Assembly (NCBI RefSeq): GCF_000182745.2
Contig: NC_016027.1
Span: 2,200,001 to 2,264,000 of the forward strand
Length of the DNA: 64,000 nt
Reading direction: 5' to 3'
From: Komagataeibacter medellinensis NBRC 3288
Lineage (GTDB): Bacteria; Pseudomonadota; Alphaproteobacteria; Acetobacterales; Acetobacteraceae
The translations under genes were made by a program, and so were the position numbers. The notes beneath the pieces are model-generated. The model saw only the letters and a list, made by a program, of their open reading frames with translations, did no database searches and was not told the origin of the DNA. The stretch's first letter is position 1. Each line of letters opens with the position of its first letter. Below, piece by piece: positions 1 through 64,000 of this stretch.

Positions 1-160
1 TATGGGCCTCGACCTGCTCCGGCGCCAGGTCACGCGGTGTATGCGCCAGTGATGCGGTCGGGTTGGAGGCTGTCGGCTGCGGGGTGGCAGGCACCTGCGC
101 CATGGCCATGGCGGGAAGCAGGATTAGGGCGGCGGCAGGCACGAAACGGCGGAGCATCAT
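1..160 (-). CDS. Secreted protein, N-terminal part only (runs off the window)
   Basis: An open frame of 53 codons starts at the ATG at 160 and continues past base 1. AAGGA lies about 10 bases upstream. The first 21 residues form a clear Sec signal peptide: MMLRRF, a hydrophobic Ala/Leu core, then AMA-Q as the likely cleavage site. The visible mature part is rich in Pro, Ala and Thr and shows no known motif. It reads in the same direction as the secreted protein at 218-574. The function cannot be judged from this fragment. Confidence 0.6.
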   Translation of the reverse strand, partial: MMLRRFVPAAALILLPAMAMAQVPATPQPTASNPTASLAHTPRDLAPEQVEAH

Positions 161-217
161 GGTATTTATTTTCCTTGGCTGGGATGATCAATGTGCGGTG
201 TGGCATGCCACAGCGGT

Positions 218-574
218 TCAGTAACCGCCGCCATACGGGTAGTAATACGGGTAGTAGGCTGGCGGTGGAGGCGGGGGCGGCGGGGCCGGGTAATAGGCGG
301 GCGGCGGGGCAACCGCACCGCGTTCGGCCATCGCGCTGCCGAGCATGGCGCCAACAGCCAGCCCCGCGATCCCGCTGCCTATGGCCAGCCCCGCGCCGCC
401 GCCCCGGCGGTGATCATGCCAGCCTCTACCATAGCCACGACCCGGCGGCGGGCCACCATGCCACCCAGGCCCCCCGCGGAAAGGCTGGGCGTGTGCTGCT
501 GGTACGGCTGCCGCCATAATGCCCAGCGCCAGACTGGCGGACAGGAGGGATGCGGTCAGTTTGTGCAGATGCAT
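218..574 (-). CDS. Small secreted Gly/Pro/Tyr-rich protein
   Basis: A 118-residue protein beginning MHLHKL, with a signal peptide ending near AHAQ at about residue 31. After it come a Gly/His/Arg-rich stretch, then a Gly/Ala segment (about 60-85) resembling the glycine-zipper helices of small outer-membrane proteins, then a tail of Pro-Tyr repeats ending YYYPYGGGY. The ATG at 574 is preferred because GAGG lies 12 bases upstream; longer starts at 595 and 679 have no visible ribosome site. Family membership and function are unknown. Export is well supported. Confidence 0.6.
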   Translation of the reverse strand: MHLHKLTASLLSASLALGIMAAAVPAAHAQPFRGGPGWHGGPPPGRGYGRGWHDHRRGGGAGLAIGSGIAGLAVGAMLGSAMAERGAVAPPPAYYPAPPPPPPPPAYYPYYYPYGGGY

Positions 575-666
575 GGCGCTTGGAAACCTCGACATGTCGT
601 AAAACCGGATAACAGGACCATTCTGGTCCCTGCTCGTGCCTAAACGATGGTCGTGCGGCTGTCGCC

Positions 667-1359
667 CTATGCCACCCATGGCAGGCGTTTGGTCAGGGCG
701 GATAACCGGTGGCGGCGCAGTTCGTTTCGTGCCCGGGTATCGTTTGTCATGTAATTAAGCTGGATGGTGTAGCGCGGCCCGACATAGGGCCGATGGCCAT
801 GCCAGGTCTCCGGCCCGTTGGGAAAGACCAGAAGCGTGCCGTTTACGGGGGGGATCTCGGCGGCGAAATCCTCCAGGTCATCGGGGCCGCGCAGCAGGCG
901 CAGGCAGCCTTCATGGCGCGACCAGGCATCGCCCTCGGACGCGGCGTTCAGGTACAGCAGCACGGTTACGCGCTTGCTGTCGGAGTCGCGGTGGATACGC
1001 CCGTCCCGTGCCCGCGTGCGGCCGCGAAGTGTCAGCATGGTGGGCGCGCCCTCAAGGTCCAGCCCGAACCTGCCCGCGATCAGCCCGCGCAGGCGTGGCC
1101 CCTCCAGTTCCGCCACCAGTTGTGTCATGAGCGGGGAGAGGCCGAGCGCCTGTGGCGGGAAGGACCCGCCCGAGCGGATGATGGGCAGGCTGGCAGTCAG
1201 GGCCTGCAGGTCCGCCTGCCTGATGAAATGCGGCACGACCATGTGGGGGAAAGGCGCGGTGGAAACGGGCGCGCCCTCAAATGCCGCATAGTCGGGGGTG
1301 ACGGGTTGGATCATGCCATCCTGCAAGCGCATCGGTTGAGGGGGCAAGATTAGGGCCAT
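667..1359 (-). CDS. 2-oxoglutarate/Fe(II)-dependent dioxygenase family protein
   Basis: A 230-residue protein with the double-stranded beta-helix pattern of the 2OG-Fe(II) oxygenases. The metal ligands are visible as His123-x-Asp125 (IHRD) and His187 (ETWHGH). Arg196 (VGPR) is placed to bind 2-oxoglutarate. The start at 1359 has GAGGGG about 8 bases upstream. Members of this superfamily hydroxylate proteins, amino acids or small metabolites; nothing here or in the neighbours fixes the substrate. It lies about 30 bases downstream of the AhpD-like gene on the same strand, so the two may be co-transcribed. Confidence 0.75.
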   Translation of the reverse strand: MALILPPQPMRLQDGMIQPVTPDYAAFEGAPVSTAPFPHMVVPHFIRQADLQALTASLPIIRSGGSFPPQALGLSPLMTQLVAELEGPRLRGLIAGRFGLDLEGAPTMLTLRGRTRARDGRIHRDSDSKRVTVLLYLNAASEGDAWSRHEGCLRLLRGPDDLEDFAAEIPPVNGTLLVFPNGPETWHGHRPYVGPRYTIQLNYMTNDTRARNELRRHRLSALTKRLPWVA

Positions 1360-1388
1360 AACCGCCCCCTCGCAAGATGGTGCGCCTT

Positions 1389-1727
1389 TCAGTCCTTAAC
1401 GGTATCCACCGCATCCAGCACACGGCTGGAATAGACAATGGCGGCCCCTGCGTTCAGGGCTACGGCAACGCCCAGTGCCTCGGCTATTTCCTCCTTGGTG
1501 GCGCCGGCTTTCACGGCGGCGGTGGAATGGACGGAGATGCACCCATCGCACCGGGTGGTCACGGCAACTGCCAGCGCAATCAGTTCACGGGTCTTGGCAT
1601 CCAGCTTGCCGGTTTTCGCGGCCGCGCCGTCGAGTGTCTGGAGTCCCTTCAGCGTATCGGGCGAAAGGGTGGCAAAGGCGCGGACGGACTCGCCCAGATG
1701 GGCGCGGTAGGCGTTCCAGTCAGTCAT
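1389..1727 (-). CDS. AhpD-like / carboxymuconolactone decarboxylase family protein
   Basis: A 112-residue all-helical protein of the AhpD-fold family. The redox signature is visible as Cys60-Asp-Gly-Cys63 followed by His67, the arrangement used by alkylhydroperoxidase-type peroxidatic proteins. The ATG at 1727 is chosen because GGAG lies 8 bases upstream; an in-frame GTG directly before it (1730) would add one residue. The likely role is peroxide or redox chemistry in the cytoplasm, inferred from family and the intact CxxC. True carboxymuconolactone decarboxylases lack this cysteine pair. Confidence 0.8.
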   Translation of the reverse strand: MTDWNAYRAHLGESVRAFATLSPDTLKGLQTLDGAAAKTGKLDAKTRELIALAVAVTTRCDGCISVHSTAAVKAGATKEEIAEALGVAVALNAGAAIVYSSRVLDAVDTVKD

Positions 1728-1847
1728 CACAAACTCTCCATTTCGAATGCTTTTAGTTCACCAGATGGAGAGAACCCCTGTCATGACACAGTTTAGCGAG
1801 TTTGTGCCCTTGAAGGGGTTTTTTGAACGGACTATCGCCAGATTATT

Positions 1848-3050
1848 ATGAACATGGACATAGCCCCCGCCCGCCCGTCCTCTGCGGCGTTGCCCGCAGG
1901 TACCGGCCCCTTCGCCGCCTATGAGGCCCGCGTGGCTTCAGGCCGTCTTGATCGTGATCCCGAGCAGGAAAAGGCTGCCCGCAGGCTGGACCGCCTGTGG
2001 CGGGAACTGCGTGATTATCACCCCGTGGTCCAGCAGGCCGCGCCACAGGCCACAGGCTGGCTGGGCGGTTTGAAGGCACGGCTGGGTCTGGCGGCACGCC
2101 CCGCCACCGAACCCCCCCGCCCGCGCGGGGTCTACATGGTGGGGCAGGTGGGGCGGGGCAAGACCATGCTCATGGACCTGTTCTTCAGCCTTGCACCGGT
2201 GGAGCACAAACGCCGGGTGCATTTCCACCGCTTCATGCAGGATGTGCACCAGCGCCTGCATGACATGAAGGATGCCGATCCCGACCTTGCCGATCCCATC
2301 CCGCCACTGGCCCGCCAGATTGCGCAGGAAGCGTGGCTGCTGTGCTTTGATGAATTTCAGGTCAATGACATTGCCGATGCCATGATCCTTGGTCGCCTGT
2401 TCGATTACCTGTTCGCCGATGGCGTGGTTGTGGTCGCCACTTCCAACACCAAGCCCGAGGATCTGTTCCAGGACCGCCCCGGTGCGGATGCCTTCAAGCC
2501 GTTCATCGCCGCAATCCTGAAGGAAGTGGATACCGTCATCCTCGATTCCCCGCGTGATTACCGGCGCGGCAACGCACCCGGCATGCAGACATGGATCATC
2601 CCCGCCAATGACGCGGCGCGCCGCGCACTCGACTCCATTTTCACCCGCCTTGCGGCGGATGCCCCGGTCGTGCCGGTCACACTCGATGTCATGGGTCGTA
2701 GCCTGAAGGTGGCGCAGGCCGCAGGTCCGGTCGCGCGCTTCAGCTTTTCCGACCTGTGCGGCAGGCCGCTCGGCGCGGGGGACTATCTGGCGCTGGCCAC
2801 GCGCTTTCCCAATCTCGTGCTTGATGGCGTGCCCCGCATGGGGCCGGATAATTTTGACGAGGCCCGGCGCTTCATCGTCCTGATCGATACGCTGTACGAG
2901 CAGAACGTCAAGCTGTTCGCTTCCGCCGAAGACAGGCCCGATGCCATCTATGCGAAGGGACAGGGAGCGACCGCGTTCGAGCGCACGGCCTCGCGGCTGG
3001 AGGAGATGCAGAGCGCCGCCTACATGCAACTGCCGCACCTGAACGCATAA
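1848..3050 (+). CDS. zapE: Cell division protein ZapE (AFG1-like ATPase)
   Basis: A 400-residue P-loop ATPase of the AFG1/ZapE family. Walker A is GQVGRGKT (99-106) and Walker B is LLCFDEF (about 164-170), followed by the family's conserved DIADAMIL segment and an ATSN sensor. ZapE associates with FtsZ and helps constrict the ring under low oxygen; the mitochondrial homologue AFG1 handles respiratory-chain proteins. Length and motif order are typical. The second in-frame ATG at 1854 is an alternative start. It is transcribed toward odhA, but 345 bases separate them, so it is probably its own unit. Confidence 0.9.
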   Translation: MNMDIAPARPSSAALPAGTGPFAAYEARVASGRLDRDPEQEKAARRLDRLWRELRDYHPVVQQAAPQATGWLGGLKARLGLAARPATEPPRPRGVYMVGQVGRGKTMLMDLFFSLAPVEHKRRVHFHRFMQDVHQRLHDMKDADPDLADPIPPLARQIAQEAWLLCFDEFQVNDIADAMILGRLFDYLFADGVVVVATSNTKPEDLFQDRPGADAFKPFIAAILKEVDTVILDSPRDYRRGNAPGMQTWIIPANDAARRALDSIFTRLAADAPVVPVTLDVMGRSLKVAQAAGPVARFSFSDLCGRPLGAGDYLALATRFPNLVLDGVPRMGPDNFDEARRFIVLIDTLYEQNVKLFASAEDRPDAIYAKGQGATAFERTASRLEEMQSAAYMQLPHLNA

Positions 3051-3395
3051 ACGGCTGAAATGACGAAGGGGTCACGCCATCGTGACGGTTATGGCGGTGG
3101 TGTGACTGCCGGGGCGGTAGGCAAGCGGCACTGTCTTTGTTTGAGTATGGGCGAGTTCGCATCAGCCGGGCGCATGGCTGCGGATAATGATGTTTTGCAG
3201 CGCCTTGCCCCACCCGCTTCGGGGCAGGCACGAAAATGTCAGTATGCGCGGCAAGCAGACCTGCTCCTGATGAATGACGGCGGCATCCGGGTTAGGGTGC
3301 GGCTAGGGTAGCGATACAAATCGGGCTGGTGAGAGTGTCGCCGGACCCGAAAATAGCGCGGCCACAAAGGCCGCCAGCGAGGAGATGTCTTCAAT
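3051..3395. other. Intergenic region upstream of odhA
   Basis: 345 bases with no convincing gene. A small palindrome (GTCACG, 4-base loop, CGTGAC) sits at 3071-3086 just after zapE, but has no T-run. AGGAG at about 3380 is the odhA ribosome site. The odhA promoter should lie here, but no clear -35/-10 pair was recognised. Confidence 0.4.
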
Positions 3396-6269
3396 ATGGC
3401 GGGCGTAGATATTCTTTCGACCGCGTTCAGCGGCGCCAATACGGCCTATCTGGCTGAATTGTATGCACGCTGGGTGGCCGATCCCAATAGCGTCGATCCT
3501 TCCTTTGCCTCCCTGTTCCAGGAGTTGCATGAGGAAGGGGCGGAAATCGTTCATGATGCGGAAGGGGCCTCCTGGGCGCCGCGCCCGCATATCATTACCG
3601 GTGATGAGCCAGCCCCCCTGCCAAATGGCAACGCGGCGGGCGTCACCACGGAAGGGCTGAAGGCGGCAGCCGATGACAGCCTGCGCGCAACGCAGTTGAT
3701 CCGTGCTTTCCGCGTGCGCGGCCACCTTGAAGCCCGGCTGGACCCGCTGGGCCTGCAGGTGCCCAAGCCCCATGCCGACCTGGACCCGGCCACCTACGGC
3801 TTCGGCCCCAAGGACCTGGACCGCCCGATCTATCTCGGTCACATCGTGGCCAGCCTGATCGGGTCGGACACCGCCACCATCAACCAGGTGCTCGATGCCC
3901 TGCGCGCGGTATATTGCGGGCCGATCGGTGCCGAGTTCATGCACATCCAGGACCCCGAGCAGCGCATGTGGGTGCAGGCGCGGCTGGAAGGTGACAACTG
4001 GCGCAAGGGCGCAACCCCGGACCAGAAGAAGGTCATCTTGCAGCAGTTGACCGAAGCGGAAGGCTTCGAGTCCTTCTGTCAGAAGCGCTATGTCGGCACC
4101 AAGCGCTTCGGCCTTGAAGGCGAGGACGTGACCATCCCCGCGCTGCACGCGATCATCGACCAGGCGGCCAAGGGCGGCGTACGTTCGGTGGCCATCGGCA
4201 TGCCGCATCGTGGGCGACTGAACACGCTGGTCAACATCGTGCGCAAGCCCTACACCGCCATCTTCAGCGAATTCGCCGGGGCATCCTTCAAGCCCGACGA
4301 CGTGCAGGGTTCGGGCGATGTGAAATACCATCTCGGCACCTCCACCGATGTCGAGATCGCGGGCACCCCGGTCCATATCTCGCTGCAGCCCAACCCCTCG
4401 CACCTTGAGGCGGTGGACCCGGTCGTGATCGGCAAGGTCCGTGCAACACAGGATGACGATGACCACACCCAGCGTGGCCGCCACATGGGTGTGCTACTGC
4501 ATGGTGACGCGGCATTCGCCGGTCAGGGCATCGTGTACGAGACGCTGGCCATGTCGCAGTTGATCGGCTACCGCACCGGCGGCACGATCCACGTCGTGGT
4601 CAACAACCAGATCGGCTTCACCACCGTATCGGTCCATTCCTTCTCTGGCCTTTACTGCACGGACGTGGCCAAGGCGGTGCAGGCCCCGATCCTGCATGTG
4701 AATGGCGATGAGCCGGAAGCGGTGATCTACTGTTCGCGCCTTGCAGCCGAGTTCCGCCAGAAGTTCGCATCCGACGTGGTGCTGGACATCGTGGGCTATC
4801 GCCGCCACGGCCATAACGAGTCCGATGAGCCGTCATTTACCCAGCCCATCATGTACAAGGCCATTGCCGCGCGCCCGACCATCCGCACGCTGTATTCCGA
4901 CCGCCTTGTGCGCGAAGGCGTGCTGACCGAAGCCGAGGTTACTGCCGAGTGGGATGGCTTCCACAACAAGCTGGAAGAAGCCTATCAGGCCGCACAGGGC
5001 TACAAGCCCAACAAGGCTGACTGGCTGGAAGGTGCATGGAAGGGGCTGAAGCCGCCGCCGGTTGATACGACCCTGCCTGCACCGGAAACGGGTGTGGCCA
5101 TCGACACGCTCAAGGAAGTGGGTGCGGCCCTGGCCCGTGTGCCCGATGATTTCAACGCCAACCCCAAGATCGTTCGCCAGCTCAAGGCCAAGGCGAAGAT
5201 GTTCGAGACGGGCACGGGAATCGACTGGGCAACGGGTGAGGCGCTTGGTTTTGGCACCCTGCTGCTGGACAGGCATAAGGTCCGCCTGTCGGGCGAGGAC
5301 TGCCAGCGCGGCACCTTCAGCCAGCGCCATGCGGTGCTGATCGATCAGGTCAACCAGAATACCTATGTGCCGCTTAACAACATTGCCAAGGAGCAGGCGG
5401 GGATCGAGATCTACAACTCGCTCCTGTCCGAGTTTGGCGTGCTGGGCTTTGAATACGGTTATTCGCTGGCCGATCCCAACGCGCTGGTGCTGTGGGAAGC
5501 CCAGTTCGGTGACTTCGCTAATGGCGCGCAGGTCATCATCGACCAGTTCATCGCATCGGGTGAGACCAAGTGGCTGCGTATGTCCGGTCTGGTCATGCTG
5601 CTGCCGCATGGTTACGAAGGGCAGGGGCCGGAGCATTCCTCCGCCCGTCTGGAGCGCTACCTCGAGTTGTGCGCCGAGAACAACATGCGCGTGTGCAACC
5701 TGACCACGCCCGCCAACTACTACCACGCACTGCGTCGCCAGCTGTTCCTGGATTACCGCAAGCCGCTGATCATCATGACGCCGAAGTCACTGCTGCGTAA
5801 CAAGCTGGCGGTGTCGGAGCTGAAGGATTTCGGGCCGGGTACGCGCTTCCTGCCTGTCATTGGCGAGATCGACCAGATTGCAGACCCGGCCAAAGTGGAC
5901 CGCGTGGTGATCTGTTCGGGCAAGGTCTATTACGACCTGCTCACCGAACGCCGTGAGCGCAAGCTGGACAATGTCGCCATCGTGCGCCTGGAGCAGTTCT
6001 ATCCCTTCCCCGAGAAGATGCTGGCCGAGGAACTGGCCCGCTACAAGCAGGCGAAGGTGATCTGGTGCCAAGAAGAGCCAGCGAACATGGGGGGCTGGAA
6101 CTTTGTCGATCGCCGGATCGAAGGCGTGCTGACATCGGTTGGCCACAAAAGCACACGGCCCGTCTATGCCGGTCGCGTGGCAGCGGCAAGCCCGGCCACG
6201 GGTCTTGCCAAGGTGCACCTGGCCGAACAGGCGGCGCTGGTGAACAAGGCGCTGGGTGTAAGCGCCTGA
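3396..6269 (+). CDS. sucA: 2-oxoglutarate dehydrogenase E1 component
   Basis: A 957-residue thiamine-diphosphate enzyme that decarboxylates 2-oxoglutarate and passes the succinyl group to the E2 lipoamide in the TCA cycle. Features in order: the short N-terminal E1 segment (GANTAYLAELYARW, residues 14-27); a TPP-binding domain with GMPHRGRLN and HGDAAFAGQG; and the pyrimidine-binding transketolase-like domain with EAQFGDFANGAQ and GYEGQGPEHSSAR. It is close to E. coli SucA in size and lacks the fused E2 domain of the mycobacterial form. AGGAG precedes the ATG. It is the first gene of the odhA-odhB-lpd operon. Confidence 0.97.
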   Translation: MAGVDILSTAFSGANTAYLAELYARWVADPNSVDPSFASLFQELHEEGAEIVHDAEGASWAPRPHIITGDEPAPLPNGNAAGVTTEGLKAAADDSLRATQLIRAFRVRGHLEARLDPLGLQVPKPHADLDPATYGFGPKDLDRPIYLGHIVASLIGSDTATINQVLDALRAVYCGPIGAEFMHIQDPEQRMWVQARLEGDNWRKGATPDQKKVILQQLTEAEGFESFCQKRYVGTKRFGLEGEDVTIPALHAIIDQAAKGGVRSVAIGMPHRGRLNTLVNIVRKPYTAIFSEFAGASFKPDDVQGSGDVKYHLGTSTDVEIAGTPVHISLQPNPSHLEAVDPVVIGKVRATQDDDDHTQRGRHMGVLLHGDAAFAGQGIVYETLAMSQLIGYRTGGTIHVVVNNQIGFTTVSVHSFSGLYCTDVAKAVQAPILHVNGDEPEAVIYCSRLAAEFRQKFASDVVLDIVGYRRHGHNESDEPSFTQPIMYKAIAARPTIRTLYSDRLVREGVLTEAEVTAEWDGFHNKLEEAYQAAQGYKPNKADWLEGAWKGLKPPPVDTTLPAPETGVAIDTLKEVGAALARVPDDFNANPKIVRQLKAKAKMFETGTGIDWATGEALGFGTLLLDRHKVRLSGEDCQRGTFSQRHAVLIDQVNQNTYVPLNNIAKEQAGIEIYNSLLSEFGVLGFEYGYSLADPNALVLWEAQFGDFANGAQVIIDQFIASGETKWLRMSGLVMLLPHGYEGQGPEHSSARLERYLELCAENNMRVCNLTTPANYYHALRRQLFLDYRKPLIIMTPKSLLRNKLAVSELKDFGPGTRFLPVIGEIDQIADPAKVDRVVICSGKVYYDLLTERRERKLDNVAIVRLEQFYPFPEKMLAEELARYKQAKVIWCQEEPANMGGWNFVDRRIEGVLTSVGHKSTRPVYAGRVAAASPATGLAKVHLAEQAALVNKALGVSA

Positions 6270-6391
6270 CCGCTACCGGTTACGCGTAAAGGGTTAAGGG
6301 GGCGGCACTGCGGCCGCACCCCAGAATAATGATAAGGCCGTTCGGGCATGCCTGGGGTGTGTCCGGGCGGCAAGGGATTGGGAAACAAGAC

Positions 6392-7648
6392 ATGTCTGCC
6401 GAGATCAAGGTACCGACACTGGGTGAAAGTGTTACCACAGCAACCGTTGCCAAGTGGCTGAAGCATCCGGGTGATGCGGTGAACGAAGATGAGCCGTTGG
6501 TGGAACTGGAAACCGACAAGGTCAGCGTGGAAGTCCCCGCTCCGCAGGCCGGTGTGCTTGGCCCGCTGCTGGTGCCCGAGGGCGAGGAAGTGGAAGTCGG
6601 TACCGTGCTGTCCACCATTGAAGTTGGTAGCGGCGCCGCCCCCAAACCGGCAGCCGCCCCCGCCCCCAAGAAGGAGACCCCCACCGGCGTGCAGGCCCAG
6701 CCCACGGCCAGCGGTCCGGTCGCCCGTCCGGCCACCCCGGCATCTGACATTGCGGCACAGGGTGCGGCTGCCGTAGCCTTCCCAGCCGCGCGCAAGATCA
6801 TGGCCGAGCAGGGTGTCTCCCCCGCCCAGGTCGGTACCGGCACCGGCAAGGATGGTCGTATCACCAAGGGTGACGTGCAGAGCTTTCTTGCCCAGCCGCG
6901 CGCGGCCCAGCCCGCTGCTGCCCCGCGCCCGCCGCGTCAGGATGACCCGCGTGAGGAACGCGTGAAGATGACGCGCCTGCGCCGCACCATTGCGCGCCGC
7001 CTGAAAGACGCTCAGAACACCGCAGCCCTGCTGACGACGTTCAATGAAGTGGACATGTCCGGCGTGATGCAGATGCGCGCCGAGTACAAGGACCTGTTCA
7101 TCAAGAAGCATAACGGCGTGAAGCTGGGCTTCATGTCCATCTTCAGCCGTGCGGTCATTGCGGCACTGCAGGAGTTCCCGGCCATCAATGCCGAGATCGA
7201 CGGCGATGACGTGATTTATCGTGAGTTCGTCAACCTCGGCATTGCCGTGGGTGGTCCCAACGGTCTGGTCGTGCCCGTGATCCGCGATGCCGACAAGATG
7301 GGCTTCGCCCAGATCGAAAGCGCGATTGCAGGCTTTGGCAAGAAGGCGCGCGAAGGCACGCTGAAGATCGATGAACTGTCCGGTGGTACGTTCTCGATCA
7401 CCAATGGCGGCATTTATGGCTCGCTCATGTCCACACCCATCATCAACGCGCCGCAGTCGGCCATCCTTGGCATGCACGCCATTCAGGACCGACCGGTTGC
7501 CGTGAACGGGCAGGTGGTGATCCGTCCGATGATGTATATCGCGCTGACCTATGACCACCGGATCGTGGACGGCAAGGAGGCAGTGAGCTTCCTTGTGCGG
7601 GTCAAGCAGAACGTGGAAGATCCGCGCCGTCTGCTGCTGCAGGTCTGA
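6392..7648 (+). CDS. sucB: 2-oxoglutarate dehydrogenase E2 component (dihydrolipoyl succinyltransferase)
   Basis: 418 residues. Domains in order: lipoyl domain (1-78, lipoyl Lys43 in ETDKVS), an Ala/Pro linker, an E1/E3-binding domain (about 125-160, [10 protein letters not shown]), another flexible linker, and the catalytic acyltransferase domain with the family signature [11 protein letters not shown] near the C-terminus. The ATG at 6392 (MSAEIK) is the start; an in-frame ATG at 6329 would add 21 residues unlike any lipoyl protein. It lies 122 bases after sucA and 68 before lpd. Its lipoyl domain is nearly copied in the lpd product. Confidence 0.96.
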
Positions 7649-7657
7649 TTGCCTGCC

Positions 7658-7681
7658 GGGGCCACGCCTGTGCGTGGCCCC
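7658..7681 (+). other. Perfect intercistronic hairpin between odhB and lpd
   Basis: A 10-bp perfect G/C-rich stem (GGGGCCACGC / GCGTGGCCCC) with loop CTGT begins 9 bases after the odhB stop. No T-run follows, so it is not a classic intrinsic terminator. A partial attenuator or an mRNA processing/stability element is possible. Confidence 0.6.
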
Positions 7682-7716
7682 CAAGCGCAACCGCAACGCA
7701 AGCTGGACAAGAGATT

Positions 7717-9456
7717 ATGACAATCGACATCAAGGTGCCCACGCTGGGCGAGAGTGTGACCACGGCCACGGTTGCCAAATGGCTCCGGCAGCCGGGGGAT
7801 GCGGTCAATGCCGATGACCCGATCGCCGAACTGGAAACCGACAAGGTCAGCGTGGAAGTTCCCGCCCCGCAGGCGGGCGTACTGGGTGCGCATGCCGTGA
7901 AGGAAGGCGATGAGGTCGAGGTTGGCACCGTGCTGACCACGCTTACGCCCGGTGCCGGTGGCAAGCCCGCCGTTTCCCCCGCTCCGGCTGCTGCCAAACC
8001 CGCCCAGCCTGCCCCGGCTGCTGCTGCTGCCGCCCCCGCGCCCAAGGCCGCCGCCCAGCCCCCGGCCGAGACGGATTACGATGTGATCGTGATCGGTGCC
8101 GGCCCCGGTGGTTATGTATGCGCCATCCGTGCGGCCCAGCTTGGCTTTAAGGTGGCATGCGTGGAAAAGCGCGCGACACTGGGTGGCACCTGCCTCAATG
8201 TGGGCTGTATCCCCTCCAAGGCATTGCTGCAACAGTCCGAGAACTTTCATGCCGCCAAGGATGAATATGGCGACATGGGCATCATCATCGACAGCGTGAA
8301 GCTGGATCTGGCGAAGATGATGGCGCGCAAGCAGTCCGTGGTTGAAGCCAATGTGAAGGGCGTGGAGTTCCTGTTCAAGAAGAACAAGGTCACCTGGCTC
8401 AAGGGCACTGGCAAGGTCGAGGGCACGGGCCGCATCACGGTTGATGGCAAGCCGGTCACGGCCAAGCACATCGTGATCGCCAGTGGCAGCGACAGCGCGG
8501 GCCTGCCGGGTGTCGAGGTGGATGAAAAGCAGATCGTCACATCCACTGGCGCGCTTGAGCTCTCCGCTGTTCCCAAGAAGATGGTGGTGATCGGTGGCGG
8601 CGTGATCGGGCTGGAACTGGGCAGTGTCTGGCATCGCCTTGGCGCGGATGTGACGGTGATCGAATATCTCGACCGTCTGGTTCCGGGTACGGATAACGAA
8701 GTGGCCAAGACCTTCCAGCGCATCCTGACCAAGCAGGGCCTGAAGATGAAGCTGGGTCACAAGGTAACCAAGGCTGAAAAGAGCGCCAAGGGCGTGACCC
8801 TGACCGTGGAACCCGCCAAGGGCGGTACGGCCGAGACTCTGGAAGCCGACGTGGTGCTGCTGGCCATTGGCCGTACGGCGGCCAGCAAGGGCTTCGGGCT
8901 GGAAGAAGCGGGCATTGAACTGGACAAGCGTGGTCGGATCGTGACCGATGCGCATTACGCCACCAGCGTGCCGGGTATCTATGCCATTGGTGACGTGATT
9001 GCAGGCCCGATGCTGGCCCACAAGGCTGAGGAAGAAGGCGTTGCCATTGCCGAACTGCTGGCAGGGCAGGCAGGCCATGTGAATTACGGTGCCATTCCCG
9101 CCGTGGTCTATACCTGGCCGGAAGTTGCAACCGTTGGCAAGACCGAAGAAAACCTGAAGGAAGAAGGTGTTTCCTACAAGGTTGGCAAATTCCCCTTCAC
9201 CGCCAATGGTCGTGCGCGCGCCATCGGCATGACGGACGGGTTTGTGAAGGTTCTGGCCGACTCCACCACCGATCAGGTGCTGGGCGTCCACATTATCGGC
9301 CCGATGGCGGGCGAACTGATTGCCGAATGCACCATGGCGATCGAGTTCGGTGCCTCGTCGGAAGATATTGCCCGCACCTGTCACGCCCACCCCACGCTGA
9401 GCGAGGCAGTAAAGGAAGCGGCACTGGATGTAGACAAGCGCGCCATCCATATCTGA
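7717..9456 (+). CDS. lpd: Dihydrolipoamide dehydrogenase (E3) with N-terminal lipoyl domain
   Basis: A 579-residue flavoprotein that reoxidises dihydrolipoamide with NAD+. Residues 1-78 are a complete lipoyl domain with lipoyl Lys43 (ETDKVS). An Ala/Pro-rich hinge follows to about 115. The E3 core begins near 120 with an FAD-binding GAGPGG, the redox disulfide in [13 protein letters not shown], an NAD-binding GGGVIG, and the catalytic pair in HAHPTLSE near the C-terminus. Ordinary E3 is about 465-475 residues; the extra length is the lipoyl arm and linker. It is the last gene of the operon, followed at once by a strong terminator. Confidence 0.96.
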
Positions 9457-9480
9457 TTGCCGCTACGACATATGTAATGG

Positions 9481-9516
9481 AACCACTCGGCAGGATGTCT
9501 GTCGGGTGGTTTTTTT
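9481..9516 (+). terminator. Rho-independent terminator of the odhA-odhB-lpd operon
   Basis: A 13-bp stem (AACCACTCGGCAG pairing with CTGTCGGGTGGTT, two G-T wobbles) around a GATGT loop, followed directly by a run of T. It starts 24 bases after the lpd stop codon. Confidence 0.92.
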
Positions 9517-9601
9517 ATGGGGATTTCTGCCTCGCACCAGTATCGGCATGTCTTATGCGATGACGGGTGGCAGGTTGGTGATCAACGCTGGTATTGCAAG
9601 G

Positions 9602-9690
9602 TAATAAAGGTTTCCGGGGCCGTCTTTTTTCAGAAAGGCGATAGCTCCTGAAGCTTTTTGAAAAAAGCTTCACCAAAAACTTCTTTATTG
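9602..9690 (-). repeat. Dispersed intergenic repeat, family 1, copy A
   Basis: About 89 bases with two adjacent AT-cored palindromes: a degraded GGCCGTCTTTTTTC / GAAAGGC half and a good GAAGCTTTTTG / AAAAAAGCTTC hairpin, ending ACCAAAAACTTC. Other copies lie at 19089, 29077, 35720, 36246, 47817 and 54043. This one sits between the convergent ends of lpd and the diguanylate cyclase gene, inverted relative to copy B. Confidence 0.75.
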
Positions 9691-9707
9691 TTTAACAGGA
9701 GGTAAGA

Positions 9708-9816
9708 CTAGAGCATTTCCACCAAAAACCGGTTCAGTGGAAAATGTTCCAGTTTATTGTTTTTATAAGCATCTTCACCTGTTTGAATGTACGCATTCAA
9801 ACAGGACCGGCTCTAG
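9708..9816 (-). repeat. Dispersed repeat, family 2, copy 1, with CTAGAGC inverted ends
   Basis: 109 bases bounded by perfect inverted ends CTAGAGC and GCTCTAG. It contains GTGGAAAAT-type arms and a hairpin CCTGTTTGAATG / CATTCAAACAGG. The second copy (32029-32141) matches it closely as the reverse complement. The terminal CTAG overlaps and supplies the TAG stop codon of the diguanylate cyclase gene (9813-9815). The size and ends suggest a MITE-like element; no transposase is nearby. Confidence 0.7.
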
Positions 9817-11540
9817 CTCAGCACCGGGTTCCAGGCTTCTTCGCGCGTGATGCGGATCAGTTCGGTGGCTGAGACCGCGCGCGAGATGAAGAAGCCCTGC
9901 ACGTAATCCACCCCAAGCTTGCGCACGGTATCGAACTCTTCCTGTGTTTCCACTCCTTCCACCGTTACGGCCAGATTGTAGCCATGGCCAAGCTTGATGA
10001 GTGAGGCGATAAGGCTGCGTGCCTTGTCATCGGTATCGATATTGCGCACCAGGCAACGGTCGAGCTTGAGTGATTGCAGCGGCAGTTCACACAGTGTGGA
10101 AAGGCGTACCGTGCCGTAGCCGAAATTGTCCATGGCAAGCCCGAACCCGTCCTCCGCCAGACCGCGCAGGCGCAGGCGGCTTTTTTCCGCACGCCGTCCC
10201 TGCAGCATCTGTTCGGTCACTTCCAGCATGAAGGTGCTGGGATCAAGGTTGAGTTGCCGGATCTCGCTGAACAGGTCGATCTGCTGTTCAAGGTTAAGCA
10301 GGTCCAGATGCGACAGGTTGACCGCCAGCCGTAGGCTGGGCAGGCCTGCTTCCTTCCATTTCTGGATATCATCATGAAAGGACTGCACCAGATGCGTCTC
10401 CATGATCTGGGCCAGGGCAGAATCAGCAAAGACATCGGTAAACGCCCCGGCTGAAAGCAGCCCACGCTCGGGGTGGTGCCAGCGCATCAGGGCTTCCGCC
10501 TGCTCGATGCGGCCGGTGCGGGCGTTGAGGATGGGCTGGTAATACACCTCGAACTGTTTCTGCATCACGCCCTTGCGCGCTTCCTTCAGTATCTTGGCGC
10601 GCTCCATCGTGGTCTTGTGCAGGCTGGGCGTGAACATGCGCGCCTGCTTGCCGCCTGCCTGCTTGGCGGCATAGACCGCCACGTCGGCGTTCTTCTGCAG
10701 CCCCTCCATCGTATCTTCGCTGGTAATGAGGGTGGCACCGATACTGCCGGAAATGCGCACGGTCGCACTTTCCAGCATGATCGGTTCTTCCAGTAAGTTC
10801 TGCAGCTTGCTCAGGATGGTCTCAAGCGGCATGACCTTCAGGCTTTTATTCAGGATCAGGGCGAATTCGTCCCCACCCAGTCGGCTTATGGCATCCTGTG
10901 TGTTGACCAGTTCGATCAGGCGGGTCGCAATGGTCTTGAGTACCTCGTCACCCGCATGGTGGCCATGGATGTCATTGACCGGCTTGAACCCGTCCAGGTC
11001 AAACATGACCAGTACCTGCGGGTCGGGATTGCGGCGCTTGCTGGCTTCTACCGCCGCGACAAGGCTGGCGTTGAAGCCACCACGGTTGAGCAGCCCGGTC
11101 AGCATGTCGGTCGCGGCCTGTTTTTTCAGCCGGACCTTGGTGTTCATAAGCTCGGTAATCTCGAAACGGGTTGCGACAAACCCACTGATCTCGCCATGGG
11201 CGTCGCGGTGCGGGATGATGGTGGTGGCCACCCAGTAATGGCTACCATCCTTCGCCCGGTTGCACAGGCTGCCGTGCCACGTCTCGCCTGCGTAGAGCGT
11301 GCGGTACATGTCACGAAAGAAAGCCTTGCCGTGCTCCCCCGAATTCAGGATTCGGTGGGTGTGGCCCAGCAGTTCCTCGCGCGAATACTGGCTGATCTTG
11401 CAGAATTTATCATTGACGTAGGTAATGACCCCCCTGCGGTCGGTCACGGCCACGATCAGTACGTTATCGACTACATCCGCCCAGAAATCGGCGTCTTCAT
11501 GCGTAAGGGCGCGCAGCCTGTTGTCATGTTGAGCGGACAT
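9813..11540 (-). CDS. PAS-GGDEF-EAL protein, probable diguanylate cyclase of a cdg-type operon
   Basis: 575 residues: PAS domain (about 20-130), GGDEF domain (about 140-300), EAL domain (about 320-570). The PAS pattern (YVNDKF, HRILNSGEH, TWHG, NRAKDGS.YW) resembles the flavin-binding PAS of K. xylinus DGC2, but FAD binding is inference. GGDEF is intact (222-226), so it should make c-di-GMP. The EAL domain keeps EAL (349-351) and QGFF, but the metal-binding DDFGTG is DNFGYG (Asp471, Asn472), suggesting weak or absent phosphodiesterase activity. GAGG precedes the start. It lies 50 bases downstream of the phosphodiesterase gene, the order known for K. xylinus cdg operons. Confidence 0.87.
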   Translation of the reverse strand: MSAQHDNRLRALTHEDADFWADVVDNVLIVAVTDRRGVITYVNDKFCKISQYSREELLGHTHRILNSGEHGKAFFRDMYRTLYAGETWHGSLCNRAKDGSHYWVATTIIPHRDAHGEISGFVATRFEITELMNTKVRLKKQAATDMLTGLLNRGGFNASLVAAVEASKRRNPDPQVLVMFDLDGFKPVNDIHGHHAGDEVLKTIATRLIELVNTQDAISRLGGDEFALILNKSLKVMPLETILSKLQNLLEEPIMLESATVRISGSIGATLITSEDTMEGLQKNADVAVYAAKQAGGKQARMFTPSLHKTTMERAKILKEARKGVMQKQFEVYYQPILNARTGRIEQAEALMRWHHPERGLLSAGAFTDVFADSALAQIMETHLVQSFHDDIQKWKEAGLPSLRLAVNLSHLDLLNLEQQIDLFSEIRQLNLDPSTFMLEVTEQMLQGRRAEKSRLRLRGLAEDGFGLAMDNFGYGTVRLSTLCELPLQSLKLDRCLVRNIDTDDKARSLIASLIKLGHGYNLAVTVEGVETQEEFDTVRKLGVDYVQGFFISRAVSATELIRITREEAWNPVLS

Positions 11541-11590
11541 TCTGTTACCTCGAAAACGGAGCGGAAAACCGGGACTTGTATCAGTGTAAA

Positions 11591-13813
11591 CTAGGACGAT
11601 TTCTTTTTTGTTGGAACATTTTTGGCCGTCCCGGCATCAGGCAGGATGGCGCGGATCGTCTTGTGGTGTTTCACCCATTTTTCCAGGTCATCGGGGGCCA
11701 GCGGTTTGGCGAACAGGTAGCCCTGCATCACGTCGCAGTTCAGTTCCTCCAGCAGGGCGCGCTGCTGCTCGGTCTCGACCCCTTCGGTCACGACCGTCAT
11801 GCCCAGTCTGTTGCCAATGCCGATCACGGCCATGGTCACGGCCTGGGCATTGGTGTCGTATTCAAAATCGTTGATGAAGCTGCGGTCGATCTTGATTTCG
11901 GTCAGCGGCAGGCGCGTAAGCCGTGAGAGAGAGGAATAGCCGGTGCCGAAATCATCCATCGACAGCCCGCAGCCCAGGTTACGGATGGACTGGAGCACTT
12001 CCTCGGTATCGCTGCTGCTGTCCATCATCACGCTTTCGGTAATTTCCACCGTCAGGCGCGCAGGCTTGAGGTTATGGTCCCTGAGCAGGGCTGCGATATG
12101 CTCGGGCAGCGCGCGGTTGCGGAAATGCACGGCAGACAGGTTGACGGCAACAGTGGGTACGAACACCCCGTCGGCATCCCATTTCACGATCTGGCGGCAT
12201 GCTTCAAGCAGGGACCACCGGCCGATCGCCTCGATCTGGCCGGTTTCTTCCGCCACGGCAATGAAGCGGGAGGGGTAGATGTTGCCCAAAGTGGGGTGGT
12301 GCCAGCGTGAAAGCGCTTCCACCCCGCTCAGTTCCAGCGTGTGGGTGCGTACCTGCGGCTGGTAGTGCAGGTTCAGCATGCCCTTGGCCAGTGAATCGCG
12401 TAGCGCCGAGCCAAGCACAAGCCGGTCCTGCGCGATCTGGTTTTTCTCCAGGTTGGCGAAACGGAAAGTGCCGCGTCCGTCTTCCTTGGCCTGGCGCAGC
12501 GCCACGTCGGCGGTGCTGAGCAGGGATTCACTGTCCGGCCCGTTATCAGGATAAGTGCTGATGCCGATGCTGCACGAGATGGTAAGCGTATTCTCGCCTA
12601 TCTGTAGTGGCTTGGCGATGGTGGCAAGCAGGCGCTCGGCAAAGGTGGTGGCGTCCTTGTTGGGGCAGTTGGGCACCACGACCACGAACTCGTCCCCGCC
12701 CGAGCGGCTGACCACATAGCCATCCAGGGAAATGGCGCGGATGCGGGCTGCGATTTCGATCAGGAACTGGTCGGCATAGACATGGCCAAGCGCATCGTTG
12801 ATATCGCGGAAGCGGTCGATATCGAGCATGAAGATGGCGAACTGCCGGTTGCCATCTTGCTTGCTGATCATGCTTTCAATGACCTTGTGCACCGAAGAGC
12901 GGTTGAGCAGGCCGGTCAGGCTGTCAAAATTGGCAAGGTGGGAGATATGCTCCTTCGTTGCATTCTGCTCGAAGGCCAGCGCGCAGAAGGGTATGCATGA
13001 ATCGACAATGCGCTGCGGCCAGGTATTGCGGCCCTGATCCTCACGCGCATAGAGGGCAAAAATGCCCTGCACCTGCCCTGAGCGGGTCTTGACCGGCGTG
13101 CAGAAACACTGCTGCAACCCCAGCGATACGCCCAGCGAGCGGTAGCTGTCCCAGATTAGGCGGGTGGTGTATTTGGGGTCGAGCCGTAGCTTTTCCTGCT
13201 CGGATGAAGAAATGTACAGGCTCTCGAGCGAGGCGCGATACCGCTTGGGCAGGGTGGGGCTGGCCAGCACGCGCAACTGCCCGTTGGGTGCGATGAGCAT
13301 GAGTACAGCCACCGTGCCGGGCACAAAGCTTTCCACCCGGCGGCACAACAGGTCGGCCACGTCCTGTATCAGCATGTCACTGGCCAGCGCCTGCAGTACG
13401 TCGTTCTGTAGGATCAGGATCTTGCGCTGCTGGCTTTCATCGGTGACGTTCTTCATCACCCCCATGTAGAAGATGCGCCCGGTATCGGTGATCACCTTGG
13501 AAAGGGATAGTTCACCACACACATATTCGCCATCCGCGCGGGTGAATTCGACCTCGCGTGATGTGCCGACAATGCGGTTGAGACCGCTTTCCCGATTACG
13601 GTCGATAAAGGCATCATGACCGGTACGGTGCAGTGCCGGCACCAGGATGTTTACATTCTTGCCTAATACGTCCGCCTTGTCCAAGCCCCATAGGTTGGAC
13701 GCAGCATTATTGAAAAAAATGACATCATTCGTATCATTGATAATAATGGTTGCGTCTATGGCCTGTTCCAGTGCCGAAAGCAGGACTTCAGCACTCAGGT
13801 TGGGCTGTGACAT
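11591..13813 (-). CDS. Heme-PAS c-di-GMP phosphodiesterase (PDEA/DosP-like), PAS-GAF-GGDEF-EAL
   Basis: 740 residues from the ATG at 13813, preceded by GAGG at 8 bases; an upstream ATG at 13855 lacks such a site. Order: PAS (about 10-125), GAF-like region (135-285), GGDEF (300-455, SGGDEF at 371-376), EAL (470-715). His66 in LHRTGHDAF aligns with the heme-ligating His77 of E. coli DosP, so it is probably an oxygen sensor. All EAL residues are intact: EAL 499-501, VNLSA, EITES, DDFGTG, KIDRSF, EGVET, QGYLF. In K. xylinus the PDEA enzymes degrade c-di-GMP and so lower cellulose synthase activity. Which of the three isoenzymes this is cannot be told. Confidence 0.9.
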   Translation of the reverse strand: MSQPNLSAEVLLSALEQAIDATIIINDTNDVIFFNNAASNLWGLDKADVLGKNVNILVPALHRTGHDAFIDRNRESGLNRIVGTSREVEFTRADGEYVCGELSLSKVITDTGRIFYMGVMKNVTDESQQRKILILQNDVLQALASDMLIQDVADLLCRRVESFVPGTVAVLMLIAPNGQLRVLASPTLPKRYRASLESLYISSSEQEKLRLDPKYTTRLIWDSYRSLGVSLGLQQCFCTPVKTRSGQVQGIFALYAREDQGRNTWPQRIVDSCIPFCALAFEQNATKEHISHLANFDSLTGLLNRSSVHKVIESMISKQDGNRQFAIFMLDIDRFRDINDALGHVYADQFLIEIAARIRAISLDGYVVSRSGGDEFVVVVPNCPNKDATTFAERLLATIAKPLQIGENTLTISCSIGISTYPDNGPDSESLLSTADVALRQAKEDGRGTFRFANLEKNQIAQDRLVLGSALRDSLAKGMLNLHYQPQVRTHTLELSGVEALSRWHHPTLGNIYPSRFIAVAEETGQIEAIGRWSLLEACRQIVKWDADGVFVPTVAVNLSAVHFRNRALPEHIAALLRDHNLKPARLTVEITESVMMDSSSDTEEVLQSIRNLGCGLSMDDFGTGYSSLSRLTRLPLTEIKIDRSFINDFEYDTNAQAVTMAVIGIGNRLGMTVVTEGVETEQQRALLEELNCDVMQGYLFAKPLAPDDLEKWVKHHKTIRAILPDAGTAKNVPTKKKSS

Positions 13814-14126
13814 CGGGGTTACCTCGCAAAAGGGACAAGGCCGGACTGCCGCCACCTGGCGTGGTGGTGATCAGTGCTCATGCACTCTTGAATAATTGGT
13901 TGCCCGTGTCACTGCCCGTACGGGCGGCTTGAACAGGCATACCAGCTTGTTATCACGGGCGCAGGCATATCATACGACCGGGCGGAACATATTATATATA
14001 AAGGGAAATAACAATTATACCTTATTTGTATAAATAGAAAGCTCTGTATGCAATGCTGGTTTCTGACTGCGCGGTCTATATACCATTGACGGCACAATCT
14101 ACCATTACCTAAAACGCGCCCTGCAT
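13814..14126. other. AT-rich intergenic region, probable promoter of the cdg-type operon
   Basis: 313 bases between the small Feo-linked gene and the phosphodiesterase gene. Bases 13985-14045 are strikingly AT-rich for this genome. A minus-strand TATAAT lies at 14014-14019, a possible -10 element; no good -35 match was found at the right distance. No gene was recognised here. Confidence 0.35.
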
Positions 14127-14384
14127 TCAGTCATGCTGGCGGGGTCTGGTATTACGGTCACCGCAGCCTGAACAACTGCCACACCCCCCGCGCCTGCCAC
14201 CCTCCGCGCGGCGCGTGGTATAATGGACCATGCGGGCGGGTGCATGCAATCGGCGCAGCACTGTGCCGGTTACCTGCCAGCCGCTGTAACCGAGGGCCGG
14301 AAACAGCCGCCCCAGCCAGTATATGGCACAGGCCAGGACAACCGTAACCGCCACCACGACCTGAAACCAGGAGACCGCGTGCAT
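14127..14384 (-). CDS. Small Cys-rich membrane protein coupled to feoB
   Basis: 85 residues beginning MHAVSWFQ. One N-terminal transmembrane helix (about 6-27) is followed by a basic segment, then a cysteine cluster CGSCSGCG (about 70-77). Its ATG shares one base with the feoB stop (TAATG), a layout for translational coupling. Small membrane proteins with clustered C-terminal cysteines often follow feoB and are thought to help ferrous iron transport or sensing. Placement in that functional class rests on position and architecture, not on a family signature I can name with certainty. Confidence 0.72.
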   Translation of the reverse strand: MHAVSWFQVVVAVTVVLACAIYWLGRLFPALGYSGWQVTGTVLRRLHAPARMVHYTTRRAEGGRRGGCGSCSGCGDRNTRPRQHD

Positions 14385-16219
14385 TATAGCGCCCGCGCAA
14401 TATGGTAGGTCAGGAAGGCCGCAAGGTAGGCCAGACCGAACAGGTATCCCGCCGTCACCGCGACCACGCGCCACGATGTGGTCTCGCGACGGATGACCGC
14501 AAGCGTTGCTACGCACTGGGGGGCATAGACATACCAGGCCAGCAGCGACAGGGCGGTGGGCAGGCTCCAGTGGGCGGGCAGCATCTGCCCCAGCTGTGCC
14601 GCCGCCTGGTCGGTATCGGTACCGGAGCCAAGGGAGTAGACCGTGGCAAGCGCGCCCACCGCCACCTCACGCGCGGCAAGGCCGGGGATGAGGGCCACGC
14701 AGATCTGCCAGTTGAAGCCCAGCGGCGCGAATATGGGCAGCATCAGGTGCCCGATCCGCCCGGCCAGACTCCAGTCAATGGCAGGCCCCGTGGCGCCAGC
14801 GGGGGGCGGAGGAAAACTGGACAGTCCCCACAGCAGCACGGTAAGCGAGATGATGGTCGTGCCCACGCGCATCAGGAAGATACGCGCCCGTTCCCACAGC
14901 CCTAGCGCGATGTCACGCGGGTTGGGCAGGCGGTAGGCGGGCAGTTCCATCAGCAGGGTAGCTTCCCGCCGGTCAGCGTTGCGCCAGCGCAGCACAAGGG
15001 CCACCAGCACGGCGGAGAGGATGCCCACTGCATATAGCCCGAACAGTACAAGCCCCTGCAGGTTCATGAATCCCAGTACGCTGTGGTGCGGCACGAAGGC
15101 CCCGATCAGCAGTGTATAGACCGGCAGCCGGGCCGAGCAGGTCATGAGCGGCGCGATCAGGATGGTGATCAGCCGGTCACGCGGGTTCTGGATGGTGCGC
15201 GTGGCCATGATGCCAGGCACGGCACAGGCAAAGCTGGACAGCAGCGGGATGAAGGAGCGCCCGCTCAGCCCGGCAAATGACATGAGCCGGTCTAGCAGGA
15301 AGGCGGCGCGCGGCAGGTAGCCCGATTCTTCCAGAACCAGTATCCATGCAAACAGGATCAGGATCTGCGGCAGGAAGGTCACTACACTGCCCGCACCGGC
15401 AATCACGCCATCTACGATCAGGCTGCGTAGCGCGCCATCGGGCAGGAACTGGCCCACTTTCTCGCCCAGCAGGCCCATGCCCGCGTCAATTCCGTCCATA
15501 AGCGGCTGCGCCCAGGCAAAGACGGCCTGGAACATCACGAACAGCAGCACGACCAGGATGATCGGCCCCCATACTGGGTGTAGCACCCAGCGGTCGAGCC
15601 GTTCCTCCACCCGGTCTGCCATGGGCGTGGCGTGGGTTACGCAATCCGTCAGGATCTGGCGCACCATGGCGTGCAGGTCCGTACCCGGCGGCAGGGGCAT
15701 GGGTACGGGTGGCGGCGTTCCATCGAGTTGCGCCAGCAGGGCGCGCGCGCCATCGCGTTTGATGCCGATGGTGGGAATGACGGGCATGCCGGTTTCCGCC
15801 TGCAGGCGCGGCAGGTCGATTTCCATGCCGTTGCGGGTTGCGGCGTCAATCATGTTCAGCGCCAGCACCACGGGGCGACCCAGCGCGCGCATTTCCAGCA
15901 CGAAGCGCAGGTGCAGCCGCAGGTTCGTGGCATCTGCCACACATACCAGCAGGTCGGGTGCCGTCTCGCCGTGATAGGTACCCGCGCAGACATCGCGGGT
16001 CACGGCCTCATCGGGGCTGGTGGCGTTCAGGCTGTAGGCGCCGGGCAGGTCCAGCAGCCGCACGCTGCGGCCCCCCGGGGTGGTGAACCAACCTTCCTTG
16101 CGCTCCACCGTGGCGCCCGCGTAGTTGGCCACTTTCTGCCGGCTGCCGGTCAGCAGGTTGAACAGGGCGGTCTTGCCGCAGTTCGGGTTGCCGACCAGGG
16201 CGATGTTGAGCGTCGTCAT
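14384..16219 (-). CDS. feoB: Ferrous iron transport protein B
   Basis: 611 residues. The cytoplasmic G domain shows G1 GNPNCGKT near the N-terminus, G3 DLPGAYSL and G4 NMID. A polytopic membrane domain follows, with the two conserved gate segments, the first containing CSARLPVY and the second GLAAREVAVG. It is shorter than E. coli FeoB (about 770 residues), as in many alphaproteobacteria. FeoB imports Fe2+ across the inner membrane, gated by its GTPase. Its start overlaps the end of feoA by four bases (ATGA), and its stop overlaps the next small gene. Confidence 0.95.
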   Translation of the reverse strand: MTTLNIALVGNPNCGKTALFNLLTGSRQKVANYAGATVERKEGWFTTPGGRSVRLLDLPGAYSLNATSPDEAVTRDVCAGTYHGETAPDLLVCVADATNLRLHLRFVLEMRALGRPVVLALNMIDAATRNGMEIDLPRLQAETGMPVIPTIGIKRDGARALLAQLDGTPPPVPMPLPPGTDLHAMVRQILTDCVTHATPMADRVEERLDRWVLHPVWGPIILVVLLFVMFQAVFAWAQPLMDGIDAGMGLLGEKVGQFLPDGALRSLIVDGVIAGAGSVVTFLPQILILFAWILVLEESGYLPRAAFLLDRLMSFAGLSGRSFIPLLSSFACAVPGIMATRTIQNPRDRLITILIAPLMTCSARLPVYTLLIGAFVPHHSVLGFMNLQGLVLFGLYAVGILSAVLVALVLRWRNADRREATLLMELPAYRLPNPRDIALGLWERARIFLMRVGTTIISLTVLLWGLSSFPPPPAGATGPAIDWSLAGRIGHLMLPIFAPLGFNWQICVALIPGLAAREVAVGALATVYSLGSGTDTDQAAAQLGQMLPAHWSLPTALSLLAWYVYAPQCVATLAVIRRETTSWRVVAVTAGYLFGLAYLAAFLTYHIARAL

Positions 16220-16464
16220 GCGGGGTTATCCGCCATATGCACGTTTACGCGGTCTGCCTCGGTGCGGCGCAGGGCAAAGCGTGTGAAACCGATGCGTACG
16301 GCCAGCGGGTCGCCCCCAAGCGGGGCCGTGGCGACAATTCGCACCGGCTCGCCCGGCACAAAGCCGAGTTCACGTAGCCGCCCCGCGACCGGGTCGTTGC
16401 TGGTGTGGTCGTCCACGCTGTCAATGATGGCATCCGCCCCGCGTGGCAGGTCACTCAGTCGCAT
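16216..16464 (-). CDS. feoA: Ferrous iron transport protein A
   Basis: 82 residues with the SH3-like FeoA pattern: MRLSDLPRG, then RLRELGFVPGEPVRIV and GDPLAVRIGFTRFALRR. FeoA is a small cytosolic partner that modulates FeoB. The gene opens the feoA-feoB-Cys-rich operon; its last four bases overlap the feoB start. An AT-rich palindrome upstream (16496-16507) may be a metal-responsive operator. Confidence 0.93.
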   Translation of the reverse strand: MRLSDLPRGADAIIDSVDDHTSNDPVAGRLRELGFVPGEPVRIVATAPLGGDPLAVRIGFTRFALRRTEADRVNVHMADNPA

Positions 16465-16495
16465 CAGGCGATTATATCCAGATAATAAAAGTAAG

Positions 16496-16507
16496 TAATA
16501 ATTATTA
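16496..16507. promoter_or_regulatory. AT-rich palindrome upstream of feoA, candidate iron-responsive operator
   Basis: TAATAATTATTA is a perfect 12-base palindrome about 32 bases before the feoA ATG, within a run of A/T that stands out from the GC-rich surroundings. Fur-family boxes are AT-rich inverted repeats, and feo operons are usual Fur or Irr targets. The assignment is position-based. Confidence 0.35.
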
Positions 16508-16593
16508 TTAAATATACGCCGGAAAATTGTCCATCATGTTTGTCTCGATACCTGCGCTGTGCCCGGTGCGGCCATGTTCCTTGTGCATGTATA

Positions 16594-17931
16594 TCAGGGT
16601 GCTGCCGCGACCTGATCGGTGGCCAGCACATGGAAGAACGTGCCCGATACCAGCCCGCGCCGCAGGCCGCCGGGGGGGCGGGGGGTGCCATACCCGTCCT
16701 GCATGTCGGCCAGCGGTTCATCCGTGCCGGGATCGGTCAGGGTGGCGTAATGGAATTCATGCCCGCGCAGCCGTGTGCCCGCCGCCCCCACCGCACAGTC
16801 ATGGCGTAGGGTGGCGGCACGGTAGCCGAGATTCATGCGGCGGGTGGCAAAGGATGTGGCATGACCTAACAGCCCGGTCATGCGGTGGGTTTCGCCCGCC
16901 TTGTCCGTCAGGCTTTCGCCCAGCACCATGAAGCCACCGCATTCCCCATGCACCGGACGGGTATGGGCAAAATGGGCCAGTTCCGTGCGGAAACGTGCTG
17001 CCTGCGCCAGTTGTCCGGCATGCAGTTCCGGGTAGCCGCCGGGCAGCCAGCAAGCATCGCAGTCCGGTGCCGGGCCTTCATCGGCCAGCGGCGAGAAAGG
17101 CAGCAGTTCTGCCCCCGCCGCCCGCCATCCGGCCACCATATGGGCATACAGGAACGAAAACGCGGCATCATTCGCCACTGCAATGCGCTGCCCCGGCGGT
17201 GGCAGGGCGCAGGCCTGCTGCCCCGCCGTCGCAGGCAGGTTCGCCGCGGTGGCGCAGGCCAGTATGGCGTCCAGGTCCAGGTCACGTTCGGCCTGTGCGG
17301 CAAGGCGTGTGGCCAGTGCGTCCAGTCCGTCATGCTCGCGTGCCTGCACCAGTCCCAGATGGCGTTCGGGTAGTTGCAGCCCGGCATCGCGTCCGAACGC
17401 GCCCAGTACGGGCAGGCCCACGGCGTTGATGGCCTGCGTGGCCATGGCGGCATGGCGGGGTGAGCCGACACGGTTGAGGATCACGCCCGCAACGCGTACA
17501 TCGGGGTTCAGGCGGGCAAATCCCAGCGCGGTTGCCGCGGCTGACTGGCCCTGCCCGGAAATGTCGAGTACCAGCAGCACCGGCAGGGCATAGCGCGCGG
17601 CAATGTCGGCAGGTGCTCCGCGTGCGCCCTGTGGCTCCATCAACCCGTCGAACAGGCCCATGGAGGCTTCCGTCACCACTACGTCGCAGCCGGAATATGC
17701 CTGTGCCATCACGCCATCGAGTAGGGGAGCAGGCATGGCCCAGCTATCCAGATTGAGGCTGGATAGCCCGGTCAGGGCTTCATGGAAGGCGGGGTCGATA
17801 TAATCCGGCCCGGTCTTGGCCCCGCGCACGGCCACACCGCGGCGGCGCAGGGCTGCAAGGATGGCCAGTGTAAGCGTGGTCTTGCCGCTGCCAGAGCGGG
17901 GGGCGGCAATCATCAGCCCTCGTGTCATCAT
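16594..17931 (-). CDS. cobB: Hydrogenobyrinic acid a,c-diamide synthase
   Basis: 445 residues. The N-terminal P-loop amidotransferase-synthase domain begins PRSGSGKTTLT (11-21), with the substrate segment GPDYIDPAFH. The C-terminal class I glutamine amidotransferase-like domain has Cys331 in VHGECGGFMVLGES and the HEFHYATL His motif. It amidates the a and c side chains of (hydrogeno)cobyrinic acid using glutamine and ATP. AGGAA lies just before the tandem ATG at 17931/17928. It diverges from cbiD across 66 bases, so both promoters must lie there. Confidence 0.95.
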   Translation of the reverse strand: MMTRGLMIAAPRSGSGKTTLTLAILAALRRRGVAVRGAKTGPDYIDPAFHEALTGLSSLNLDSWAMPAPLLDGVMAQAYSGCDVVVTEASMGLFDGLMEPQGARGAPADIAARYALPVLLVLDISGQGQSAAATALGFARLNPDVRVAGVILNRVGSPRHAAMATQAINAVGLPVLGAFGRDAGLQLPERHLGLVQAREHDGLDALATRLAAQAERDLDLDAILACATAANLPATAGQQACALPPPGQRIAVANDAAFSFLYAHMVAGWRAAGAELLPFSPLADEGPAPDCDACWLPGGYPELHAGQLAQAARFRTELAHFAHTRPVHGECGGFMVLGESLTDKAGETHRMTGLLGHATSFATRRMNLGYRAATLRHDCAVGAAGTRLRGHEFHYATLTDPGTDEPLADMQDGYGTPRPPGGLRRGLVSGTFFHVLATDQVAAAP

Positions 17932-17997
17932 GTCCGTTCCTGCTAGACCGTGGTGAGGAACCACCTTTTACCCCTGTCGGGAAAGAAGATCACCCAG

Positions 17998-19086
17998 ATG
18001 GAGCGTACCCATAACAGCCTGCGCCGGGGATGGACCACAGGCAGTTGCGCCACCGCTGCCGCCCGCGCCGCGTGGGGCGGGTTGTGCGGGGGAGAATTTC
18101 CCGATCCGGTCATCATTACCCTGCCCGGTGGGCAGGATGTGGCGTTTGCGCTGGCAGGCCACGGATATACGGGCGAGGGCGCGTGGGCGGAGGTGGTCAA
18201 GGATGCAGGTGATGACCCGGATGTAACCCACGGCGCGCATGTGCGCGTGGACGTGCGCCACGGGCCGCCGGGCTGTGGCGTGGTGTTTCATGCTGGCAGC
18301 GGCGTGGGCACGGTCACGCTGCCGGGTCTGCCCATCCCGCCAGGCCAGCCCGCCATCAATCCCGTGCCCCGACACATGATCCGGACGGCACTGAGCGATG
18401 CGGGCGGTCATGAACCGGATGTGGAGGTCATCATATCCATCGCAGGCGGGCAGGAACTGGCGCGCCGTACGCTCAATGCCCGGCTGGGCATTGTGGGGGG
18501 GCTGTCTATTCTGGGCACCACGGGCATCGTGGTGCCGTTTTCCTGTGCGGCGTGGATCGACAGCATCCATCGTGGCGTGGACGTGGCACGCGCACTGGGC
18601 CTGCCCCATGTGGCGGGCTGCACCGGCGATGTATCGGAACGCGCGACAAAAGCACTGTATGACCTGCCGGAGGAAGCCATGCTGGAAATGGGTGACTTTG
18701 CCGGTGGGCTGCTGAAATATCTGCGCCGCCATCCCGTGGACCGCGTAAGTATTGGCGGCGGCGTGGCCAAGATGACCAAGCTGGCGCAGGGGTTCCTTGA
18801 TCTACATTCCCGCCGCGGGCAGGCGGACATGACCCGCTTGGGGGAACTTGCACATAGTAATGGCGCACCGGATATGCTGGTGGCGGCCATTGCACAGGTT
18901 CATTCCGTTGCCAGTGCTTTCGCTCTGGCGGCGGATGCGGGCTATCCTCTTGGTCCGGTCGTGGCGCAGGGGGCGTGGCGGACGGTAGCTGCTGTAATGG
19001 CGGGAACGCCGTGCATGCTGGATGTGCTGCTGTTCGACCGCGCGGGCGCGCTGGTCGCCCGGTACGGTCCGCACCCTGTGTCGTAA
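17998..19086 (+). CDS. cbiD: Precorrin-5 C1-methyltransferase of CbiD type
   Basis: 362 residues from the ATG at 17998. Signatures of the CbiD family: RRGWTTGSCATAAARAA near the N-terminus, NPVPRHMI, GGLSILGTTGIVVPFS, and a late GGGVAKMTKLAQG. CbiD methylates C1 in the cobalt-first pathway. Here it sits among oxygen-dependent Cob enzymes, and no CobF (the aerobic C1 enzyme) is seen in the locus, so it probably replaces CobF. An in-frame GTG at 17950 would add 16 residues, overlapping the cobB leader; the ATG is preferred. Its 3' end faces cobM across repeat copy B. Confidence 0.93.
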   Translation: MERTHNSLRRGWTTGSCATAAARAAWGGLCGGEFPDPVIITLPGGQDVAFALAGHGYTGEGAWAEVVKDAGDDPDVTHGAHVRVDVRHGPPGCGVVFHAGSGVGTVTLPGLPIPPGQPAINPVPRHMIRTALSDAGGHEPDVEVIISIAGGQELARRTLNARLGIVGGLSILGTTGIVVPFSCAAWIDSIHRGVDVARALGLPHVAGCTGDVSERATKALYDLPEEAMLEMGDFAGGLLKYLRRHPVDRVSIGGGVAKMTKLAQGFLDLHSRRGQADMTRLGELAHSNGAPDMLVAAIAQVHSVASAFALAADAGYPLGPVVAQGAWRTVAAVMAGTPCMLDVLLFDRAGALVARYGPHPVS

Positions 19087-19088
19087 AC

Positions 19089-19166
19089 CGTAAAGAAGTT
19101 TTTGGTGAAGCTTTTTTCAAAAAGCTTCAGAGCGCGTCGTCTTTTCTGAAAAAAGGCGGTGATGTC
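19089..19166 (+). repeat. Dispersed intergenic repeat, family 1, copy B
   Basis: Contains AAGAAGTTTTTGGTGAAGC, the GAAGCTTTTTTC / AAAAAGCTTC palindrome and CTTTTCTGAAAAAAGGCGG. It starts directly after the cbiD stop and ends just before the 3' end of cobM, in a convergent gap. Confidence 0.8.
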
Positions 19167-19170
19167 CGGT

Positions 19171-19923
19171 TCAGGACCGGAAGCGGCGGTGGTAATCAGC
19201 GTTATATAGCGCGCTTTCACGAAAATCATGGGCACCGAGCGCGCGTCCGACCAGCACCAGTGCGGTGCGTTCGATCGGGTTGGCAGCCAGTTTTTCACAA
19301 ATGTCACTCAGTGTGCCCCGCAACACCATCTGGTCCGGCCATGTCGCCCGCGCCACGATGGCGACGGGGCAGTCCGCGCCATAGAATGGCGTCAGGTCAG
19401 CCACGATCCGGTCGAGCACATGGATGGCCAGATGGATGGCCAGCGTCGCCCCCGTGGCGCCAAAGGCGGCCAGTTTCTCGCGCTCCGGCATGGCCGAAGC
19501 CCGGCCGCTCACGCGCGTTAGCACCACGCTCTGGGCTACTTCCGGCACGGTCAGTTCCCGCCCCAGAACAGAGGCGGCGGCGGCAAAGGCGGGCACGCCC
19601 GGTGTCATGGTCCACGCAATGCCGTTGCGGTCCAACCTGCGGACCTGCTCGGCCACGGCGCTGTAGACCGAAAGATCGCCCGAATGCAGGCGTGCTACAT
19701 CCTGCCCCGCCGCATGGGCACGGATGTATTCCGCCTCGATCAGGTCCAGCGTGAGTGGCGCGGTATCGACCAGCCGTGCGCCCGGCGGGCAGTGCTCCAG
19801 CATTTCGGTGGGTACGATGGAGCCCGCGTACAGGCAGACCGGGCATTTTGCCAGCAGGTCGCGCCCGCGCAGGGTCAGCAGGTCGGCGGCACCGGGGCCT
19901 GCGCCAATGAAGTGTACGGTCAT
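19171..19923 (-). CDS. cobM: Precorrin-4 C11-methyltransferase
   Basis: 250 residues from [12 protein letters not shown], the glycine-rich start of the SAM-dependent tetrapyrrole methylase fold. CobM-type features include CLYAGSIVP, the active-site loop [10 protein letters not shown], and [22 protein letters not shown]. It moves SAM's methyl to C11 of precorrin-4. The ATG at 19923 overlaps the stop of cobE by ATGA. It is the last gene of the leftward cobL-cobE-cobM run. Confidence 0.95.
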
Positions 19924-20294
19924 GCATCTTCTCCCTGTGCCATGGCACATGTTGCGTGCGGGCCGGTCAGGCGTGGCACGATCAGCCGTGCGCTTTTCCC
20001 CGCCGCCGCCAGCGCACAGCCTTCCGCCACCGAGGCCACGCCAAGTGCCGCCTGCGCGCGGGCCGAGCGGGTGACGCAGCGTGGTTGTGCGGCCAGCAGT
20101 TCATCGGGCGTTATGGCGCGCAGTTCCAGCCCCAGCCGGGCCATTGCGGCCTGTAGTCCCGCCTCGCGGTAGCGGAAGGCGGGCACGGCCACAAGGTCCG
20201 GCCGCCTGCCACAGCGCGCCTGTGTGGTGTTGATGAGATCAATGATGTCGCCTGCCTCGCACCCGCTGCGCAGCCCAAGTCCGGCTACGATCAT
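19920..20294 (-). CDS. cobE: CobE / CbiG C-terminal domain protein
   Basis: 124 residues starting [17 protein letters not shown], the hallmark of the CbiG C-terminal (CobE) domain; the conserved acyl-binding-like segment and [13 protein letters not shown] follow. In the aerobic pathway CobE is needed for ring contraction steps but its precise role is unsettled. The start overlaps the cobL stop by ATGA, and the stop overlaps the cobM start, so all three should be coupled. The long upstream in-frame extension lies within cobL and is not used. Confidence 0.9.
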
Positions 20295-21538
20295 GGCGTG
20301 TTTTCCGTGCGGGTCACGGCATAGCTGGTTACGGTCATGCCGGGACGGAAGGCGTTGAAGCGTCCGATCGGCTCCAGTCGTTCCACCTGCATCCGTGTCA
20401 GCATGCCGCCCCATCTTGCGTGCGCGGCCATTACGCTTGCCTCACTCTCCAGCGTTACGGCATTGGCCACCAGCCGCCCGCCGGGGCGCAGGGCCTGCCA
20501 TGCCGCTTCCAGCATGCCGGGATTGCTGATGCCGCCGCCCACAAAGATGGCATCGGGTACGGGCAGGCCATCAGCCTGCATCTGCGCAATGCAGACCGGG
20601 GCCTCTCCCGCTACAACCTCAAGTGCGGGCACGCCAAGGTTGAGCGCATTATGGACAATGCGGGCCCGGCGTGTGGCCGATTTCTCGACGGCAATGGCCC
20701 GGTTGGCCGGGTGGCGCAGCATCCATTCAATGCCGATGGAACCGGACCCCGCGCCGATATCCCACAATATTTCCCCCTGTCGTGGGGCAAGGGCGGAGAG
20801 GGTGGCGGCCCTGATTTCGCGCTTGGTGATCTGCCCGTCATGGTCGAACAGATCATCCGACAGGCCGCAGGCCAGCGGGATGACCAGCGCATTGCGCGCC
20901 GCGACCACCTCGATGGCCATCAGGTTGAGCCTTGGCACGTCCAGACTGTCTGCCTGCGCCACGTCCGACACCCGTGCACTGTGGTGTGTCTGCGCATCGC
21001 CGCCCAGCCTGCCCAGTATGTGCACGGTGGAGCTGCCAAAGCCCCGCCCGTCCAGCCAGCGCGCGAAAGCGCGGGGCGTGTGCTCGTCAGCCGAGAGCAC
21101 GACCAGCCTGCCGCCGGGTTGCAGGGCAGGGGCGGTAGCCTCCATCGGGCGGCCACACAGGGAGAGCAGTGTGATGTCCTGCTCCGCCCAGCCCAGCAGG
21201 TTGCACGCAAGCGCTATGGAGGAGGGGCTGGGCAGGCACACCATCTCCCCCATCGGCACATGGCGGTGCAGTGTGCTGGCAATGCCGAACAGGAACGGAT
21301 CACCCGATGCCAGCACGCAAACTGGCCTGCCACGCCCGCCCAGCACTTCGGCAATGCCATCCGCCAGCGGGTGTGGCCATGCCAGCGTACGGCCCGTGAC
21401 CAGCGGGGCGGCAAGGGCAAGGTGGCGCGCGCCACCGACCACCAGTTCCGCCTCCGCGATCAGCGCGCGATGGGTTGCGGGCAGGGCCTCGACACCGTCT
21501 TCCCCAATGCCGATAACATGTAGCCAGGGGGAGGTCAT
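20291..21538 (-). CDS. cobL: Precorrin-6Y C5,15-methyltransferase (decarboxylating), CbiE-CbiT fusion
   Basis: 415 residues. The N-terminal half (about 1-205) is a CbiE-type tetrapyrrole methylase starting WLHVIGIGEDG with LASGDPFLFG. The C-terminal half is a CbiT-type class I SAM methyltransferase with the glycine loop DIGAGSGSIGIEW and the motif DAIFVGGG. The fused protein methylates C5 and C15 and decarboxylates C12 of precorrin-6B. The ATG at 21538 lies 32 bases from the divergent cobK start. Upstream cob genes on this strand are separated from it by cobK on the other strand. Confidence 0.96.
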   Translation of the reverse strand: MTSPWLHVIGIGEDGVEALPATHRALIAEAELVVGGARHLALAAPLVTGRTLAWPHPLADGIAEVLGGRGRPVCVLASGDPFLFGIASTLHRHVPMGEMVCLPSPSSIALACNLLGWAEQDITLLSLCGRPMEATAPALQPGGRLVVLSADEHTPRAFARWLDGRGFGSSTVHILGRLGGDAQTHHSARVSDVAQADSLDVPRLNLMAIEVVAARNALVIPLACGLSDDLFDHDGQITKREIRAATLSALAPRQGEILWDIGAGSGSIGIEWMLRHPANRAIAVEKSATRRARIVHNALNLGVPALEVVAGEAPVCIAQMQADGLPVPDAIFVGGGISNPGMLEAAWQALRPGGRLVANAVTLESEASVMAAHARWGGMLTRMQVERLEPIGRFNAFRPGMTVTSYAVTRTENTP

Positions 21539-21570
21539 GCGATGCCCCGGCTGGATGGTAGGGGAAAGCG

Positions 21571-22341
21571 ATGCGGGTTCTGGTTCTGGGCGGCACGACG
21601 GAGGCACGGCAGCTTTACACGCTGCTGGAACGTCACGCCGCACGGTTTGACACTACCGTCTCGCTTGCCGGTGTCACCCGCGCGCCTGTCCTGCCTGCGC
21701 TGGCTGTACGCATTGGCGGCTTTGGCGGGGCCGATGGGCTGCGTGACTGGCTGCTGGCGCACCGTATCGACGCAGTGGTGGACGCCACCCACCCATTCGC
21801 TACACAGATCAGCGGCAATGCGGTGCGGGCCTGTGCGGCAGCCCATGTGCCGCTGCTGCGCGTGGAGCGGCCGGGCTGGGCGCCTACGCCAGATGACCGC
21901 TGGACCCTCGTGCCTGACATGCAGGCCGCCGCCCGTGCGCTGGGCGCCAAACCCCGGCGCGTACTGCTGACGGTTGGCCGCAAGGACCTGCTGCCCTTTG
22001 CCGGTGCGGGCGCGCATGACTGGCTGTTGCGCAGCGTGGATCACCCCGATGCCAGCCTGCTGCCACCGGGCTGCCGGGTGCTGCTGGCCCGGGGTCCCTT
22101 TGCCGAGGCGGAAGAAGAAGTCCTGCTGCGCCGGGAGCGGATTGATGTGATCGTGACCAAGAATTCCGGCGGCAGCGCCACACGTGCCAAGCTGGCGGCG
22201 GCACGCAGGCTGGGGGTGGCAGTGATCATGGTGGCCCGCCCTCCCGTGGCGTGTGCCCATACCGTGGCCGATACCCTCGCCGCCATGGCGTGGCTGGACG
22301 GGCTTCACGCGCACGGGGCCGCCACGCTGCGGGAGGTATAG
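21571..22341 (+). CDS. cobK: Precorrin-6A reductase
   Basis: 256 residues starting MRVLVLGGTTEARQL, the Rossmann start of CobK/CbiJ, with DATHPFATQIS and the late VTKNSGGSATRAKL. It reduces precorrin-6A to 6B with NADPH. It is the only gene of the locus besides cbiD on the plus strand. Its last 37 bases overlap the 3' end of cobJ (minus), and its start lies 32 bases from that of cobL (minus), so leftward read-through would make antisense RNA over the whole gene. Confidence 0.95.
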   Translation: MRVLVLGGTTEARQLYTLLERHAARFDTTVSLAGVTRAPVLPALAVRIGGFGGADGLRDWLLAHRIDAVVDATHPFATQISGNAVRACAAAHVPLLRVERPGWAPTPDDRWTLVPDMQAAARALGAKPRRVLLTVGRKDLLPFAGAGAHDWLLRSVDHPDASLLPPGCRVLLARGPFAEAEEEVLLRRERIDVIVTKNSGGSATRAKLAAARRLGVAVIMVARPPVACAHTVADTLAAMAWLDGLHAHGAATLREV

Positions 22342-23078
22342 AGCCATTTTTCCCCGTTCGCGCGGGTAATGACATGGGTCAGCGGGCAGCCGATCAGTAC
22401 CAGTGTACTCATGTCCACCTGTTCGGGGTCGGCATGGGCAATGTCGGTCAGGATCACGCGCTCATCCGCACGGCCTATGGCGCGCGCGAAGGCGACCGGC
22501 ACGGTGCCCGGCAAAATGGTGCGCAGCAGGTCAAGGGCCTCGCCCAGCTGGTCCGGCCGTGCCTTTGAGCGCGGATTGTAGAGTGCAATGACCAGCCCCG
22601 CCTCCGCTGCCGCCGACAGCCTGCGGTGAACAACCTCACGCGGTTTGAGGTTGTCGGACAGCGAAATGACGCAGAAATCCCCCCCCAGCGGTGCCCCCAG
22701 CCGGGCGGCGGCGGCGAGCACGGCAGACAGGCCGGGTATGACCGTAACGTCCACCCCCCGCCATGCGGCGGGACCATGGTCAATCGCCTCGAATACCGCG
22801 CTGGCCATGCCAAAGACTCCGGCATCCCCACCAGATACGACGGCCACGGTCCTGCCAGCCAGCGCCAGTTCCACCGCATGGCGCGCGCGGTCCAGTTCTA
22901 CACGGTTGTCGCTGGCGTGGCGCACCACATCCCGGCCTGCGGCAACGCGGGCCACATAGGGCGCATAGCCGATCAGGTCGGTGGCCTGCGCCAGGGCGGC
23001 ATCGGCCTCTGGCGTGCGCTGGGCTGTATTGCCCGGACCAAGCCCCACCACAAAAATCCGCCCCGTCATCTCCGTCAT
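22305..23078 (-). CDS. cobJ: Precorrin-3B C17-methyltransferase
   Basis: 257 residues from MTEMTGRIFVVGLGPGN. Tetrapyrrole methylase landmarks: DLIGYAPYVAR, VVSGGDAGVFGMA, VIPGLSAVLAAAARLGAPLG, and VIALYNPRSKARPDQL typical of CobJ/CbiH. It methylates C17 and contracts the ring. The ATG at 23078 overlaps the cobI stop by ATGA; the longer upstream frame lies within cobI. The 3' end overlaps that of cobK on the other strand. Confidence 0.95.
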   Translation of the reverse strand: MTEMTGRIFVVGLGPGNTAQRTPEADAALAQATDLIGYAPYVARVAAGRDVVRHASDNRVELDRARHAVELALAGRTVAVVSGGDAGVFGMASAVFEAIDHGPAAWRGVDVTVIPGLSAVLAAAARLGAPLGGDFCVISLSDNLKPREVVHRRLSAAAEAGLVIALYNPRSKARPDQLGEALDLLRTILPGTVPVAFARAIGRADERVILTDIAHADPEQVDMSTLVLIGCPLTHVITRANGEKWLYTSRSVAAPCA

Positions 23079-23812
23079 CGCGCGCCCTCCCGACCGGGGA
23101 CGAGGATGATGGAGAAATAGGGGGCGGGCCCGGTCATGTCGGCAAGTTTCATGCTGCGCTGCTGCGGCTGGGTTGCGCGCTCGACGTAGATCGCACGCGC
23201 TTCCCGCCCCGTGGCGCGCAGCGCGCGGCGCACTTTTTCCAGGTTGCGGCCCAGCTTCATGATCACGGCGGCATTGGCGTGTTCCAGCCACTGTATTAGG
23301 GCCGCTTCATCCAGTGTGCCGGGTATGACGCACAGTACGTCATCGCCGTGCACCATGGGGCGCTGCGCTGCCGACCAGCAGCCGCTCATGGCGGTAATGC
23401 CGGGCACGATGGCGCATTCAAAGCGTTCATGCAGCCGGTCGAATACATACATGGCCGAGCCGAACAGGAAGGGATCGCCCTCGCATAGCAGCGCTACGTC
23501 CGTTCCGGTCTCCAGGTGATCGGCCACCTGCCGGGCGCAGTCATCATAAAAGGTTGCCATGCGCACCAGGTAGGCGGGGTCGCTGACCGCGATCTCGGTG
23601 GTGAAGGGGTAGGCAAAGCGCAGGGTTGTGGCCGTTCTGGGCAACTGGTCGCCCGCAATCTCGCGCGCATGGCCGGGGCGGTCATGGCGGCAGAACCACG
23701 CGATGACCGGGCTTTCACGCAACAGGCGCGCGGCTTTTATGGTCATGAGTTCCGGGTCGCCCGGCCCCATGCCAAGTATGGACAGGCGGCCCGCCTGTGT
23801 GCCCTGCGTCAT
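23075..23812 (-). CDS. cobI: Precorrin-2 C20-methyltransferase
   Basis: 245 residues. Signature parts: LSILGMGPGDPELMTIKAARLL at the N-terminus, LCEGDPFLFGSAMYVFDRL, and IVPGITAMSGCWSAA. CobI methylates C20 of precorrin-2 to precorrin-3A, committing the intermediate to corrin synthesis. Its start overlaps the cobH stop and its stop overlaps the cobJ start, both by ATGA. Confidence 0.95.
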   Translation of the reverse strand: MTQGTQAGRLSILGMGPGDPELMTIKAARLLRESPVIAWFCRHDRPGHAREIAGDQLPRTATTLRFAYPFTTEIAVSDPAYLVRMATFYDDCARQVADHLETGTDVALLCEGDPFLFGSAMYVFDRLHERFECAIVPGITAMSGCWSAAQRPMVHGDDVLCVIPGTLDEAALIQWLEHANAAVIMKLGRNLEKVRRALRATGREARAIYVERATQPQQRSMKLADMTGPAPYFSIILVPGREGAR

Positions 23813-24450
23813 TCCGCTTCACTCGCCAGCGCATTGACGGTGGCCGCCGCCATGGCGCTGCCACCCAGCCGCCCGCGTACGATGATGAAGGGTAGGTCGC
23901 CAAACTCCGCCAGTGCTTCCTTGGATTCGGCAGCGCCCACAAAGCCGACCGGCATGCCGATTACGGCGGCGGGACGTGGTGCGCCCGCACGGATCATTTC
24001 CAGCAGGTGGAACAGCGCGGTGGGGGCATTGCCAATGGCCACCACGGCATCCTTCAGGTCATTGCCCCACAGGTCCATCGCGGCGGCCGAGCGGGTATTG
24101 CCGATTTCCCGCGCGATGGCGGGCGTGCGCGGGTCGCGCAGGGTACAGATGACCGGGTTGTCGGCTGGCAGGCGCGCACGGGTCACGCCATGAGCTACCA
24201 TATTCGCATCACACAGCACGGGCCGCCCCGCCAGCAGGGCCGCGCGGGCGCGGGTAACGAAATCGGGCGACATGTGGATGGATTTTGCCACATCCACCAT
24301 GCCGCAGGCGTGGATGATGCGTACGACCACGCGGGCCTCGGCCTCGCTCAGGCCGCCCAGGTCGGCCTCGGCGCGGATAATGGCGAAGGACCGGGCATAG
24401 ATGGCCGCGCCATCATGAATATAGTCGTACGGTTCCGTCTGCGGGGTCAT
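23809..24450 (-). CDS. cobH: Precorrin-8X methylmutase
   Basis: 213 residues from MTPQTEPYDYIHDG. Conserved features: RIIHACGMVDVA with the catalytic His, LCDANMVAHGVTR, GNTRSAAAMDLW, and IGNAPTALFHLLEM. It moves the C11 methyl to C12, giving hydrogenobyrinic acid. The ATG at 24450 overlaps the cobG stop by ATGA; the preceding in-frame extension is cobG sequence. Confidence 0.96.
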   Translation of the reverse strand: MTPQTEPYDYIHDGAAIYARSFAIIRAEADLGGLSEAEARVVVRIIHACGMVDVAKSIHMSPDFVTRARAALLAGRPVLCDANMVAHGVTRARLPADNPVICTLRDPRTPAIAREIGNTRSAAAMDLWGNDLKDAVVAIGNAPTALFHLLEMIRAGAPRPAAVIGMPVGFVGAAESKEALAEFGDLPFIIVRGRLGGSAMAAATVNALASEAE

Positions 24451-25682
24451 GCCGGTCGTGTTCTCCCGTTGGGTTGGGTGGCGTCCTGTAGGGTGCGGGG
24501 CCAGCCCCGCATGATCCGCTGTATCTGTGCCAGCGAAAGCCCGCTGTCTACAGGTGTCTCGTCCGCCCGGCCATGCGGGCACAGGCTGTAGCCATCTGTC
24601 CGGGCCACCAGCGTCAGGTCCGCAGGGGCGGGATGGGCGCATCCCTTCGGGCAACCAGATACATGCAGGCGCAGGTGCGGTGGCAGGTCCGGGGCAAGGC
24701 TAAGGGCATCGGCAATCACGTCACGCGGTGCGCAGGCGCAACCGCGTGCGCCGATGCACGCCCATACCCGCAGGCGCGGGTCGGCCGGATCGGTTATCAG
24801 ACCAGGCTGGGGTGGTGGCGTGGCACAGTGTTCCATGACAAGCGCACGCCATGGGGCAATGCGCATGTGACCGTTGCCGTTGTGCGCGCACCACAGGGCC
24901 ACGTCATCCAGCATATCCGCATGGATCGGTCCGGGTGGCAGGACCGCACCCATGGCGTGGCCGGGCAGGATGCCTGCCAGCGGGGGTGGTTCGTGGCGTC
25001 CCTGCGGTGCGGGCCGTGTGGCGTCCAGCACGCCAAGGGCTGCAAAGGCCGTATCGGCCTGTGCGGGGTCGTGCAATGGGCGGGCAGGTGCATCCAGTGC
25101 TGCTAGTGCATGGGCAAGTGCCACGACCATCTCCACGCCCGCTGTCCCGGTGCAGGGCCATGCCCGCGCGCCACATACGACCAGCCAGCTTTCTCCACTG
25201 GCGCGTAGCACGATATCCCCCCGCAGCGTGCCGGTGGGCACGTAGCCCCCGCATTCCACCGCAACCGCGAATTTGGCGGGCAGGCCGCACAGGGTGGTGG
25301 CATCGGCAAGGGCGGCATCAAGCGTGCGGATGACATCTGAGGCATCGGGTGCGGCATGCGGGTCGATTCCGGCCAGTGGCGAGAGCAGCAGGCTGCGCCG
25401 GGCTTCGGTCGCGGCGTCCGCGCTGGCAAGGTCGGCTTCATGCATGTCACGGGCAAAGGCGCGCGCACTGTCGGGTGTCAGGCCACGCAGTTGCAGGTTG
25501 CCCCGGCTGGTCAGCTCGATCAGCGCGTTGCCATGGGTGCGCGCCGCCCGGGCAATGGCGTGTGCCTGCTGTCCCGACAGGCGGCCAAGTGGTGGGCGCA
25601 CGCGCACCAGCCAGCCATCGGCGGCCTGCATGGGGGTATGCAGACCGGGGCACCAGCCCCGCACGCTGGGAGCGGTGGTCAT
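24447..25682 (-). CDS. cobG: Precorrin-3B synthase (monooxygenase)
   Basis: 411 residues of the nitrite/sulfite reductase-like fold. The N-terminal ferredoxin-like half contains LTSRGNLQLRGL. The C-terminal part holds the [4Fe-4S] ligands as Cys-x5-Cys (ACIGARGCAC) and Cys-x3-Cys (GCPKGCAHP). CobG uses O2 to hydroxylate C20 before ring contraction, and so marks the oxygen-dependent pathway. The ATG at 25682 overlaps the cobN stop by ATGA. Confidence 0.93.
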   Translation of the reverse strand: MTTAPSVRGWCPGLHTPMQAADGWLVRVRPPLGRLSGQQAHAIARAARTHGNALIELTSRGNLQLRGLTPDSARAFARDMHEADLASADAATEARRSLLLSPLAGIDPHAAPDASDVIRTLDAALADATTLCGLPAKFAVAVECGGYVPTGTLRGDIVLRASGESWLVVCGARAWPCTGTAGVEMVVALAHALAALDAPARPLHDPAQADTAFAALGVLDATRPAPQGRHEPPPLAGILPGHAMGAVLPPGPIHADMLDDVALWCAHNGNGHMRIAPWRALVMEHCATPPPQPGLITDPADPRLRVWACIGARGCACAPRDVIADALSLAPDLPPHLRLHVSGCPKGCAHPAPADLTLVARTDGYSLCPHGRADETPVDSGLSLAQIQRIMRGWPRTLQDATQPNGRTRPA

Positions 25683-28600
25683 GGCGCGGGATCGAGCAGC
25701 AGGCTGGCGCTGTTGGCGCGCGGGCGCCACAGGTCGCGCTTCAGGGCATCGGCCAGCAGGCGGCGGATGGCCGCATGGGCATCGGGGTTGGCATCGCGCA
25801 GGAAGGCATCCATTTCCGGGTCATCCAGCACGGCGGCGAAGGTCAGGTCAAACTGCCGGTCAAGGCGCGTGGGCAGGGTTGCGGCAAAGCCGTGCAGAGC
25901 CTGCGTGGTGCGGGCAATCTCGGCCGCACCCCGGTAGCCATGGCGGCGCATGCCCGTAAGCCAGACCGGGTTGGCCAGCCGCCCGCGCACTACGCGCGCC
26001 ACTTCCTGCGCCGTGGCACGCAGGCGAGGGGTGTCGGAGCAGGATGTGTCGCCATGCACAAGGCGTGGCGCGTTGCCCAGCATGGCGGCGGCGGCGGCCA
26101 TGCCGCCCTCATGGGTGGCGGCCTCCACACTTTCCAGTATGTCGGTTTCCGCATTGTCCTGCATGTGAAGCACGATGGCGGCCTGTGCCATGCGGGCTGC
26201 CAGCATGTCGGGCGCCTGCGTGCCTTCGCGCCTGCCGCCATAGGTCCAGGCGGAACCGTCCAGCCATGCCTGGCCCAGTTCATCACGCGCCTGCCATGTA
26301 CCGTGGGCGAGCATGTCCTCCATCCCCGTGCCATACGTGCCGGGCGCCGCGCCAAACATGCGCGCCGTGGCGGCGTGCAGGGCATCTCCCTCCAGTCCCG
26401 CCGTGCTGGCGGCCAGCGGGTTGAGGTCGGGGGATTCGGAGGTACGCGCCGCAATGGCCTGCACCGCCTGTTCAAACAGGGCGATCTGGCCGGGAAAGGC
26501 ATCGCGGAACAGCCCCGACAGGCGCAGCGTCACATCCACGCGCGGACGGTCGAGTTCCGCCATGGGAATGATCTCGATGCCCGTGACCCGGCCCGAGGCA
26601 TGATCCCATACCGGTTTTACGCCCATCAGCAGCAGGGCCAGGGCCAGGTCCTCGCCGCCGGTGCGCAGGCTGGCCGAGCCCCATAGGTCGATCACAAGGC
26701 TGCGCAGTGGCTCGCCCTGTTCTTGCAGATGTTCCTCCAGCAGTAGTTCCGCGCTGCGCTGCGCCAGCACCAGTGCCGACCGGGTTGGAATGGCGCGCGG
26801 GTCCATGGCGTACAGGTTGCGCCCCGTGGGCAGCACGTCCGCCCGCCCGCGCGTGGGGGCACCTGCGGGGCCTGCCGGCACAAAGCGCCCGTCCAGTGCC
26901 GCCAGCAGGGCATGGCTTTCCGCCTGCCCGCAGGCCGCCAGCCGGGTTGCGATACCTTCCGGGGCCTGCGCGCCGCACGAGCGGGCAATGGCATGGGCCA
27001 GTTCCGCCATGCGTGGCGCGGGACAGCCGAATATATGCAGCCCGTCGCGGATCTGCAGGTCCTTCACGTCACACAGGTAGGCATCAAGGCGGGCAAGGGC
27101 CTCGTCCTCGTCCGTCCCGCGGTCCACGCCGCTTTCGCCCAGCAGGCCAAGGCTGTCGGCGCGTTGCAGGATTTCACCACGCAGGATGGCGCCCCGCCTA
27201 CGGTCCAGCCCGTCGGCTGCGGCATATTCATCAATCAGGCGCTCCAGTTCGCCCGTGTCATGGCCTGCATGGCCCGCCGCCATGATGGGGGGGGTCAGGT
27301 GCCCGATGGTTACAGCCCCCAACCTGCGGCGCGCGGCGGCTGCCTCGCCGGGGTTATTGACGATGAAGGGGTAGATGACCGGCATCCCGCCCACCAGAAC
27401 CGAAGGCCAGCAGGTGACTGACGGGGCCGCCGCCTTGCCGGGCAGCCATTCCAGTGTGCCATGCGTGCCCAGATGCACCATGGCATCCAGTCCCAGCCCA
27501 TGCTGCAACCACAGGTAGAAGGCGACATAGGCATGGCGTGGCGGTGTGTCGGGATCATGGTAGCCGCCATGGCGGTCGGTGGTCGTGCCACGGTCGGGTT
27601 GCAGCGCCAGTACGATCTGGCCCAGTTGCACATGACGCAGGTGAAACCGGCCATCGGCGCAGGCCGGATCATTCTCCGGTGCACCCCAGCACGCTTCAAG
27701 CGTGACCTGGAGTGCGGCAGGCAGGGCGGCCAGCCAGCCCCGATAGGTGGAAACCGATATAAAGGGCCGCGCTGGCGCACGGGCCAGTGCGTGGGCCAGT
27801 CCGTCCGCCGTGGGCAGAGGGGCGTGGCCCGTATCGTAGCCCGCACTATCCAGCAGGCGCATGATGTGCTCAAGGCTTGCAAAACTGTCCAGCCCCACCG
27901 CATGGGCTGCCTGCCCGGTGGGCGCACCCTGCGCGCCGGGATAATCGGACAGCACGATGCCTACCCGCCGCGCGGGAGCCGGTTTATGGCCCAGCCGTGC
28001 CCAGCCTGCCGCGCGCGCACAGGTCATGTCGATGCCCGGCGCATGGGGTACATGGCGCGCGGGCAGGCCGGGTGTGGTTTCTTCCTTGAAGGAAATGGGG
28101 AAGGCGGGAATCCGCCCGTCCAGTTCGGGTAGCACGACCTGCATGGCAAGGTCGGCCTGCGACAGGCCGCGCAGGCTGTCACGCCACAGGTTATGGGCAA
28201 TGCCGGGCTGCTGCACCTGCAGTACCGGCACGCCCGCAAGGTCGAGCGGGGAGGCGTTATCCACCCCCGCGCGGGCGGAAAAAAAGGTGGCGTTGATGAT
28301 GACATCTGGCGGTGCCGCCGCAAGGCGGGCAGTCAGGATACGCACGGATGCCGCATCCTTGAGCGAGGTCACGTATAAAAGATCCGCCCCCATGCCGTAG
28401 CGGGCCAGAGTATCAGCCAGCGCCATGATGGGGTCGATATCCGCCGCCAGCAGGTGCGCGCGGTAGAACACCACCAGCGCGCGCAGCGGCAGGGCTGCAT
28501 CCGCCACCTGTAGCAGGCCCGCAGGCGGCAGGGGTTCGGGCGGCGTGTTCTCATCCGGCCCACACCCGGCCAGATGTGCCATCAGGCGCAGGGCGGTGGC

Positions 28601-29050
28601 GGTATTGGTTGTCCCGCCCGCGCGCAGCAGCGCGTCAAGGCGTGCGCGGATGGGTTCCGTCACGGTAGAAAGCCGGGCAAGGCGTGGGTCATCGCGCCCG
28701 TCACCCGCCACAAAGGCCAGTGGAATGCGGGCCTGCTGGCAGGCGCGTGCCAGTTCTTCCGCCCCGTAGCGCCAGTATTCCAGGCCCCCCAGCAGCCGCA
28801 CCACCACGCAACGCGACTCCATGATGGTATCGGCCACATACAGGTCGATGGACATGGGGTGCAGCAGGCATGAGAGGTTGGCGCTGCGCAGGCTGGCGGC
28901 GGGCGCATCCTCTGCCGTATGTGCGGCGTCCAGGCACAGCAGGTCACTGTCGGAGAAAGACAGGAACACGATATCGGCCGGGGCATGCCCCAGGTCCTGC
29001 GCCTGATCGCCGTCATCCAGCGTGCGGATTTCGCGTGCCAGCAGATGCAT
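25679..29050 (-). CDS. cobN: Cobaltochelatase large subunit
   Basis: 1123 residues of the CobN/BchH family. Landmarks: LLGGLEYWRYG near residue 90, a central HLGTHGTLEWLPGKA, VTCWPSVLVGGMPVIYPF, and late LVIDLWGSASLRTGGEDLA. With CobS and CobT, which are not in this window, it inserts cobalt into hydrogenobyrinic acid a,c-diamide using ATP. It is somewhat shorter than the Pseudomonas denitrificans protein, which is nearer 1275 residues. GGAG lies 8 bases before the start at 29050. It follows cobW, with repeat copy C between them. Confidence 0.95.
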   Translation of the reverse strand: MHLLAREIRTLDDGDQAQDLGHAPADIVFLSFSDSDLLCLDAAHTAEDAPAASLRSANLSCLLHPMSIDLYVADTIMESRCVVVRLLGGLEYWRYGAEELARACQQARIPLAFVAGDGRDDPRLARLSTVTEPIRARLDALLRAGGTTNTATALRLMAHLAGCGPDENTPPEPLPPAGLLQVADAALPLRALVVFYRAHLLAADIDPIMALADTLARYGMGADLLYVTSLKDAASVRILTARLAAAPPDVIINATFFSARAGVDNASPLDLAGVPVLQVQQPGIAHNLWRDSLRGLSQADLAMQVVLPELDGRIPAFPISFKEETTPGLPARHVPHAPGIDMTCARAAGWARLGHKPAPARRVGIVLSDYPGAQGAPTGQAAHAVGLDSFASLEHIMRLLDSAGYDTGHAPLPTADGLAHALARAPARPFISVSTYRGWLAALPAALQVTLEACWGAPENDPACADGRFHLRHVQLGQIVLALQPDRGTTTDRHGGYHDPDTPPRHAYVAFYLWLQHGLGLDAMVHLGTHGTLEWLPGKAAAPSVTCWPSVLVGGMPVIYPFIVNNPGEAAAARRRLGAVTIGHLTPPIMAAGHAGHDTGELERLIDEYAAADGLDRRRGAILRGEILQRADSLGLLGESGVDRGTDEDEALARLDAYLCDVKDLQIRDGLHIFGCPAPRMAELAHAIARSCGAQAPEGIATRLAACGQAESHALLAALDGRFVPAGPAGAPTRGRADVLPTGRNLYAMDPRAIPTRSALVLAQRSAELLLEEHLQEQGEPLRSLVIDLWGSASLRTGGEDLALALLLMGVKPVWDHASGRVTGIEIIPMAELDRPRVDVTLRLSGLFRDAFPGQIALFEQAVQAIAARTSESPDLNPLAASTAGLEGDALHAATARMFGAAPGTYGTGMEDMLAHGTWQARDELGQAWLDGSAWTYGGRREGTQAPDMLAARMAQAAIVLHMQDNAETDILESVEAATHEGGMAAAAAMLGNAPRLVHGDTSCSDTPRLRATAQEVARVVRGRLANPVWLTGMRRHGYRGAAEIARTTQALHGFAATLPTRLDRQFDLTFAAVLDDPEMDAFLRDANPDAHAAIRRLLADALKRDLWRPRANSASLLLDPAP

Positions 29051-29076
29051 GGTGCCCGCTCCGTTCCCGTGAAATC

Positions 29077-29166
29077 ATAAAAAAGTTTTTGGTGAAGATT
29101 TTTTCCCAAAAAGCTTCGAAGAACGCCGCCTTTTAAAGAAAAGGCGGCGCCCAAGAACTTTTATCA
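29077..29166 (+). repeat. Dispersed intergenic repeat, family 1, copy C (best preserved)
   Basis: About 90 bases: AAAAAAGTTTTTGGTGAAG, a first palindrome with AAAAAGCTTCGAAG, then a perfect GCCGCCTTTT / AAAAGGCGGC hairpin, and GCCCAAGAACTTTTATCAG. It is the only copy seen between two genes of one presumed operon (cobW and cobN). Confidence 0.85.
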
Positions 29167-29180
29167 GTTTGCCTTGGATA

Positions 29181-30227
29181 CTACGCCAGCATGCGCGCAA
29201 TCGCAGCTTGGTCCAGCCCCTTCTGACCAATGACCACAAGGTTGCCGCCGCGCGGACCAGCCTTGGGTACGGGCTGGTCAAACTGGTGGCGGAAGCGGCC
29301 GCCCACGCCCTGCACCGCCAGTCGCATGGGCTTGCCCGCAACCGTGGCGTAGCCCTTCATGCGCAGGATGTCGTGCTGTTCGGCTACGGTTTTCAGCCGG
29401 TTGATGAATTCCTCTACGCTGGCCTGTTCGGTAATGGGCAGCACGAAGCTCTCGAAATCATCATGCTCGTGCTCGCCCCCTTCCGCATCGTGGTGGGAAG
29501 GGCGGGCATCAAGGTCATCCTCCGCCGCCGCATCCAGGCCGAGCAGGATGGCGGGATCAACCTGCCCGTCGGTCGCACGCACCACCTTGACCGCGCGCGG
29601 GATCTCGGCACGGATCGCGGCTTCCACCGCATCGGCCTGCGTGGCGGTCATGAGGTCGGTCTTGTTCAACACTACCAGATCGGCGCACAGCAGCTGGTCC
29701 TCGTACACCTCGGCCAACGGGTTATCGTGGTCGAGCGAGGGGTCGGCGGCCTGCTGGCGGGCCACTTCCTCGGGGTCATCGGCAAAGCGCCCGGCGGCAA
29801 CGGCGGGGCCGTCCACCACGGTCACCACGCCATCCACCGTCATGCGCGTGCGGATGGTGGGCCAGCCGAACGCCTTGAGCAGCGGCTTGGGCAGGGCAAG
29901 ACCCGAAGTCTCGATCACGATATGGTCGGGCGGTGCATCACGGTCCAGCAGCGCTTCCATGGTAGGCAGGAAATCGTCCGCCACCGTGCAGCATAGGCAG
30001 CCATTGGTCAGTTCCACAATGTCCTCGTCCCGGCAGCCTTCCACGCCGCAGGCGCGCAGCGTGTCGCCATCAATGCCAAGCGTGCCGAATTCATTGACCA
30101 CAATGGCAATGCGCTGGCCTTTGGCGTTGGCCAGCACATGGCGCAGTAGCGTGGTCTTGCCGGCACCCAGAAAGCCGGTGATGACGGTAACGGGTACCCG
30201 TGCACGGGCGGTGGAGGAAGAGGTCAT
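29181..30227 (-). CDS. cobW: CobW-family GTPase metallochaperone
   Basis: 348 residues. P-loop GFLGAGKT (18-25), the family metal motif CLCC (77-80) in NGCLCCTV, and an NKTD GTP-specificity motif. A His/Asp-rich stretch (HHDAEGGEHEHDD) in the linker before the C-terminal CobW domain is probably metal-binding. In cobalamin loci CobW is thought to deliver cobalt to the CobNST chelatase. It starts 5 bases after the DUF1636 gene, so the two form one unit under the B12 riboswitch. Confidence 0.93.
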   Translation of the reverse strand: MTSSSTARARVPVTVITGFLGAGKTTLLRHVLANAKGQRIAIVVNEFGTLGIDGDTLRACGVEGCRDEDIVELTNGCLCCTVADDFLPTMEALLDRDAPPDHIVIETSGLALPKPLLKAFGWPTIRTRMTVDGVVTVVDGPAVAAGRFADDPEEVARQQAADPSLDHDNPLAEVYEDQLLCADLVVLNKTDLMTATQADAVEAAIRAEIPRAVKVVRATDGQVDPAILLGLDAAAEDDLDARPSHHDAEGGEHEHDDFESFVLPITEQASVEEFINRLKTVAEQHDILRMKGYATVAGKPMRLAVQGVGGRFRHQFDQPVPKAGPRGGNLVVIGQKGLDQAAIARMLA

Positions 30228-30232
30228 GGCGA

Positions 30233-30637
30233 TCAGGCTCCAGAAAAAAGCGATGCGGGAAAGCGGCCGCGTACCATGTCCGACAGGCTGGCGGGCCTGC
30301 GCGATGGCATGACGGTGCCGCTGCGCGCGGCAGCATAGGCGGTGATGTAGGTCAGCAGGTCTTCTGCTTTTTCAGGGCCAAGATTGGCCAGCAGCCAGCC
30401 CCACTTGCCGGGGCTGGCGACCACGGCGGTGCAGCCTGCATCGCACGCGGCAAGGCAGGAGACCTCATGGATGACGACCTGCGGGCTGTCATGGGCCAGC
30501 GCCACCAGCGCATCATGCAACTGCCGCCCCTGCGGGTTGTCGGATGCGGGCAGCCCCCGGCGGCACGTAACACAGACATGCAGATGGACGGGTGGCGGGT
30601 TACCCGGTGTGGATATCGTCTGTGGAAGCGTGATCAT
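30233..30637 (-). CDS. DUF1636 family metal-binding protein
   Basis: 134 residues from the ATG at 30637. The pattern of cysteines (Cys22-x2-Cys25, then Cys61, Cys65 and Cys69 in CLAACDAGC) suits a thioredoxin-like [2Fe-2S] ferredoxin or other metal site, as in DUF1636 proteins. It is the first gene after the B12 riboswitch and is directly followed by cobW. The position suggests a role in cobalt handling or electron supply for cobalamin synthesis, but no activity is established. The longer upstream frame runs into the riboswitch and is not coding. Confidence 0.82.
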   Translation of the reverse strand: MITLPQTISTPGNPPPVHLHVCVTCRRGLPASDNPQGRQLHDALVALAHDSPQVVIHEVSCLAACDAGCTAVVASPGKWGWLLANLGPEKAEDLLTYITAYAAARSGTVMPSRRPASLSDMVRGRFPASLFSGA

Positions 30638-30810
30638 ATGGCGACGTGCCCTCTGTGCGGCCTGCCGCGTGGGCTGGCCTGGTGGCGGGGTGCACGGTTG
30701 CGGCCCCGCCCGCGAAGCCGCGTGGCGGTGGCCCGTCGCGTGCCGGGCACCCCGCCAGCCATGCGATCCAGATATCGGTCCTGTTTCCGGCGACCCGTAG
30801 CGGGAACCGG

Positions 30811-31003
30811 GAAGGATGGCAGGTCTCCTGGCTTGTGGCGGAGGGTGGAGTCTCGACTTTCCGGCGGCCTTCCCGGCGCCACCTTGCGGCGCGCACCAGT
30901 GACACTGCCAGCCCCATGGCGGGCCGGGCCGGAAAACAGCCACTTACAGTTGCGGGGGCAGCGACGGATTTGCCTGTCGGGCGCACCGTCTTCCCTATTC
31001 TCC
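30811..31003 (-). promoter_or_regulatory. Cobalamin (B12) riboswitch
   Basis: On the minus strand the conserved blocks appear in order: GGGAAGACGGTGCG, AATCCGTCGCTGCCCCCGC followed by AACTGTAA, GTCACTGG, GCCGGGAAGGC, and the closing AAGCCAGGAGACCTGCC (30818-30834). These match the B12 riboswitch core. It lies 174 bases before the DUF1636 start and should repress the DUF1636-cobW unit, and probably the genes after it, when adenosylcobalamin is plentiful. Confidence 0.95.
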
Positions 31004-31102
31004 CCAATGGGGAACCATCGTCTGGCTGGATTAGACGATTGGCCCCCGCGCTGTCAAAGACAAGGCAGCATGGCGTGACATGTCCTGCCATCATGCTAGT
31101 CC

Positions 31103-31639
31103 TCAGTGCAGGGGCGCGCCCACCACCGCCACGCGCCAGCGTGCGTGCCGGGTCAGTCTGGTGTGGCTGAGCGGGGCGATATCCAGCCGCGACAGCATGG
31201 TCCCGTTCCCGCCCAGTGCCGCTACCACAATGGCGCGGATCACTGTCGTATCGGCCAGAACGCACAGCCGGGTGGGGGAGACGGGCAGGGCGGCAAGCCA
31301 GGCCTGCATATGCGCCAGATGGGCTGCCCTGTTCTGTCCGCCCGGCGGAGCGAAGTCAGGGTCAGCCACCCAGCGGGCAAGCTCGGCAGGGGGCAGGTCT
31401 TTCAGTGCCATACCCCCCCATGTTCCCATGTCCATGCCGTTCACGCCCGTATCGGGCCGCACGACGGGGGATGGGCAGGTCAGGACGAGGGCAGGTGGTA
31501 CGAAGACCAGTTGTGCCTCTGACATGGCGCGCCTGATTGCGGGGGGCAGGGGCGGCGGGCCATCATATGGGCTGGGAAAATGGCCTCGGCGCAGGCTGTC
31601 GGGTACCGGCAGGGCAAGACAGGTCAGGATCTGGTTCAT
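31103..31639 (-). CDS. CobC-like histidine phosphatase family protein, catalytic His absent
   Basis: 178 residues resembling the CobC/phosphoglycerate mutase family from the motif DMGTWGG (70-76) through ARWVADPDFAPPGGQN to VLADTTVIRAIV. Working members have RHG near the N-terminus and a second HG before the helix VIRA. Here the N-terminus reads LRRGHF and the second site is LADTTVIRA, so both catalytic histidines appear lost. CobC removes the phosphate of alpha-ribazole phosphate in lower-ligand assembly. This copy may be regulatory, structural or binding. It diverges from cbtB and lies upstream of the riboswitch. Confidence 0.6.
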   Translation of the reverse strand: MNQILTCLALPVPDSLRRGHFPSPYDGPPPLPPAIRRAMSEAQLVFVPPALVLTCPSPVVRPDTGVNGMDMGTWGGMALKDLPPAELARWVADPDFAPPGGQNRAAHLAHMQAWLAALPVSPTRLCVLADTTVIRAIVVAALGGNGTMLSRLDIAPLSHTRLTRHARWRVAVVGAPLH

Positions 31640-31807
31640 GATATGCGGACCTGCGTGGCGCGAAGGGGTGGACCCCGCAAGGGAGTGATTGACCTTTCAT
31701 GCCAATTTTGGAAACATGGCGCCAGATCCGGGATACGGGGACAGGTGTGCGCGCCAGGTTCCATGCATACTGCTCCGGGTTGTGCGTGATCCATGGAGTT
31801 TTCCGGT

Positions 31808-32032
31808 ATGAGCCAAGATACATCCGTCCTGTCCAGCACGGGCATTGCAGCGCCGCAGGTTTCCATCCCGGTGCGAGACCTGTTGCCGTGGGGTGTGTTC
31901 GGCCTGGTACTGGCCTCGCTGCTGATCTATTTCGTTGGTGCGGAGCAGGGCGCGACCTCGCTCATCTCCGGCCATTACGTGCATGAATTCGTGCATGACG
32001 GCCGTCACCTGCTGGGCTTCCCCTGCCACTAG
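31808..32032 (+). CDS. cbtB: Cobalt transporter subunit CbtB
   Basis: 74 residues from MSQDTSV. One transmembrane helix (about 26-44, LLPWGVFGLVLASLLIYFVG) is followed by the family's His-rich tail with HEFVHDGRHLLGFPCH, a likely metal site. GGAG lies about 9 bases upstream of this ATG; an ATG at 31793 would overlap that site. CbtB usually pairs with the five-helix CbtA, which is not found next to it here. The stop codon TAG is the start of repeat family 2. Confidence 0.85.
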   Translation: MSQDTSVLSSTGIAAPQVSIPVRDLLPWGVFGLVLASLLIYFVGAEQGATSLISGHYVHEFVHDGRHLLGFPCH

Positions 32033-32141
32033 AGCGCGTCCTGTTTGAATGCGTGCATTCAAACAGGTGAAGATATTCGTAAGAATAATAAACCGGAGCA
32101 TTTTCACCGAAGCGGTTTTCGCTGGAAATGCCTCGGCGCTC
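32029..32141 (+). repeat. Dispersed repeat, family 2, copy 2
   Basis: Begins CTAGAGCGCGTCCTGTTTG, with a perfect 13-bp palindrome CCTGTTTGAATGC / GCATTCAAACAGG, then TGAAGAT, AATAAACCGGAGCATTTTC, and ends near GGCGCTC. It is the reverse complement of the copy at 9708-9816 with scattered changes. The CTAG end supplies the TAG stop of cbtB (32030-32032). Confidence 0.7.
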
Positions 32142-32199
32142 CATTGCCTGCCAGATTGCAGAAAGCGGCATTCCCCTGCGGGCGTGCCGCTTTTTACGT

Positions 32200-33180
32200 T
32201 CAGGCGATGGTGATGACCGTGCGCCCCCGGATGTGACCGGCCAGGATGCGCGGGGCGGTTACAATGGCATCATTCAGTGGCGCGTCGTGCAGCATGCTGT
32301 CCAGCCGGGTCGGGTCCACATCACGCGCCAGCCGGGCCCATGCCGCCATGCGGCGCGGGCGCGGGCACATGACACTGTCGATTCCCTGTAGTCGCACATT
32401 GCGCAGGATGAAGGGGGCCACGGTCAGCGGCAGGTTCATGCCGCCTGCCAGCCCGCAGGCCGCAACCGTACCCCCGTGCCGGATGGAGGCGCACATGGTG
32501 GCCAGTGCCTCACCCCCCACCACATCGATTCCCCCCGCCCAGCGCGCCGTCTCCAGTGCCTTGCCGGTTGGGCTTAGCGTATCGCGCGGCAGGATTTCGG
32601 TAGCCCCCAGGCTGGTCAGGTAGGCATGCAACTGTGGCCTGCCGGTTACGACCACCACTTCATAGCCAAGCTGGGCCAGCAGCATGATGGCCATGCCGCC
32701 CACGCCCCCACCCGCACCATTGACGATGATGGGGCCTGAGGCAGGCGTTACCCCGCCATCTTCCAGCGCCATCACGCACAGCATGGCAGTAAAGCCTGCC
32801 GTGCCGATTCCCATCGCCTGCCGTGCGGACAGGTTGCCGGGCCGGGGCAGCAGCCACCGCCCCGGCAGCCGCGCCATGCCCGCAAGGCCGCCCCAATGGC
32901 TTTCCCCTAATCCCCATCCGGTGGCGATGACCTGATCGCCGGGTTGGTAGACGGGATCATCCGAATGCACCACCTGCCCCGCAAGGTCGATGCCCGGCAC
33001 CATGGGGAAGCGCCGTACCACCGGTGTGCCACGGGTTATGGCCATGGCATCCTTATAGTTCAGGCTGGAATGGCTGACCTGCACGCTTACGTCGCCTTCG
33101 GGCAGGGTATCAGGTGCGATCTGTTCCAGCCGGGTGGTGACCACGCCTTCGGCGCGGCGGATCATGAGGGCCTCGAACAT
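32200..33180 (-). CDS. acuI: AcuI/YhdH-type zinc-free quinone oxidoreductase (probable acrylyl-CoA reductase)
   Basis: 326 residues of the medium-chain dehydrogenase/reductase superfamily. SSLNYKDAMAITRG at about 38-51 and the context FPMVPGIDLAGQV are typical of the AcuI/YhdH subgroup. The cofactor loop reads NGAGGGVGGMAIMLLAQLGY. AcuI reduces acryloyl-CoA to propionyl-CoA with NADPH, which detoxifies acrylate. AAGGAG lies 9 bases before the ATG at 33180. The zinc ligands of alcohol dehydrogenases are absent, as expected. The exact substrate is inferred from subfamily resemblance. Confidence 0.82.
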   Translation of the reverse strand: MFEALMIRRAEGVVTTRLEQIAPDTLPEGDVSVQVSHSSLNYKDAMAITRGTPVVRRFPMVPGIDLAGQVVHSDDPVYQPGDQVIATGWGLGESHWGGLAGMARLPGRWLLPRPGNLSARQAMGIGTAGFTAMLCVMALEDGGVTPASGPIIVNGAGGGVGGMAIMLLAQLGYEVVVVTGRPQLHAYLTSLGATEILPRDTLSPTGKALETARWAGGIDVVGGEALATMCASIRHGGTVAACGLAGGMNLPLTVAPFILRNVRLQGIDSVMCPRPRRMAAWARLARDVDPTRLDSMLHDAPLNDAIVTAPRILAGHIRGRTVITIA

Positions 33181-33509
33181 GCTGGCAGGCTCCTTCGGTC
33201 AGGGGGAAAGAATGGCTCGTATCGGCCTTCTGCGTGGTGATTTCATGCATGATTTAGGTCTGTTTTCCTATAGCTGGCGGGGTGACTTCGCATGAACGTG
33301 AAGGGAGGGAATAGGAAAGATTATTGTTATGGAAGGAACTTTAAAAAGACCTGTTGGTCTTTTTTTGTGTGGGCGCCTGCTTGTCGGTCCCTGTGTGGTC
33401 GCGTGGCGGAATGTGCAGGGCAGGTGTGATGTTTCGCCTGCTTTTCGGGTGCGGGGTGGTGTGGTCTGCTTCCCTGTCCGCCACCGTTGTGCAGGCAGGA
33501 GGCATGCCA

Positions 33510-34370
33510 ATGTCCGATGTTACCGTTTCTTCCTTTCCCGCCCTGTCATCCATGAATGCCCTGTGGCAGGCCCGTTACGGCACCCGGCCGCCCACGCCGC
33601 CCCTGCCCGAAAGCCCGGTGGCGCGGAGTCTGATGGCGCATCGCTCGGTGCGTGCCTTCAGCCCCACCGCATTGCCCGAAGGTGTGCTGGAAGCTGCCGT
33701 GGCGGCCGCGCAGTCGGCCTCCACCGCGTGCAACATGCAGGCATGGAGCGTGGTTGCCGTGCAGGATGAGCAAAAGCGCGCGCGGATTGCCGAACTGGCG
33801 GGCGAACAGGCGTTCATCGCGCAGGCACCGCTTTTTCTGGCATGGGTGGCTGACCTGTCGCGGCTGGAGCAGGTGGGGCGCGCCCAGGATTGCGCCCTGC
33901 CGGGACTGGACATGCTCGATACGTTCGTGACCAGCGTGATCGATACGGCTCTGGCCGCCCAGAACGCGGCCGCCGCCCTTGAATCCTACGGGTTGGGAAT
34001 CGTGTATGTGGGGGCGGTGCGCAACCAGCCCGAAGCCATTGCGACCGAACTGGGCCTGCCGCCGCGCGCGCTTGCGGTGTGTGGCATGAGTGTTGGCTAT
34101 CCAGACCGCAACCATCCCACAAGCATCAGGCCGCGCCTGCCGCAGCATGTCGTGTTGCACCGGGAGCGGTATGACGCACAACCGTCGGTCCCCGCCGATA
34201 TCGCGGCCTATGACGAGCGTGTGCGCGCAGCCCGCGCCAGTCAGGACCAGCCGGCGCGCAGTTGGAGCGAAAGCGTGCTGGCGCGGCTGGGTAATGCTGC
34301 CGCCCTGCATGGCCGCGAACACCTGCCCCAGGCCCTGCGGGCCATGGGTTTCAGGCTGGATCAGGCATGA
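33510..34370 (+). CDS. Nitroreductase family oxidoreductase (NfsA/Frp-like)
   Basis: 286 residues. The nitroreductase FMN-binding start is clear: AHRSVRAFSPTALPEGVLE, then AAQSASTACNMQAWSVVAVQD, and the mid-protein helix of LAAQNAAAALESYGLGIVYVGAVR. The arrangement suits the NfsA/Frp NADPH-dependent group. AGGAGG lies 8 bases upstream of the ATG at 33510, so the longer frame from 33354 is rejected. It probably reduces flavins, quinones or nitroaromatics in the cytoplasm; the substrate is not determined. No operon partner is evident. Confidence 0.85.
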   Translation: MSDVTVSSFPALSSMNALWQARYGTRPPTPPLPESPVARSLMAHRSVRAFSPTALPEGVLEAAVAAAQSASTACNMQAWSVVAVQDEQKRARIAELAGEQAFIAQAPLFLAWVADLSRLEQVGRAQDCALPGLDMLDTFVTSVIDTALAAQNAAAALESYGLGIVYVGAVRNQPEAIATELGLPPRALAVCGMSVGYPDRNHPTSIRPRLPQHVVLHRERYDAQPSVPADIAAYDERVRAARASQDQPARSWSESVLARLGNAAALHGREHLPQALRAMGFRLDQA

Positions 34371-34512
34371 AATACAGCTCTGCCCCGCCTGTGCGGGGTT
34401 GACCGGCGGAATGTTCTGGTGAACTTCATGCTTGTACTGCCCGCGGCTGAATGCGGGCAGGAGTGCGCTTTGAGGAGCGTGCCCGCGCCATGATGAAAGA
34501 GAAATAAAGGCT

Positions 34513-35604
34513 ATGGACAGCGCCACTTCCCTTCCCTTCACGCTTTCCCCCAATGCGTCGCCTGTCACGGCACAGCAGCGGGCGCAGATTCTGGCCAATC
34601 CCGGTTTCGGGCGTGTCTTTACAGATAATATGGTCGTTATCCGCTATCAGGAAGGCAGGGGGTGGCACGATGCCCGCGTACAGCCCTTTGCGCCGCTTGC
34701 GCTCAACCCGGCCTGTGCCGTGCTGCACTACGCGCAGGAAATTTTCGAAGGGATGAAGGCCTACCGCACGGCGGAAAGTGGCATTACCCTATTTCGCCCT
34801 TATGCCAACGCCGCGCGTTTTGCCAAATCGGCCGCCCGCCTGGCCATGCCGGAAGTGCCCGAAGAGGTGTTTGTCGAGGCCGTGCGCCAGTTGGTGCGCG
34901 TGGATCATGCATGGGTGCCGGACAAGCCCGATGAAAGCTTGTACATCCGCCCCTTCATGATTGCGAACGAGACTTTTCTTGGTGTGAAGCCTGCATCGGA
35001 ATATCTGTTCATGGTCATCGCGTCTCCCGTGGGTGCCTATTTTGGCGAAGAGGCGGTGAGCGTGTGGGTATCCGATTTCTGCCGCGCCGCCCCCGGTGGC
35101 ACCGGTGAGGCCAAATGCGGTGGCAACTATGCTGCAAGCCTGCTGGCCCAGCAGGAAGCTAAAGGCCATGGCTGCGCGCAGGTACTGTTCCTTGATGCGG
35201 TGGAGCGCCGCTGGATCGAGGAAATGGGCGGCATGAATGTGTTCTTCGTGTTCGATGACGGCTCCCTTGCCACCCCGCCGCTGACCGGCACCATCCTGCG
35301 TGGCATCACCCGCGATTCGCTTCTTACGCTGGCCCGCGCGCAGGGCCTGACCGTGCGCGAAGAACCCTATGCCATCGACCAGCTTTATGCCGATGCCGCG
35401 TCGGGTCGCCTCAAGGAAGTGTTCGCCTGCGGCACGGCGGCAGTGGTCTCACCCATCGGCCGTTTCCGTGGGCCAAAGGGCGATGCGGTCGTTGGCAAGG
35501 GTCAGGGCATTGGCCCCGTGACAGCGAAGCTGCGTAGCGCCCTGATCGCCATCCAGCGCGGTACGGCCCCTGATCCCCATAACTGGGTGGAAAAGGTTAT
35601 CTGA
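34513..35604 (+). CDS. ilvE: Branched-chain amino acid aminotransferase
   Basis: 363 residues of the class IV PLP aminotransferase fold. The PLP lysine is Lys201 in GEAKCGGNYAASL. Other family parts: ALNPACAVLHYAQEIFEGMKAYR, LYIRPFMIANE, and FACGTAAVVSPIG, the phosphate-binding loop. It interconverts Leu, Ile and Val with their 2-oxo acids. The length fits the longer BCAT type (about 350-365). AAAGG is close to the ATG. An 8-bp hairpin (CTGCCCGC / GCGGGCAG, 34437-34460) lies in the leader and another follows the gene. Confidence 0.95.
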   Translation: MDSATSLPFTLSPNASPVTAQQRAQILANPGFGRVFTDNMVVIRYQEGRGWHDARVQPFAPLALNPACAVLHYAQEIFEGMKAYRTAESGITLFRPYANAARFAKSAARLAMPEVPEEVFVEAVRQLVRVDHAWVPDKPDESLYIRPFMIANETFLGVKPASEYLFMVIASPVGAYFGEEAVSVWVSDFCRAAPGGTGEAKCGGNYAASLLAQQEAKGHGCAQVLFLDAVERRWIEEMGGMNVFFVFDDGSLATPPLTGTILRGITRDSLLTLARAQGLTVREEPYAIDQLYADAASGRLKEVFACGTAAVVSPIGRFRGPKGDAVVGKGQGIGPVTAKLRSALIAIQRGTAPDPHNWVEKVI

Positions 35605-35610
35605 TCGTGT

Positions 35611-35647
35611 GGTCAGGGCCGGGTATTTTGCATATCCGGCCCTGACC
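35611..35647 (+). terminator. Strong hairpin after ilvE, terminator-like but without a T-run
   Basis: GGTCAGGGCCGG pairs perfectly with CCGGCCCTGACC over 12 bp, with a 13-base loop. It begins 6 bases after the ilvE stop. The bases after it (TGGTGATTG) are not a U-tract, so efficiency is uncertain. Confidence 0.6.
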
Positions 35648-35719
35648 TGGTGATTGTGCATTGGGCGAATCATGCCGGTGTAACATGGGCCGTTCATGAA
35701 ACCTGCTGAACATCATGAG

Positions 35720-35773
35720 GACGTTTCTGGTGCAGCTTGGGTGAAACAAGGTGGCGCCCGGAAGTTTTTATCA
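35720..35773 (+). repeat. Dispersed intergenic repeat, family 1, copy F (degenerate, shortened)
   Basis: GACGTTTCTGGTGCAGCTTG joined to GGTGGCGCCCGGAAGTTTT and TATCAG matches the outer parts of copies C and D, with the middle palindrome mostly lost. It lies between ilvE and the gene at 35816. Confidence 0.55.
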
Positions 35774-35815
35774 GCAGGCTGGTTTAATAGTCCGCACAGG
35801 GAAAGAACACGCCCG

Positions 35816-36214
35816 ATGACTGAAAAGACCCTGGATGTAACGGGACAGTGGGATGGGCAGTTCAGCTACCCCCATGCGTTACCGCCGGAGTTTTTCTCCG
35901 CATCGCTGTTTGAAGCGGGCGGTCGGTTGGGTGGCACCGTGACCGAGCGCGTGGCTGGCGGGCAGGGCGATACGTGCTTTATCTCGACCGTACGGGGCAT
36001 GCGCCATGGTGCCAGCGTGCGGTTTACAAAAACATATGAAGGCAGTGGCCGACAGCATGCCGTGCTGTACACGGGTGCACTGAATGCTGATGGCACCGAG
36101 ATCGAGGGGGAATGGCGTATCGCCGGTTCTTGGTCGGGCCGGTTCCTCATGTTGCGCCGCAGTGGTGGCAATGCCGCAACCGTGCGGCAGGCAGAAGCAG
36201 CCCTGACGGACTGA
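35816..36214 (+). CDS. Conserved-looking protein of unknown function, predicted beta-rich
   Basis: 132 residues from MTEKTLDVTGQWDGQ. No signal peptide or membrane helix. Repeated short hydrophobic stretches with Gly-Trp turns (GQWDGQF, GGRLGGTVTER, GEWRIAGSWSGRFLML) suggest a small beta-barrel or sandwich. I do not recognise a family. The ATG at 35816 is preferred because the frame upstream of it runs through a repeat remnant. The gene ends facing thiC across repeat copy D. Confidence 0.6.
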   Translation: MTEKTLDVTGQWDGQFSYPHALPPEFFSASLFEAGGRLGGTVTERVAGGQGDTCFISTVRGMRHGASVRFTKTYEGSGRQHAVLYTGALNADGTEIEGEWRIAGSWSGRFLMLRRSGGNAATVRQAEAALTD

Positions 36215-36245
36215 TCCGTTACTCATAATTGGGGAAGGCCAATCC

Positions 36246-36330
36246 TGGAAAAGTTTCTGGTGAAGCTTTTTGCAAAAAGCTTCGGAAGAATGCCGCCTCT
36301 TTGAAAAAAGGCGGCACCTAAGAACCTCTG
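36246..36330 (+). repeat. Dispersed intergenic repeat, family 1, copy D
   Basis: GGAAAAGTTTCTGGTGAAGC, a GAAGCTTTTTG / CAAAAAGCTTC palindrome, then GCCGCCTCTTT / AAAAAAGGCGGC and ACCTAAGAACC. It lies in the convergent gap between the unknown gene and thiC. Confidence 0.85.
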
Positions 36331-36364
36331 CCATTTTATCAGGGCATTATTTCGGGATTGTCCT

Positions 36365-38278
<1,914 letters not shown>

Positions 38279-38325
38279 TCACCTGCGGGCGCTGTGCCGC
38301 AGCCTTGAGCCGATTGTCTGCACCA

Positions 38326-38447
38326 GTCCCTCCGCCGGTATGAGCCGGATCAGGTTCCCCGGAACGCACGATGCGCCCGGAAGGGTCTCCGCGCGCATGG
38401 TTGTCCATGCCAGCGGTCTCTCAGCCCCTTGTCGGGACTCCCCTTGG
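38326..38447 (-). promoter_or_regulatory. TPP riboswitch (THI element) upstream of thiC
   Basis: Minus-strand conserved blocks: AAGGGGAGTCCCGACAAGGG then GCTGAGAGACCG, GACCCTTCCGGGCGC, GAACCTGATCCGGCTCATAC and CGGCGGAGGGA. This is the full TPP aptamer. It ends 120 bases before the thiC ATG and should lower thiC expression when thiamine diphosphate is plentiful. Confidence 0.96.
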
Positions 38448-38599
38448 TCCGTTCAGGATCAGGAAACGCATGGTCCTTGTCAATGCGCATATGAAGGGGG
38501 CCAGCGTGAGTGCGAAAAAGAATTCGTGTGCCGACTTGCGTGTGGCCGGGTTGTGATAGAGTGCTACGGACCATCATTAACGGTACGAAAGCGGGACAT

Positions 38600-40300
38600 A
38601 TGGCAGGCAGCGTGATTTCCGGGCGGATCGCACAGGGTAGCGGGCGCATGGTGGCCGATACCGTCATCCGCAACGTGCGCCTGTTCGATCTGGTAACCGG
38701 GGAGCTGCTGCCAACCGATATTGCCATATGTGGTGACACCATTGTCGGCACGCTGGAGCAGTATGAGGGCACGAACGTGATCGAGGGGCATGGCCGCATT
38801 GCCGTGCCGGGCTTCATCGATACGCACCTGCATATCGAATCCTCGCTCATCACCCCGTTTGAATTCGACCGCTGCGTCCTTCCCCATGGCGTGACCACCG
38901 CCATATGCGACCCGCACGAGATGGCCAACGTGCTGGGCCGCCCAGCGCTGGACTACTTTACCCAAGCGGCAATGCGCACGGTCATGGACCTGCGGGTCAA
39001 CCTGTCAAGCTGCGTGCCTGCGACCCATCTTGAAACATCGGGCGCAACCCTGGCGGCAGCAGACCTGGTGGCCTACCGGGACCATCCCAAGGTCATTGGC
39101 CTGGCCGAGTTCATGAATATTCCCGGCGTGCTGAATGGCGACCCGGTCTGCATGGAAAAGCTGGAAGCCTTTGCTGGCGGTCATATTGATGGCCATGCGC
39201 CGCTGCTGCGCGGGCGCAGGCTCAATGGTTATCTGAGTGCCGGCATCACCACCGATCATGAAGCCACGACGGCGGAAGAAGCGCTGGAAAAGGTGCGCAA
39301 GGGCATGATGGTGCTGATCCGCCAGGGGTCGGTGTGTAAGGACCTGCGTGCGCTGGTGCCGTTGCTTAACCCCGCGACGTCACCGTTCTTCGCCTTCTGC
39401 ACCGATGACCGCAACCCGCTGGAAATCGCGCATGAAGGGCATCTGGATTATCTGATCCGCCTTGCCATCTCGCTGGGGGTGGAGCCGCTGGCCGCCTATC
39501 GCAGCGCCTCGCTCAGCGCAGCCAATGCCTTTGGCCTGCGCGACCGGGGCATGATCGCGCCGGGCCGGCGGGCGGATATCGTGCTGCTTGATGACCTGCG
39601 CGAATGCCGGGTGTCGGATGTGATCAGTGCGGGGCGTCTGGTCAATGATGCACTGTTTGCCGCGCGTGAGATCATTCCCCCCGTGGGCACCGACAGCATC
39701 AGCCTGCCCGGTCCCGTCACGGCAAAGGATATGCAGGTTGCGGGCAGCGGCACGCAGCGCCCCGTGATCGGCCTGCTGCCCGGCCAGATCATCACGCCGT
39801 TCCTGCATGCCGACCTGCCGGTGGCGGGTGGCATTGTCCAGCCCGACCCGGCGCAGGACATCGCGCGTATCTGCGTGGTGGCGCGGCATGGGCATAACGA
39901 CAATATCGGGCGCGGGTTTGTTAAGGGGTTTGGCCTCTCGGGCGGGGCGCTGGCGTCCTCGGTCGGGCATGACAGCCACAATATATGTGTGGTTGGCATG
40001 AATGATGCGGACATGGCGCTTGCGGTCAACCATCTGGAAAAGACCGGTGGCGGCTTTGTTGTGGTGCGCGATGGACAGGTGGTGGCTGATATGCCGCTAC
40101 CGGTGGCAGGGCTGATGAGCGATGCCCCGTTCGAGACCGTGCGCGACCAGCTTGAAGTGCTGCGCGCCGCCGCACGCGCGCTGGGCTGCCAGCTTGATGA
40201 ACCGTTCCTGCAACTGGCCTTCCTGCCGCTGCCGGTCATCCCGCACCTCAAGATCACGGATTTCGGCATGGTGGATGTCAACCGGATGACGCTGGTCTGA
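38600..40300 (+). CDS. adeC: Adenine deaminase
   Basis: 566 residues of the metal-dependent amidohydrolase superfamily. The metal motif is HLHIE in [14 protein letters not shown]. Adenine deaminase signatures include [59 protein letters not shown] and the C-terminal [21 protein letters not shown]. It converts adenine to hypoxanthine in purine salvage. The ATG at 38600 (MAGSVIS) is preferred over 38510, whose added residues do not resemble the family. The gene diverges from thiC; the recombinase gene follows 25 bases later. Confidence 0.95.
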
Positions 40301-40325
40301 CACCCGTGATGCCGGATGCCCGACC

Positions 40326-41201
40326 ATGACCGCAACCGCTGATCTGTCCCCCCCGCCCGCGCGGGAAGCGGTGGCCACGTTGCGCGCCTACCGTGCCGAC
40401 TGGGTGCATTTTACGCAGTGGTGCGCGACGCACGCCGTAGCCCCCATTCCCGCTACGCCAGACGTGGTGGCAGCCTATCTGCGTAGCCTTGCGGAATTTG
40501 CACCTGCCACCATTCGCCGCCGCCTGGCCGCGATTGGCAAGATGCACCGCTTCAACAACATGGCGTGGAATGTGACGGATGAACGTATCCGTGCAGCCCT
40601 TGCCCATATGCTCGACCGGTCCCGCCTCCCCGCGTTGCTGCCAGAAGTGGTGACACCAGACATGCTGCGCGCCATGGTGGAGCGGTGTGACGACGGGGTG
40701 CGGGGCCTACGGGACCGCTGCCTGCTGCTGTTCGGTTTTGCCGGTGCCCTGCGCCGCTCGGAACTGGTGGGGTTACAGGTGGAGGATGTCAGTGTGGGCC
40801 GTGCGGCGTTGGTGCTCAACATCCGCGAGGGCGAAACCCTGCAGCCGGTCAGCCTGCCCCTGCCTGCGGATAGTCCGTTGTGTCCCGCTGCCGCCTTTGC
40901 CGCGTGGCAGCAGGTTGCGCACCGTCAGACCGGTCCGCTTTTCCGTGCCATTTCCAAGGGGGAGCGCGTGGGTGGGCGGGCCCTTACGCCCTATGCCGTG
41001 ACGCGCATCCTGCAACGCCGGGCGCTGATGGCCGAGGTCGCACCAGACGTTGCAGCCCGGTTGAGTGCCCATGCGCTGCGTTCGGGCTATATTGTGGAAG
41101 CCCTGCGTCAGGGCATGGACCCCACTGTTCTGTGCCAGCATACCCGCTACCGTGACCCGCGTGCCCTGCGTCCGTATGAACGCCAGCTTGCCCATGACTG
41201 A
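40326..41201 (+). CDS. Tyrosine recombinase / integrase
   Basis: 291 residues. The N-terminal SAM-like core-binding domain covers about 12-95 (YRADWVHFTQW, VAAYLRSLA). The catalytic domain (about 105-288) has Arg143 in GALRRSEL, His249-x-x-Arg252 (AHALRSG), His272 (CQHTRY) and the Tyr284 nucleophile (RPYER). The usual beta-2/3 lysine is not obvious. It is unlike XerC/XerD in detail. No attachment repeats, tRNA or phage genes flank it. Its stop overlaps the start of the next gene by eight bases, so it belongs to an operon with the unknown gene and the ScpA-like gene. Confidence 0.88.
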   Translation: MTATADLSPPPAREAVATLRAYRADWVHFTQWCATHAVAPIPATPDVVAAYLRSLAEFAPATIRRRLAAIGKMHRFNNMAWNVTDERIRAALAHMLDRSRLPALLPEVVTPDMLRAMVERCDDGVRGLRDRCLLLFGFAGALRRSELVGLQVEDVSVGRAALVLNIREGETLQPVSLPLPADSPLCPAAAFAAWQQVAHRQTGPLFRAISKGERVGGRALTPYAVTRILQRRALMAEVAPDVAARLSAHALRSGYIVEALRQGMDPTVLCQHTRYRDPRALRPYERQLAHD

Positions 41202-41898
41202 AAACCTGCGCCTGCCCTGGGCTGAACTGCCCCCCGCAACCGCGCGTGATGCGGATGCACCGGTTCCGGGTAATCGCCGCGCTGCGGGTCGACGTGGGCG
41301 GCGACCGCTCTCCGCCTGGCCAAAACCTGCCGGGCCTGCGCCGTGGCAGTACTGGCACCTGCTGGTATATGGGCCGGATGCGGTGATGGACGCGTTCGGG
41401 GCAGAGATGGCGGGTCCTGGCCTGATCCCGTGGTCCTTCGATGCTGAACGGGTGGAAGAAGACATGTTTGCGCTGGCCATCGGCCACGATGGTCCGGCAC
41501 GCGGGCGTGCTGGCCTGTCGGTTGAAGGCTGTCGCATCCTGGCGCGCCAGTTCCGTGCCGCGGCCGAGGCGCGCCATGCCCGCCTGACCTTGCGGACAGA
41601 TGGCGACTGCCCGCTGGATTTCCATCAGCTTGTGCCCGTACCCGCACATATTCTGGCGCTTGGTGCCACCCACCCCGATGCACGGGCGTGGCTGCACCGC
41701 CACTGGGGTATTGCCGAAGCCCCGCGCCAGGTCACTTACCTGCCGGGCCGCAAGGCAGGGCGCAGGCTGCCACGTGGGCACCGGGCCGTGGTTTATGGTT
41801 TCTTTACCCGTGGTGGAGAACCCATGCCGGTTGTGCGCCGGGCAGAGGAGCATTATCCCCCCCTGACCTTTCGTCTGTCGGAACGGTCGCTGGGATGA
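41194..41898 (+). CDS. Protein of unknown function coupled to the recombinase
   Basis: 234 residues from MTENLRLPW. A basic, Pro-rich N-terminus (about 15-48) precedes a globular region. The segment DFHQLVPVPAHILALG, followed by RAWLHRHWGI, faintly recalls the F..P.P...WG pattern of Api92-like domains, but this is weak. No membrane helix or nuclease motif was seen. Its start lies inside the end of the recombinase gene, and its stop overlaps the ScpA-like start (ATGA), so the three are probably translated as a set. I do not recognise the family. Confidence 0.7.
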   Translation: MTENLRLPWAELPPATARDADAPVPGNRRAAGRRGRRPLSAWPKPAGPAPWQYWHLLVYGPDAVMDAFGAEMAGPGLIPWSFDAERVEEDMFALAIGHDGPARGRAGLSVEGCRILARQFRAAAEARHARLTLRTDGDCPLDFHQLVPVPAHILALGATHPDARAWLHRHWGIAEAPRQVTYLPGRKAGRRLPRGHRAVVYGFFTRGGEPMPVVRRAEEHYPPLTFRLSERSLG

Positions 41899-42743
41899 CA
41901 GGCCAGTTCACGCTGTTCGATGGCACGGTGGCGGGTAGTGAGCCCGTTATCCGGCTTGATATCTACCACGGTGGCCTGTCCCACCTGCTCCAGTTGGCCC
42001 ATGCGCGTGAGATCGACCTGGTCAGGCTTGATATCGTCACCCTGATAGACCAGCTGGCTGAAGCCGCGCGTGCGCATGCCGCACTGCCGCTGGGGCTGAA
42101 GGCACAGTGGGCGGTCATGGCGTCCGGCCTGCTTTTGCTGCGCTCACGTCTTATGCTGCCGGAAGATGACCCGCGCCAGCAGCAGGCAACACAGGAAGCG
42201 GCCGACCTGCGCACGCGTCTGCTTGCTGCCGAAGGCGCGGCGGCCCTGGCAGGGTGGCTGGCGGCAAGACCGCAACTGGGGCGCGATGTCCATGGCTTTG
42301 GCGGCGCGCGGCCACCCGAAAGTGACGAATCGGCGCAGTGGGAAGTAGACCGGATCGAGTTCCTGTGGGGCTGCCTTGCGGTGTTTGATGGCAATTGGGG
42401 GGTCATGCCGGTCGAGACCCCGTTCTATGCCCCGATGCAACTGGATCTGTTTTCGGTAGAGGATGCCCGCATGCGCGTACGCGCATGTCTTGAAAACGCA
42501 CGACATACGCCGGTGCCACTGGACTGGATGCTGCCCGAATGCATGCGCGTGGGCCAGGTGGACGGGCTTTCGGTAGGGCAGCGCCGATCTGCCTGGAGCA
42601 GCACCTTTGCCGCCTGCCTGGAAATGGTCAAGCAGGGTGAAGCCGTGGCCTTCCAGCCGGAAGGGGATGGGCTGCCACGCTTCAGCGGGGCAACGGCGGG
42701 ACGTGACGGGGACGAATCTGTTTTCATCAAGAAATTAAGGTGA
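41895..42743 (+). CDS. ScpA-like kleisin (segregation and condensation protein A family)
   Basis: 282 residues. The N-terminal part matches ScpA: IRLDIYHGGLSHLLQLA, then REIDLVRLDIVTLIDQL, and AVMASGLLLLRSRLMLPED. The middle has RPQLGRDVHGFG, as in alphaproteobacterial ScpA, and the C-terminal wing SAWSSTFAACLEMVKQGEAV resembles the SMC-head contact region. ScpA bridges the two heads of the SMC dimer with ScpB. No scpB, nagZ or smc is near, so this may be a paralogue or a relocated chromosomal copy. The ATG at 41895 overlaps the preceding stop; the longer frame upstream is the preceding gene's shadow. Confidence 0.82.
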   Translation: MTGQFTLFDGTVAGSEPVIRLDIYHGGLSHLLQLAHAREIDLVRLDIVTLIDQLAEAARAHAALPLGLKAQWAVMASGLLLLRSRLMLPEDDPRQQQATQEAADLRTRLLAAEGAAALAGWLAARPQLGRDVHGFGGARPPESDESAQWEVDRIEFLWGCLAVFDGNWGVMPVETPFYAPMQLDLFSVEDARMRVRACLENARHTPVPLDWMLPECMRVGQVDGLSVGQRRSAWSSTFAACLEMVKQGEAVAFQPEGDGLPRFSGATAGRDGDESVFIKKLR

Positions 42744-43347
42744 AATCTGTCTATCGTTTCGAGTTGTGTTCTTTTTGTCCGGAGCCTGCATGCGCCATGA
42801 TAATATGGCCCGGAAAACAGGTTGTCGAAGGGCCAAAATCCGATTTTTTCCTTATTTTTTTAACAGTTTGCTTGACTGGGATTTTTTTTTGATCAAGCTG
42901 GCGATAACGGTTTTTCACAGCTCTGCCCGACAGGAAATTAAGGACAGTTTGAACGCGTTGGTTTTCCCGCCAGATCATGATCCGGCAGGCAGGGTATCAA
43001 GACAGATCATTTCATATAAGATCAGGGTTGATTTCGAGTTGGTAATAATGTTTATGGATAAATCGTGATGAATGAGTGGTTTGGCCAGTTGGGGCAGGGT
43101 GCATGCGGTGTCTGTACATTGGCATATGCATTGCCTGGAACGGCGGCCATTGTGTTTTTCCGTTCCGCCGGAAAAACGGATTGGCGTGTTTCGCGGCTGA
43201 ACCGGGGAGAACAAGGCGGATCGCATCAGTCGTTTCGTAGAAATTTGGTCATACTCCCGTAGTAAATTTGGTGAAATCAGAACATCCAGAATAAATTTTC
43301 CAATAATTCCTTCCTAAAAACTATGCCGTTCTGAGTGAGGTATGGGT
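42744..43347. other. AT-rich intergenic region upstream of tonB
   Basis: 604 bases with much lower GC than the surroundings, including long T runs at 42845-42865 and 42882-42892 and A/T-rich stretches up to 43330. Two small open frames occur (42766-43068 and 43065-43262), but they have no recognisable domain, ribosome site or coding-like composition. The tonB promoter should lie near the right end; no clear Fur or Irr box was recognised. T-rich stretches near the left could end transcription from the ScpA-like operon. Confidence 0.45.
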
Positions 43348-44010
43348 ATGACGTATGCGGAACAGAGTGATAATACACTACAAAAGGTAATTGTTTTCGC
43401 CCTTGTCCTGGCATTTGAAGGGTTGCTGGTTCTGGCGCTCCTGTACGGGCTTGGCTCCGCGCCTGATGCCCCGCAGGAGCCGTCCAAGCCGCCTGTGGAA
43501 GTGCACATGATCAAGGAGCCACCGCCGCCACCGCCGCCACCACCGCCGCCGCCGCCACCGCCGGAAATTACGCAGCCGCCGCCGCCGTACATTCCGCCGC
43601 CGAAAATTCAGGTGCCGACACCGCCGCCGCCGATGAAGGTGACGCACACGAAGCCGCCAAAGGCCATGCCGCCGGCACGGGCCACCCCGCCTGCCGATGC
43701 GCCCGTGTCCAACGCGCCGCCCGTGCCTGACCACATGGCCGGAACGTCGCCGCTGAACCACGTGGTGCCGGAATACCCCGAAGAGATGTCGGAAGAAGGC
43801 CGTGAAGGCGTGGTATCTGTGGCATGTGACGTGGAACCGACCGGTGTCACCAGCAACTGCCAGGTGGTGAATGTAAAGGGCGGCCAGGCTTTTGCTGACG
43901 CCGCGCTGAAGGCGGTACGTCGTTCGCGTTATGCGCCGGCTGTCAAGAATGGTGTGCCCGTCAAGGAGTTCCACCATCTCTATACGATCACGTTCAGTCT
44001 GAATGACTGA
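43348..44010 (+). CDS. tonB: Energy transducer TonB
   Basis: 220 residues from the ATG at 43348, chosen because GAGG lies 7 bases upstream; the ATG at 43342 is too close to that site. One N-terminal transmembrane anchor (about 13-36) is followed by a long periplasmic Pro-rich spacer with a run of 15 prolines and further PPP/KP segments, then the C-terminal TonB domain (about 135-220) with PEYPEEMSEEGREGVVSV and ALKAVRRSRYAPA. TonB passes proton-motive energy to outer-membrane receptors. It opens the tonB-exbB-exbD-exbD operon. Confidence 0.95.
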   Translation: MTYAEQSDNTLQKVIVFALVLAFEGLLVLALLYGLGSAPDAPQEPSKPPVEVHMIKEPPPPPPPPPPPPPPPEITQPPPPYIPPPKIQVPTPPPPMKVTHTKPPKAMPPARATPPADAPVSNAPPVPDHMAGTSPLNHVVPEYPEEMSEEGREGVVSVACDVEPTGVTSNCQVVNVKGGQAFADAALKAVRRSRYAPAVKNGVPVKEFHHLYTITFSLND

Positions 44011-44097
44011 GCCTGAGTATCAAGGTCAGGCACGGCGGGGGTCGGCAGCACCCCGTCGCCTCGGAAAAAACATCCTGCTCCAGAGGATTTTGGTTAA

Positions 44098-45108
44098 ATG
44101 ATCAGACTGCATCGTAAACACACTTTTGTTGCCTCGGCTGCTTTCGCTGCCATGCTGTGCGCGGCTTCTCCGCTTGCCGCGCTGGCACAGGATGCCGCCC
44201 CGGCCGCTAGCGATGCGGCCCCGGCACCTGCGGTTTCCGCACCCCAGACCGATGGCAGCGGCGCCCCCGCTACCCCGGCGCCGGGTGCAGACGCCCCGGC
44301 CGTGCAGGCTCCCGCCGCTGGCGACGCCACACCTGCTCCCGCAGCGGATGCCGCCCCCCCGGCCGATGCCCCCAAGGCACCCGAAGGCAACCCCTATGGC
44401 CTGGGTGCGCTGTGGGCCAATGGTGACTTTATTGCCCGTGGCGTCCTGCTGATCATGGTCTTCATGTCGCTTGGCACATGGTACATCATGATCACCAAGT
44501 TCTTCGAGCAGGCCCGCGTGATGAACGCAGCCAAGCAGGTGATGAGCGATTTCTGGACCAAGGGTTCCATCAAGGAAGGTGCCGCGGCGCTGCCCGCGAA
44601 CTCGCCCTTCCGCTACATTGCCGAGACCGGCGTGAAGGCGGCTGAGCACCATGAAGGCACGATGCAGGAATCCATCGACCTGCATTCCTGGACCACCATG
44701 TCCATCCAGCGTTCGGTTGACGTGATCCAGACCAAGTTGCAGGGCGGCCTTGCCTTCCTCGGCACCGTGGGTTCCACTTCCCCGTTCGTCGGTCTGTTCG
44801 GCACGGTGTGGGGTATCTATCACGCGCTGACCGCCATCGGCATTGCCGGCCAGGCTTCGATCGACAAGGTTGCAGGCCCGGTTGGTGAATCGCTGATCAT
44901 GACGGCCATCGGCCTTGGCACTGCGGTGCCGGCGGTTCTGGGCTACAACCTGCTGGTCCGCCGCAACAAGGGCGCGATCGACAAGGTGCGCAACTTCGCG
45001 GCTGACGTGCAGTCAATCCTCATGGGTGGTTATCGTCACGGCGCCGATATTGTGGTGCATGCTGACAACTCCCCGACCACAACGACTATCGACAACCGGG
45101 TGGGCTGA
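44098..45108 (+). CDS. exbB: Biopolymer transport protein ExbB (long form with signal peptide and Ala/Pro-rich arm)
   Basis: 336 residues of the MotA/TolQ/ExbB proton-channel family. A signal peptide (about 1-30, ending ALAQ) and a low-complexity Ala/Pro/Asp periplasmic segment (31-95) precede three transmembrane helices. The core motifs are LGTVGSTSPFVGLFGTVWGI and the final helix with ESLIMTAIGLGTAVPAVLGYN. It forms the inner-membrane motor with ExbD that powers TonB. The N-terminal extension is like that of Pseudomonas and other alphaproteobacterial ExbB. It lies 87 bases after tonB and 2 before the first exbD. Confidence 0.95.
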   Translation: MIRLHRKHTFVASAAFAAMLCAASPLAALAQDAAPAASDAAPAPAVSAPQTDGSGAPATPAPGADAPAVQAPAAGDATPAPAADAAPPADAPKAPEGNPYGLGALWANGDFIARGVLLIMVFMSLGTWYIMITKFFEQARVMNAAKQVMSDFWTKGSIKEGAAALPANSPFRYIAETGVKAAEHHEGTMQESIDLHSWTTMSIQRSVDVIQTKLQGGLAFLGTVGSTSPFVGLFGTVWGIYHALTAIGIAGQASIDKVAGPVGESLIMTAIGLGTAVPAVLGYNLLVRRNKGAIDKVRNFAADVQSILMGGYRHGADIVVHADNSPTTTTIDNRVG

Positions 45109-45110
45109 TC

Positions 45111-45533
45111 ATGGGTATGCAAGTTGGAGGTGGCGGCGATGAAGACGAGGTGGTGTCGGCCATCAACACCACACCGCTTGTCGACGTCATGCTGGTGCTG
45201 CTGATCATCTTCCTGATCACCATCCCCGTCGCGACACATACCATCAAGGTCAAACTTCCGATGGATGCCAACCAGCCGACCCGCACGATGATAAACAACA
45301 TCGTCATTGCGGTGACGCCAACCGGGCAGGCCTACTGGAACGAGACCCCCTTGACCAGCTATGCCGACCTGGAATCCCACCTGGAGCATGTAGCCGCGCA
45401 AACCCCGCAGCCCCAGATCCAGATTCGCGGTGACCAGACGGCCAAGTACGAAGGGGTGGGCAAGGTGATCGCGGCCTGTCAGCAGGCGGGTATCGTCCAC
45501 ATTGATTTCATTACCGAGCAGCCGCACGGCTGA
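45111..45533 (+). CDS. exbD: Biopolymer transport protein ExbD (first copy)
   Basis: 140 residues. A short cytoplasmic start leads into one transmembrane helix (about 22-42) carrying the essential Asp of NTTPLVDVMLVLLIIF. A periplasmic domain follows with ITPTG-like and DLESHLEHV segments. It pairs with ExbB as the proton-conducting stator of TonB. It starts 2 bases after the exbB stop codon. A second, clearly related exbD follows 54 bases later. Confidence 0.94.
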   Translation: MGMQVGGGGDEDEVVSAINTTPLVDVMLVLLIIFLITIPVATHTIKVKLPMDANQPTRTMINNIVIAVTPTGQAYWNETPLTSYADLESHLEHVAAQTPQPQIQIRGDQTAKYEGVGKVIAACQQAGIVHIDFITEQPHG

Positions 45534-45587
45534 TATCCATTCCCGGCTGGGGCGCATGCCCCGGCCACTTTTGGGAGAGTAGACGCC

Positions 45588-46025
45588 ATGGGCATGAATG
45601 TCGGCTCAGACAGCACCACAGAGGACGAAGGTATTGTCGATATCAATACCACGCCCCTGATTGACGTCATGCTGGTGCTGTTGATCATGCTGATCATCAC
45701 CATTCCGCTCCAGACGCATTCAGTTTCGATCGACCTGCCGCAGGGTAACCCGCCGCCGTCCACCGCGCCCGACCCGGTGGTGGATACGGTGGCGATCGAT
45801 TTTGACAATACCATCACCTGGAATGGTGAGCCCGTTGCCAGTGATGCGGACCTGCAGGCCCGCTTCAAGGATGCGGCGGCCCAGCCCGTACAGCCGGAAA
45901 TGCACATCCACCCTGACCGCCTGGCTAGCTACAAGGTTGTGGCCAAGGTTCTGGCGGATGCGCAGCGTCTAGGCGTAAGCAAGCTTGGGATCATGGGCAG
46001 CGACCAGTTCATGGATGCGCAGTAA
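45588..46025 (+). CDS. exbD: Biopolymer transport protein ExbD (second copy)
   Basis: 145 residues with the same plan as the preceding gene: NTTPLIDVMLVLLIMLIITIP helix with the conserved Asp, then a periplasmic domain ending KLGIMGSDQFMD. The sequences diverge beyond the helix, so this is an old duplication and not an assembly repeat. TonB operons with two ExbD proteins are known; in Xanthomonas the second one serves specific receptors. It is followed by a strong terminator. Confidence 0.93.
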   Translation: MGMNVGSDSTTEDEGIVDINTTPLIDVMLVLLIMLIITIPLQTHSVSIDLPQGNPPPSTAPDPVVDTVAIDFDNTITWNGEPVASDADLQARFKDAAAQPVQPEMHIHPDRLASYKVVAKVLADAQRLGVSKLGIMGSDQFMDAQ

Positions 46026-46070
46026 CATGGCCATCCGGCCCTGATTCGTGGGCACAGACAGCACGGCATA

Positions 46071-46101
46071 ACGGCCCTTCCCTGTGGGGAGGGCCGTTTT
46101 T
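46071..46101 (+). terminator. Rho-independent terminator of the tonB-exbB-exbD-exbD operon
   Basis: A 12-bp stem (ACGGCCCTTCCC pairing with GGGGAGGGCCGT, one wobble) with a TGT loop and a T-run directly after it. Confidence 0.93.
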
Positions 46102-46330
46102 CATGGCATGCCCCATGGGGTCTGGCATCTTTCCCGGCTGCCGTGCACAGGGGGCGCGACCTGGCTGTTGTGCCGGGGAAACCTGCTGCGGTGGTTGCGG
46201 CCTACTTTTTCCTGCCTGCGCTCATCCATGGATATGACGGGTTTCCCTTTTTTTGCAGGAAGCAGGATTGTCTGTATGACGCAACTGCATTGCGAGGGGA
46301 TGCAGGCTCACCAGCAAGAAGAAATGGCGT
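46102..46330. other. Intergenic region upstream of the nucleobase permease
   Basis: 229 bases with no supported gene. The short open frames here lack a ribosome site and any family features. No purine riboswitch was recognised. The permease promoter probably lies here. Confidence 0.4.
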
Positions 46331-47683
46331 ATGACAGGAACGAGACCATCCCACCCGGTAGATGAAATGCTGCCGGTAGTCAGGCTATTTGCCTTCGGGG
46401 TGCAGCATGCCCTGGTCATGTATTCTGGAACCGTGGCCGTACCGCTCGTTTTTGCGGTGGCCATGCATATGTCCGCGGCCCAGACGGTACTGCTGATCAA
46501 CTGTGGCCTGATGACTTCAGGCATCGCCACGATCATGCAGAGCGTGGGATTTGGTCAATTCGGTTCGCGCCTGCCCATCGTGCAGGGATCATCATTTGCC
46601 ATGATGGCATCCATGTTGCTGATCGGGCAGGTCTATGGCATCCGTTCGGTTTTTGGTGCCGTCATGGGCGCGGGTCTGGCCATGGTGGTGCTGGCGCCAT
46701 TGATGGCGCGGCTCATGCGTTTTTTTCCGCAGGTCATCATTGGCTGCCTGATCACCATCATCGGGCTGACACTCATTCCGGTCGCGGGGCGCTGGGTTGG
46801 CGGCGGGACGCCGGGTGCGCCAGATTTTGGTAGTCCCATCAACCTGTTCCTGGCTTTTGTCACCATACTCATCACCGTGGCGGTACAGGCCTGGGGGCGA
46901 GGGTTCATCGCCAATATCAGCGTGCTGGTGGGGCTTGTGGCGGGCAGTATCGTGGCGGCGCTGTGTGGCATGGGGCATTACGCCATGGTGGCGCAGGCAC
47001 CATGGTTTGCGCTCAGTATGCCCTTTGCTTTCGGCATGCCGGAATTTCATGTCATGCCCATAACCATCATGCTGCTGAGCATGATCATCATCGTGGCAGA
47101 AACCGCAGGCAACTGCCTTGCCATTGGCCGGTTGGTAGATGTGCCCGTAACCGATACCACCATAGCGGGTGCCCTGCGCGCCGATGGGCTGTCCACCCTG
47201 CTGGGTGGGGCGTTCAACAGCTTTCCCTATAATGCCTTTACCCAGAATACCGGGCTGGTCGCCATGACCGATATCCGCAGCCGTTTCGTGGTGGCGGCGG
47301 CAGGGGGGATCATGATCGGACTCGGGCTGTTTCCGAAACTTGGCGCCCTCATCGCGGCCCTGCCACCGCCGGTGCTGGGCGGGTGTGGGCTGGTCATGTT
47401 CGGCATGACAACGGTGGGAGGCGTACGGGAGCTGCTGCATGTGCGATTCGAGGGTACGCGCAATGGCCTGATCGCGGCTGTATCCCTGGCGCTGGGCATG
47501 CTACCGACGGCCTGCCCGGACCTGTTTGCCCATCTGGGTGGGCTGTGGCGGCTGTTGCTGTGTAATGGGGTGCTTTTGTGTATCCTGTCAGGTGTTACGC
47601 TCAACCTGCTGATAGGTGAGCGTGCACCGGACGGAGACGGGGCGAATGCCTCCCCCTCCATACCCATACCGCCGGGTACCTGA
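46331..47683 (+). CDS. NCS2 family nucleobase (xanthine/uric acid/uracil) permease
   Basis: 450 residues, about 12-14 transmembrane helices. NCS2 features: FAFGVQHALVMYSGTVAVPL at the N-terminus, the QSVGFGQFGSRLPIVQGSSFA substrate region, a conserved helix with VAETAGNCLAIGRL, and the GGAFNSFPYNAFTQNTGLVAMT signature. The NAFTQNTGL form and length fit xanthine/urate transporters better than uracil ones, but the substrate is inference. It imports purine with protons. Adenine deaminase and purine genes lie elsewhere in the window. The 3' end faces the MFS gene across repeat copy G. Confidence 0.88.
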   Translation: MTGTRPSHPVDEMLPVVRLFAFGVQHALVMYSGTVAVPLVFAVAMHMSAAQTVLLINCGLMTSGIATIMQSVGFGQFGSRLPIVQGSSFAMMASMLLIGQVYGIRSVFGAVMGAGLAMVVLAPLMARLMRFFPQVIIGCLITIIGLTLIPVAGRWVGGGTPGAPDFGSPINLFLAFVTILITVAVQAWGRGFIANISVLVGLVAGSIVAALCGMGHYAMVAQAPWFALSMPFAFGMPEFHVMPITIMLLSMIIIVAETAGNCLAIGRLVDVPVTDTTIAGALRADGLSTLLGGAFNSFPYNAFTQNTGLVAMTDIRSRFVVAAAGGIMIGLGLFPKLGALIAALPPPVLGGCGLVMFGMTTVGGVRELLHVRFEGTRNGLIAAVSLALGMLPTACPDLFAHLGGLWRLLLCNGVLLCILSGVTLNLLIGERAPDGDGANASPSIPIPPGT

Positions 47684-47816
47684 CAAAGCTGGAAAGTGTT
47701 GAAGCCGATCACGGGCTTTCACGTGACCGGTCAGCCGGCGCGGGAGCCAGTTGCCTGAACCTGTTTTCCGAACCGGGGGCCCGCCGCATATGCCTGCCTG
47801 AAAACATCGAGCAGTC

Positions 47817-47873
47817 ATAAGGCTGTTTTCGGTAAAGTCTTCCTGAAAAAGGCGGCACTCGGAAATGTCTGCT
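47817..47873 (+). repeat. Dispersed intergenic repeat, family 1, copy G (degraded)
   Basis: GTAAAGTCTTCCTGAAAAAG then GCGGCACTCGGAAATGTCTG keeps the second half of the repeat, with the first palindrome largely gone. It lies in the convergent gap between the permease and the MFS gene. Confidence 0.45.
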
Positions 47874-47905
47874 GTTCTGGCAATATGTTGTTTTCAGCCA
47901 GTCGT

Positions 47906-49294
47906 TTATCTGGCTGGCGCGCGCGCGCCAAGCAGGCGGGCCGCGCTGCACAGCATGCCCATAAAGGCGACGATGGCGCCAAAGCCAAGGCAACTGCGTT
48001 CCGCATCATGCGTGATCAGGCCAAACGCCATGGCCACGAGCATCGCCCCCGTGGCCTGCCCGCACTGCCGGGCAATCTGGACCATGCCCGATGCGCTACC
48101 CGAGCGGCCCGGAGGGGCCGTGACCATCATGATGCGGTTGTTGGGTGGCTGGAATACCCCAAACCCCATGCCCCCCAGTGCGATGCGCCAGGCAATATCG
48201 TACCAGGTGGGGTTTGCAGGCAGCATGTACAGGGCCAGAAACCCCATGGAGGTCATGCCCAGCCCCACCGAGGACAGGATGGCGGCGGGCACCCGGTCTG
48301 ACAGCCTGCTGATGAGCGGGGCCACCGCCATGATACCGACAGGCCACGGTGTCATGAGCAGGCCAACGATGGCGGGTGGATAGTGGAACAGGGATTGTAG
48401 CGTGAAAGGAAACGAGATCATGAACAGGTTCGAGGCCACGAATGCCACGAACCCCACCACCGTGCCGCTGCGGAAGGCGCGGATGTGCAGCATGTCGATG
48501 GGGAACATGGGATGGGCCTGCCCATGCTGGCGGCGGACCAGCAGCCAGCCGGCGGCAACCCCCGTCATGACCAGCCCGATTACCTGTGGCGCCCCTGCGT
48601 GATGGGCGACTGAATCACCTGCCATGATCAGCGCGCCAAAGGCGAATATGTTGAGCAGCGCGCTGGTACCGTCAAACGAACCGGGGTTGACCGGCGTGCG
48701 CGGGAGCGAGCCCAGCGCCAGCACCAGGGCCGTGATCCCCAGCGGGATGTTGAACAGGAACAGCCACGGCCAGTTGGCAAAGGACAGGATGATGGATGCC
48801 ACGGTCGGGCCACCGCCCACCCCCAGCGCTACCATCACGCCATTAAGCGCGATCCCGCGCCCCAGTATGGCATGCGGGTAGATGAAGCGGATCAGCGCGA
48901 TGCTGACACTCATGATGCACGCGCCGCCCACGCCCTGCACCGCGCGTGCCAGCGCCAACGCCAGCAGGGTATGTGACAGCGCGCAGAACAGTGATGCCAC
49001 CGTCAGCAGCGCCAGCCCGATCTGGCACAGCCGCGCAAACCCGATTCGCGTGCCAAGGGCAGCCATGGGCAGCAGCGAGACCACGCTAGCCAGCTGGTAG
49101 GCATTGACAATCCACACCGCCGCGGCCGGGGAGACATGCAGGTCCCCCGCTATGGTGGGCAGGGCGACATTGGCAATGGCGTAATCCAGCAGCGCCAGCA
49201 GAACCGACAGCGCCACGGCGGTTACCGCGCGCACGCGTGCGGCACCATGCAGACCTTCGCCTTCAATCAGGACAGGTTTGGGCTGGGGGGGCAT
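47906..49294 (-). CDS. MFS transporter, multidrug exporter type (DHA2-like)
   Basis: 462 residues, about 14 transmembrane helices. Motif C-like and DHA2 features: ALLDYAIANVALPTIAGDL in helix 1, AVWIVNAYQLASVVSLLPMAALGTRIG, ALARAVQGVGGACIMSVSIALIR, and FLFNIPLGI. The second half keeps the LLMTPWPVGIMAVAPLISRLSDR loop. It probably exports a drug or metabolite with proton antiport across the inner membrane. No regulator gene is adjacent, so the substrate is unknown. It is followed on the same strand by nothing obvious, and purD lies upstream. Confidence 0.88.
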   Translation of the reverse strand: MPPQPKPVLIEGEGLHGAARVRAVTAVALSVLLALLDYAIANVALPTIAGDLHVSPAAAVWIVNAYQLASVVSLLPMAALGTRIGFARLCQIGLALLTVASLFCALSHTLLALALARAVQGVGGACIMSVSIALIRFIYPHAILGRGIALNGVMVALGVGGGPTVASIILSFANWPWLFLFNIPLGITALVLALGSLPRTPVNPGSFDGTSALLNIFAFGALIMAGDSVAHHAGAPQVIGLVMTGVAAGWLLVRRQHGQAHPMFPIDMLHIRAFRSGTVVGFVAFVASNLFMISFPFTLQSLFHYPPAIVGLLMTPWPVGIMAVAPLISRLSDRVPAAILSSVGLGMTSMGFLALYMLPANPTWYDIAWRIALGGMGFGVFQPPNNRIMMVTAPPGRSGSASGMVQIARQCGQATGAMLVAMAFGLITHDAERSCLGFGAIVAFMGMLCSAARLLGARAPAR

Positions 49295-49392
49295 GGGCAG
49301 GCACTTTTCGGGCTGTTATGGAGCTGTAGCTTGTACACGTAACGATAACCCGAGCGCGTCCATGCGACCACCGGGAGTTTCCAGCCGGTTGC

Positions 49393-50673
49393 TCAGCCCA
49401 GTGCGTCCAGTGCGCGCTGGCCGATATCGTGGCGGTAGATGCCATCAGGCCAGTCAATTCTGGCTATACCTTCATAGGTACGCACCCGCGCGCTGGCCAG
49501 CGTGTCGGCCGTGGCACATACGGCCAGCACCCGGCCGCCTGTGGCAACAAGGTTGCCCGCGTCATCCAGTTTCGTCCCCGCCTGGAATACGCGCACGCCC
49601 GGCACGCTCTCCGCCTGTGTAATGTTGCGTATGATCCCACCGGTCACCGGCCTGCCGGGGTAGCCGCGGGCCGCCATCACCACGCTTATGGAGAACTGGT
49701 TGGAAAAGCGGATGTTGGTCCGGGTCAGGTCTCCCTTGGCCACGGCGGCGAGGGCCGCCAGCAGGTCGCTTTCCAGGCGGATCAGCAGGGCCTGTGCCTC
49801 CGGGTCACCAAGGCGGACATTGTATTCGATCAGTTGCGGGCCTGCCTGTGTCAGCATGAGGCCGGCAAAGATAATGCCGGTAAACGGCGTGCCTCGCCGC
49901 ACCATCTCGCGCAGCATAGGGCGCACCAGCAGGTCAAGCGCTGCTTCCTGCGCCGCATGGTCAAAGCCGGCAGGCGGCGAGACCGCGCCCATGCCGCCGG
50001 TGTTGGGGCCGGTGTCGCCATCGCCAATGCGCTTGTGGTCCTGTGCCGCACCGATCAGCACGGCGGTTTCCCCCGCACAGAAGGCGAAAAGCGAGACTTC
50101 ATCACCCACCAGGCAGTCTTCTATCACCACGCTCTGGCCCGCCTGGCCCAGCGTGCCATCGGTCATCATGTCGGTAATGGCCTGCTCGGCTTCGGCAACG
50201 CTCTGGGCCACGACCACGCCCTTGCCCGCCGCAAGCCCGTCGGCCTTGACCACGACCGGCGCGCCGTGGCTACGGACGTAATCCAGTGCCGGGCCTGCGG
50301 CATCAAAGCGTTCCCACCGTGCGGTGGGAATGCCGGCTGCGTCACAGACTTCCTTGGTGAAGGTCTTGCTGCCTTCCAGTGCCGCCGCCGCCTGCGTGGG
50401 GCCGGCACAGGCAATGCCCGCCTGTGCACAGGCATCGGCAATGCCAGCCACCAGCGGGGCCTCGGGGCCGGGTATCACCAAGTCGATGCGCTCACGCCGT
50501 GCCAGTGCGATCAGTCCCGCTACGTCATCCGCCTTTACGGCACGGTTGGTGCCCAGTGCAGCGGTACCGGGGTTGCCCGGCGCAATGAACAGAGCATCAA
50601 GCAGGGGGGAGCGCGCAATGGCAGCGGCCATGGCATGTTCACGTCCGCCCGATCCGACCAGCAGCACCCGCAT
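49393..50673 (-). CDS. purD: Phosphoribosylamine-glycine ligase (GAR synthetase)
   Basis: 426 residues from MRVLLVGSGGREHAMAAAI, with GGAGG 9 bases upstream of the ATG at 50673. The ATP-grasp domain shows KADGLAAGKGVVVAQ, ECLVGDEVSLFAF-type and DHKRIGDGDTGPNTGGMGAVSP, then YNVRLGDPEAQ at the metal site. It makes GAR from phosphoribosylamine, glycine and ATP, the second step of purine synthesis; PurF, the first step, is also in this window. The long frame upstream of the start is antisense to xseA and is not used. Confidence 0.96.
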   Translation of the reverse strand: MRVLLVGSGGREHAMAAAIARSPLLDALFIAPGNPGTAALGTNRAVKADDVAGLIALARRERIDLVIPGPEAPLVAGIADACAQAGIACAGPTQAAAALEGSKTFTKEVCDAAGIPTARWERFDAAGPALDYVRSHGAPVVVKADGLAAGKGVVVAQSVAEAEQAITDMMTDGTLGQAGQSVVIEDCLVGDEVSLFAFCAGETAVLIGAAQDHKRIGDGDTGPNTGGMGAVSPPAGFDHAAQEAALDLLVRPMLREMVRRGTPFTGIIFAGLMLTQAGPQLIEYNVRLGDPEAQALLIRLESDLLAALAAVAKGDLTRTNIRFSNQFSISVVMAARGYPGRPVTGGIIRNITQAESVPGVRVFQAGTKLDDAGNLVATGGRVLAVCATADTLASARVRTYEGIARIDWPDGIYRHDIGQRALDALG

Positions 50674-50740
50674 CACTCTGTTCCTCCCGTTTTTCATATC
50701 TGCCCTTTCGGGGTGGCCGTCTCTATCATACCTTGGGTGA

Positions 50741-52201
50741 ATGGATGAACAGTTTCCCGACTCCGGCCGCATCATGGGCGGCAATACGCCGGAATTCTCG
50801 GTTGCCGAGATTTCGGGCGCGATCCGCCGCACGCTTGAAGGCACGTTTGGCCGCGTGCGCGTACGTGGTGAAATCACGGAATTCCTGCGCGCCCGCTCCG
50901 GGCATCTGTATTTCGCGCTCAAGGATGAAGGGGGCAAGCTGTCCTCTGTCGTGTGGCGGGGCACGGTGCCCCGGTTGGGGCTGAAGCCGGAAAACGGGGT
51001 GGAGGTCATTGCCACGGGCCGGATCTCCTCCTATGGCGAGCGGTCTTCGTACCAGATGGTGATCGACCGGCTGGACTATGCGGGCGAGGGCGCGCTGCTG
51101 GCCCGGATCGAACGCCTGCGTCTGCGCCTGGCGGAAGAAGGGCTGTTCGATCCGGCCCGCAAGTGCGCGCTGCCCTTCCTGCCGCGCGTGATCGGGGTGG
51201 TCACATCGCCGCAGGGCGCGGTGCTGCATGATATCCGCACCACCATTGCCCGCCGCTTTCCCCATCCTGTGCTGGTGTGGCCCGTGGCGGTACAGGGCGA
51301 GGGGGCAGCCGAACAGATCGCCCACGCCATTGCAGGCTTCGATGCGATTGAAGGAAGCCTCGCACTGCCCCGCCCCGATGTGCTGATCGTGGCGCGTGGT
51401 GGCGGTTCGCTGGAAGACCTGATGGCCTTCAATGACGAAGGCGTGCTGCGCGCCGTGGCTGCTTGCCGTATTCCGGTCATTTCCGCCGTGGGGCACGAGA
51501 CGGATACTACGCTGATCGATTTCGTGTCCGATTGCCGGGCACCTACCCCCACCGCCGCCGCCGAAATGGCGGTACCGGTGCGGGCAGAACTGGAAGCAGG
51601 TCTGGCCCAGCGCGCAGCCCGCCTGCGGGGCGGGCTTGCGCGCAGCCTGCAACTGGCACATGCGCGCCTTGACCGGGCTGCGGCGGCCCTGCCTGACCTG
51701 CCCGGTGTAATGGAAAACGCCCGCAGGCGTCTTGATGACCTTGGCTACCGGCTGGATCTTGCGCTGCCCACGCATATGCGCCACCTGCGTGGGCGGCTGC
51801 AAAGTGCTTCTGACCGGCTGCCAGCCCCCCACATGGTCCTTGCGCTGCGCCGGGCGGAGCTTGCCCGTGTAGGCACCGCCAGCCAGCAGGCGATGGGCGC
51901 GCTGCTGCGGCGCGGCGAGGCGCGCCTTGGCCGCCTGCGTGTGCCCCCCGCCGTACTGGTCTCGCAACTGCACGCCAGCGCTAGCAGGCTTTCGGGTGCT
52001 GGCGGACGGCTGGATTCGCTCTCCCCCCAGGCGGTACTGGCACGCGGCTACGCGCTGGTGACGGACAGCACGGGCAGGCCGCTGGCGCATGCGGCGCAGG
52101 CCCGCCAGGCGGCGGAAGTGGTGATGACCTTTGCCGATGGCCAGGTTGCCGCCCGCCCGCTGGGAGCGGGATCGCGCAGCCAGGCGCATCTGGATCTGTA
52201 A
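50741..52201 (+). CDS. xseA: Exodeoxyribonuclease VII large subunit
   Basis: 486 residues. An N-terminal OB-fold (EFSVAEISGAIRRTLEGTFGRVRVRGEIT) binds DNA; the catalytic domain has VGVVTSPQGAVLHDI, LPRPDVLIVARGGGSLEDL, FNDE and SAVGHETDTTLIDFVSDCRAPTPTAAAE; a coiled-coil-like C-terminal part follows. With XseB it degrades single-stranded DNA into oligonucleotides in repair. It diverges from purD. A small lipoprotein gene follows 20 bases later, a neighbour pair often seen in Rhodospirillales. Confidence 0.96.
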   Translation: MDEQFPDSGRIMGGNTPEFSVAEISGAIRRTLEGTFGRVRVRGEITEFLRARSGHLYFALKDEGGKLSSVVWRGTVPRLGLKPENGVEVIATGRISSYGERSSYQMVIDRLDYAGEGALLARIERLRLRLAEEGLFDPARKCALPFLPRVIGVVTSPQGAVLHDIRTTIARRFPHPVLVWPVAVQGEGAAEQIAHAIAGFDAIEGSLALPRPDVLIVARGGGSLEDLMAFNDEGVLRAVAACRIPVISAVGHETDTTLIDFVSDCRAPTPTAAAEMAVPVRAELEAGLAQRAARLRGGLARSLQLAHARLDRAAAALPDLPGVMENARRRLDDLGYRLDLALPTHMRHLRGRLQSASDRLPAPHMVLALRRAELARVGTASQQAMGALLRRGEARLGRLRVPPAVLVSQLHASASRLSGAGGRLDSLSPQAVLARGYALVTDSTGRPLAHAAQARQAAEVVMTFADGQVAARPLGAGSRSQAHLDL

Positions 52202-52221
52202 TACATAGACAGGCAGGATAT

Positions 52222-52578
52222 ATGACCATACGCACACGCTTCTGCATCACCGCTGCTGCCCTGCTGCTGGCGGGGTGTGCGGCCCAACCGGCACCACGGG
52301 CCGGCACCGCCACGCCCGGCCGCATTCCGCCGCAGGATTTCGCCCCCGGCGTGACGGGCGAGGAAACAACGCCGACAGGGATTGTGCTGACCAACGACCC
52401 TTCCGCCCCGGCCGACACCCCACTCTGCGGCCATGCCGCGCGAGAGGCCAATGCCCTTGGCGCCACCGTGCACCCTGACATCACGCCCCTTGTCAGCCCC
52501 TGCGCTGCCAATGCCTGTTTCGATGCGCAGACCGGCACCTATATTGCCGATGATGGTAGCCGACGGGTCTGCCGCTAG
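52222..52578 (+). CDS. Small predicted lipoprotein
   Basis: 118 residues. MTIRTRFCITAAALLLAGC is a lipoprotein signal with lipobox LAGC, so Cys19 should be lipid-modified. The mature part is Pro/Thr-rich, then has three cysteines (PLCG, SPCAANACF) and ends RRVCR. I recognise no domain. It follows xseA by 20 bases on the same strand and probably shares its transcript. Anchoring to the outer membrane is inferred from the absence of an Asp after the cysteine. Confidence 0.7.
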   Translation: MTIRTRFCITAAALLLAGCAAQPAPRAGTATPGRIPPQDFAPGVTGEETTPTGIVLTNDPSAPADTPLCGHAAREANALGATVHPDITPLVSPCAANACFDAQTGTYIADDGSRRVCR

Positions 52579-52696
52579 GGCACCCGGTCGCGGTCAGGCC
52601 CCGGTCAGGTCGCATGGGTCATATGCCTGATACGGGCAGGAACGGTCCATATTCCGATTGACTTGCCGCGCGGCGATGGTGGACCCTTGGCCCATC

Positions 52697-53158
52697 ATGA
52701 ACCTTCCCCCACCACCCGGCACGGCAGGTGAACCGCAGGCGACGGTGCACATGTTCCCCCTCAAGCGCATGCTTTCACTGCGCGAAGCGGCGGAACACCT
52801 GGGCATTACGGTGCGGCGGCTGCGCACCCTGCGCCTTGTCGGTGCGGGTCCGCATGCCGCCATGCGCAACAAAGGCGCGGTGATGTTCCGTATCGAGGAT
52901 CTCGATGATTATGTGGACGGTCTGTACCGTCGCGCCAACATCTCGCATGCCGAGCAGGGCCGCCACCGCAATGAGTGGCGCGGACGGATTACGGGCGTGC
53001 CGGAGGAGGCCCGCCCAGGGCTGACCGATTCCTTCATGCAGATCATAACGCGTGATGAACTGCTGGAAAAAGGCGCGAACCGGGGCTTTCGCGTGCTGTT
53101 TCTGGGGGGGCTGTGCCTTATTTTCCTCTCCCATACACCGCTGATCTGGCGGCTGTAG
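52697..53158 (+). CDS. Helix-turn-helix protein with C-terminal membrane anchor
   Basis: 153 residues in this start. Residues 26-75 form a MerR/excisionase-type helix-turn-helix (LSLREAAEHLGITVRRLRTLR, then FRIEDLDDYVDGLYRR). A basic linker follows, and residues 130-150 (GFRVLFLGGLCLIFLSHTPLIW) form a single membrane-spanning helix. The start is uncertain: ATG at 52676 or 52751 would also keep the domains, and none has a clear ribosome site. DNA binding from a membrane-tethered position is inferred. The neighbours, a lipoprotein and an OmpH/Skp chaperone, suggest envelope regulation. Confidence 0.65.
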   Translation: MNLPPPPGTAGEPQATVHMFPLKRMLSLREAAEHLGITVRRLRTLRLVGAGPHAAMRNKGAVMFRIEDLDDYVDGLYRRANISHAEQGRHRNEWRGRITGVPEEARPGLTDSFMQIITRDELLEKGANRGFRVLFLGGLCLIFLSHTPLIWRL

Positions 53159-53263
53159 GGCGGCTGTTGACGCATTTCGCGGCAAATGCGCTTTTTTTGC
53201 CTGTGCGGGTATGTTCTTTCGCCATACGATCCGCTACGCAGAAACCACGATAGCGGAACAATA

Positions 53264-54007
53264 ATGGATCGTATGATGACAGGTATGCGCAGCAGCATCA
53301 TGGCCCGTACAGGTAAGGTGGGCCTGCGGGGCGCACTTTGCGGGTTGGCTCTTGCCCTGACCCCGGCCCTTGCCATGGCGCAGGATGCCGGTGGCGGACA
53401 GCCCCAGCCCAATCCCATCCTGCCCATGCCGCCCGTGCCGGAATTCAAGCCGCTGCCTGCGGGCGCGCACCCGGCCGCACCCGTTATCGGCATTTTCAAC
53501 ACGCAGCAGATCATGGCGCAGTCCACTGCCGTGCAGAAGCTGCAGGCTGAGCTGGGCACCCGGCGCGAAGCACTGGTGAAGGACGTGCGGGCGGAAGATG
53601 CCCAGCTTCAGGCGCTGCGCCAGTCCATCATCAAGGCAGGCAAGGCCCCCACGCCGGAGCAGCAGCAGGAACTGCAGAAGCGCGTGATGGCCGATCGCAC
53701 CAAGTTCGGCAACCGCAACCGTATCCTTGAAGAAGACGCACAGGTCGCGCTGAACCAGGTCCAGCGTGAAATGCAGCAGATTGTCAGCGCCATTGCCGCT
53801 TCACGCGGGATGACACTGGTGCTGCAGGCCGGTACTGCCGCCCTGCACGACAACAGCCTTGATATCAGCGAGCAGGTCGTAACCTACCTGAACCAGGTGC
53901 TACCGACCGTCTATCTGCCCGGCCCCACGGAAGACCCCGAGGACATTGCCAAGAGCGGCAAATACCCGGTCATGCCGTTCCAGCCCACTGATAACGGCGG
54001 CGAGTGA
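53264..54007 (+). CDS. OmpH/Skp family periplasmic chaperone
   Basis: 247 residues from MDRMMTGM. A signal peptide ends near LAMAQ (about residue 40); several Met codons in the first 20 leave the exact start open. After a Pro-rich stretch, IGIFNTQQIMAQSTAVQKLQ begins the Skp fold; residues about 120-200 are charged, heptad-like helices that would form the tentacles; then the conserved VLQAGTA and DISEQVVTYLNQVLP. Skp holds unfolded outer-membrane proteins in the periplasm. The lack of bamA or lpxD neighbours shows this is not the standard skp locus, so it may be a paralogue. Confidence 0.75.
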   Translation: MDRMMTGMRSSIMARTGKVGLRGALCGLALALTPALAMAQDAGGGQPQPNPILPMPPVPEFKPLPAGAHPAAPVIGIFNTQQIMAQSTAVQKLQAELGTRREALVKDVRAEDAQLQALRQSIIKAGKAPTPEQQQELQKRVMADRTKFGNRNRILEEDAQVALNQVQREMQQIVSAIAASRGMTLVLQAGTAALHDNSLDISEQVVTYLNQVLPTVYLPGPTEDPEDIAKSGKYPVMPFQPTDNGGE

Positions 54008-54042
54008 CCGGCTGTCTGAAAACGGCTGATCAATAAGAAGCC

Positions 54043-54128
54043 GTAAAAGTTTCCGGGTGCCGCCTTTTTTCAAAAAGGCGGCTTTCCCTGAAGTGCTCTG
54101 CAAAACGCTTCACTAGATATTTTCTTAT
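54043..54128 (-). repeat. Dispersed intergenic repeat, family 1, copy E
   Basis: AAAAGTTTCCGGGTGCCGCC with a GCCGCCTTTTTT / CAAAAAGGCGGC hairpin, then a degraded GAAGTGCTC...AACGCTTCAC half and ATTTTCTTA. It is inverted relative to copy B. It lies in the convergent gap between the Skp-like gene and ybaK. Confidence 0.75.
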
Positions 54129-54196
54129 GATTGACGCACCGGTTTGCCAGACCGTGTCCTATTGCCGGTCTGAAGACAGGCCGGCAGGGTTGTGTA

Positions 54197-54670
54197 TCAG
54201 GCCAGCAGGTCTGCCGTCAGCGCGCCGGTGGCCCTGATCGCATCGGTGGCCGACAGGCGTACCAGATAACCCCGCTTCCCCCCGTTTATGATGACGTATG
54301 GCTGTTCCAGTGCCTCCTGCGAAAGTGCGGTCCGTGCCCGCCTGCGCTGGCCAAAGGGGCTGATCCCGCCTACGCGGAAGCCTGTGGCGCGTTCGGCCTC
54401 TGCCGGCGGCATCATCTCGGCTGACTTGCCGCCAAAGGCTGCGGCGACCTTCTTCATGCTGATTGTAGCTGCTACCGGCACCACCACACAGGCAGGCTTG
54501 CGATCGACCAGCACCATCAGCGTCTTGAATACGCGCGCCGGGTCTTCCCCGATGGCGGCGGCGGCATGGTTGCCGGTCTGTCCGGCGGTCGGGTCGTATT
54601 CATATTCCACGACATCAAAGGCAATTCCCGCCTTTTCCAGTGCGGCCGTGCCGGGTGTTGCCCTGCTCAT
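54197..54670 (-). CDS. ybaK: Cys-tRNA(Pro) deacylase YbaK/EbsC
   Basis: 157 residues from MSRATPGTAAL. Features of the YbaK editing fold: EYEYDP, RVFKTLMVLVDRKPACVVVPVAATISMKKVAAAFGGKSAEMM and TGFRVGGISPFGQRRR, with the strictly conserved Lys and GGISP loop. It removes Cys wrongly attached to tRNA-Pro. The start at 54670 overlaps the SDR gene's stop by ATGA; the frame upstream is SDR sequence. It closes the purF-SDR-ybaK run. Confidence 0.92.
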   Translation of the reverse strand: MSRATPGTAALEKAGIAFDVVEYEYDPTAGQTGNHAAAAIGEDPARVFKTLMVLVDRKPACVVVPVAATISMKKVAAAFGGKSAEMMPPAEAERATGFRVGGISPFGQRRRARTALSQEALEQPYVIINGGKRGYLVRLSATDAIRATGALTADLLA

Positions 54671-55419
54671 GTCTCGGCTCCCTCCTGTGTGGTATCGGCA
54701 TGGCGGCATGCCCCCTGTGGCTGGGGACCGGGCAGGCATAGCCGTACGATCTGGGGGGCAATGGCTTCGGGCGTGGGCAGGCTGGCCATGTCCAGCGCGG
54801 GCATGGCCAGCCTGCGCAGGCGGGTAGCCACCATGCCGGGTTCAAACAGGTTGATGCGCAGCGGACTGTGTGCAGGCAGTTCGCGCACCCATGTGCGTAC
54901 AATGGCATCCTGCGCTGCGCGGGTGGCGGCAATCAACCCCCAGAAGGGTTCTGGCGCGGTGGCATGGCGGTCGGTCAGGAAGACCGCCCGCCCTGCGGGT
55001 GCGCGTTCGAGGAGCGGGGCCAGCGTGCGGATCAGCCGCCATGTGGTGATGGGGCCGCCCTGCAGGCCGCGCTCCCAGTCCTGTGGATGCAGGTGGGGTA
55101 GGGGGGAGAGAATGCCCAGTTCCCCCGCACAGTGTACCAGGCAGTCCAGCCTGCCTTCCTGTGCGGCGATGGAGGGGCCGAGCGTATCCAGCCGGTCGCC
55201 TTCCGCCAGATCCAGCGGCAGCAGGGTCGCACCCTGCCCGGTATGCTGGCGGATCAGGTCATCGGTCTGTTCCAGTGCGCCCTGCGTGCGGGCGGTGACA
55301 ATGCACCGTGCCCCCGCGCGGGCAAGGGTCACGGCCACCGCGCGGCCAATGCCACGGCTGGCACCGGTAACAAGGGCCACACGCCCCGCAAGCGGTGTGG
55401 CCTGTGGCAGTTCGGTCAT
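54667..55419 (-). CDS. SDR-family protein, catalytic Tyr/Lys apparently absent
   Basis: 250 residues with the Rossmann start of classical SDRs: VALVTGASRGIGRAVAV, with TGASRGIG at 18-25, and a later CAGELG in place of NAG. The catalytic YxxxK is not visible: the matching helix reads FWGLIAATRAAQDAI, so Tyr seems replaced by Ile and Lys by Arg. NAD(P) binding may remain while dehydrogenase chemistry may be lost. It lies between purF and ybaK, overlapping both by four bases, so it should be translated with them. A role tied to purine synthesis or translation quality is not established. Confidence 0.8.
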   Translation of the reverse strand: MTELPQATPLAGRVALVTGASRGIGRAVAVTLARAGARCIVTARTQGALEQTDDLIRQHTGQGATLLPLDLAEGDRLDTLGPSIAAQEGRLDCLVHCAGELGILSPLPHLHPQDWERGLQGGPITTWRLIRTLAPLLERAPAGRAVFLTDRHATAPEPFWGLIAATRAAQDAIVRTWVRELPAHSPLRINLFEPGMVATRLRRLAMPALDMASLPTPEAIAPQIVRLCLPGPQPQGACRHADTTQEGAET

Positions 55420-56930
55420 GCGGGTTCGGGGTGGTGTTCGGCTTCGTAATCAACCAGTTCGATCGGGTAGTCACCGGTAAAGCAGGCATCGCAGTAGCGG
55501 TTACATGCGTTCTTGCGGTCCTTGTAACCCAGCGCGCGGTACAGCCCGTCAAACGAGATGAAGGCCAGGCTGTCTACGCCGATCAGCTTGGCCATTTCCT
55601 CAATATTGTGCTGGGCGGCCAGCAACTGGCTGCGTTCGGGCGTATCGATGCCATAAAAGCAGGAATGCGTGGTGGGGGGGGAGGAGATGCGCATGTGCAC
55701 TTCCTTTGCTCCCGCAGCCCGCACCATGTCCACGATCTTGCGCGATGTGGTGCCGCGCACGATGGAATCATCGACAAGCACCACGCGCTTGCCATCCAGT
55801 ACGGGACGGTTGGTGGAATGTTTCATCTTGACGCCCAGGTTACGGATCTGGTCGGTCGGCTCGATGAAGGTGCGGCCCACGTAGTGGTTGCGGATGATGC
55901 CCAGTTCGAACGGGATCCCGCTCTCGGCGGCAAAGCCCATGGCCGAGGGCACGCCCGAATCGGGCACGGGCACGATCACGTCGGCTTCCACGCCACTTTC
56001 GCGCGCCAGTTCCACGCCAATCTGCTTGCGGGTGTCATACACGGCCTTGCCATCCATGATGGAATCGGGTCGGGCGAAATAGATGTATTCAAACACGCAG
56101 AAGCGCGACTGCGTGCTGCCGAACGGCTTGAGTGAGCGGATGCCCTCATCATTGATGATCACGATCTCGCCCGGTTCGACATCGCGCACGAACTCCGCAC
56201 CCACAATATCGAGCGCGCAGGTCTCACTGGCGAGTACCCATGCGCCTTCCGTACCGTCTTCCTCGCGCAGGCGGCCAAGGATGAGCGGGCGCACGCCCAG
56301 CGGGTCGCGCACGCCGATCAGTTCATTGCGCGACAGCACGATCAGCGAATACGCACCCAGCACCTGTTTGAGTGCATCGATCAACCGGTCCACCACGTTG
56401 GAATACAGCGAGATGGCGATCAGGTGGATGAACACCTCGCTGTCGGTGGTGGACTGGAAGATGCATCCGCGCCGCACCAGCGCCTTGCGCAGGGTGTCGG
56501 CATTGGTCAGGTTGCCGTTATGGGCCACGGCCAGGCCACCGAACTCAAAATCGGCAAAAAGTGGCTGCACGTTGCGGATTAGCGTAGCCCCCGTGGTGGC
56601 GTAGCGGTTATGGCCCACCGCACAGTGGCCGGGCAGGGTGGCCATAACGCGGGAGTCGCCAAACACGTCGCCCACAAGCCCCAGTCCCTTGTGGGTATGA
56701 AAGCGCGCGCCGTCATACGATACAATGCCCGATGCCTCCTGCCCGCGATGCTGGAGCGCATGCAGGCCGAGTGCCGTGAGCGCCGAGGCATCATTGGCGT
56801 TCCAGACGCCAAAGACCCCACATTCCTCATGTGGCTTGTCATCATCATGCCGCCACTGGGCGGCGATATCATCACGTTCGTGCTGTGTGGCCGGGTTGCC
56901 GGAAACAGCATGGAAGCAGGGACGGGACAT
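55416..56930 (-). CDS. purF: Amidophosphoribosyltransferase
   Basis: 504 residues, with a propeptide of about 36 residues before the catalytic Cys (HEECGVFGVW). The N-terminal glutaminase domain has LGLHALQHRGQEASGI and NGNLTN. The C-terminal phosphoribosyltransferase has the PRPP loop VLVDDSIVRGTT. Cysteines in CALDIVG, CFYGID and CNRYCDACF mark the [4Fe-4S] type known from Bacillus subtilis, which is oxygen-sensitive. It performs the first committed step of purine synthesis. It lies between cvpA and the SDR gene, as in many bacteria. Confidence 0.97.
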   Translation of the reverse strand: MSRPCFHAVSGNPATQHERDDIAAQWRHDDDKPHEECGVFGVWNANDASALTALGLHALQHRGQEASGIVSYDGARFHTHKGLGLVGDVFGDSRVMATLPGHCAVGHNRYATTGATLIRNVQPLFADFEFGGLAVAHNGNLTNADTLRKALVRRGCIFQSTTDSEVFIHLIAISLYSNVVDRLIDALKQVLGAYSLIVLSRNELIGVRDPLGVRPLILGRLREEDGTEGAWVLASETCALDIVGAEFVRDVEPGEIVIINDEGIRSLKPFGSTQSRFCVFEYIYFARPDSIMDGKAVYDTRKQIGVELARESGVEADVIVPVPDSGVPSAMGFAAESGIPFELGIIRNHYVGRTFIEPTDQIRNLGVKMKHSTNRPVLDGKRVVLVDDSIVRGTTSRKIVDMVRAAGAKEVHMRISSPPTTHSCFYGIDTPERSQLLAAQHNIEEMAKLIGVDSLAFISFDGLYRALGYKDRKNACNRYCDACFTGDYPIELVDYEAEHHPEPA

Positions 56931-56981
56931 GGTCAGCGATCTTTCCTTGACGGACGGAGACGGCGGGTACCGCCAGAAGGC

Positions 56982-57506
56982 TCAGATGGGCGCGTCATGC
57001 CGCGTCCCGGTGGGTTGCGCAAGGTGCGCGGGCAACTTATCCGCCCCAACGGCATTCAGGTAAATTACACTGCTGCCGATAAGGGGCACGATCCGGCTCG
57101 ATCGCATGACATCGGGCCATTGTGCTGCGGGAATAAGGGCGGTTATGCCCGCGTAAAGGATGACAAGGCAGATATAGCCGCGCACCAGACCGAACAGCAG
57201 GCCCAGCACGCGGTCCAGCCCCGACAGGAGGGAACCCTGTACCGCTCGTCCCGAGATGTGGGCAGTCGTGGTGAAGATGACAAGAAGAGCCAGGAACAGC
57301 ACGGCAAAAGAGACAAGTGCCGCCAGCGTATGGTTGCTGATCCATTGCGTGGCATAAGGTATAAGGGCACCGTACCAGGCTACCGCCAGCACGAAGGCCA
57401 TGATCCACGCCGCCAGCCCCAGTATTTCGCGCGAGAAGCCACGGACTGCGCCAACCAGCGCTGAAAGCCCGGCAATGGCAATGGCTGCTATGTCAATCCA
57501 GTTCAT
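56982..57506 (-). CDS. cvpA: CvpA family membrane protein
   Basis: 174 residues from MNWIDIAAIAIAG. Four predicted transmembrane helices, with the family's ALVGAVRGFSREILGLAAW near the start and LDRVLGLLFGLVRGYIC in the third. CvpA lies upstream of purF in many proteobacteria and is needed for colicin V production and, in enteric bacteria, bile-salt resistance; its molecular role is unclear. Fifty-one bases separate it from purF. The longer frame upstream of 57506 is not needed. Confidence 0.93.
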   Translation of the reverse strand: MNWIDIAAIAIAGLSALVGAVRGFSREILGLAAWIMAFVLAVAWYGALIPYATQWISNHTLAALVSFAVLFLALLVIFTTTAHISGRAVQGSLLSGLDRVLGLLFGLVRGYICLVILYAGITALIPAAQWPDVMRSSRIVPLIGSSVIYLNAVGADKLPAHLAQPTGTRHDAPI

Positions 57507-57679
57507 GCGTGCCAGACCACAGGGTGCCGACAGGCATGTAACAGGCATGGACCCGGTCCATTGATCGCATTATTTCCTGCTGTTCCGCCTGCGGCCAGCT
57601 TATGCCACCGGTACGGCCCAGCGCATAGGCCAAAAACGGGGTCCGTTACGATTTGGGGCCTGTACGCGGGTATGCCGGT

Positions 57680-58084
57680 TCAGGGTAGCTTGGTAGTGCG
57701 TATTTTCCATGACCGCTTGCGTGCGGTGACGGGGGCGCCACGGCGTTGGGTCATGTTCAGGCTCAGCAGCAGGTTGCCCATGCGGGTGCGGCGGTCCAGT
57801 TCGGTCCAGACATCTTCGGCATCAACACCCTGTTCGGCCCAGATCCGCAGCAGTTCGGCCAGTACGTCGGCACTGTGTGCCACAAGACCCGCATGGTCCT
57901 GTGCAATCAGGTCCATCACGCATTCTTCCGCAGCGTATGTAAAAGCCCGCCCGGCTGCGTGCTGTGCGGGCTTGCGCGCCACCAGGGAACTGTGGGCCGC
58001 CAGCCGTGCCTGTAGCGGGCCGAGTGCCGTGGTGGCGGTCAGCGCGGTGGTGGTTTCTGCCGGCGGGGAGAGTGGGCGGGACAT
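57680..58084 (-). CDS. HisE-like (phosphoribosyl-ATP diphosphatase fold) protein
   Basis: 134 residues. The central part, from AAGRAFTYAAEECVMDLIAQD to SADVLAELLRIWAEQG and DAEDVWTELDRRTRMG, follows the helical pattern of HisE/MazG-type nucleotide diphosphatases, with the Glu-Glu and the Ala-Asp metal positions kept. The Lys-Lys-x-Gly start of the HisE motif is missing, so it may be divergent or have another substrate. No other his gene is near. The ATG at 58084 is a guess; 58120 is also possible. It lies between cvpA and metH with gaps on both sides. Confidence 0.62.
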   Translation of the reverse strand: MSRPLSPPAETTTALTATTALGPLQARLAAHSSLVARKPAQHAAGRAFTYAAEECVMDLIAQDHAGLVAHSADVLAELLRIWAEQGVDAEDVWTELDRRTRMGNLLLSLNMTQRRGAPVTARKRSWKIRTTKLP

Positions 58085-58150
58085 GTCATGATGATGGCCA
58101 TTATTTCTCTTCCCGGTCAACTGGCCCGGTCGGGCAGCAGCTTCCCGCCC

Positions 58151-61100
58151 TCAGATCGAGAAATACTTGGCATGCGGGTTGAGGATCACCAGCGCGGATG
58201 TGGACTGTTCGGGGTGCAACTGGAAACCATCGGTCAGGGAGACGCCAATCTTTTCGGCATCGAGCAGTTTCAGGATCGGCTCCTGCTCTTCCAGCCGGGG
58301 GCAGGCAGGGTAGCCGAAGGAATAGCGTGACCCCCGGTAGCCCTGCTGCAGCAGCTTCGCCATGTCGCGGTCATCCTCGGCGGCGAAGCCCATTTCGGCG
58401 CGGATGCGTTTGTGGGTGTATTCCGCCATGGCTTCCGCCATCTCTACCGACAGGCCATGCAGGTAGAGGTAATCCTTGTACCGGTCCGCCTCGAACCATT
58501 CACGCGCGCGGTCGGATGCATCCTGCCCCACGGTCACGACCTGCAGGCCGATCACGTCGCGCCGGGCATCGTCAATGTCGCGCACGAAGTCGGCAATGCA
58601 GGCCCCATCCGCGCGGGGCTGGCGGGGCAGGGTGAAGCGGGCGACCTCGTTTACGCCGTCTTCGCCAAACAGCACGAGGTCGTTGCCTTCGCCTGCCGCC
58701 TTCCAGTAGCCATAGCTTGCCTTGGGGTGCAGGATGTCGTGCTCCGTGCACAGCGCCAGCATGTGGCGCAGCACGGGGCGCAGTTCCTTGCGCGCCCAGA
58801 CCATGAAATCATCGAGCGAACGGCCCTGTTTGCGAAAGCCCCACTGGAACTGGTACAGCGAGCGTTCATTGAGGAACGGCAGCACGGCCTCCGGTGTCGC
58901 CTCCAGCACGCGCGGCCCCCAGAAGGGCGGGACCAGCACGGGTTCGTCGGCTGTCAGTTTTTCGCGGCGCGTGCGGGCGGCAGCCTTGTCCACGGGACCG
59001 AATCCACGGGTTTCGGCGGCTTCGATATCCTGCGTGCGGCTGGTGCGCGTGGCCTTGCCCGCGCGACGGGACGCGATGGCGGCAAGGTAGGTGTCAAACT
59101 CCCCCTGCGCCACCTTGTCCATCAGCGACAGGCCATCAAACGCATCACGCGCATAGGCCACACGCCCGTCTTCGCCATAGGCTGCGGTGCAGTCTTCTTC
59201 CACATAGTTGCGTGTGAGCGCCGCACCACCCAGCATGACCGGCACGTCAACGCCCTGACGGTTCATTTCCTCAAGGTTTTCACGCATGATGACGGTGGAC
59301 TTGACCAGCAGGCCGGACATGCCGATGGCGTCCGCCTTGTGCTCGCGCGCGGCTGCGATCATGTCCGCCACCGGCACCTTGATGCCAAGGTTGATGACCC
59401 GGTAGCCGTTATTGGTCAGGATGATGTCGACCAGGTTCTTGCCGATGTCATGCACGTCACCCTTTACGGTGGCCAGCACCATGGTGCCACGGGCCTGACC
59501 CTCGGTGCGTTCCATGTGGGGTTCCAGCCAGGCCACGGCGGCCTTCATCGTCTCGGCGGACTGGAGCACGAAGGGCAGTTGCATCTTGCCCGCGCCAAAC
59601 AGTTCGCCCACCACCTTCATGCCATCAAGCAGCACGGTGTTGATGATGTCCAGCGGCGCCATGTCGCGCATGGCCTCCGCAAGGTCTTCTTCCAGCCCCT
59701 TGCGGTCCCCATCGACAATGCGGTCCTTCAGGCGTTCGGGCGCGGTTTCGGCCCGGGCCTTTTTCACCGCGTCGGCGGCCTTGCGGTCGGCGAAGATCTC
59801 AAGGATGCGCTGCAGCGGGTCGTAGCCTTCCGCGCGGCGGTCGAAGATCAGGTCCTCGGCCACCTTCACCTCATCCGCTGGTATCAGGTGCAGCGGGCGG
59901 ATTTTCGAGACATGCACGATCGCCGCCGTCATGCCCGCGCGCACCGCGTGGTCAAGGAACACCGAGTTCAGCACCGCGCGCGCCGCAGGATTCAGCCCGA
60001 ACGAGATGTTGGACAGCCCCAGCACGATCTGGATATCGGGGAAACGCTCGCGGATCTGGCGGATGCCCTCCAGCGTCCATTCACCCAGCTTGCGGTCATC
60101 TTCCGTGCCGGTGCCGATGGTGAATGTCAGCGGGTCGATCATCAGGTCGGATTGCGGCAGGCCATGCTTTTCGCATGCAAATTCGACAAGACGGGTGGCG
60201 ATGCGCAGCTTGTCTTCCGCTGTCTTGGCCATGCCCACTTCATCAATGGTCAGCGCAATGACGGAGGCACCGAACTTGCGCGCCAGCAGCATGCGATCGG
60301 TGGCGATGGCTTCTCCATCCTCGAAGTTGATGGAGTTGATGATCGGCTTGCCGCCATGCAGCTTGAGGGCGGCCTCGATCACCGGGGTTTCGGTGGAATC
60401 AATCACCAGCGGCGCATTGACCGAGGAGGTGAAGCGGGTGACGACCGCGTTCATCTCCTTCATTTCATCACGGCCGACGAAGGCGGTGCAGATATCAAGA
60501 GCGTTGGAGCCTTCGGCCACCTGTTCGCGGCCCAGTGCCACGCAGCCATCCCAGTCGCCTGCTTCCTGCAACTGCCGCCATTTTTTCGATCCGTTGGCGT
60601 TGCAACGTTCGCCGATCGAGAAATAGCTGTTTTCCTGTCGCAGCGGCACCTGTGAGTACAGGCTGGCGACAGACGGGATCCATACCGGCTTGCGTGGCAC
60701 GGGGGCGGGGCGGATGCGGCCCGTGCCCTCGGCGCGCTTGCGCAGCATCAGGTCCAGCGCCTGCGTATGCGGCGTAGAGGTGCCGCAGCATCCGCCAATC
60801 AGGTTCAGCCCGTCCTCGGTAATGAAACGCTCGACCCAACTTGCCATTTCGGCCGGGGTCAGCGGGTAATGCGTGGTGCCATTGACCAGTTCGGGCAGGC
60901 CCGCATTGGGCTGGACCGAAATCAGGCCCGGCCAGTTTTCAGACAGCCAGCGGACGTGTTCCGCCATTTCCTGTGGGCCGGTAGCGCAGTTCAGGCCCAT
61001 CAGTGGCACATCCAGCGCGTTGATGACCGTAGCGGCGGCGGCAATGTCGGGGCCGACCAGCAGCGTGCCGGTGGTTTCCACCGTGACCTGCACGAAAATC

Positions 61101-61660
61101 GGGGTATCCACGCCCAGTTCGGCACGCGCGATCTTGGCGCCATTCACGGCGGCCTTGATCTGTAGCGTGTCCTGGCACGTCTCGATCAGGAAGCAGTCAA
61201 CACCGCCTTCAATCAGGCCACGGCACTGTTCCGCAAGTCCCGCTTCAAGTGTGTCGTAATCGATATTGCCCAGCGAGGGCAGCTTGGTCCCCGGCCCGAT
61301 GGAGCCGACAACGTAGCGGTGGCGGCCATCGGAAAAGGTTTCGGCGGCTTCTCGCGCCAGATGGCCTGCGGTGCGGTTGATTTCACGCGCGCGGTCCGCC
61401 AGCCCGAATTCCGCCAGCGTAATGGGCGAGCCGCCAAAGCTGTTGGTTTCCACCATGTCGGCCCCGGCCTCGAAGTAGCCGCGATGGATCTCGCGCACCA
61501 GTTCGGGGCGTGAGAGGTTCAGGATTTCGGTGCAGTTTTCCTGCCCCCAGTAATCGCGCTCGACCTCAAGATCCAGCAACTGCACGCGCGAGCCCATTCC
61601 GCCATCACAAAGCAGGACCTGGTCGCGTAGGGCATCGAGAAGGTGGGGGCGAGTGGTCAT
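58151..61660 (-). CDS. metH: Cobalamin-dependent methionine synthase
   Basis: 1169 residues in four modules. Homocysteine-binding domain (about 1-310): zinc cysteines Cys225 (LNCATG) and Cys291-Cys292 (GGCCGTS). Methyltetrahydrofolate domain (about 340-610): FSIGERCNANGSK and EVGMAKT. Cobalamin domain (about 650-890): DVHDIG at 735-740 carries the cobalt-ligating His737. SAM-binding reactivation domain to the end. AGGA lies just before the ATG at 61660; the 228 residues open upstream are not methionine synthase. It links to the cobalamin locus, which supplies its cofactor. No SAM or B12 riboswitch was recognised in its leader. Confidence 0.97.
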   Translation of the reverse strand: MTTRPHLLDALRDQVLLCDGGMGSRVQLLDLEVERDYWGQENCTEILNLSRPELVREIHRGYFEAGADMVETNSFGGSPITLAEFGLADRAREINRTAGHLAREAAETFSDGRHRYVVGSIGPGTKLPSLGNIDYDTLEAGLAEQCRGLIEGGVDCFLIETCQDTLQIKAAVNGAKIARAELGVDTPIFVQVTVETTGTLLVGPDIAAAATVINALDVPLMGLNCATGPQEMAEHVRWLSENWPGLISVQPNAGLPELVNGTTHYPLTPAEMASWVERFITEDGLNLIGGCCGTSTPHTQALDLMLRKRAEGTGRIRPAPVPRKPVWIPSVASLYSQVPLRQENSYFSIGERCNANGSKKWRQLQEAGDWDGCVALGREQVAEGSNALDICTAFVGRDEMKEMNAVVTRFTSSVNAPLVIDSTETPVIEAALKLHGGKPIINSINFEDGEAIATDRMLLARKFGASVIALTIDEVGMAKTAEDKLRIATRLVEFACEKHGLPQSDLMIDPLTFTIGTGTEDDRKLGEWTLEGIRQIRERFPDIQIVLGLSNISFGLNPAARAVLNSVFLDHAVRAGMTAAIVHVSKIRPLHLIPADEVKVAEDLIFDRRAEGYDPLQRILEIFADRKAADAVKKARAETAPERLKDRIVDGDRKGLEEDLAEAMRDMAPLDIINTVLLDGMKVVGELFGAGKMQLPFVLQSAETMKAAVAWLEPHMERTEGQARGTMVLATVKGDVHDIGKNLVDIILTNNGYRVINLGIKVPVADMIAAAREHKADAIGMSGLLVKSTVIMRENLEEMNRQGVDVPVMLGGAALTRNYVEEDCTAAYGEDGRVAYARDAFDGLSLMDKVAQGEFDTYLAAIASRRAGKATRTSRTQDIEAAETRGFGPVDKAAARTRREKLTADEPVLVPPFWGPRVLEATPEAVLPFLNERSLYQFQWGFRKQGRSLDDFMVWARKELRPVLRHMLALCTEHDILHPKASYGYWKAAGEGNDLVLFGEDGVNEVARFTLPRQPRADGACIADFVRDIDDARRDVIGLQVVTVGQDASDRAREWFEADRYKDYLYLHGLSVEMAEAMAEYTHKRIRAEMGFAAEDDRDMAKLLQQGYRGSRYSFGYPACPRLEEQEPILKLLDAEKIGVSLTDGFQLHPEQSTSALVILNPHAKYFSI

Positions 61661-61856
61661 TGTTATCCTGAAATCTGCTGACAGGGGATACGGCATTCCC
61701 TGCGGCCACTTATGTATCCATGGCTGACATGTTCGGGCCTGTCCTTGCATGAAGGGACTATGCCGGGGTTTCCTTATTCCCTTAACTGCCGCCTTGTGTC
61801 CAGCATCAGTATCCCGCGCGGGGCATGTGGCGGGACACGGCGGCAGGGAGAAAGCC

Positions 61857-62243
61857 ATGAGTGACGACCGGCGTATTGGACTGGAATTTGTGGCAGACCC
61901 TGCCGCCGTGCCGTCACGCGCGGGTACCTTGCTGGTGGCGGGGGCAGGTACGGTGCCCGCAACCATGCCGGGCTGGGCAGGGGTTGTGGTGGTGCCCGCC
62001 GCATCCCCCACAGCATTTGCCGCCATGGCGCATGGTATGGGGTGCGGCTGCTGTACGCCGCGTGGCAGTGTGGCCACCGTGCTGGCCGATGCGTTCCGCA
62101 GCCGGGCCATCGGGGCGCTACCGTGGTTCGACCGCGTGGCCGTGCTGCCCCCGCCCGGACTGGAAGCGGCATGGCGCGCGGCACTTGCAGGCGACGTGCT
62201 GGTCTGCGCCCGCTTTGCGCTGCAACCGGGCAACGTGGGGTAA
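61857..62243 (+). CDS. Small protein with a CobW-like CxCC motif, function unknown
   Basis: 128 residues from MSDDRRIGLEF, with GGGAG about 9 bases upstream. The only landmark is GMGCGCCTPRGSVATVL (Cys63, Cys65, Cys66), followed by RAIGALPWFDRVAVLPPPGL. This resembles the CxCC region of COG0523/CobW GTPases, including the strand that follows, but the P-loop and GTPase motifs are missing. It may bind a metal such as zinc or cobalt. It diverges from metH. Function is inferred only from this local match. Confidence 0.6.
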   Translation: MSDDRRIGLEFVADPAAVPSRAGTLLVAGAGTVPATMPGWAGVVVVPAASPTAFAAMAHGMGCGCCTPRGSVATVLADAFRSRAIGALPWFDRVAVLPPPGLEAAWRAALAGDVLVCARFALQPGNVG

Positions 62244-62326
62244 AACCGGGGCCTGTTAAGGAACCCTTCGCTTTCTGTCCCTACGTTCCATCGCGTCAGG
62301 GAACACATGCAAAGCAAAGGGATGAA

Positions 62327-64000
62327 GTGGGCCATCCAGACCAATCAGCCGACCCGTCGGCCAGCGGACCACACGCGGATCGCCCCGCGCCGGAACTGAT
62401 CCGCCTGCAGGCGGTGCTGCGCGCGGCCCGTTTTCATGGCATCGACCTCGATATACGTGATTTTGCCGCTGAACCGGGCGAAGTCTCGCCCTCCATCCCC
62501 GCCCTTGCGCGCTGGGTGGAGGAAAGCGGGGGGGCGACACAGGGCATGCACCTGCAATGGCGTGAACTCGTACGCCTGCGTGATGTGCCGCCGGTGGCCC
62601 TGATGTTTGCCGATGGCTCAGCGGGGCTGATGGTGGGGGCGGATGATACCAATGGCGTGATCTGGCTGGTCGATCCCTTCGCCAGCCCAGACATCCCGCC
62701 CGTTGCGGTGGACGAGATGCGCCTCAACGCCGTGTGGACGGGGGACGTGCTGCTGGTGCGTGGCCGCCATGGCCAGGGGGCGGCGGAAGAGCGCATCGAC
62801 TTTGCGTGGCTGCGGCGGCTGGTCATGGGGGAGCGGGGGCTACTGCGCGATGTGGTCATCGCGTCGATGGTCATGAGCGTACTGGCCATCTTCCCGCCGC
62901 TTATCGTCATGCAGGTGATTGACCGGGTGGTGAACTTCCATTCCCTGTCCACCCTCGTCTCGCTGAGTGTGCTGGTAACGGTCATGGCGTTTTACGAGAT
63001 CCTGCTTGGCTACGCCCGGCGCGAGATCACGCTGGTGCTGACGACGCGGCTGGATACGCGCATTTCGCTTGCCATCTTCGACCGCCTGCTGGCCCTGCCG
63101 CTGGAATTTTTCGAGCGCGAGCAGGCGGGCAACGTGATCGGGCGGGTCAGCGCTATCTACAGGGTGCGCCAGTTCATGACCGGGCGGCTGCTCAGCACCT
63201 TCCTTGATATGTTTACCCTGCTTGTGGTGCTGCCCTTCCTGTTCTGGCTCAGTGGCGTGCTGGCGTGGATGACAGTGGTGGCGGCAGCCCTGATCGGGGT
63301 GGTGATCGTGTTGGCCATGCCCACCATGGGGCGGCTGATGGCCCGGCAGGTCCGTGCCGAGATGGATCGCGGTGCCGCACTGTACGAAACGGTTGCGGGC
63401 ATCCGTACGGTCAAGACACTGGCGCTGGAACCCGTGCGCCGCGAGGTATGGGATGAAAAAACCGCCGATGTGGTCGGCGCCTCGCTCGATTCGGGGCGTA
63501 TGGGCAACTGGGTGGCCACCGCCGTCATGCCGCTGGACCTGTTCATCAACCGTGGCATCATCCTGATCGGGGCATATCTGGCCATTTCCTCCACGTCTTC
63601 GGGCCTGGAGGCGGGGGCGCTGATGGCGTTCATGATGCTGGGCAGCCGGGTTGCGGCCCCGCTTGTGGGCATGGCCCGGCTGATCGATGACCTGAACGAG
63701 GTACGAACCGCCCTGGCCGAAGCCGGTTCCGTGCTCAACCGCCCGACCGAGACCCGGGCACTGACCACCGGCCTGCGCCCGCCCATCCATGGCGCGCTGT
63801 CGTTCTCCGATGTGTGCTTTACCTATCCTGGCGGGACCACGCCCGCGCTGTCCGGTGTCACCTTCAGCGTGCCGGCGGGCACCATGCTGGGGCTGGTCGG
63901 GCGCAGCGGGTCGGGCAAGTCCACCATCACCCGGCTGCTACAGGGGGTCAGCCGCAGCTATACCGGCCAGTTGCGGCTGGACGGGATTGACCTGCGTGAG
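62327..64000 (+). CDS. Type I secretion system ABC exporter with C39-like domain (incomplete at window end)
   Basis: 558 residues from a GTG at 62327, with AAGGGA just upstream; the gene continues past 64000. Residues about 20-150 form a C39 peptidase-like domain without the catalytic Cys, as in HlyB/LapB exporters that carry RTX substrates. The transmembrane domain (about 165-455) begins RRLVMGERGLLRDV and has six helices. The nucleotide-binding domain starts near 480 with LSFSDVCFTYPGG, and Walker A is GRSGSGKST. Walker B and the signature motif lie beyond the window. Membrane-fusion and outer-membrane partners are probably just downstream. Confidence 0.9.
   Translation, partial: MGHPDQSADPSASGPHADRPAPELIRLQAVLRAARFHGIDLDIRDFAAEPGEVSPSIPALARWVEESGGATQGMHLQWRELVRLRDVPPVALMFADGSAGLMVGADDTNGVIWLVDPFASPDIPPVAVDEMRLNAVWTGDVLLVRGRHGQGAAEERIDFAWLRRLVMGERGLLRDVVIASMVMSVLAIFPPLIVMQVIDRVVNFHSLSTLVSLSVLVTVMAFYEILLGYARREITLVLTTRLDTRISLAIFDRLLALPLEFFEREQAGNVIGRVSAIYRVRQFMTGRLLSTFLDMFTLLVVLPFLFWLSGVLAWMTVVAAALIGVVIVLAMPTMGRLMARQVRAEMDRGAALYETVAGIRTVKTLALEPVRREVWDEKTADVVGASLDSGRMGNWVATAVMPLDLFINRGIILIGAYLAISSTSSGLEAGALMAFMMLGSRVAAPLVGMARLIDDLNEVRTALAEAGSVLNRPTETRALTTGLRPPIHGALSFSDVCFTYPGGTTPALSGVTFSVPAGTMLGLVGRSGSGKSTITRLLQGVSRSYTGQLRLDGIDLRE

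Follow-up and report, generated by a model that had tools for sequence, protein, structure and literature searches.

What does a site-specific recombinase do together with a kleisin, the chromosome-folding type of subunit found in SMC complexes, and a protein of no known family? This question is raised by three adjacent genes, here called R, M, and K, of Komagataeibacter medellinensis NBRC 3288. They lie in a window of 64,000 nucleotides, which is the whole stretch of DNA that was analyzed. An earlier note on this DNA proposed that the genes link recombination to chromosome structure, perhaps in dimer resolution, plasmid maintenance, or defence.

Gene organization

R (40326..41201, + strand) is a Xer-type tyrosine recombinase of 291 aa in which Arg143, His249, Arg252, and Tyr284 are present. 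M (41194..41898, + strand; 234 aa) has a conserved core at approximately residues 51-229. K (41895..42743, + strand) is a second ScpA-type kleisin of 282 aa whose C-terminal segment is conserved. As the earlier note described, the three genes overlap stop-to-start: the R/M overlap is ATGACTGA at 41194-41201, and the M/K overlap is ATGA at 41895-41898.

The 5' neighbor of R is an adenine deaminase gene (ade, 38510-40300), named by eye. The gap between ade and R is 25 bp (40301..40325, + strand), too short for a site and a promoter region, so co-transcription of R-M-K with ade is likely. Among the seven Komagataeibacter/Novacetimonas loci fetched with long flanks, thiC is a neighbor in all seven and ade in six.

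The middle protein M

M represents a new orphan family with strongly conserved motifs, which are GxIPW, EED, CP(L/F)DLHxLxPVP, and WLxxxWGT. The first reading of the sequence recognized no family for this protein, and M indeed has no Pfam, PADLOC, or PDB match. A possible likeness of M to the YubB/Api92 (DUF1281) proteins is confined to one motif (PxP ... WGT) and was set aside; none of the 37 M members gives a Pfam match of this type. A search with PF18406 returned one weak match in 200 genomes, too few for a profile comparison with M.

The kleisin K

Window K matches the Pfam model SMC_ScpA (PF02616) weakly, at 16.7 bits and below the curated cut-off of 24.6, and the NCBIfam ScpA model at 7.8e-9. 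In place of the N-terminal GPLD motif it has GGLS. Built from 34 module kleisins, profile A2 matches the solved ScpA chains 4i98, 3w6j, 3zgx, and 6ivh with E values from 1.2e-20 to 5.7e-9, and the matched chains cover the N-terminal and middle regions. PF02616 is matched by 30 of these 34 kleisins at E 0.01 or better. K is not the only scpA product of its genome. The other scpA, which the earlier note had proposed to look for, adjoins scpB approximately 0.55 Mb from the window module, and the genome has one full smc.

Distribution and co-inheritance

R-M-K is a conserved, co-inherited gene set that is found on many large plasmids of acetic acid bacteria and their relatives. The order R-M-K is complete in 65 of the 80 loci found with M, a count in which a genome present in both collections can appear twice; the order is thus kept far beyond the strain in which it was first noticed. 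The R, M, and K distance matrices correlate at r 0.84-0.93, against a permutation maximum of 0.24 (58 loci). K is not indispensable, because seven of the 80 loci have R-M without an adjacent K, and G727, a genome from outside the family, combines R-M with a perfect dyad but has no K.

M is present on 44 plasmid records, all from Acetobacteraceae in the broad sense, with replicon type known for named plasmid records and for a handful of very long contigs; the remaining loci are mostly on draft contigs. In R. mucosa, M is carried by six of the seven plasmids pTT14-1 to -7, and in Acidisoma PAMC 29798 by three of the four plasmids examined. Most large plasmids carry a module copy in the three strains examined. 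Of 86 loci, 18 have a ParA, Rep, or ParB neighbor, named by eye. The set is not exclusive to plasmids, as a Belnapia module that is not of the window type (L063/L015) and has both the Lys and the site is located on a scaffold of 5.4 Mb. No published description of the R-M-K module was found among the matches listed from the open-licence literature.

Catalytic residues of R

Window R matches the Phage_integrase model at 33.9 bits (cut-off 27.1). It also matches XerC/XerD models, with scores far under the equivalog cut-offs. The earlier note considered the recombinase complete apart from the beta-hairpin Lys. The loss of this Lys is real, with Glu in the column that holds Lys in most relatives, and a second replacement has to be added, since Tyr275 occupies the position, nine residues ahead of Tyr284, that usually holds His or Trp (the His/Trp place). 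Window R therefore lacks the full Xer/dif catalytic set of Arg, Lys, His-x-x-Arg, His/Trp, and Tyr.

The same pattern extends to the other window-type (chromosomal) recombinases. The hairpin-column Lys is absent from all 29 rows, and within residues 160-182 Lys occurs in L129 only, at the very start. At the His/Trp place, all 19 Komagataeibacter species have Tyr, and the Novacetimonas-group rows have His. Another conserved His (272) is Arg in seven of the 19 species. Arg, His, Arg, and Tyr are kept in all 19, which would be odd if catalysis were wholly irrelevant to window R.

Non-window-type rows, which in the tree and in these counts are those outside the window clade and not proven to be plasmid-borne, have a complete Arg-Lys-His-Arg-Tyr set in 78 of 86 cases when the same genome is included twice from two collections, and in 67 of 74 once distinct. 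The His/Trp place of the 78 complete rows holds His (48) or Gln (30). In addition, all eight fused-type loci, from Komagataeibacter/Novacetimonas, have a truncated, dead recombinase joined to M. A full-length divergent recombinase adjoins the fusion in six of them.

dif-like sites

A dif-like inverted repeat lies upstream of 56 of 73 distinct non-window-type modules in a widened search, where 4.3 are expected; some of the 56 sites (L071, L074, L116) are weak. In a narrower search, which kept both copies of genomes present in two collections, 46 of the 85 windows lying 5' of R had such a dyad, versus 16 of 807 control windows. The dyads consist of two arms of 11-12 bp, of the type CGCGATAA, and a spacer of 6-7 bp. 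A 28-bp site is identical in all eight fused-type loci despite varying flanks. No site was found within 3.7 kb for 17 of the 73 modules, and some modules have rearranged upstream regions.

Spacers differ among three R. pecuniae contigs and among three Roseomonas KE2513 contigs, and one spacer is common to two of three Acidiphilium PA contigs. Site and spacer are identical on co-resident plasmids of Acidisoma (3/3) and K. oboediens (2/2), and pTT14-2 and pTT14-4 have identical spacers. These identities rule out a private spacer per co-resident plasmid as a rule. They also mean that plasmid fusion would be possible, which counts against a multimer-resolution model.

Proposed role of the module

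We consider it reasonably probable that R-M-K is a plasmid stability module and that the window copy is its domesticated descendant. The plasmid form of R would act as a single Xer-type recombinase at its own dif-like site shortly upstream. Recombination at this dyad, the putative site of R, would resolve plasmid multimers into monomers. M may be an adaptor that binds R, and K a spare kleisin predicted to join host SMC and ScpB. At the dif-like site, the SMC ring would thereby meet the recombination complex.

A different emphasis is conceivable, and we hold it more tentatively. K could be the private kleisin of large plasmids, recruited via M by site-bound R and steering or loading host SMC-ScpB, with catalysis secondary. 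Secondary catalysis would explain both the dead R-M fusions and the Lys-less chromosomal copy. If this is true, SMC recruitment by R would amount to a novel type of plasmid segregation, and Komagataeibacter would have a domesticated form of it that acts on the chromosome.

If the stability module is as proposed, plasmids would supply their own subunit for the host SMC machine, and site-specific multimer resolution would be genetically linked to SMC complexes on plasmids. To our knowledge, there is no earlier case of either, and none was found among the open-licence papers listed. The two lineages in which catalysis is lost and the protein retained offer a direct test of a recombinase as a loading platform, and the small, defined sites are usable for bench work in vinegar bacteria, which are harmless.

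The chromosomal copy

All 19 Komagataeibacter genomes carry the window-type module, which is chromosomal. Its clade (support 100) is nested among other modules in a quick, midpoint-rooted tree that contains same-genome duplicates and one row, L138, that is a mislabelled copy of a canonical ScpA locus. Median dN/dS values of 0.216, 0.174, and 0.225 across 171 pairs indicate purifying selection. The window copy looks like a set of plasmid maintenance genes that the host has adopted. Under the stability-module proposal, an ancestral module would have been fixed behind ade on the ancestral chromosome of Komagataeibacter/Novacetimonas, losing its site and hairpin Lys, and the copy would have been retained by selection. 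The probable function of window R is to bind DNA or to scaffold M-K, with no efficient recombination. The chromosomal triad may thus serve SMC, or resident plasmids, as a DNA-directed adaptor.

No cognate inverted repeat of approximately 28-31 bp was found at the module in the window or in seven loci of its type. A scan of window positions 30000-50000 gave a single threshold match, at 45196, inside an ExbD-like frame and without an AA/TT core. L038 and L040 have threshold matches that, like this one, lie approximately 2.5 kb downstream of the module and lack the core. The candidate TGATAACGTCTCTTATCG, which recurs in many of the 19 genomes (own genome C3:2788155, L197), was rejected because its flanks pair poorly.

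Without a convincing site or the catalytic Lys, recombination is unlikely to be the present job of the window copy. Plasmid maintenance and dimer resolution, as the earlier note had it, are nonetheless the likely field of the module, given the 44 plasmid records and the sites at 56 of 73 modules. An active system at an unlinked site, on the chromosome or a resident plasmid and with the Lys functionally replaced, is an unlikely reading, despite the Arg143, His249, Arg252, and Tyr284 kept in all 19 species. Contig C7 of the same genome has a dif-like site that would suit it, but this site already has its own full-length recombinase beside it. Elsewhere in the 19 genomes, some of them drafts, exact core motifs are either on a contig other than that of the module or 33 kb or more away from it, so no chromosomal site could be assigned to window R. 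The uniform lack of the hairpin Lys, the Tyr at the His/Trp place, and the variable His 272 also argue against it.

A rather improbable reading is that the chromosomal K and R act against incoming plasmids with the same module, by poisoning or excluding them. The copy has diverged, and its K N-terminal motif is altered, as might be expected of a dominant-negative partner. However, by our sorting, 17 of the 19 Komagataeibacter genomes encode one more, distant kleisin in addition to the canonical and window-type proteins (in G209 on the same contig as the window type), so exclusion would be ineffective, and PADLOC gives no match. A slowly decaying relic without function would account for the lost site and Lys and the divergent K N-terminus and is very unlikely, given the presence in 19 of 19 species and the low dN/dS. 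Least likely of all, R would be the integrase of a mobile island, with M and K as passengers left after chromosomal integration; tyrosine recombinases often drive islands, some upstream sequences are rearranged, and the Belnapia module sits on a 5.4-Mb scaffold, but the thiC/ade neighbors are constant in the long-flank loci, the copy is in all 19 species with dN/dS near 0.2, and R, M, and K are co-inherited.

Comparison with known systems

Like canonical ScpA, with which they are homologous, the module kleisins have a similar C-terminal segment. They differ in forming a separate clade, except L036, and in their linkage to M and, for the most part, to R. ScpB is ruled out as a regular fourth member, since scpB adjoins the module kleisin in L036 and L082 only. 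The kleisin loci of two P. aeruginosa records and one Paracoccus record are ordinary scpA-scpB neighborhoods. The ScpA-ScpB pair of Bosea plasmid pANAM02 also provides a large-plasmid kleisin, with a ParA gene approximately 2-3 kb away. There, scpB directly follows scpA, and the 10.7 kb inspected, which include three annotated hypothetical genes, contain no annotated recombinase.

Wadjet/MksBEFG plasmid defence systems have their own SMC ATPase, a KITE-type subunit, and a nuclease. None of these is found among R, M, and K, and five proteins gave no PADLOC match at E 0.1, which speaks against the defence role that the earlier note had considered. RIT elements consist of three adjacent tyrosine recombinases, whereas the triad has one recombinase among three proteins. 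At ColE1 cer, the recombinases and helper proteins are host-supplied; plasmids with the module carry recombinase, M, and kleisin together. Plasmid multimer resolution aided by extra proteins is described for ColE1 cer with PepA and ArgR in a review whose main text has no words beginning with SMC or condensin (PMC5357621).

Among the closest systems are XerS/difSL, XerH/difH, and plasmid XerL, in which, as with R, one Xer-type recombinase lies near a short inverted-repeat site. In PMC2731167, dif is described as two inverted repeats flanking a central hexanucleotide, and difH, like difSL, can adjoin its recombinase. PMC9765430 reports a plasmid-borne xer gene that has a 30-nt site next to it. 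The window copy differs from these systems in having neither a convincing site nor the hairpin Lys. The module as a whole adds to them a co-inherited M and kleisin and arms of the CGCGATAA type.

Organization of the window module

The window module comprises three genes, a Xer-type tyrosine recombinase (R, 40326-41201), a protein without a known family (M, 41194-41898), and a divergent ScpA (K, 41895-42743). The stop-to-start overlaps claimed in an earlier note are present as ATGACTGA between R and M and ATGA between M and K. Upstream of R, after a gap of 25 bp, is an adenine deaminase gene (named by eye). M had no match in Pfam or PADLOC, and its profile had none among PDB sequences. The window belongs to contig C3 (3.14 Mb), the chromosome of this Komagataeibacter genome. 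The same note was right that scpB and smc are not beside the module. A canonical scpA-scpB pair, and thus another scpA beside scpB, is at C3:2.797-2.799 Mb, the sole full smc is at C3:0.786-0.790 Mb, and a third kleisin is on contig C7 (256 kb). A predicted protein with a run of ~15 prolines is encoded 0.6 kb downstream of K (43342-44010). It looks TonB-like, and the next genes ExbB/ExbD-like.

The kleisin K

A profile of 34 module kleisins matches the solved ScpA chains 4i98, 3w6j, 3zgx, and 6ivh (E 1.2e-20 to 5.7e-9) over their N-terminal and middle regions. In a quick tree with a midpoint root, 117 rows of module kleisins group in a single clade (SH-aLRT 97) that is separate from canonical ScpA; the kleisin of locus L036 lies outside it on a very long branch. 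Plasmid-type K (95 rows), a label that means only outside the window's clade, retains the GPLD motif, with P in 85% and D in 81%, as well as the C-terminal segment. Beyond named plasmid records, most loci are draft contigs. K of the window's clade (23 rows) mostly has GGLS at this place and an almost invariant C-terminal segment. The scpB gene adjoins the module only in L036 and L082.

Some plasmid records carry scpA-scpB. On Bosea plasmid pANAM02, a ParA gene lies ~2 kb from a ScpA-ScpB pair (L150:4950-6289), and the displayed stretch has no recombinase among its annotated genes. Two P. aeruginosa records labelled plasmid (L181, L182) have a chromosomal-looking scpA-scpB neighborhood (gap, edd, and others), which may reflect capture of chromosomal DNA or an assembly issue.

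Distribution and gene order

M is found in 44 of 72,556 plasmid records (54 places in all), all from Acetobacteraceae in the broad sense. Of 200 genomes of the family, 44 have M. When 84,980 species genomes were scanned with a pattern, 123 stretches were confirmed as M, the best 80 of which were kept. Three of these 80 are titled outside the group (MAGs named Rhodocyclaceae, Nevskia, and Caulobacteraceae), perhaps through misbinning. Among 385 class genomes searched with a profile, scoring at most eight candidates per genome, the source genome and two others matched, one of them strongly (G727).

The three-gene order, which the earlier note proposed to look for elsewhere, recurs on the same strand in 65 of the 80 M loci. 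R-M without an adjacent K accounts for seven and M-K without R for one; a contig end cuts five. Neither partner adjoins M in the remaining two, one of which (L074) has R ~4 kb upstream. The genes are co-inherited: across 58 loci the distance matrices correlate with r of 0.863 (R-M), 0.835 (R-K), and 0.926 (M-K), where the permutation maximum was 0.24.

Two variants contain a toxin-antitoxin pair. In L037 and L209 the pair is between the dif-like site and R; in L208 and L210, M-K follows the pair and R is divergent. On several Roseomonas plasmids such pairs (L037:4212-4774, L209:531-1278, L208:1646-2404) separate the site from the module genes and look inserted. G727, from another family of the class (L205:1-13001), has R-M without a kleisin. 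The next gene pair, judged by eye, resembles DarT/DarG toxin-antitoxin.

Replicons carrying the module

Within the fetched flanks of 86 loci (L032-L117), ParA was named by eye in 13, a replication initiator in nine, and ParB in five. These make 18 loci in total, with no window-type locus among them. In R. mucosa, M is on six of the seven plasmids pTT14-1 to -7; the 396-kb pTT14-1 is without it, and the pTT14-4 copy is damaged (K not found, an IS behind M). Acidisoma PAMC 29798 carries the module on three of four plasmids examined, not on the 13-kb plasmid. In Lichenicola cladoniae, four plasmids of 150-441 kb carry it, and those of 43 and 30 kb lack it. The pattern in these few strains, three in all, fits a system needed by large plasmids.

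On Acidisoma plasmid unnamed3, the module and a toxin-antitoxin pair are followed downstream by type I-C CRISPR genes. Plasmid unnamed2 shares this gene order as far as the beginning of the first CRISPR gene (L034:8637-12507 and L206:5137-5507 for the two observations together).

Plasmid-type modules also occur on a 735-kb contig (L076) and on a chromosome-sized 5.4-Mb scaffold of Belnapia sp. F-4-1 (L063:4880-7408, the same as L015). The latter has a complete catalytic set and a dif-like site, and is either a younger-looking second instance on a chromosome or a plasmid that has integrated.

Conservation and origin of the chromosomal copy

All 19 Komagataeibacter genomes have window-type K, which is 74-86% identical in the other 18. 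It is on a contig of at least 2.9 Mb in five and on contigs of 11-512 kb in the remainder. Canonical scpA is among the matches listed in 18 of the 19 (not G203), and by our own sorting of matches 17 have a further distant kleisin. In the loci with long flanks (three Komagataeibacter, four Novacetimonas-group), thiC is upstream in 7/7 and ade in 6/7. Median dN/dS over 171 pairs is 0.216 for R, 0.174 for M, and 0.225 for K.

The window's clade (support 100) is nested among other modules, with canonical ScpA outside. The simplest reading of this nesting, short of proof, is that the module moved from plasmid to chromosome. Forms from Acidiphilium, Acetobacter, and Rhodopila are nearest, with a support of 92 (below the star).

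Recombinase catalysis

Plasmid-type R has the complete Arg, Lys, His-x-x-Arg, and Tyr set in 78 of 86 rows (67 of 74 distinct). The His/Trp place of the 78 complete rows holds His in 48 and Gln in 30. In the window's clade, Tyr, Arg, and His-x-x-Arg are retained, and the hairpin Lys is absent in 15/15 rows and in 29/29 of a larger set that includes duplicates. The His/Trp place is Tyr in 19/19 Komagataeibacter species and His in Novacetimonas-group rows. The earlier description of the window R as apparently complete apart from Lys is correct about the Lys and calls for a single correction, as Tyr occupies the His/Trp place.

In eight loci a truncated R is joined to M, and Arg I, HxxR, and Tyr are lost (alignment, by eye). 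Examples of this catalytically dead R fused to M are on K. oboediens pKOB1 (L035:5239-6579) and on C7 of the source genome (L144:6226-7563); pKOB2 is an additional case. The fusions on pKOB1 and pKOB2 are annotated as transposase. A full-length divergent recombinase is beside the fusion in 6/8 loci; its catalytic set is complete in L035, the one locus with tabulated residues. Likewise, L020/L077 (one locus, two sources) has a module R without Lys, and L077 a further, divergent recombinase whose catalytic set is complete. Retention of the protein despite loss of its chemistry hints that R has a DNA-binding or scaffolding role. The R-M fusion is an argument for joint action of the two proteins.

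The dif-like site

The eight Komagataeibacter/Novacetimonas fusion loci share an upstream sequence, ACTTCCGATAA-GTTATC-TTGTCGGAAGT, that is invariant in 8/8 in a spacer alignment with varied flanks. In the source genome it occurs once, on C7, and a looser pattern with up to three mismatches found no match beyond that site. In a general scan, dyads built in the same way also appeared at other modules, with arm consensus yACGCGCGATAA and spacers of 6 (21 sites) or 7 (25 sites). The dif site consists of a central hexanucleotide flanked by a pair of inverted arms (PMC2731167), and the module dyad has the same architecture of inverted arms and central spacer. Its near-symmetric arms are as expected for a single recombinase binding both. 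G727 has a perfect 12/12 dyad, CACTTCCGATAA-GAAGCC-TTATCGGAAGTG, ~2.3 kb upstream of R.

With duplicates kept, 46 of 85 500-nt windows upstream of R contain a dyad vs 16 of 807 control windows. L032-L117 minus the seven of the window's type comprise 78 distinct modules, in 73 of which the sequence upstream of M spans 1.5 kb or more. A dyad is within 3.7 kb in 56 of these 73, some weak (L071, L074, L116), where 4.3 are expected from a background of 7 in 421,466 bp; the same 3.7-kb span yielded none in 17.

The look for recombinase sites proposed by the earlier note gave a different result at the window module, since neither it nor seven loci of its type has a dif-like site at the module. A scan of window positions 30000-50000 gave a single threshold match (45196); this match and the corresponding ones of L038 and L040 were judged coding coincidences. 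In the 19 Komagataeibacter genomes, exact core motifs are on a different contig from the module or separated from it by 33 kb or more.

Proposed mechanism and known relatives

The gene anatomy, its conservation, the co-inheritance, the dyad, and the pattern of losses are observations; the mechanism built on them is proposed. On plasmids, R would resolve multimers at the dyad, M would bridge R and K, and K would join SMC-ScpB. Against this mechanism are G727 and the seven loci that have R-M without an adjacent K, as well as co-resident plasmids with identical sites, which would permit fusion. Most likely, the R of the window recombines poorly or not at all and has been retained as a scaffold that binds DNA; the Tyr, Arg, and His-x-x-Arg still present in its clade speak against a dead enzyme.

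Among the literature matches listed (titles and abstract starts of open-licence papers), none described an operon that joins a recombinase to M and a kleisin of its own. Parts of the arrangement have known relatives. One-recombinase Xer systems with a nearby site are known and can be plasmid-borne (PMC9765430), and plasmid resolution can be aided by helper proteins (PMC5357621).
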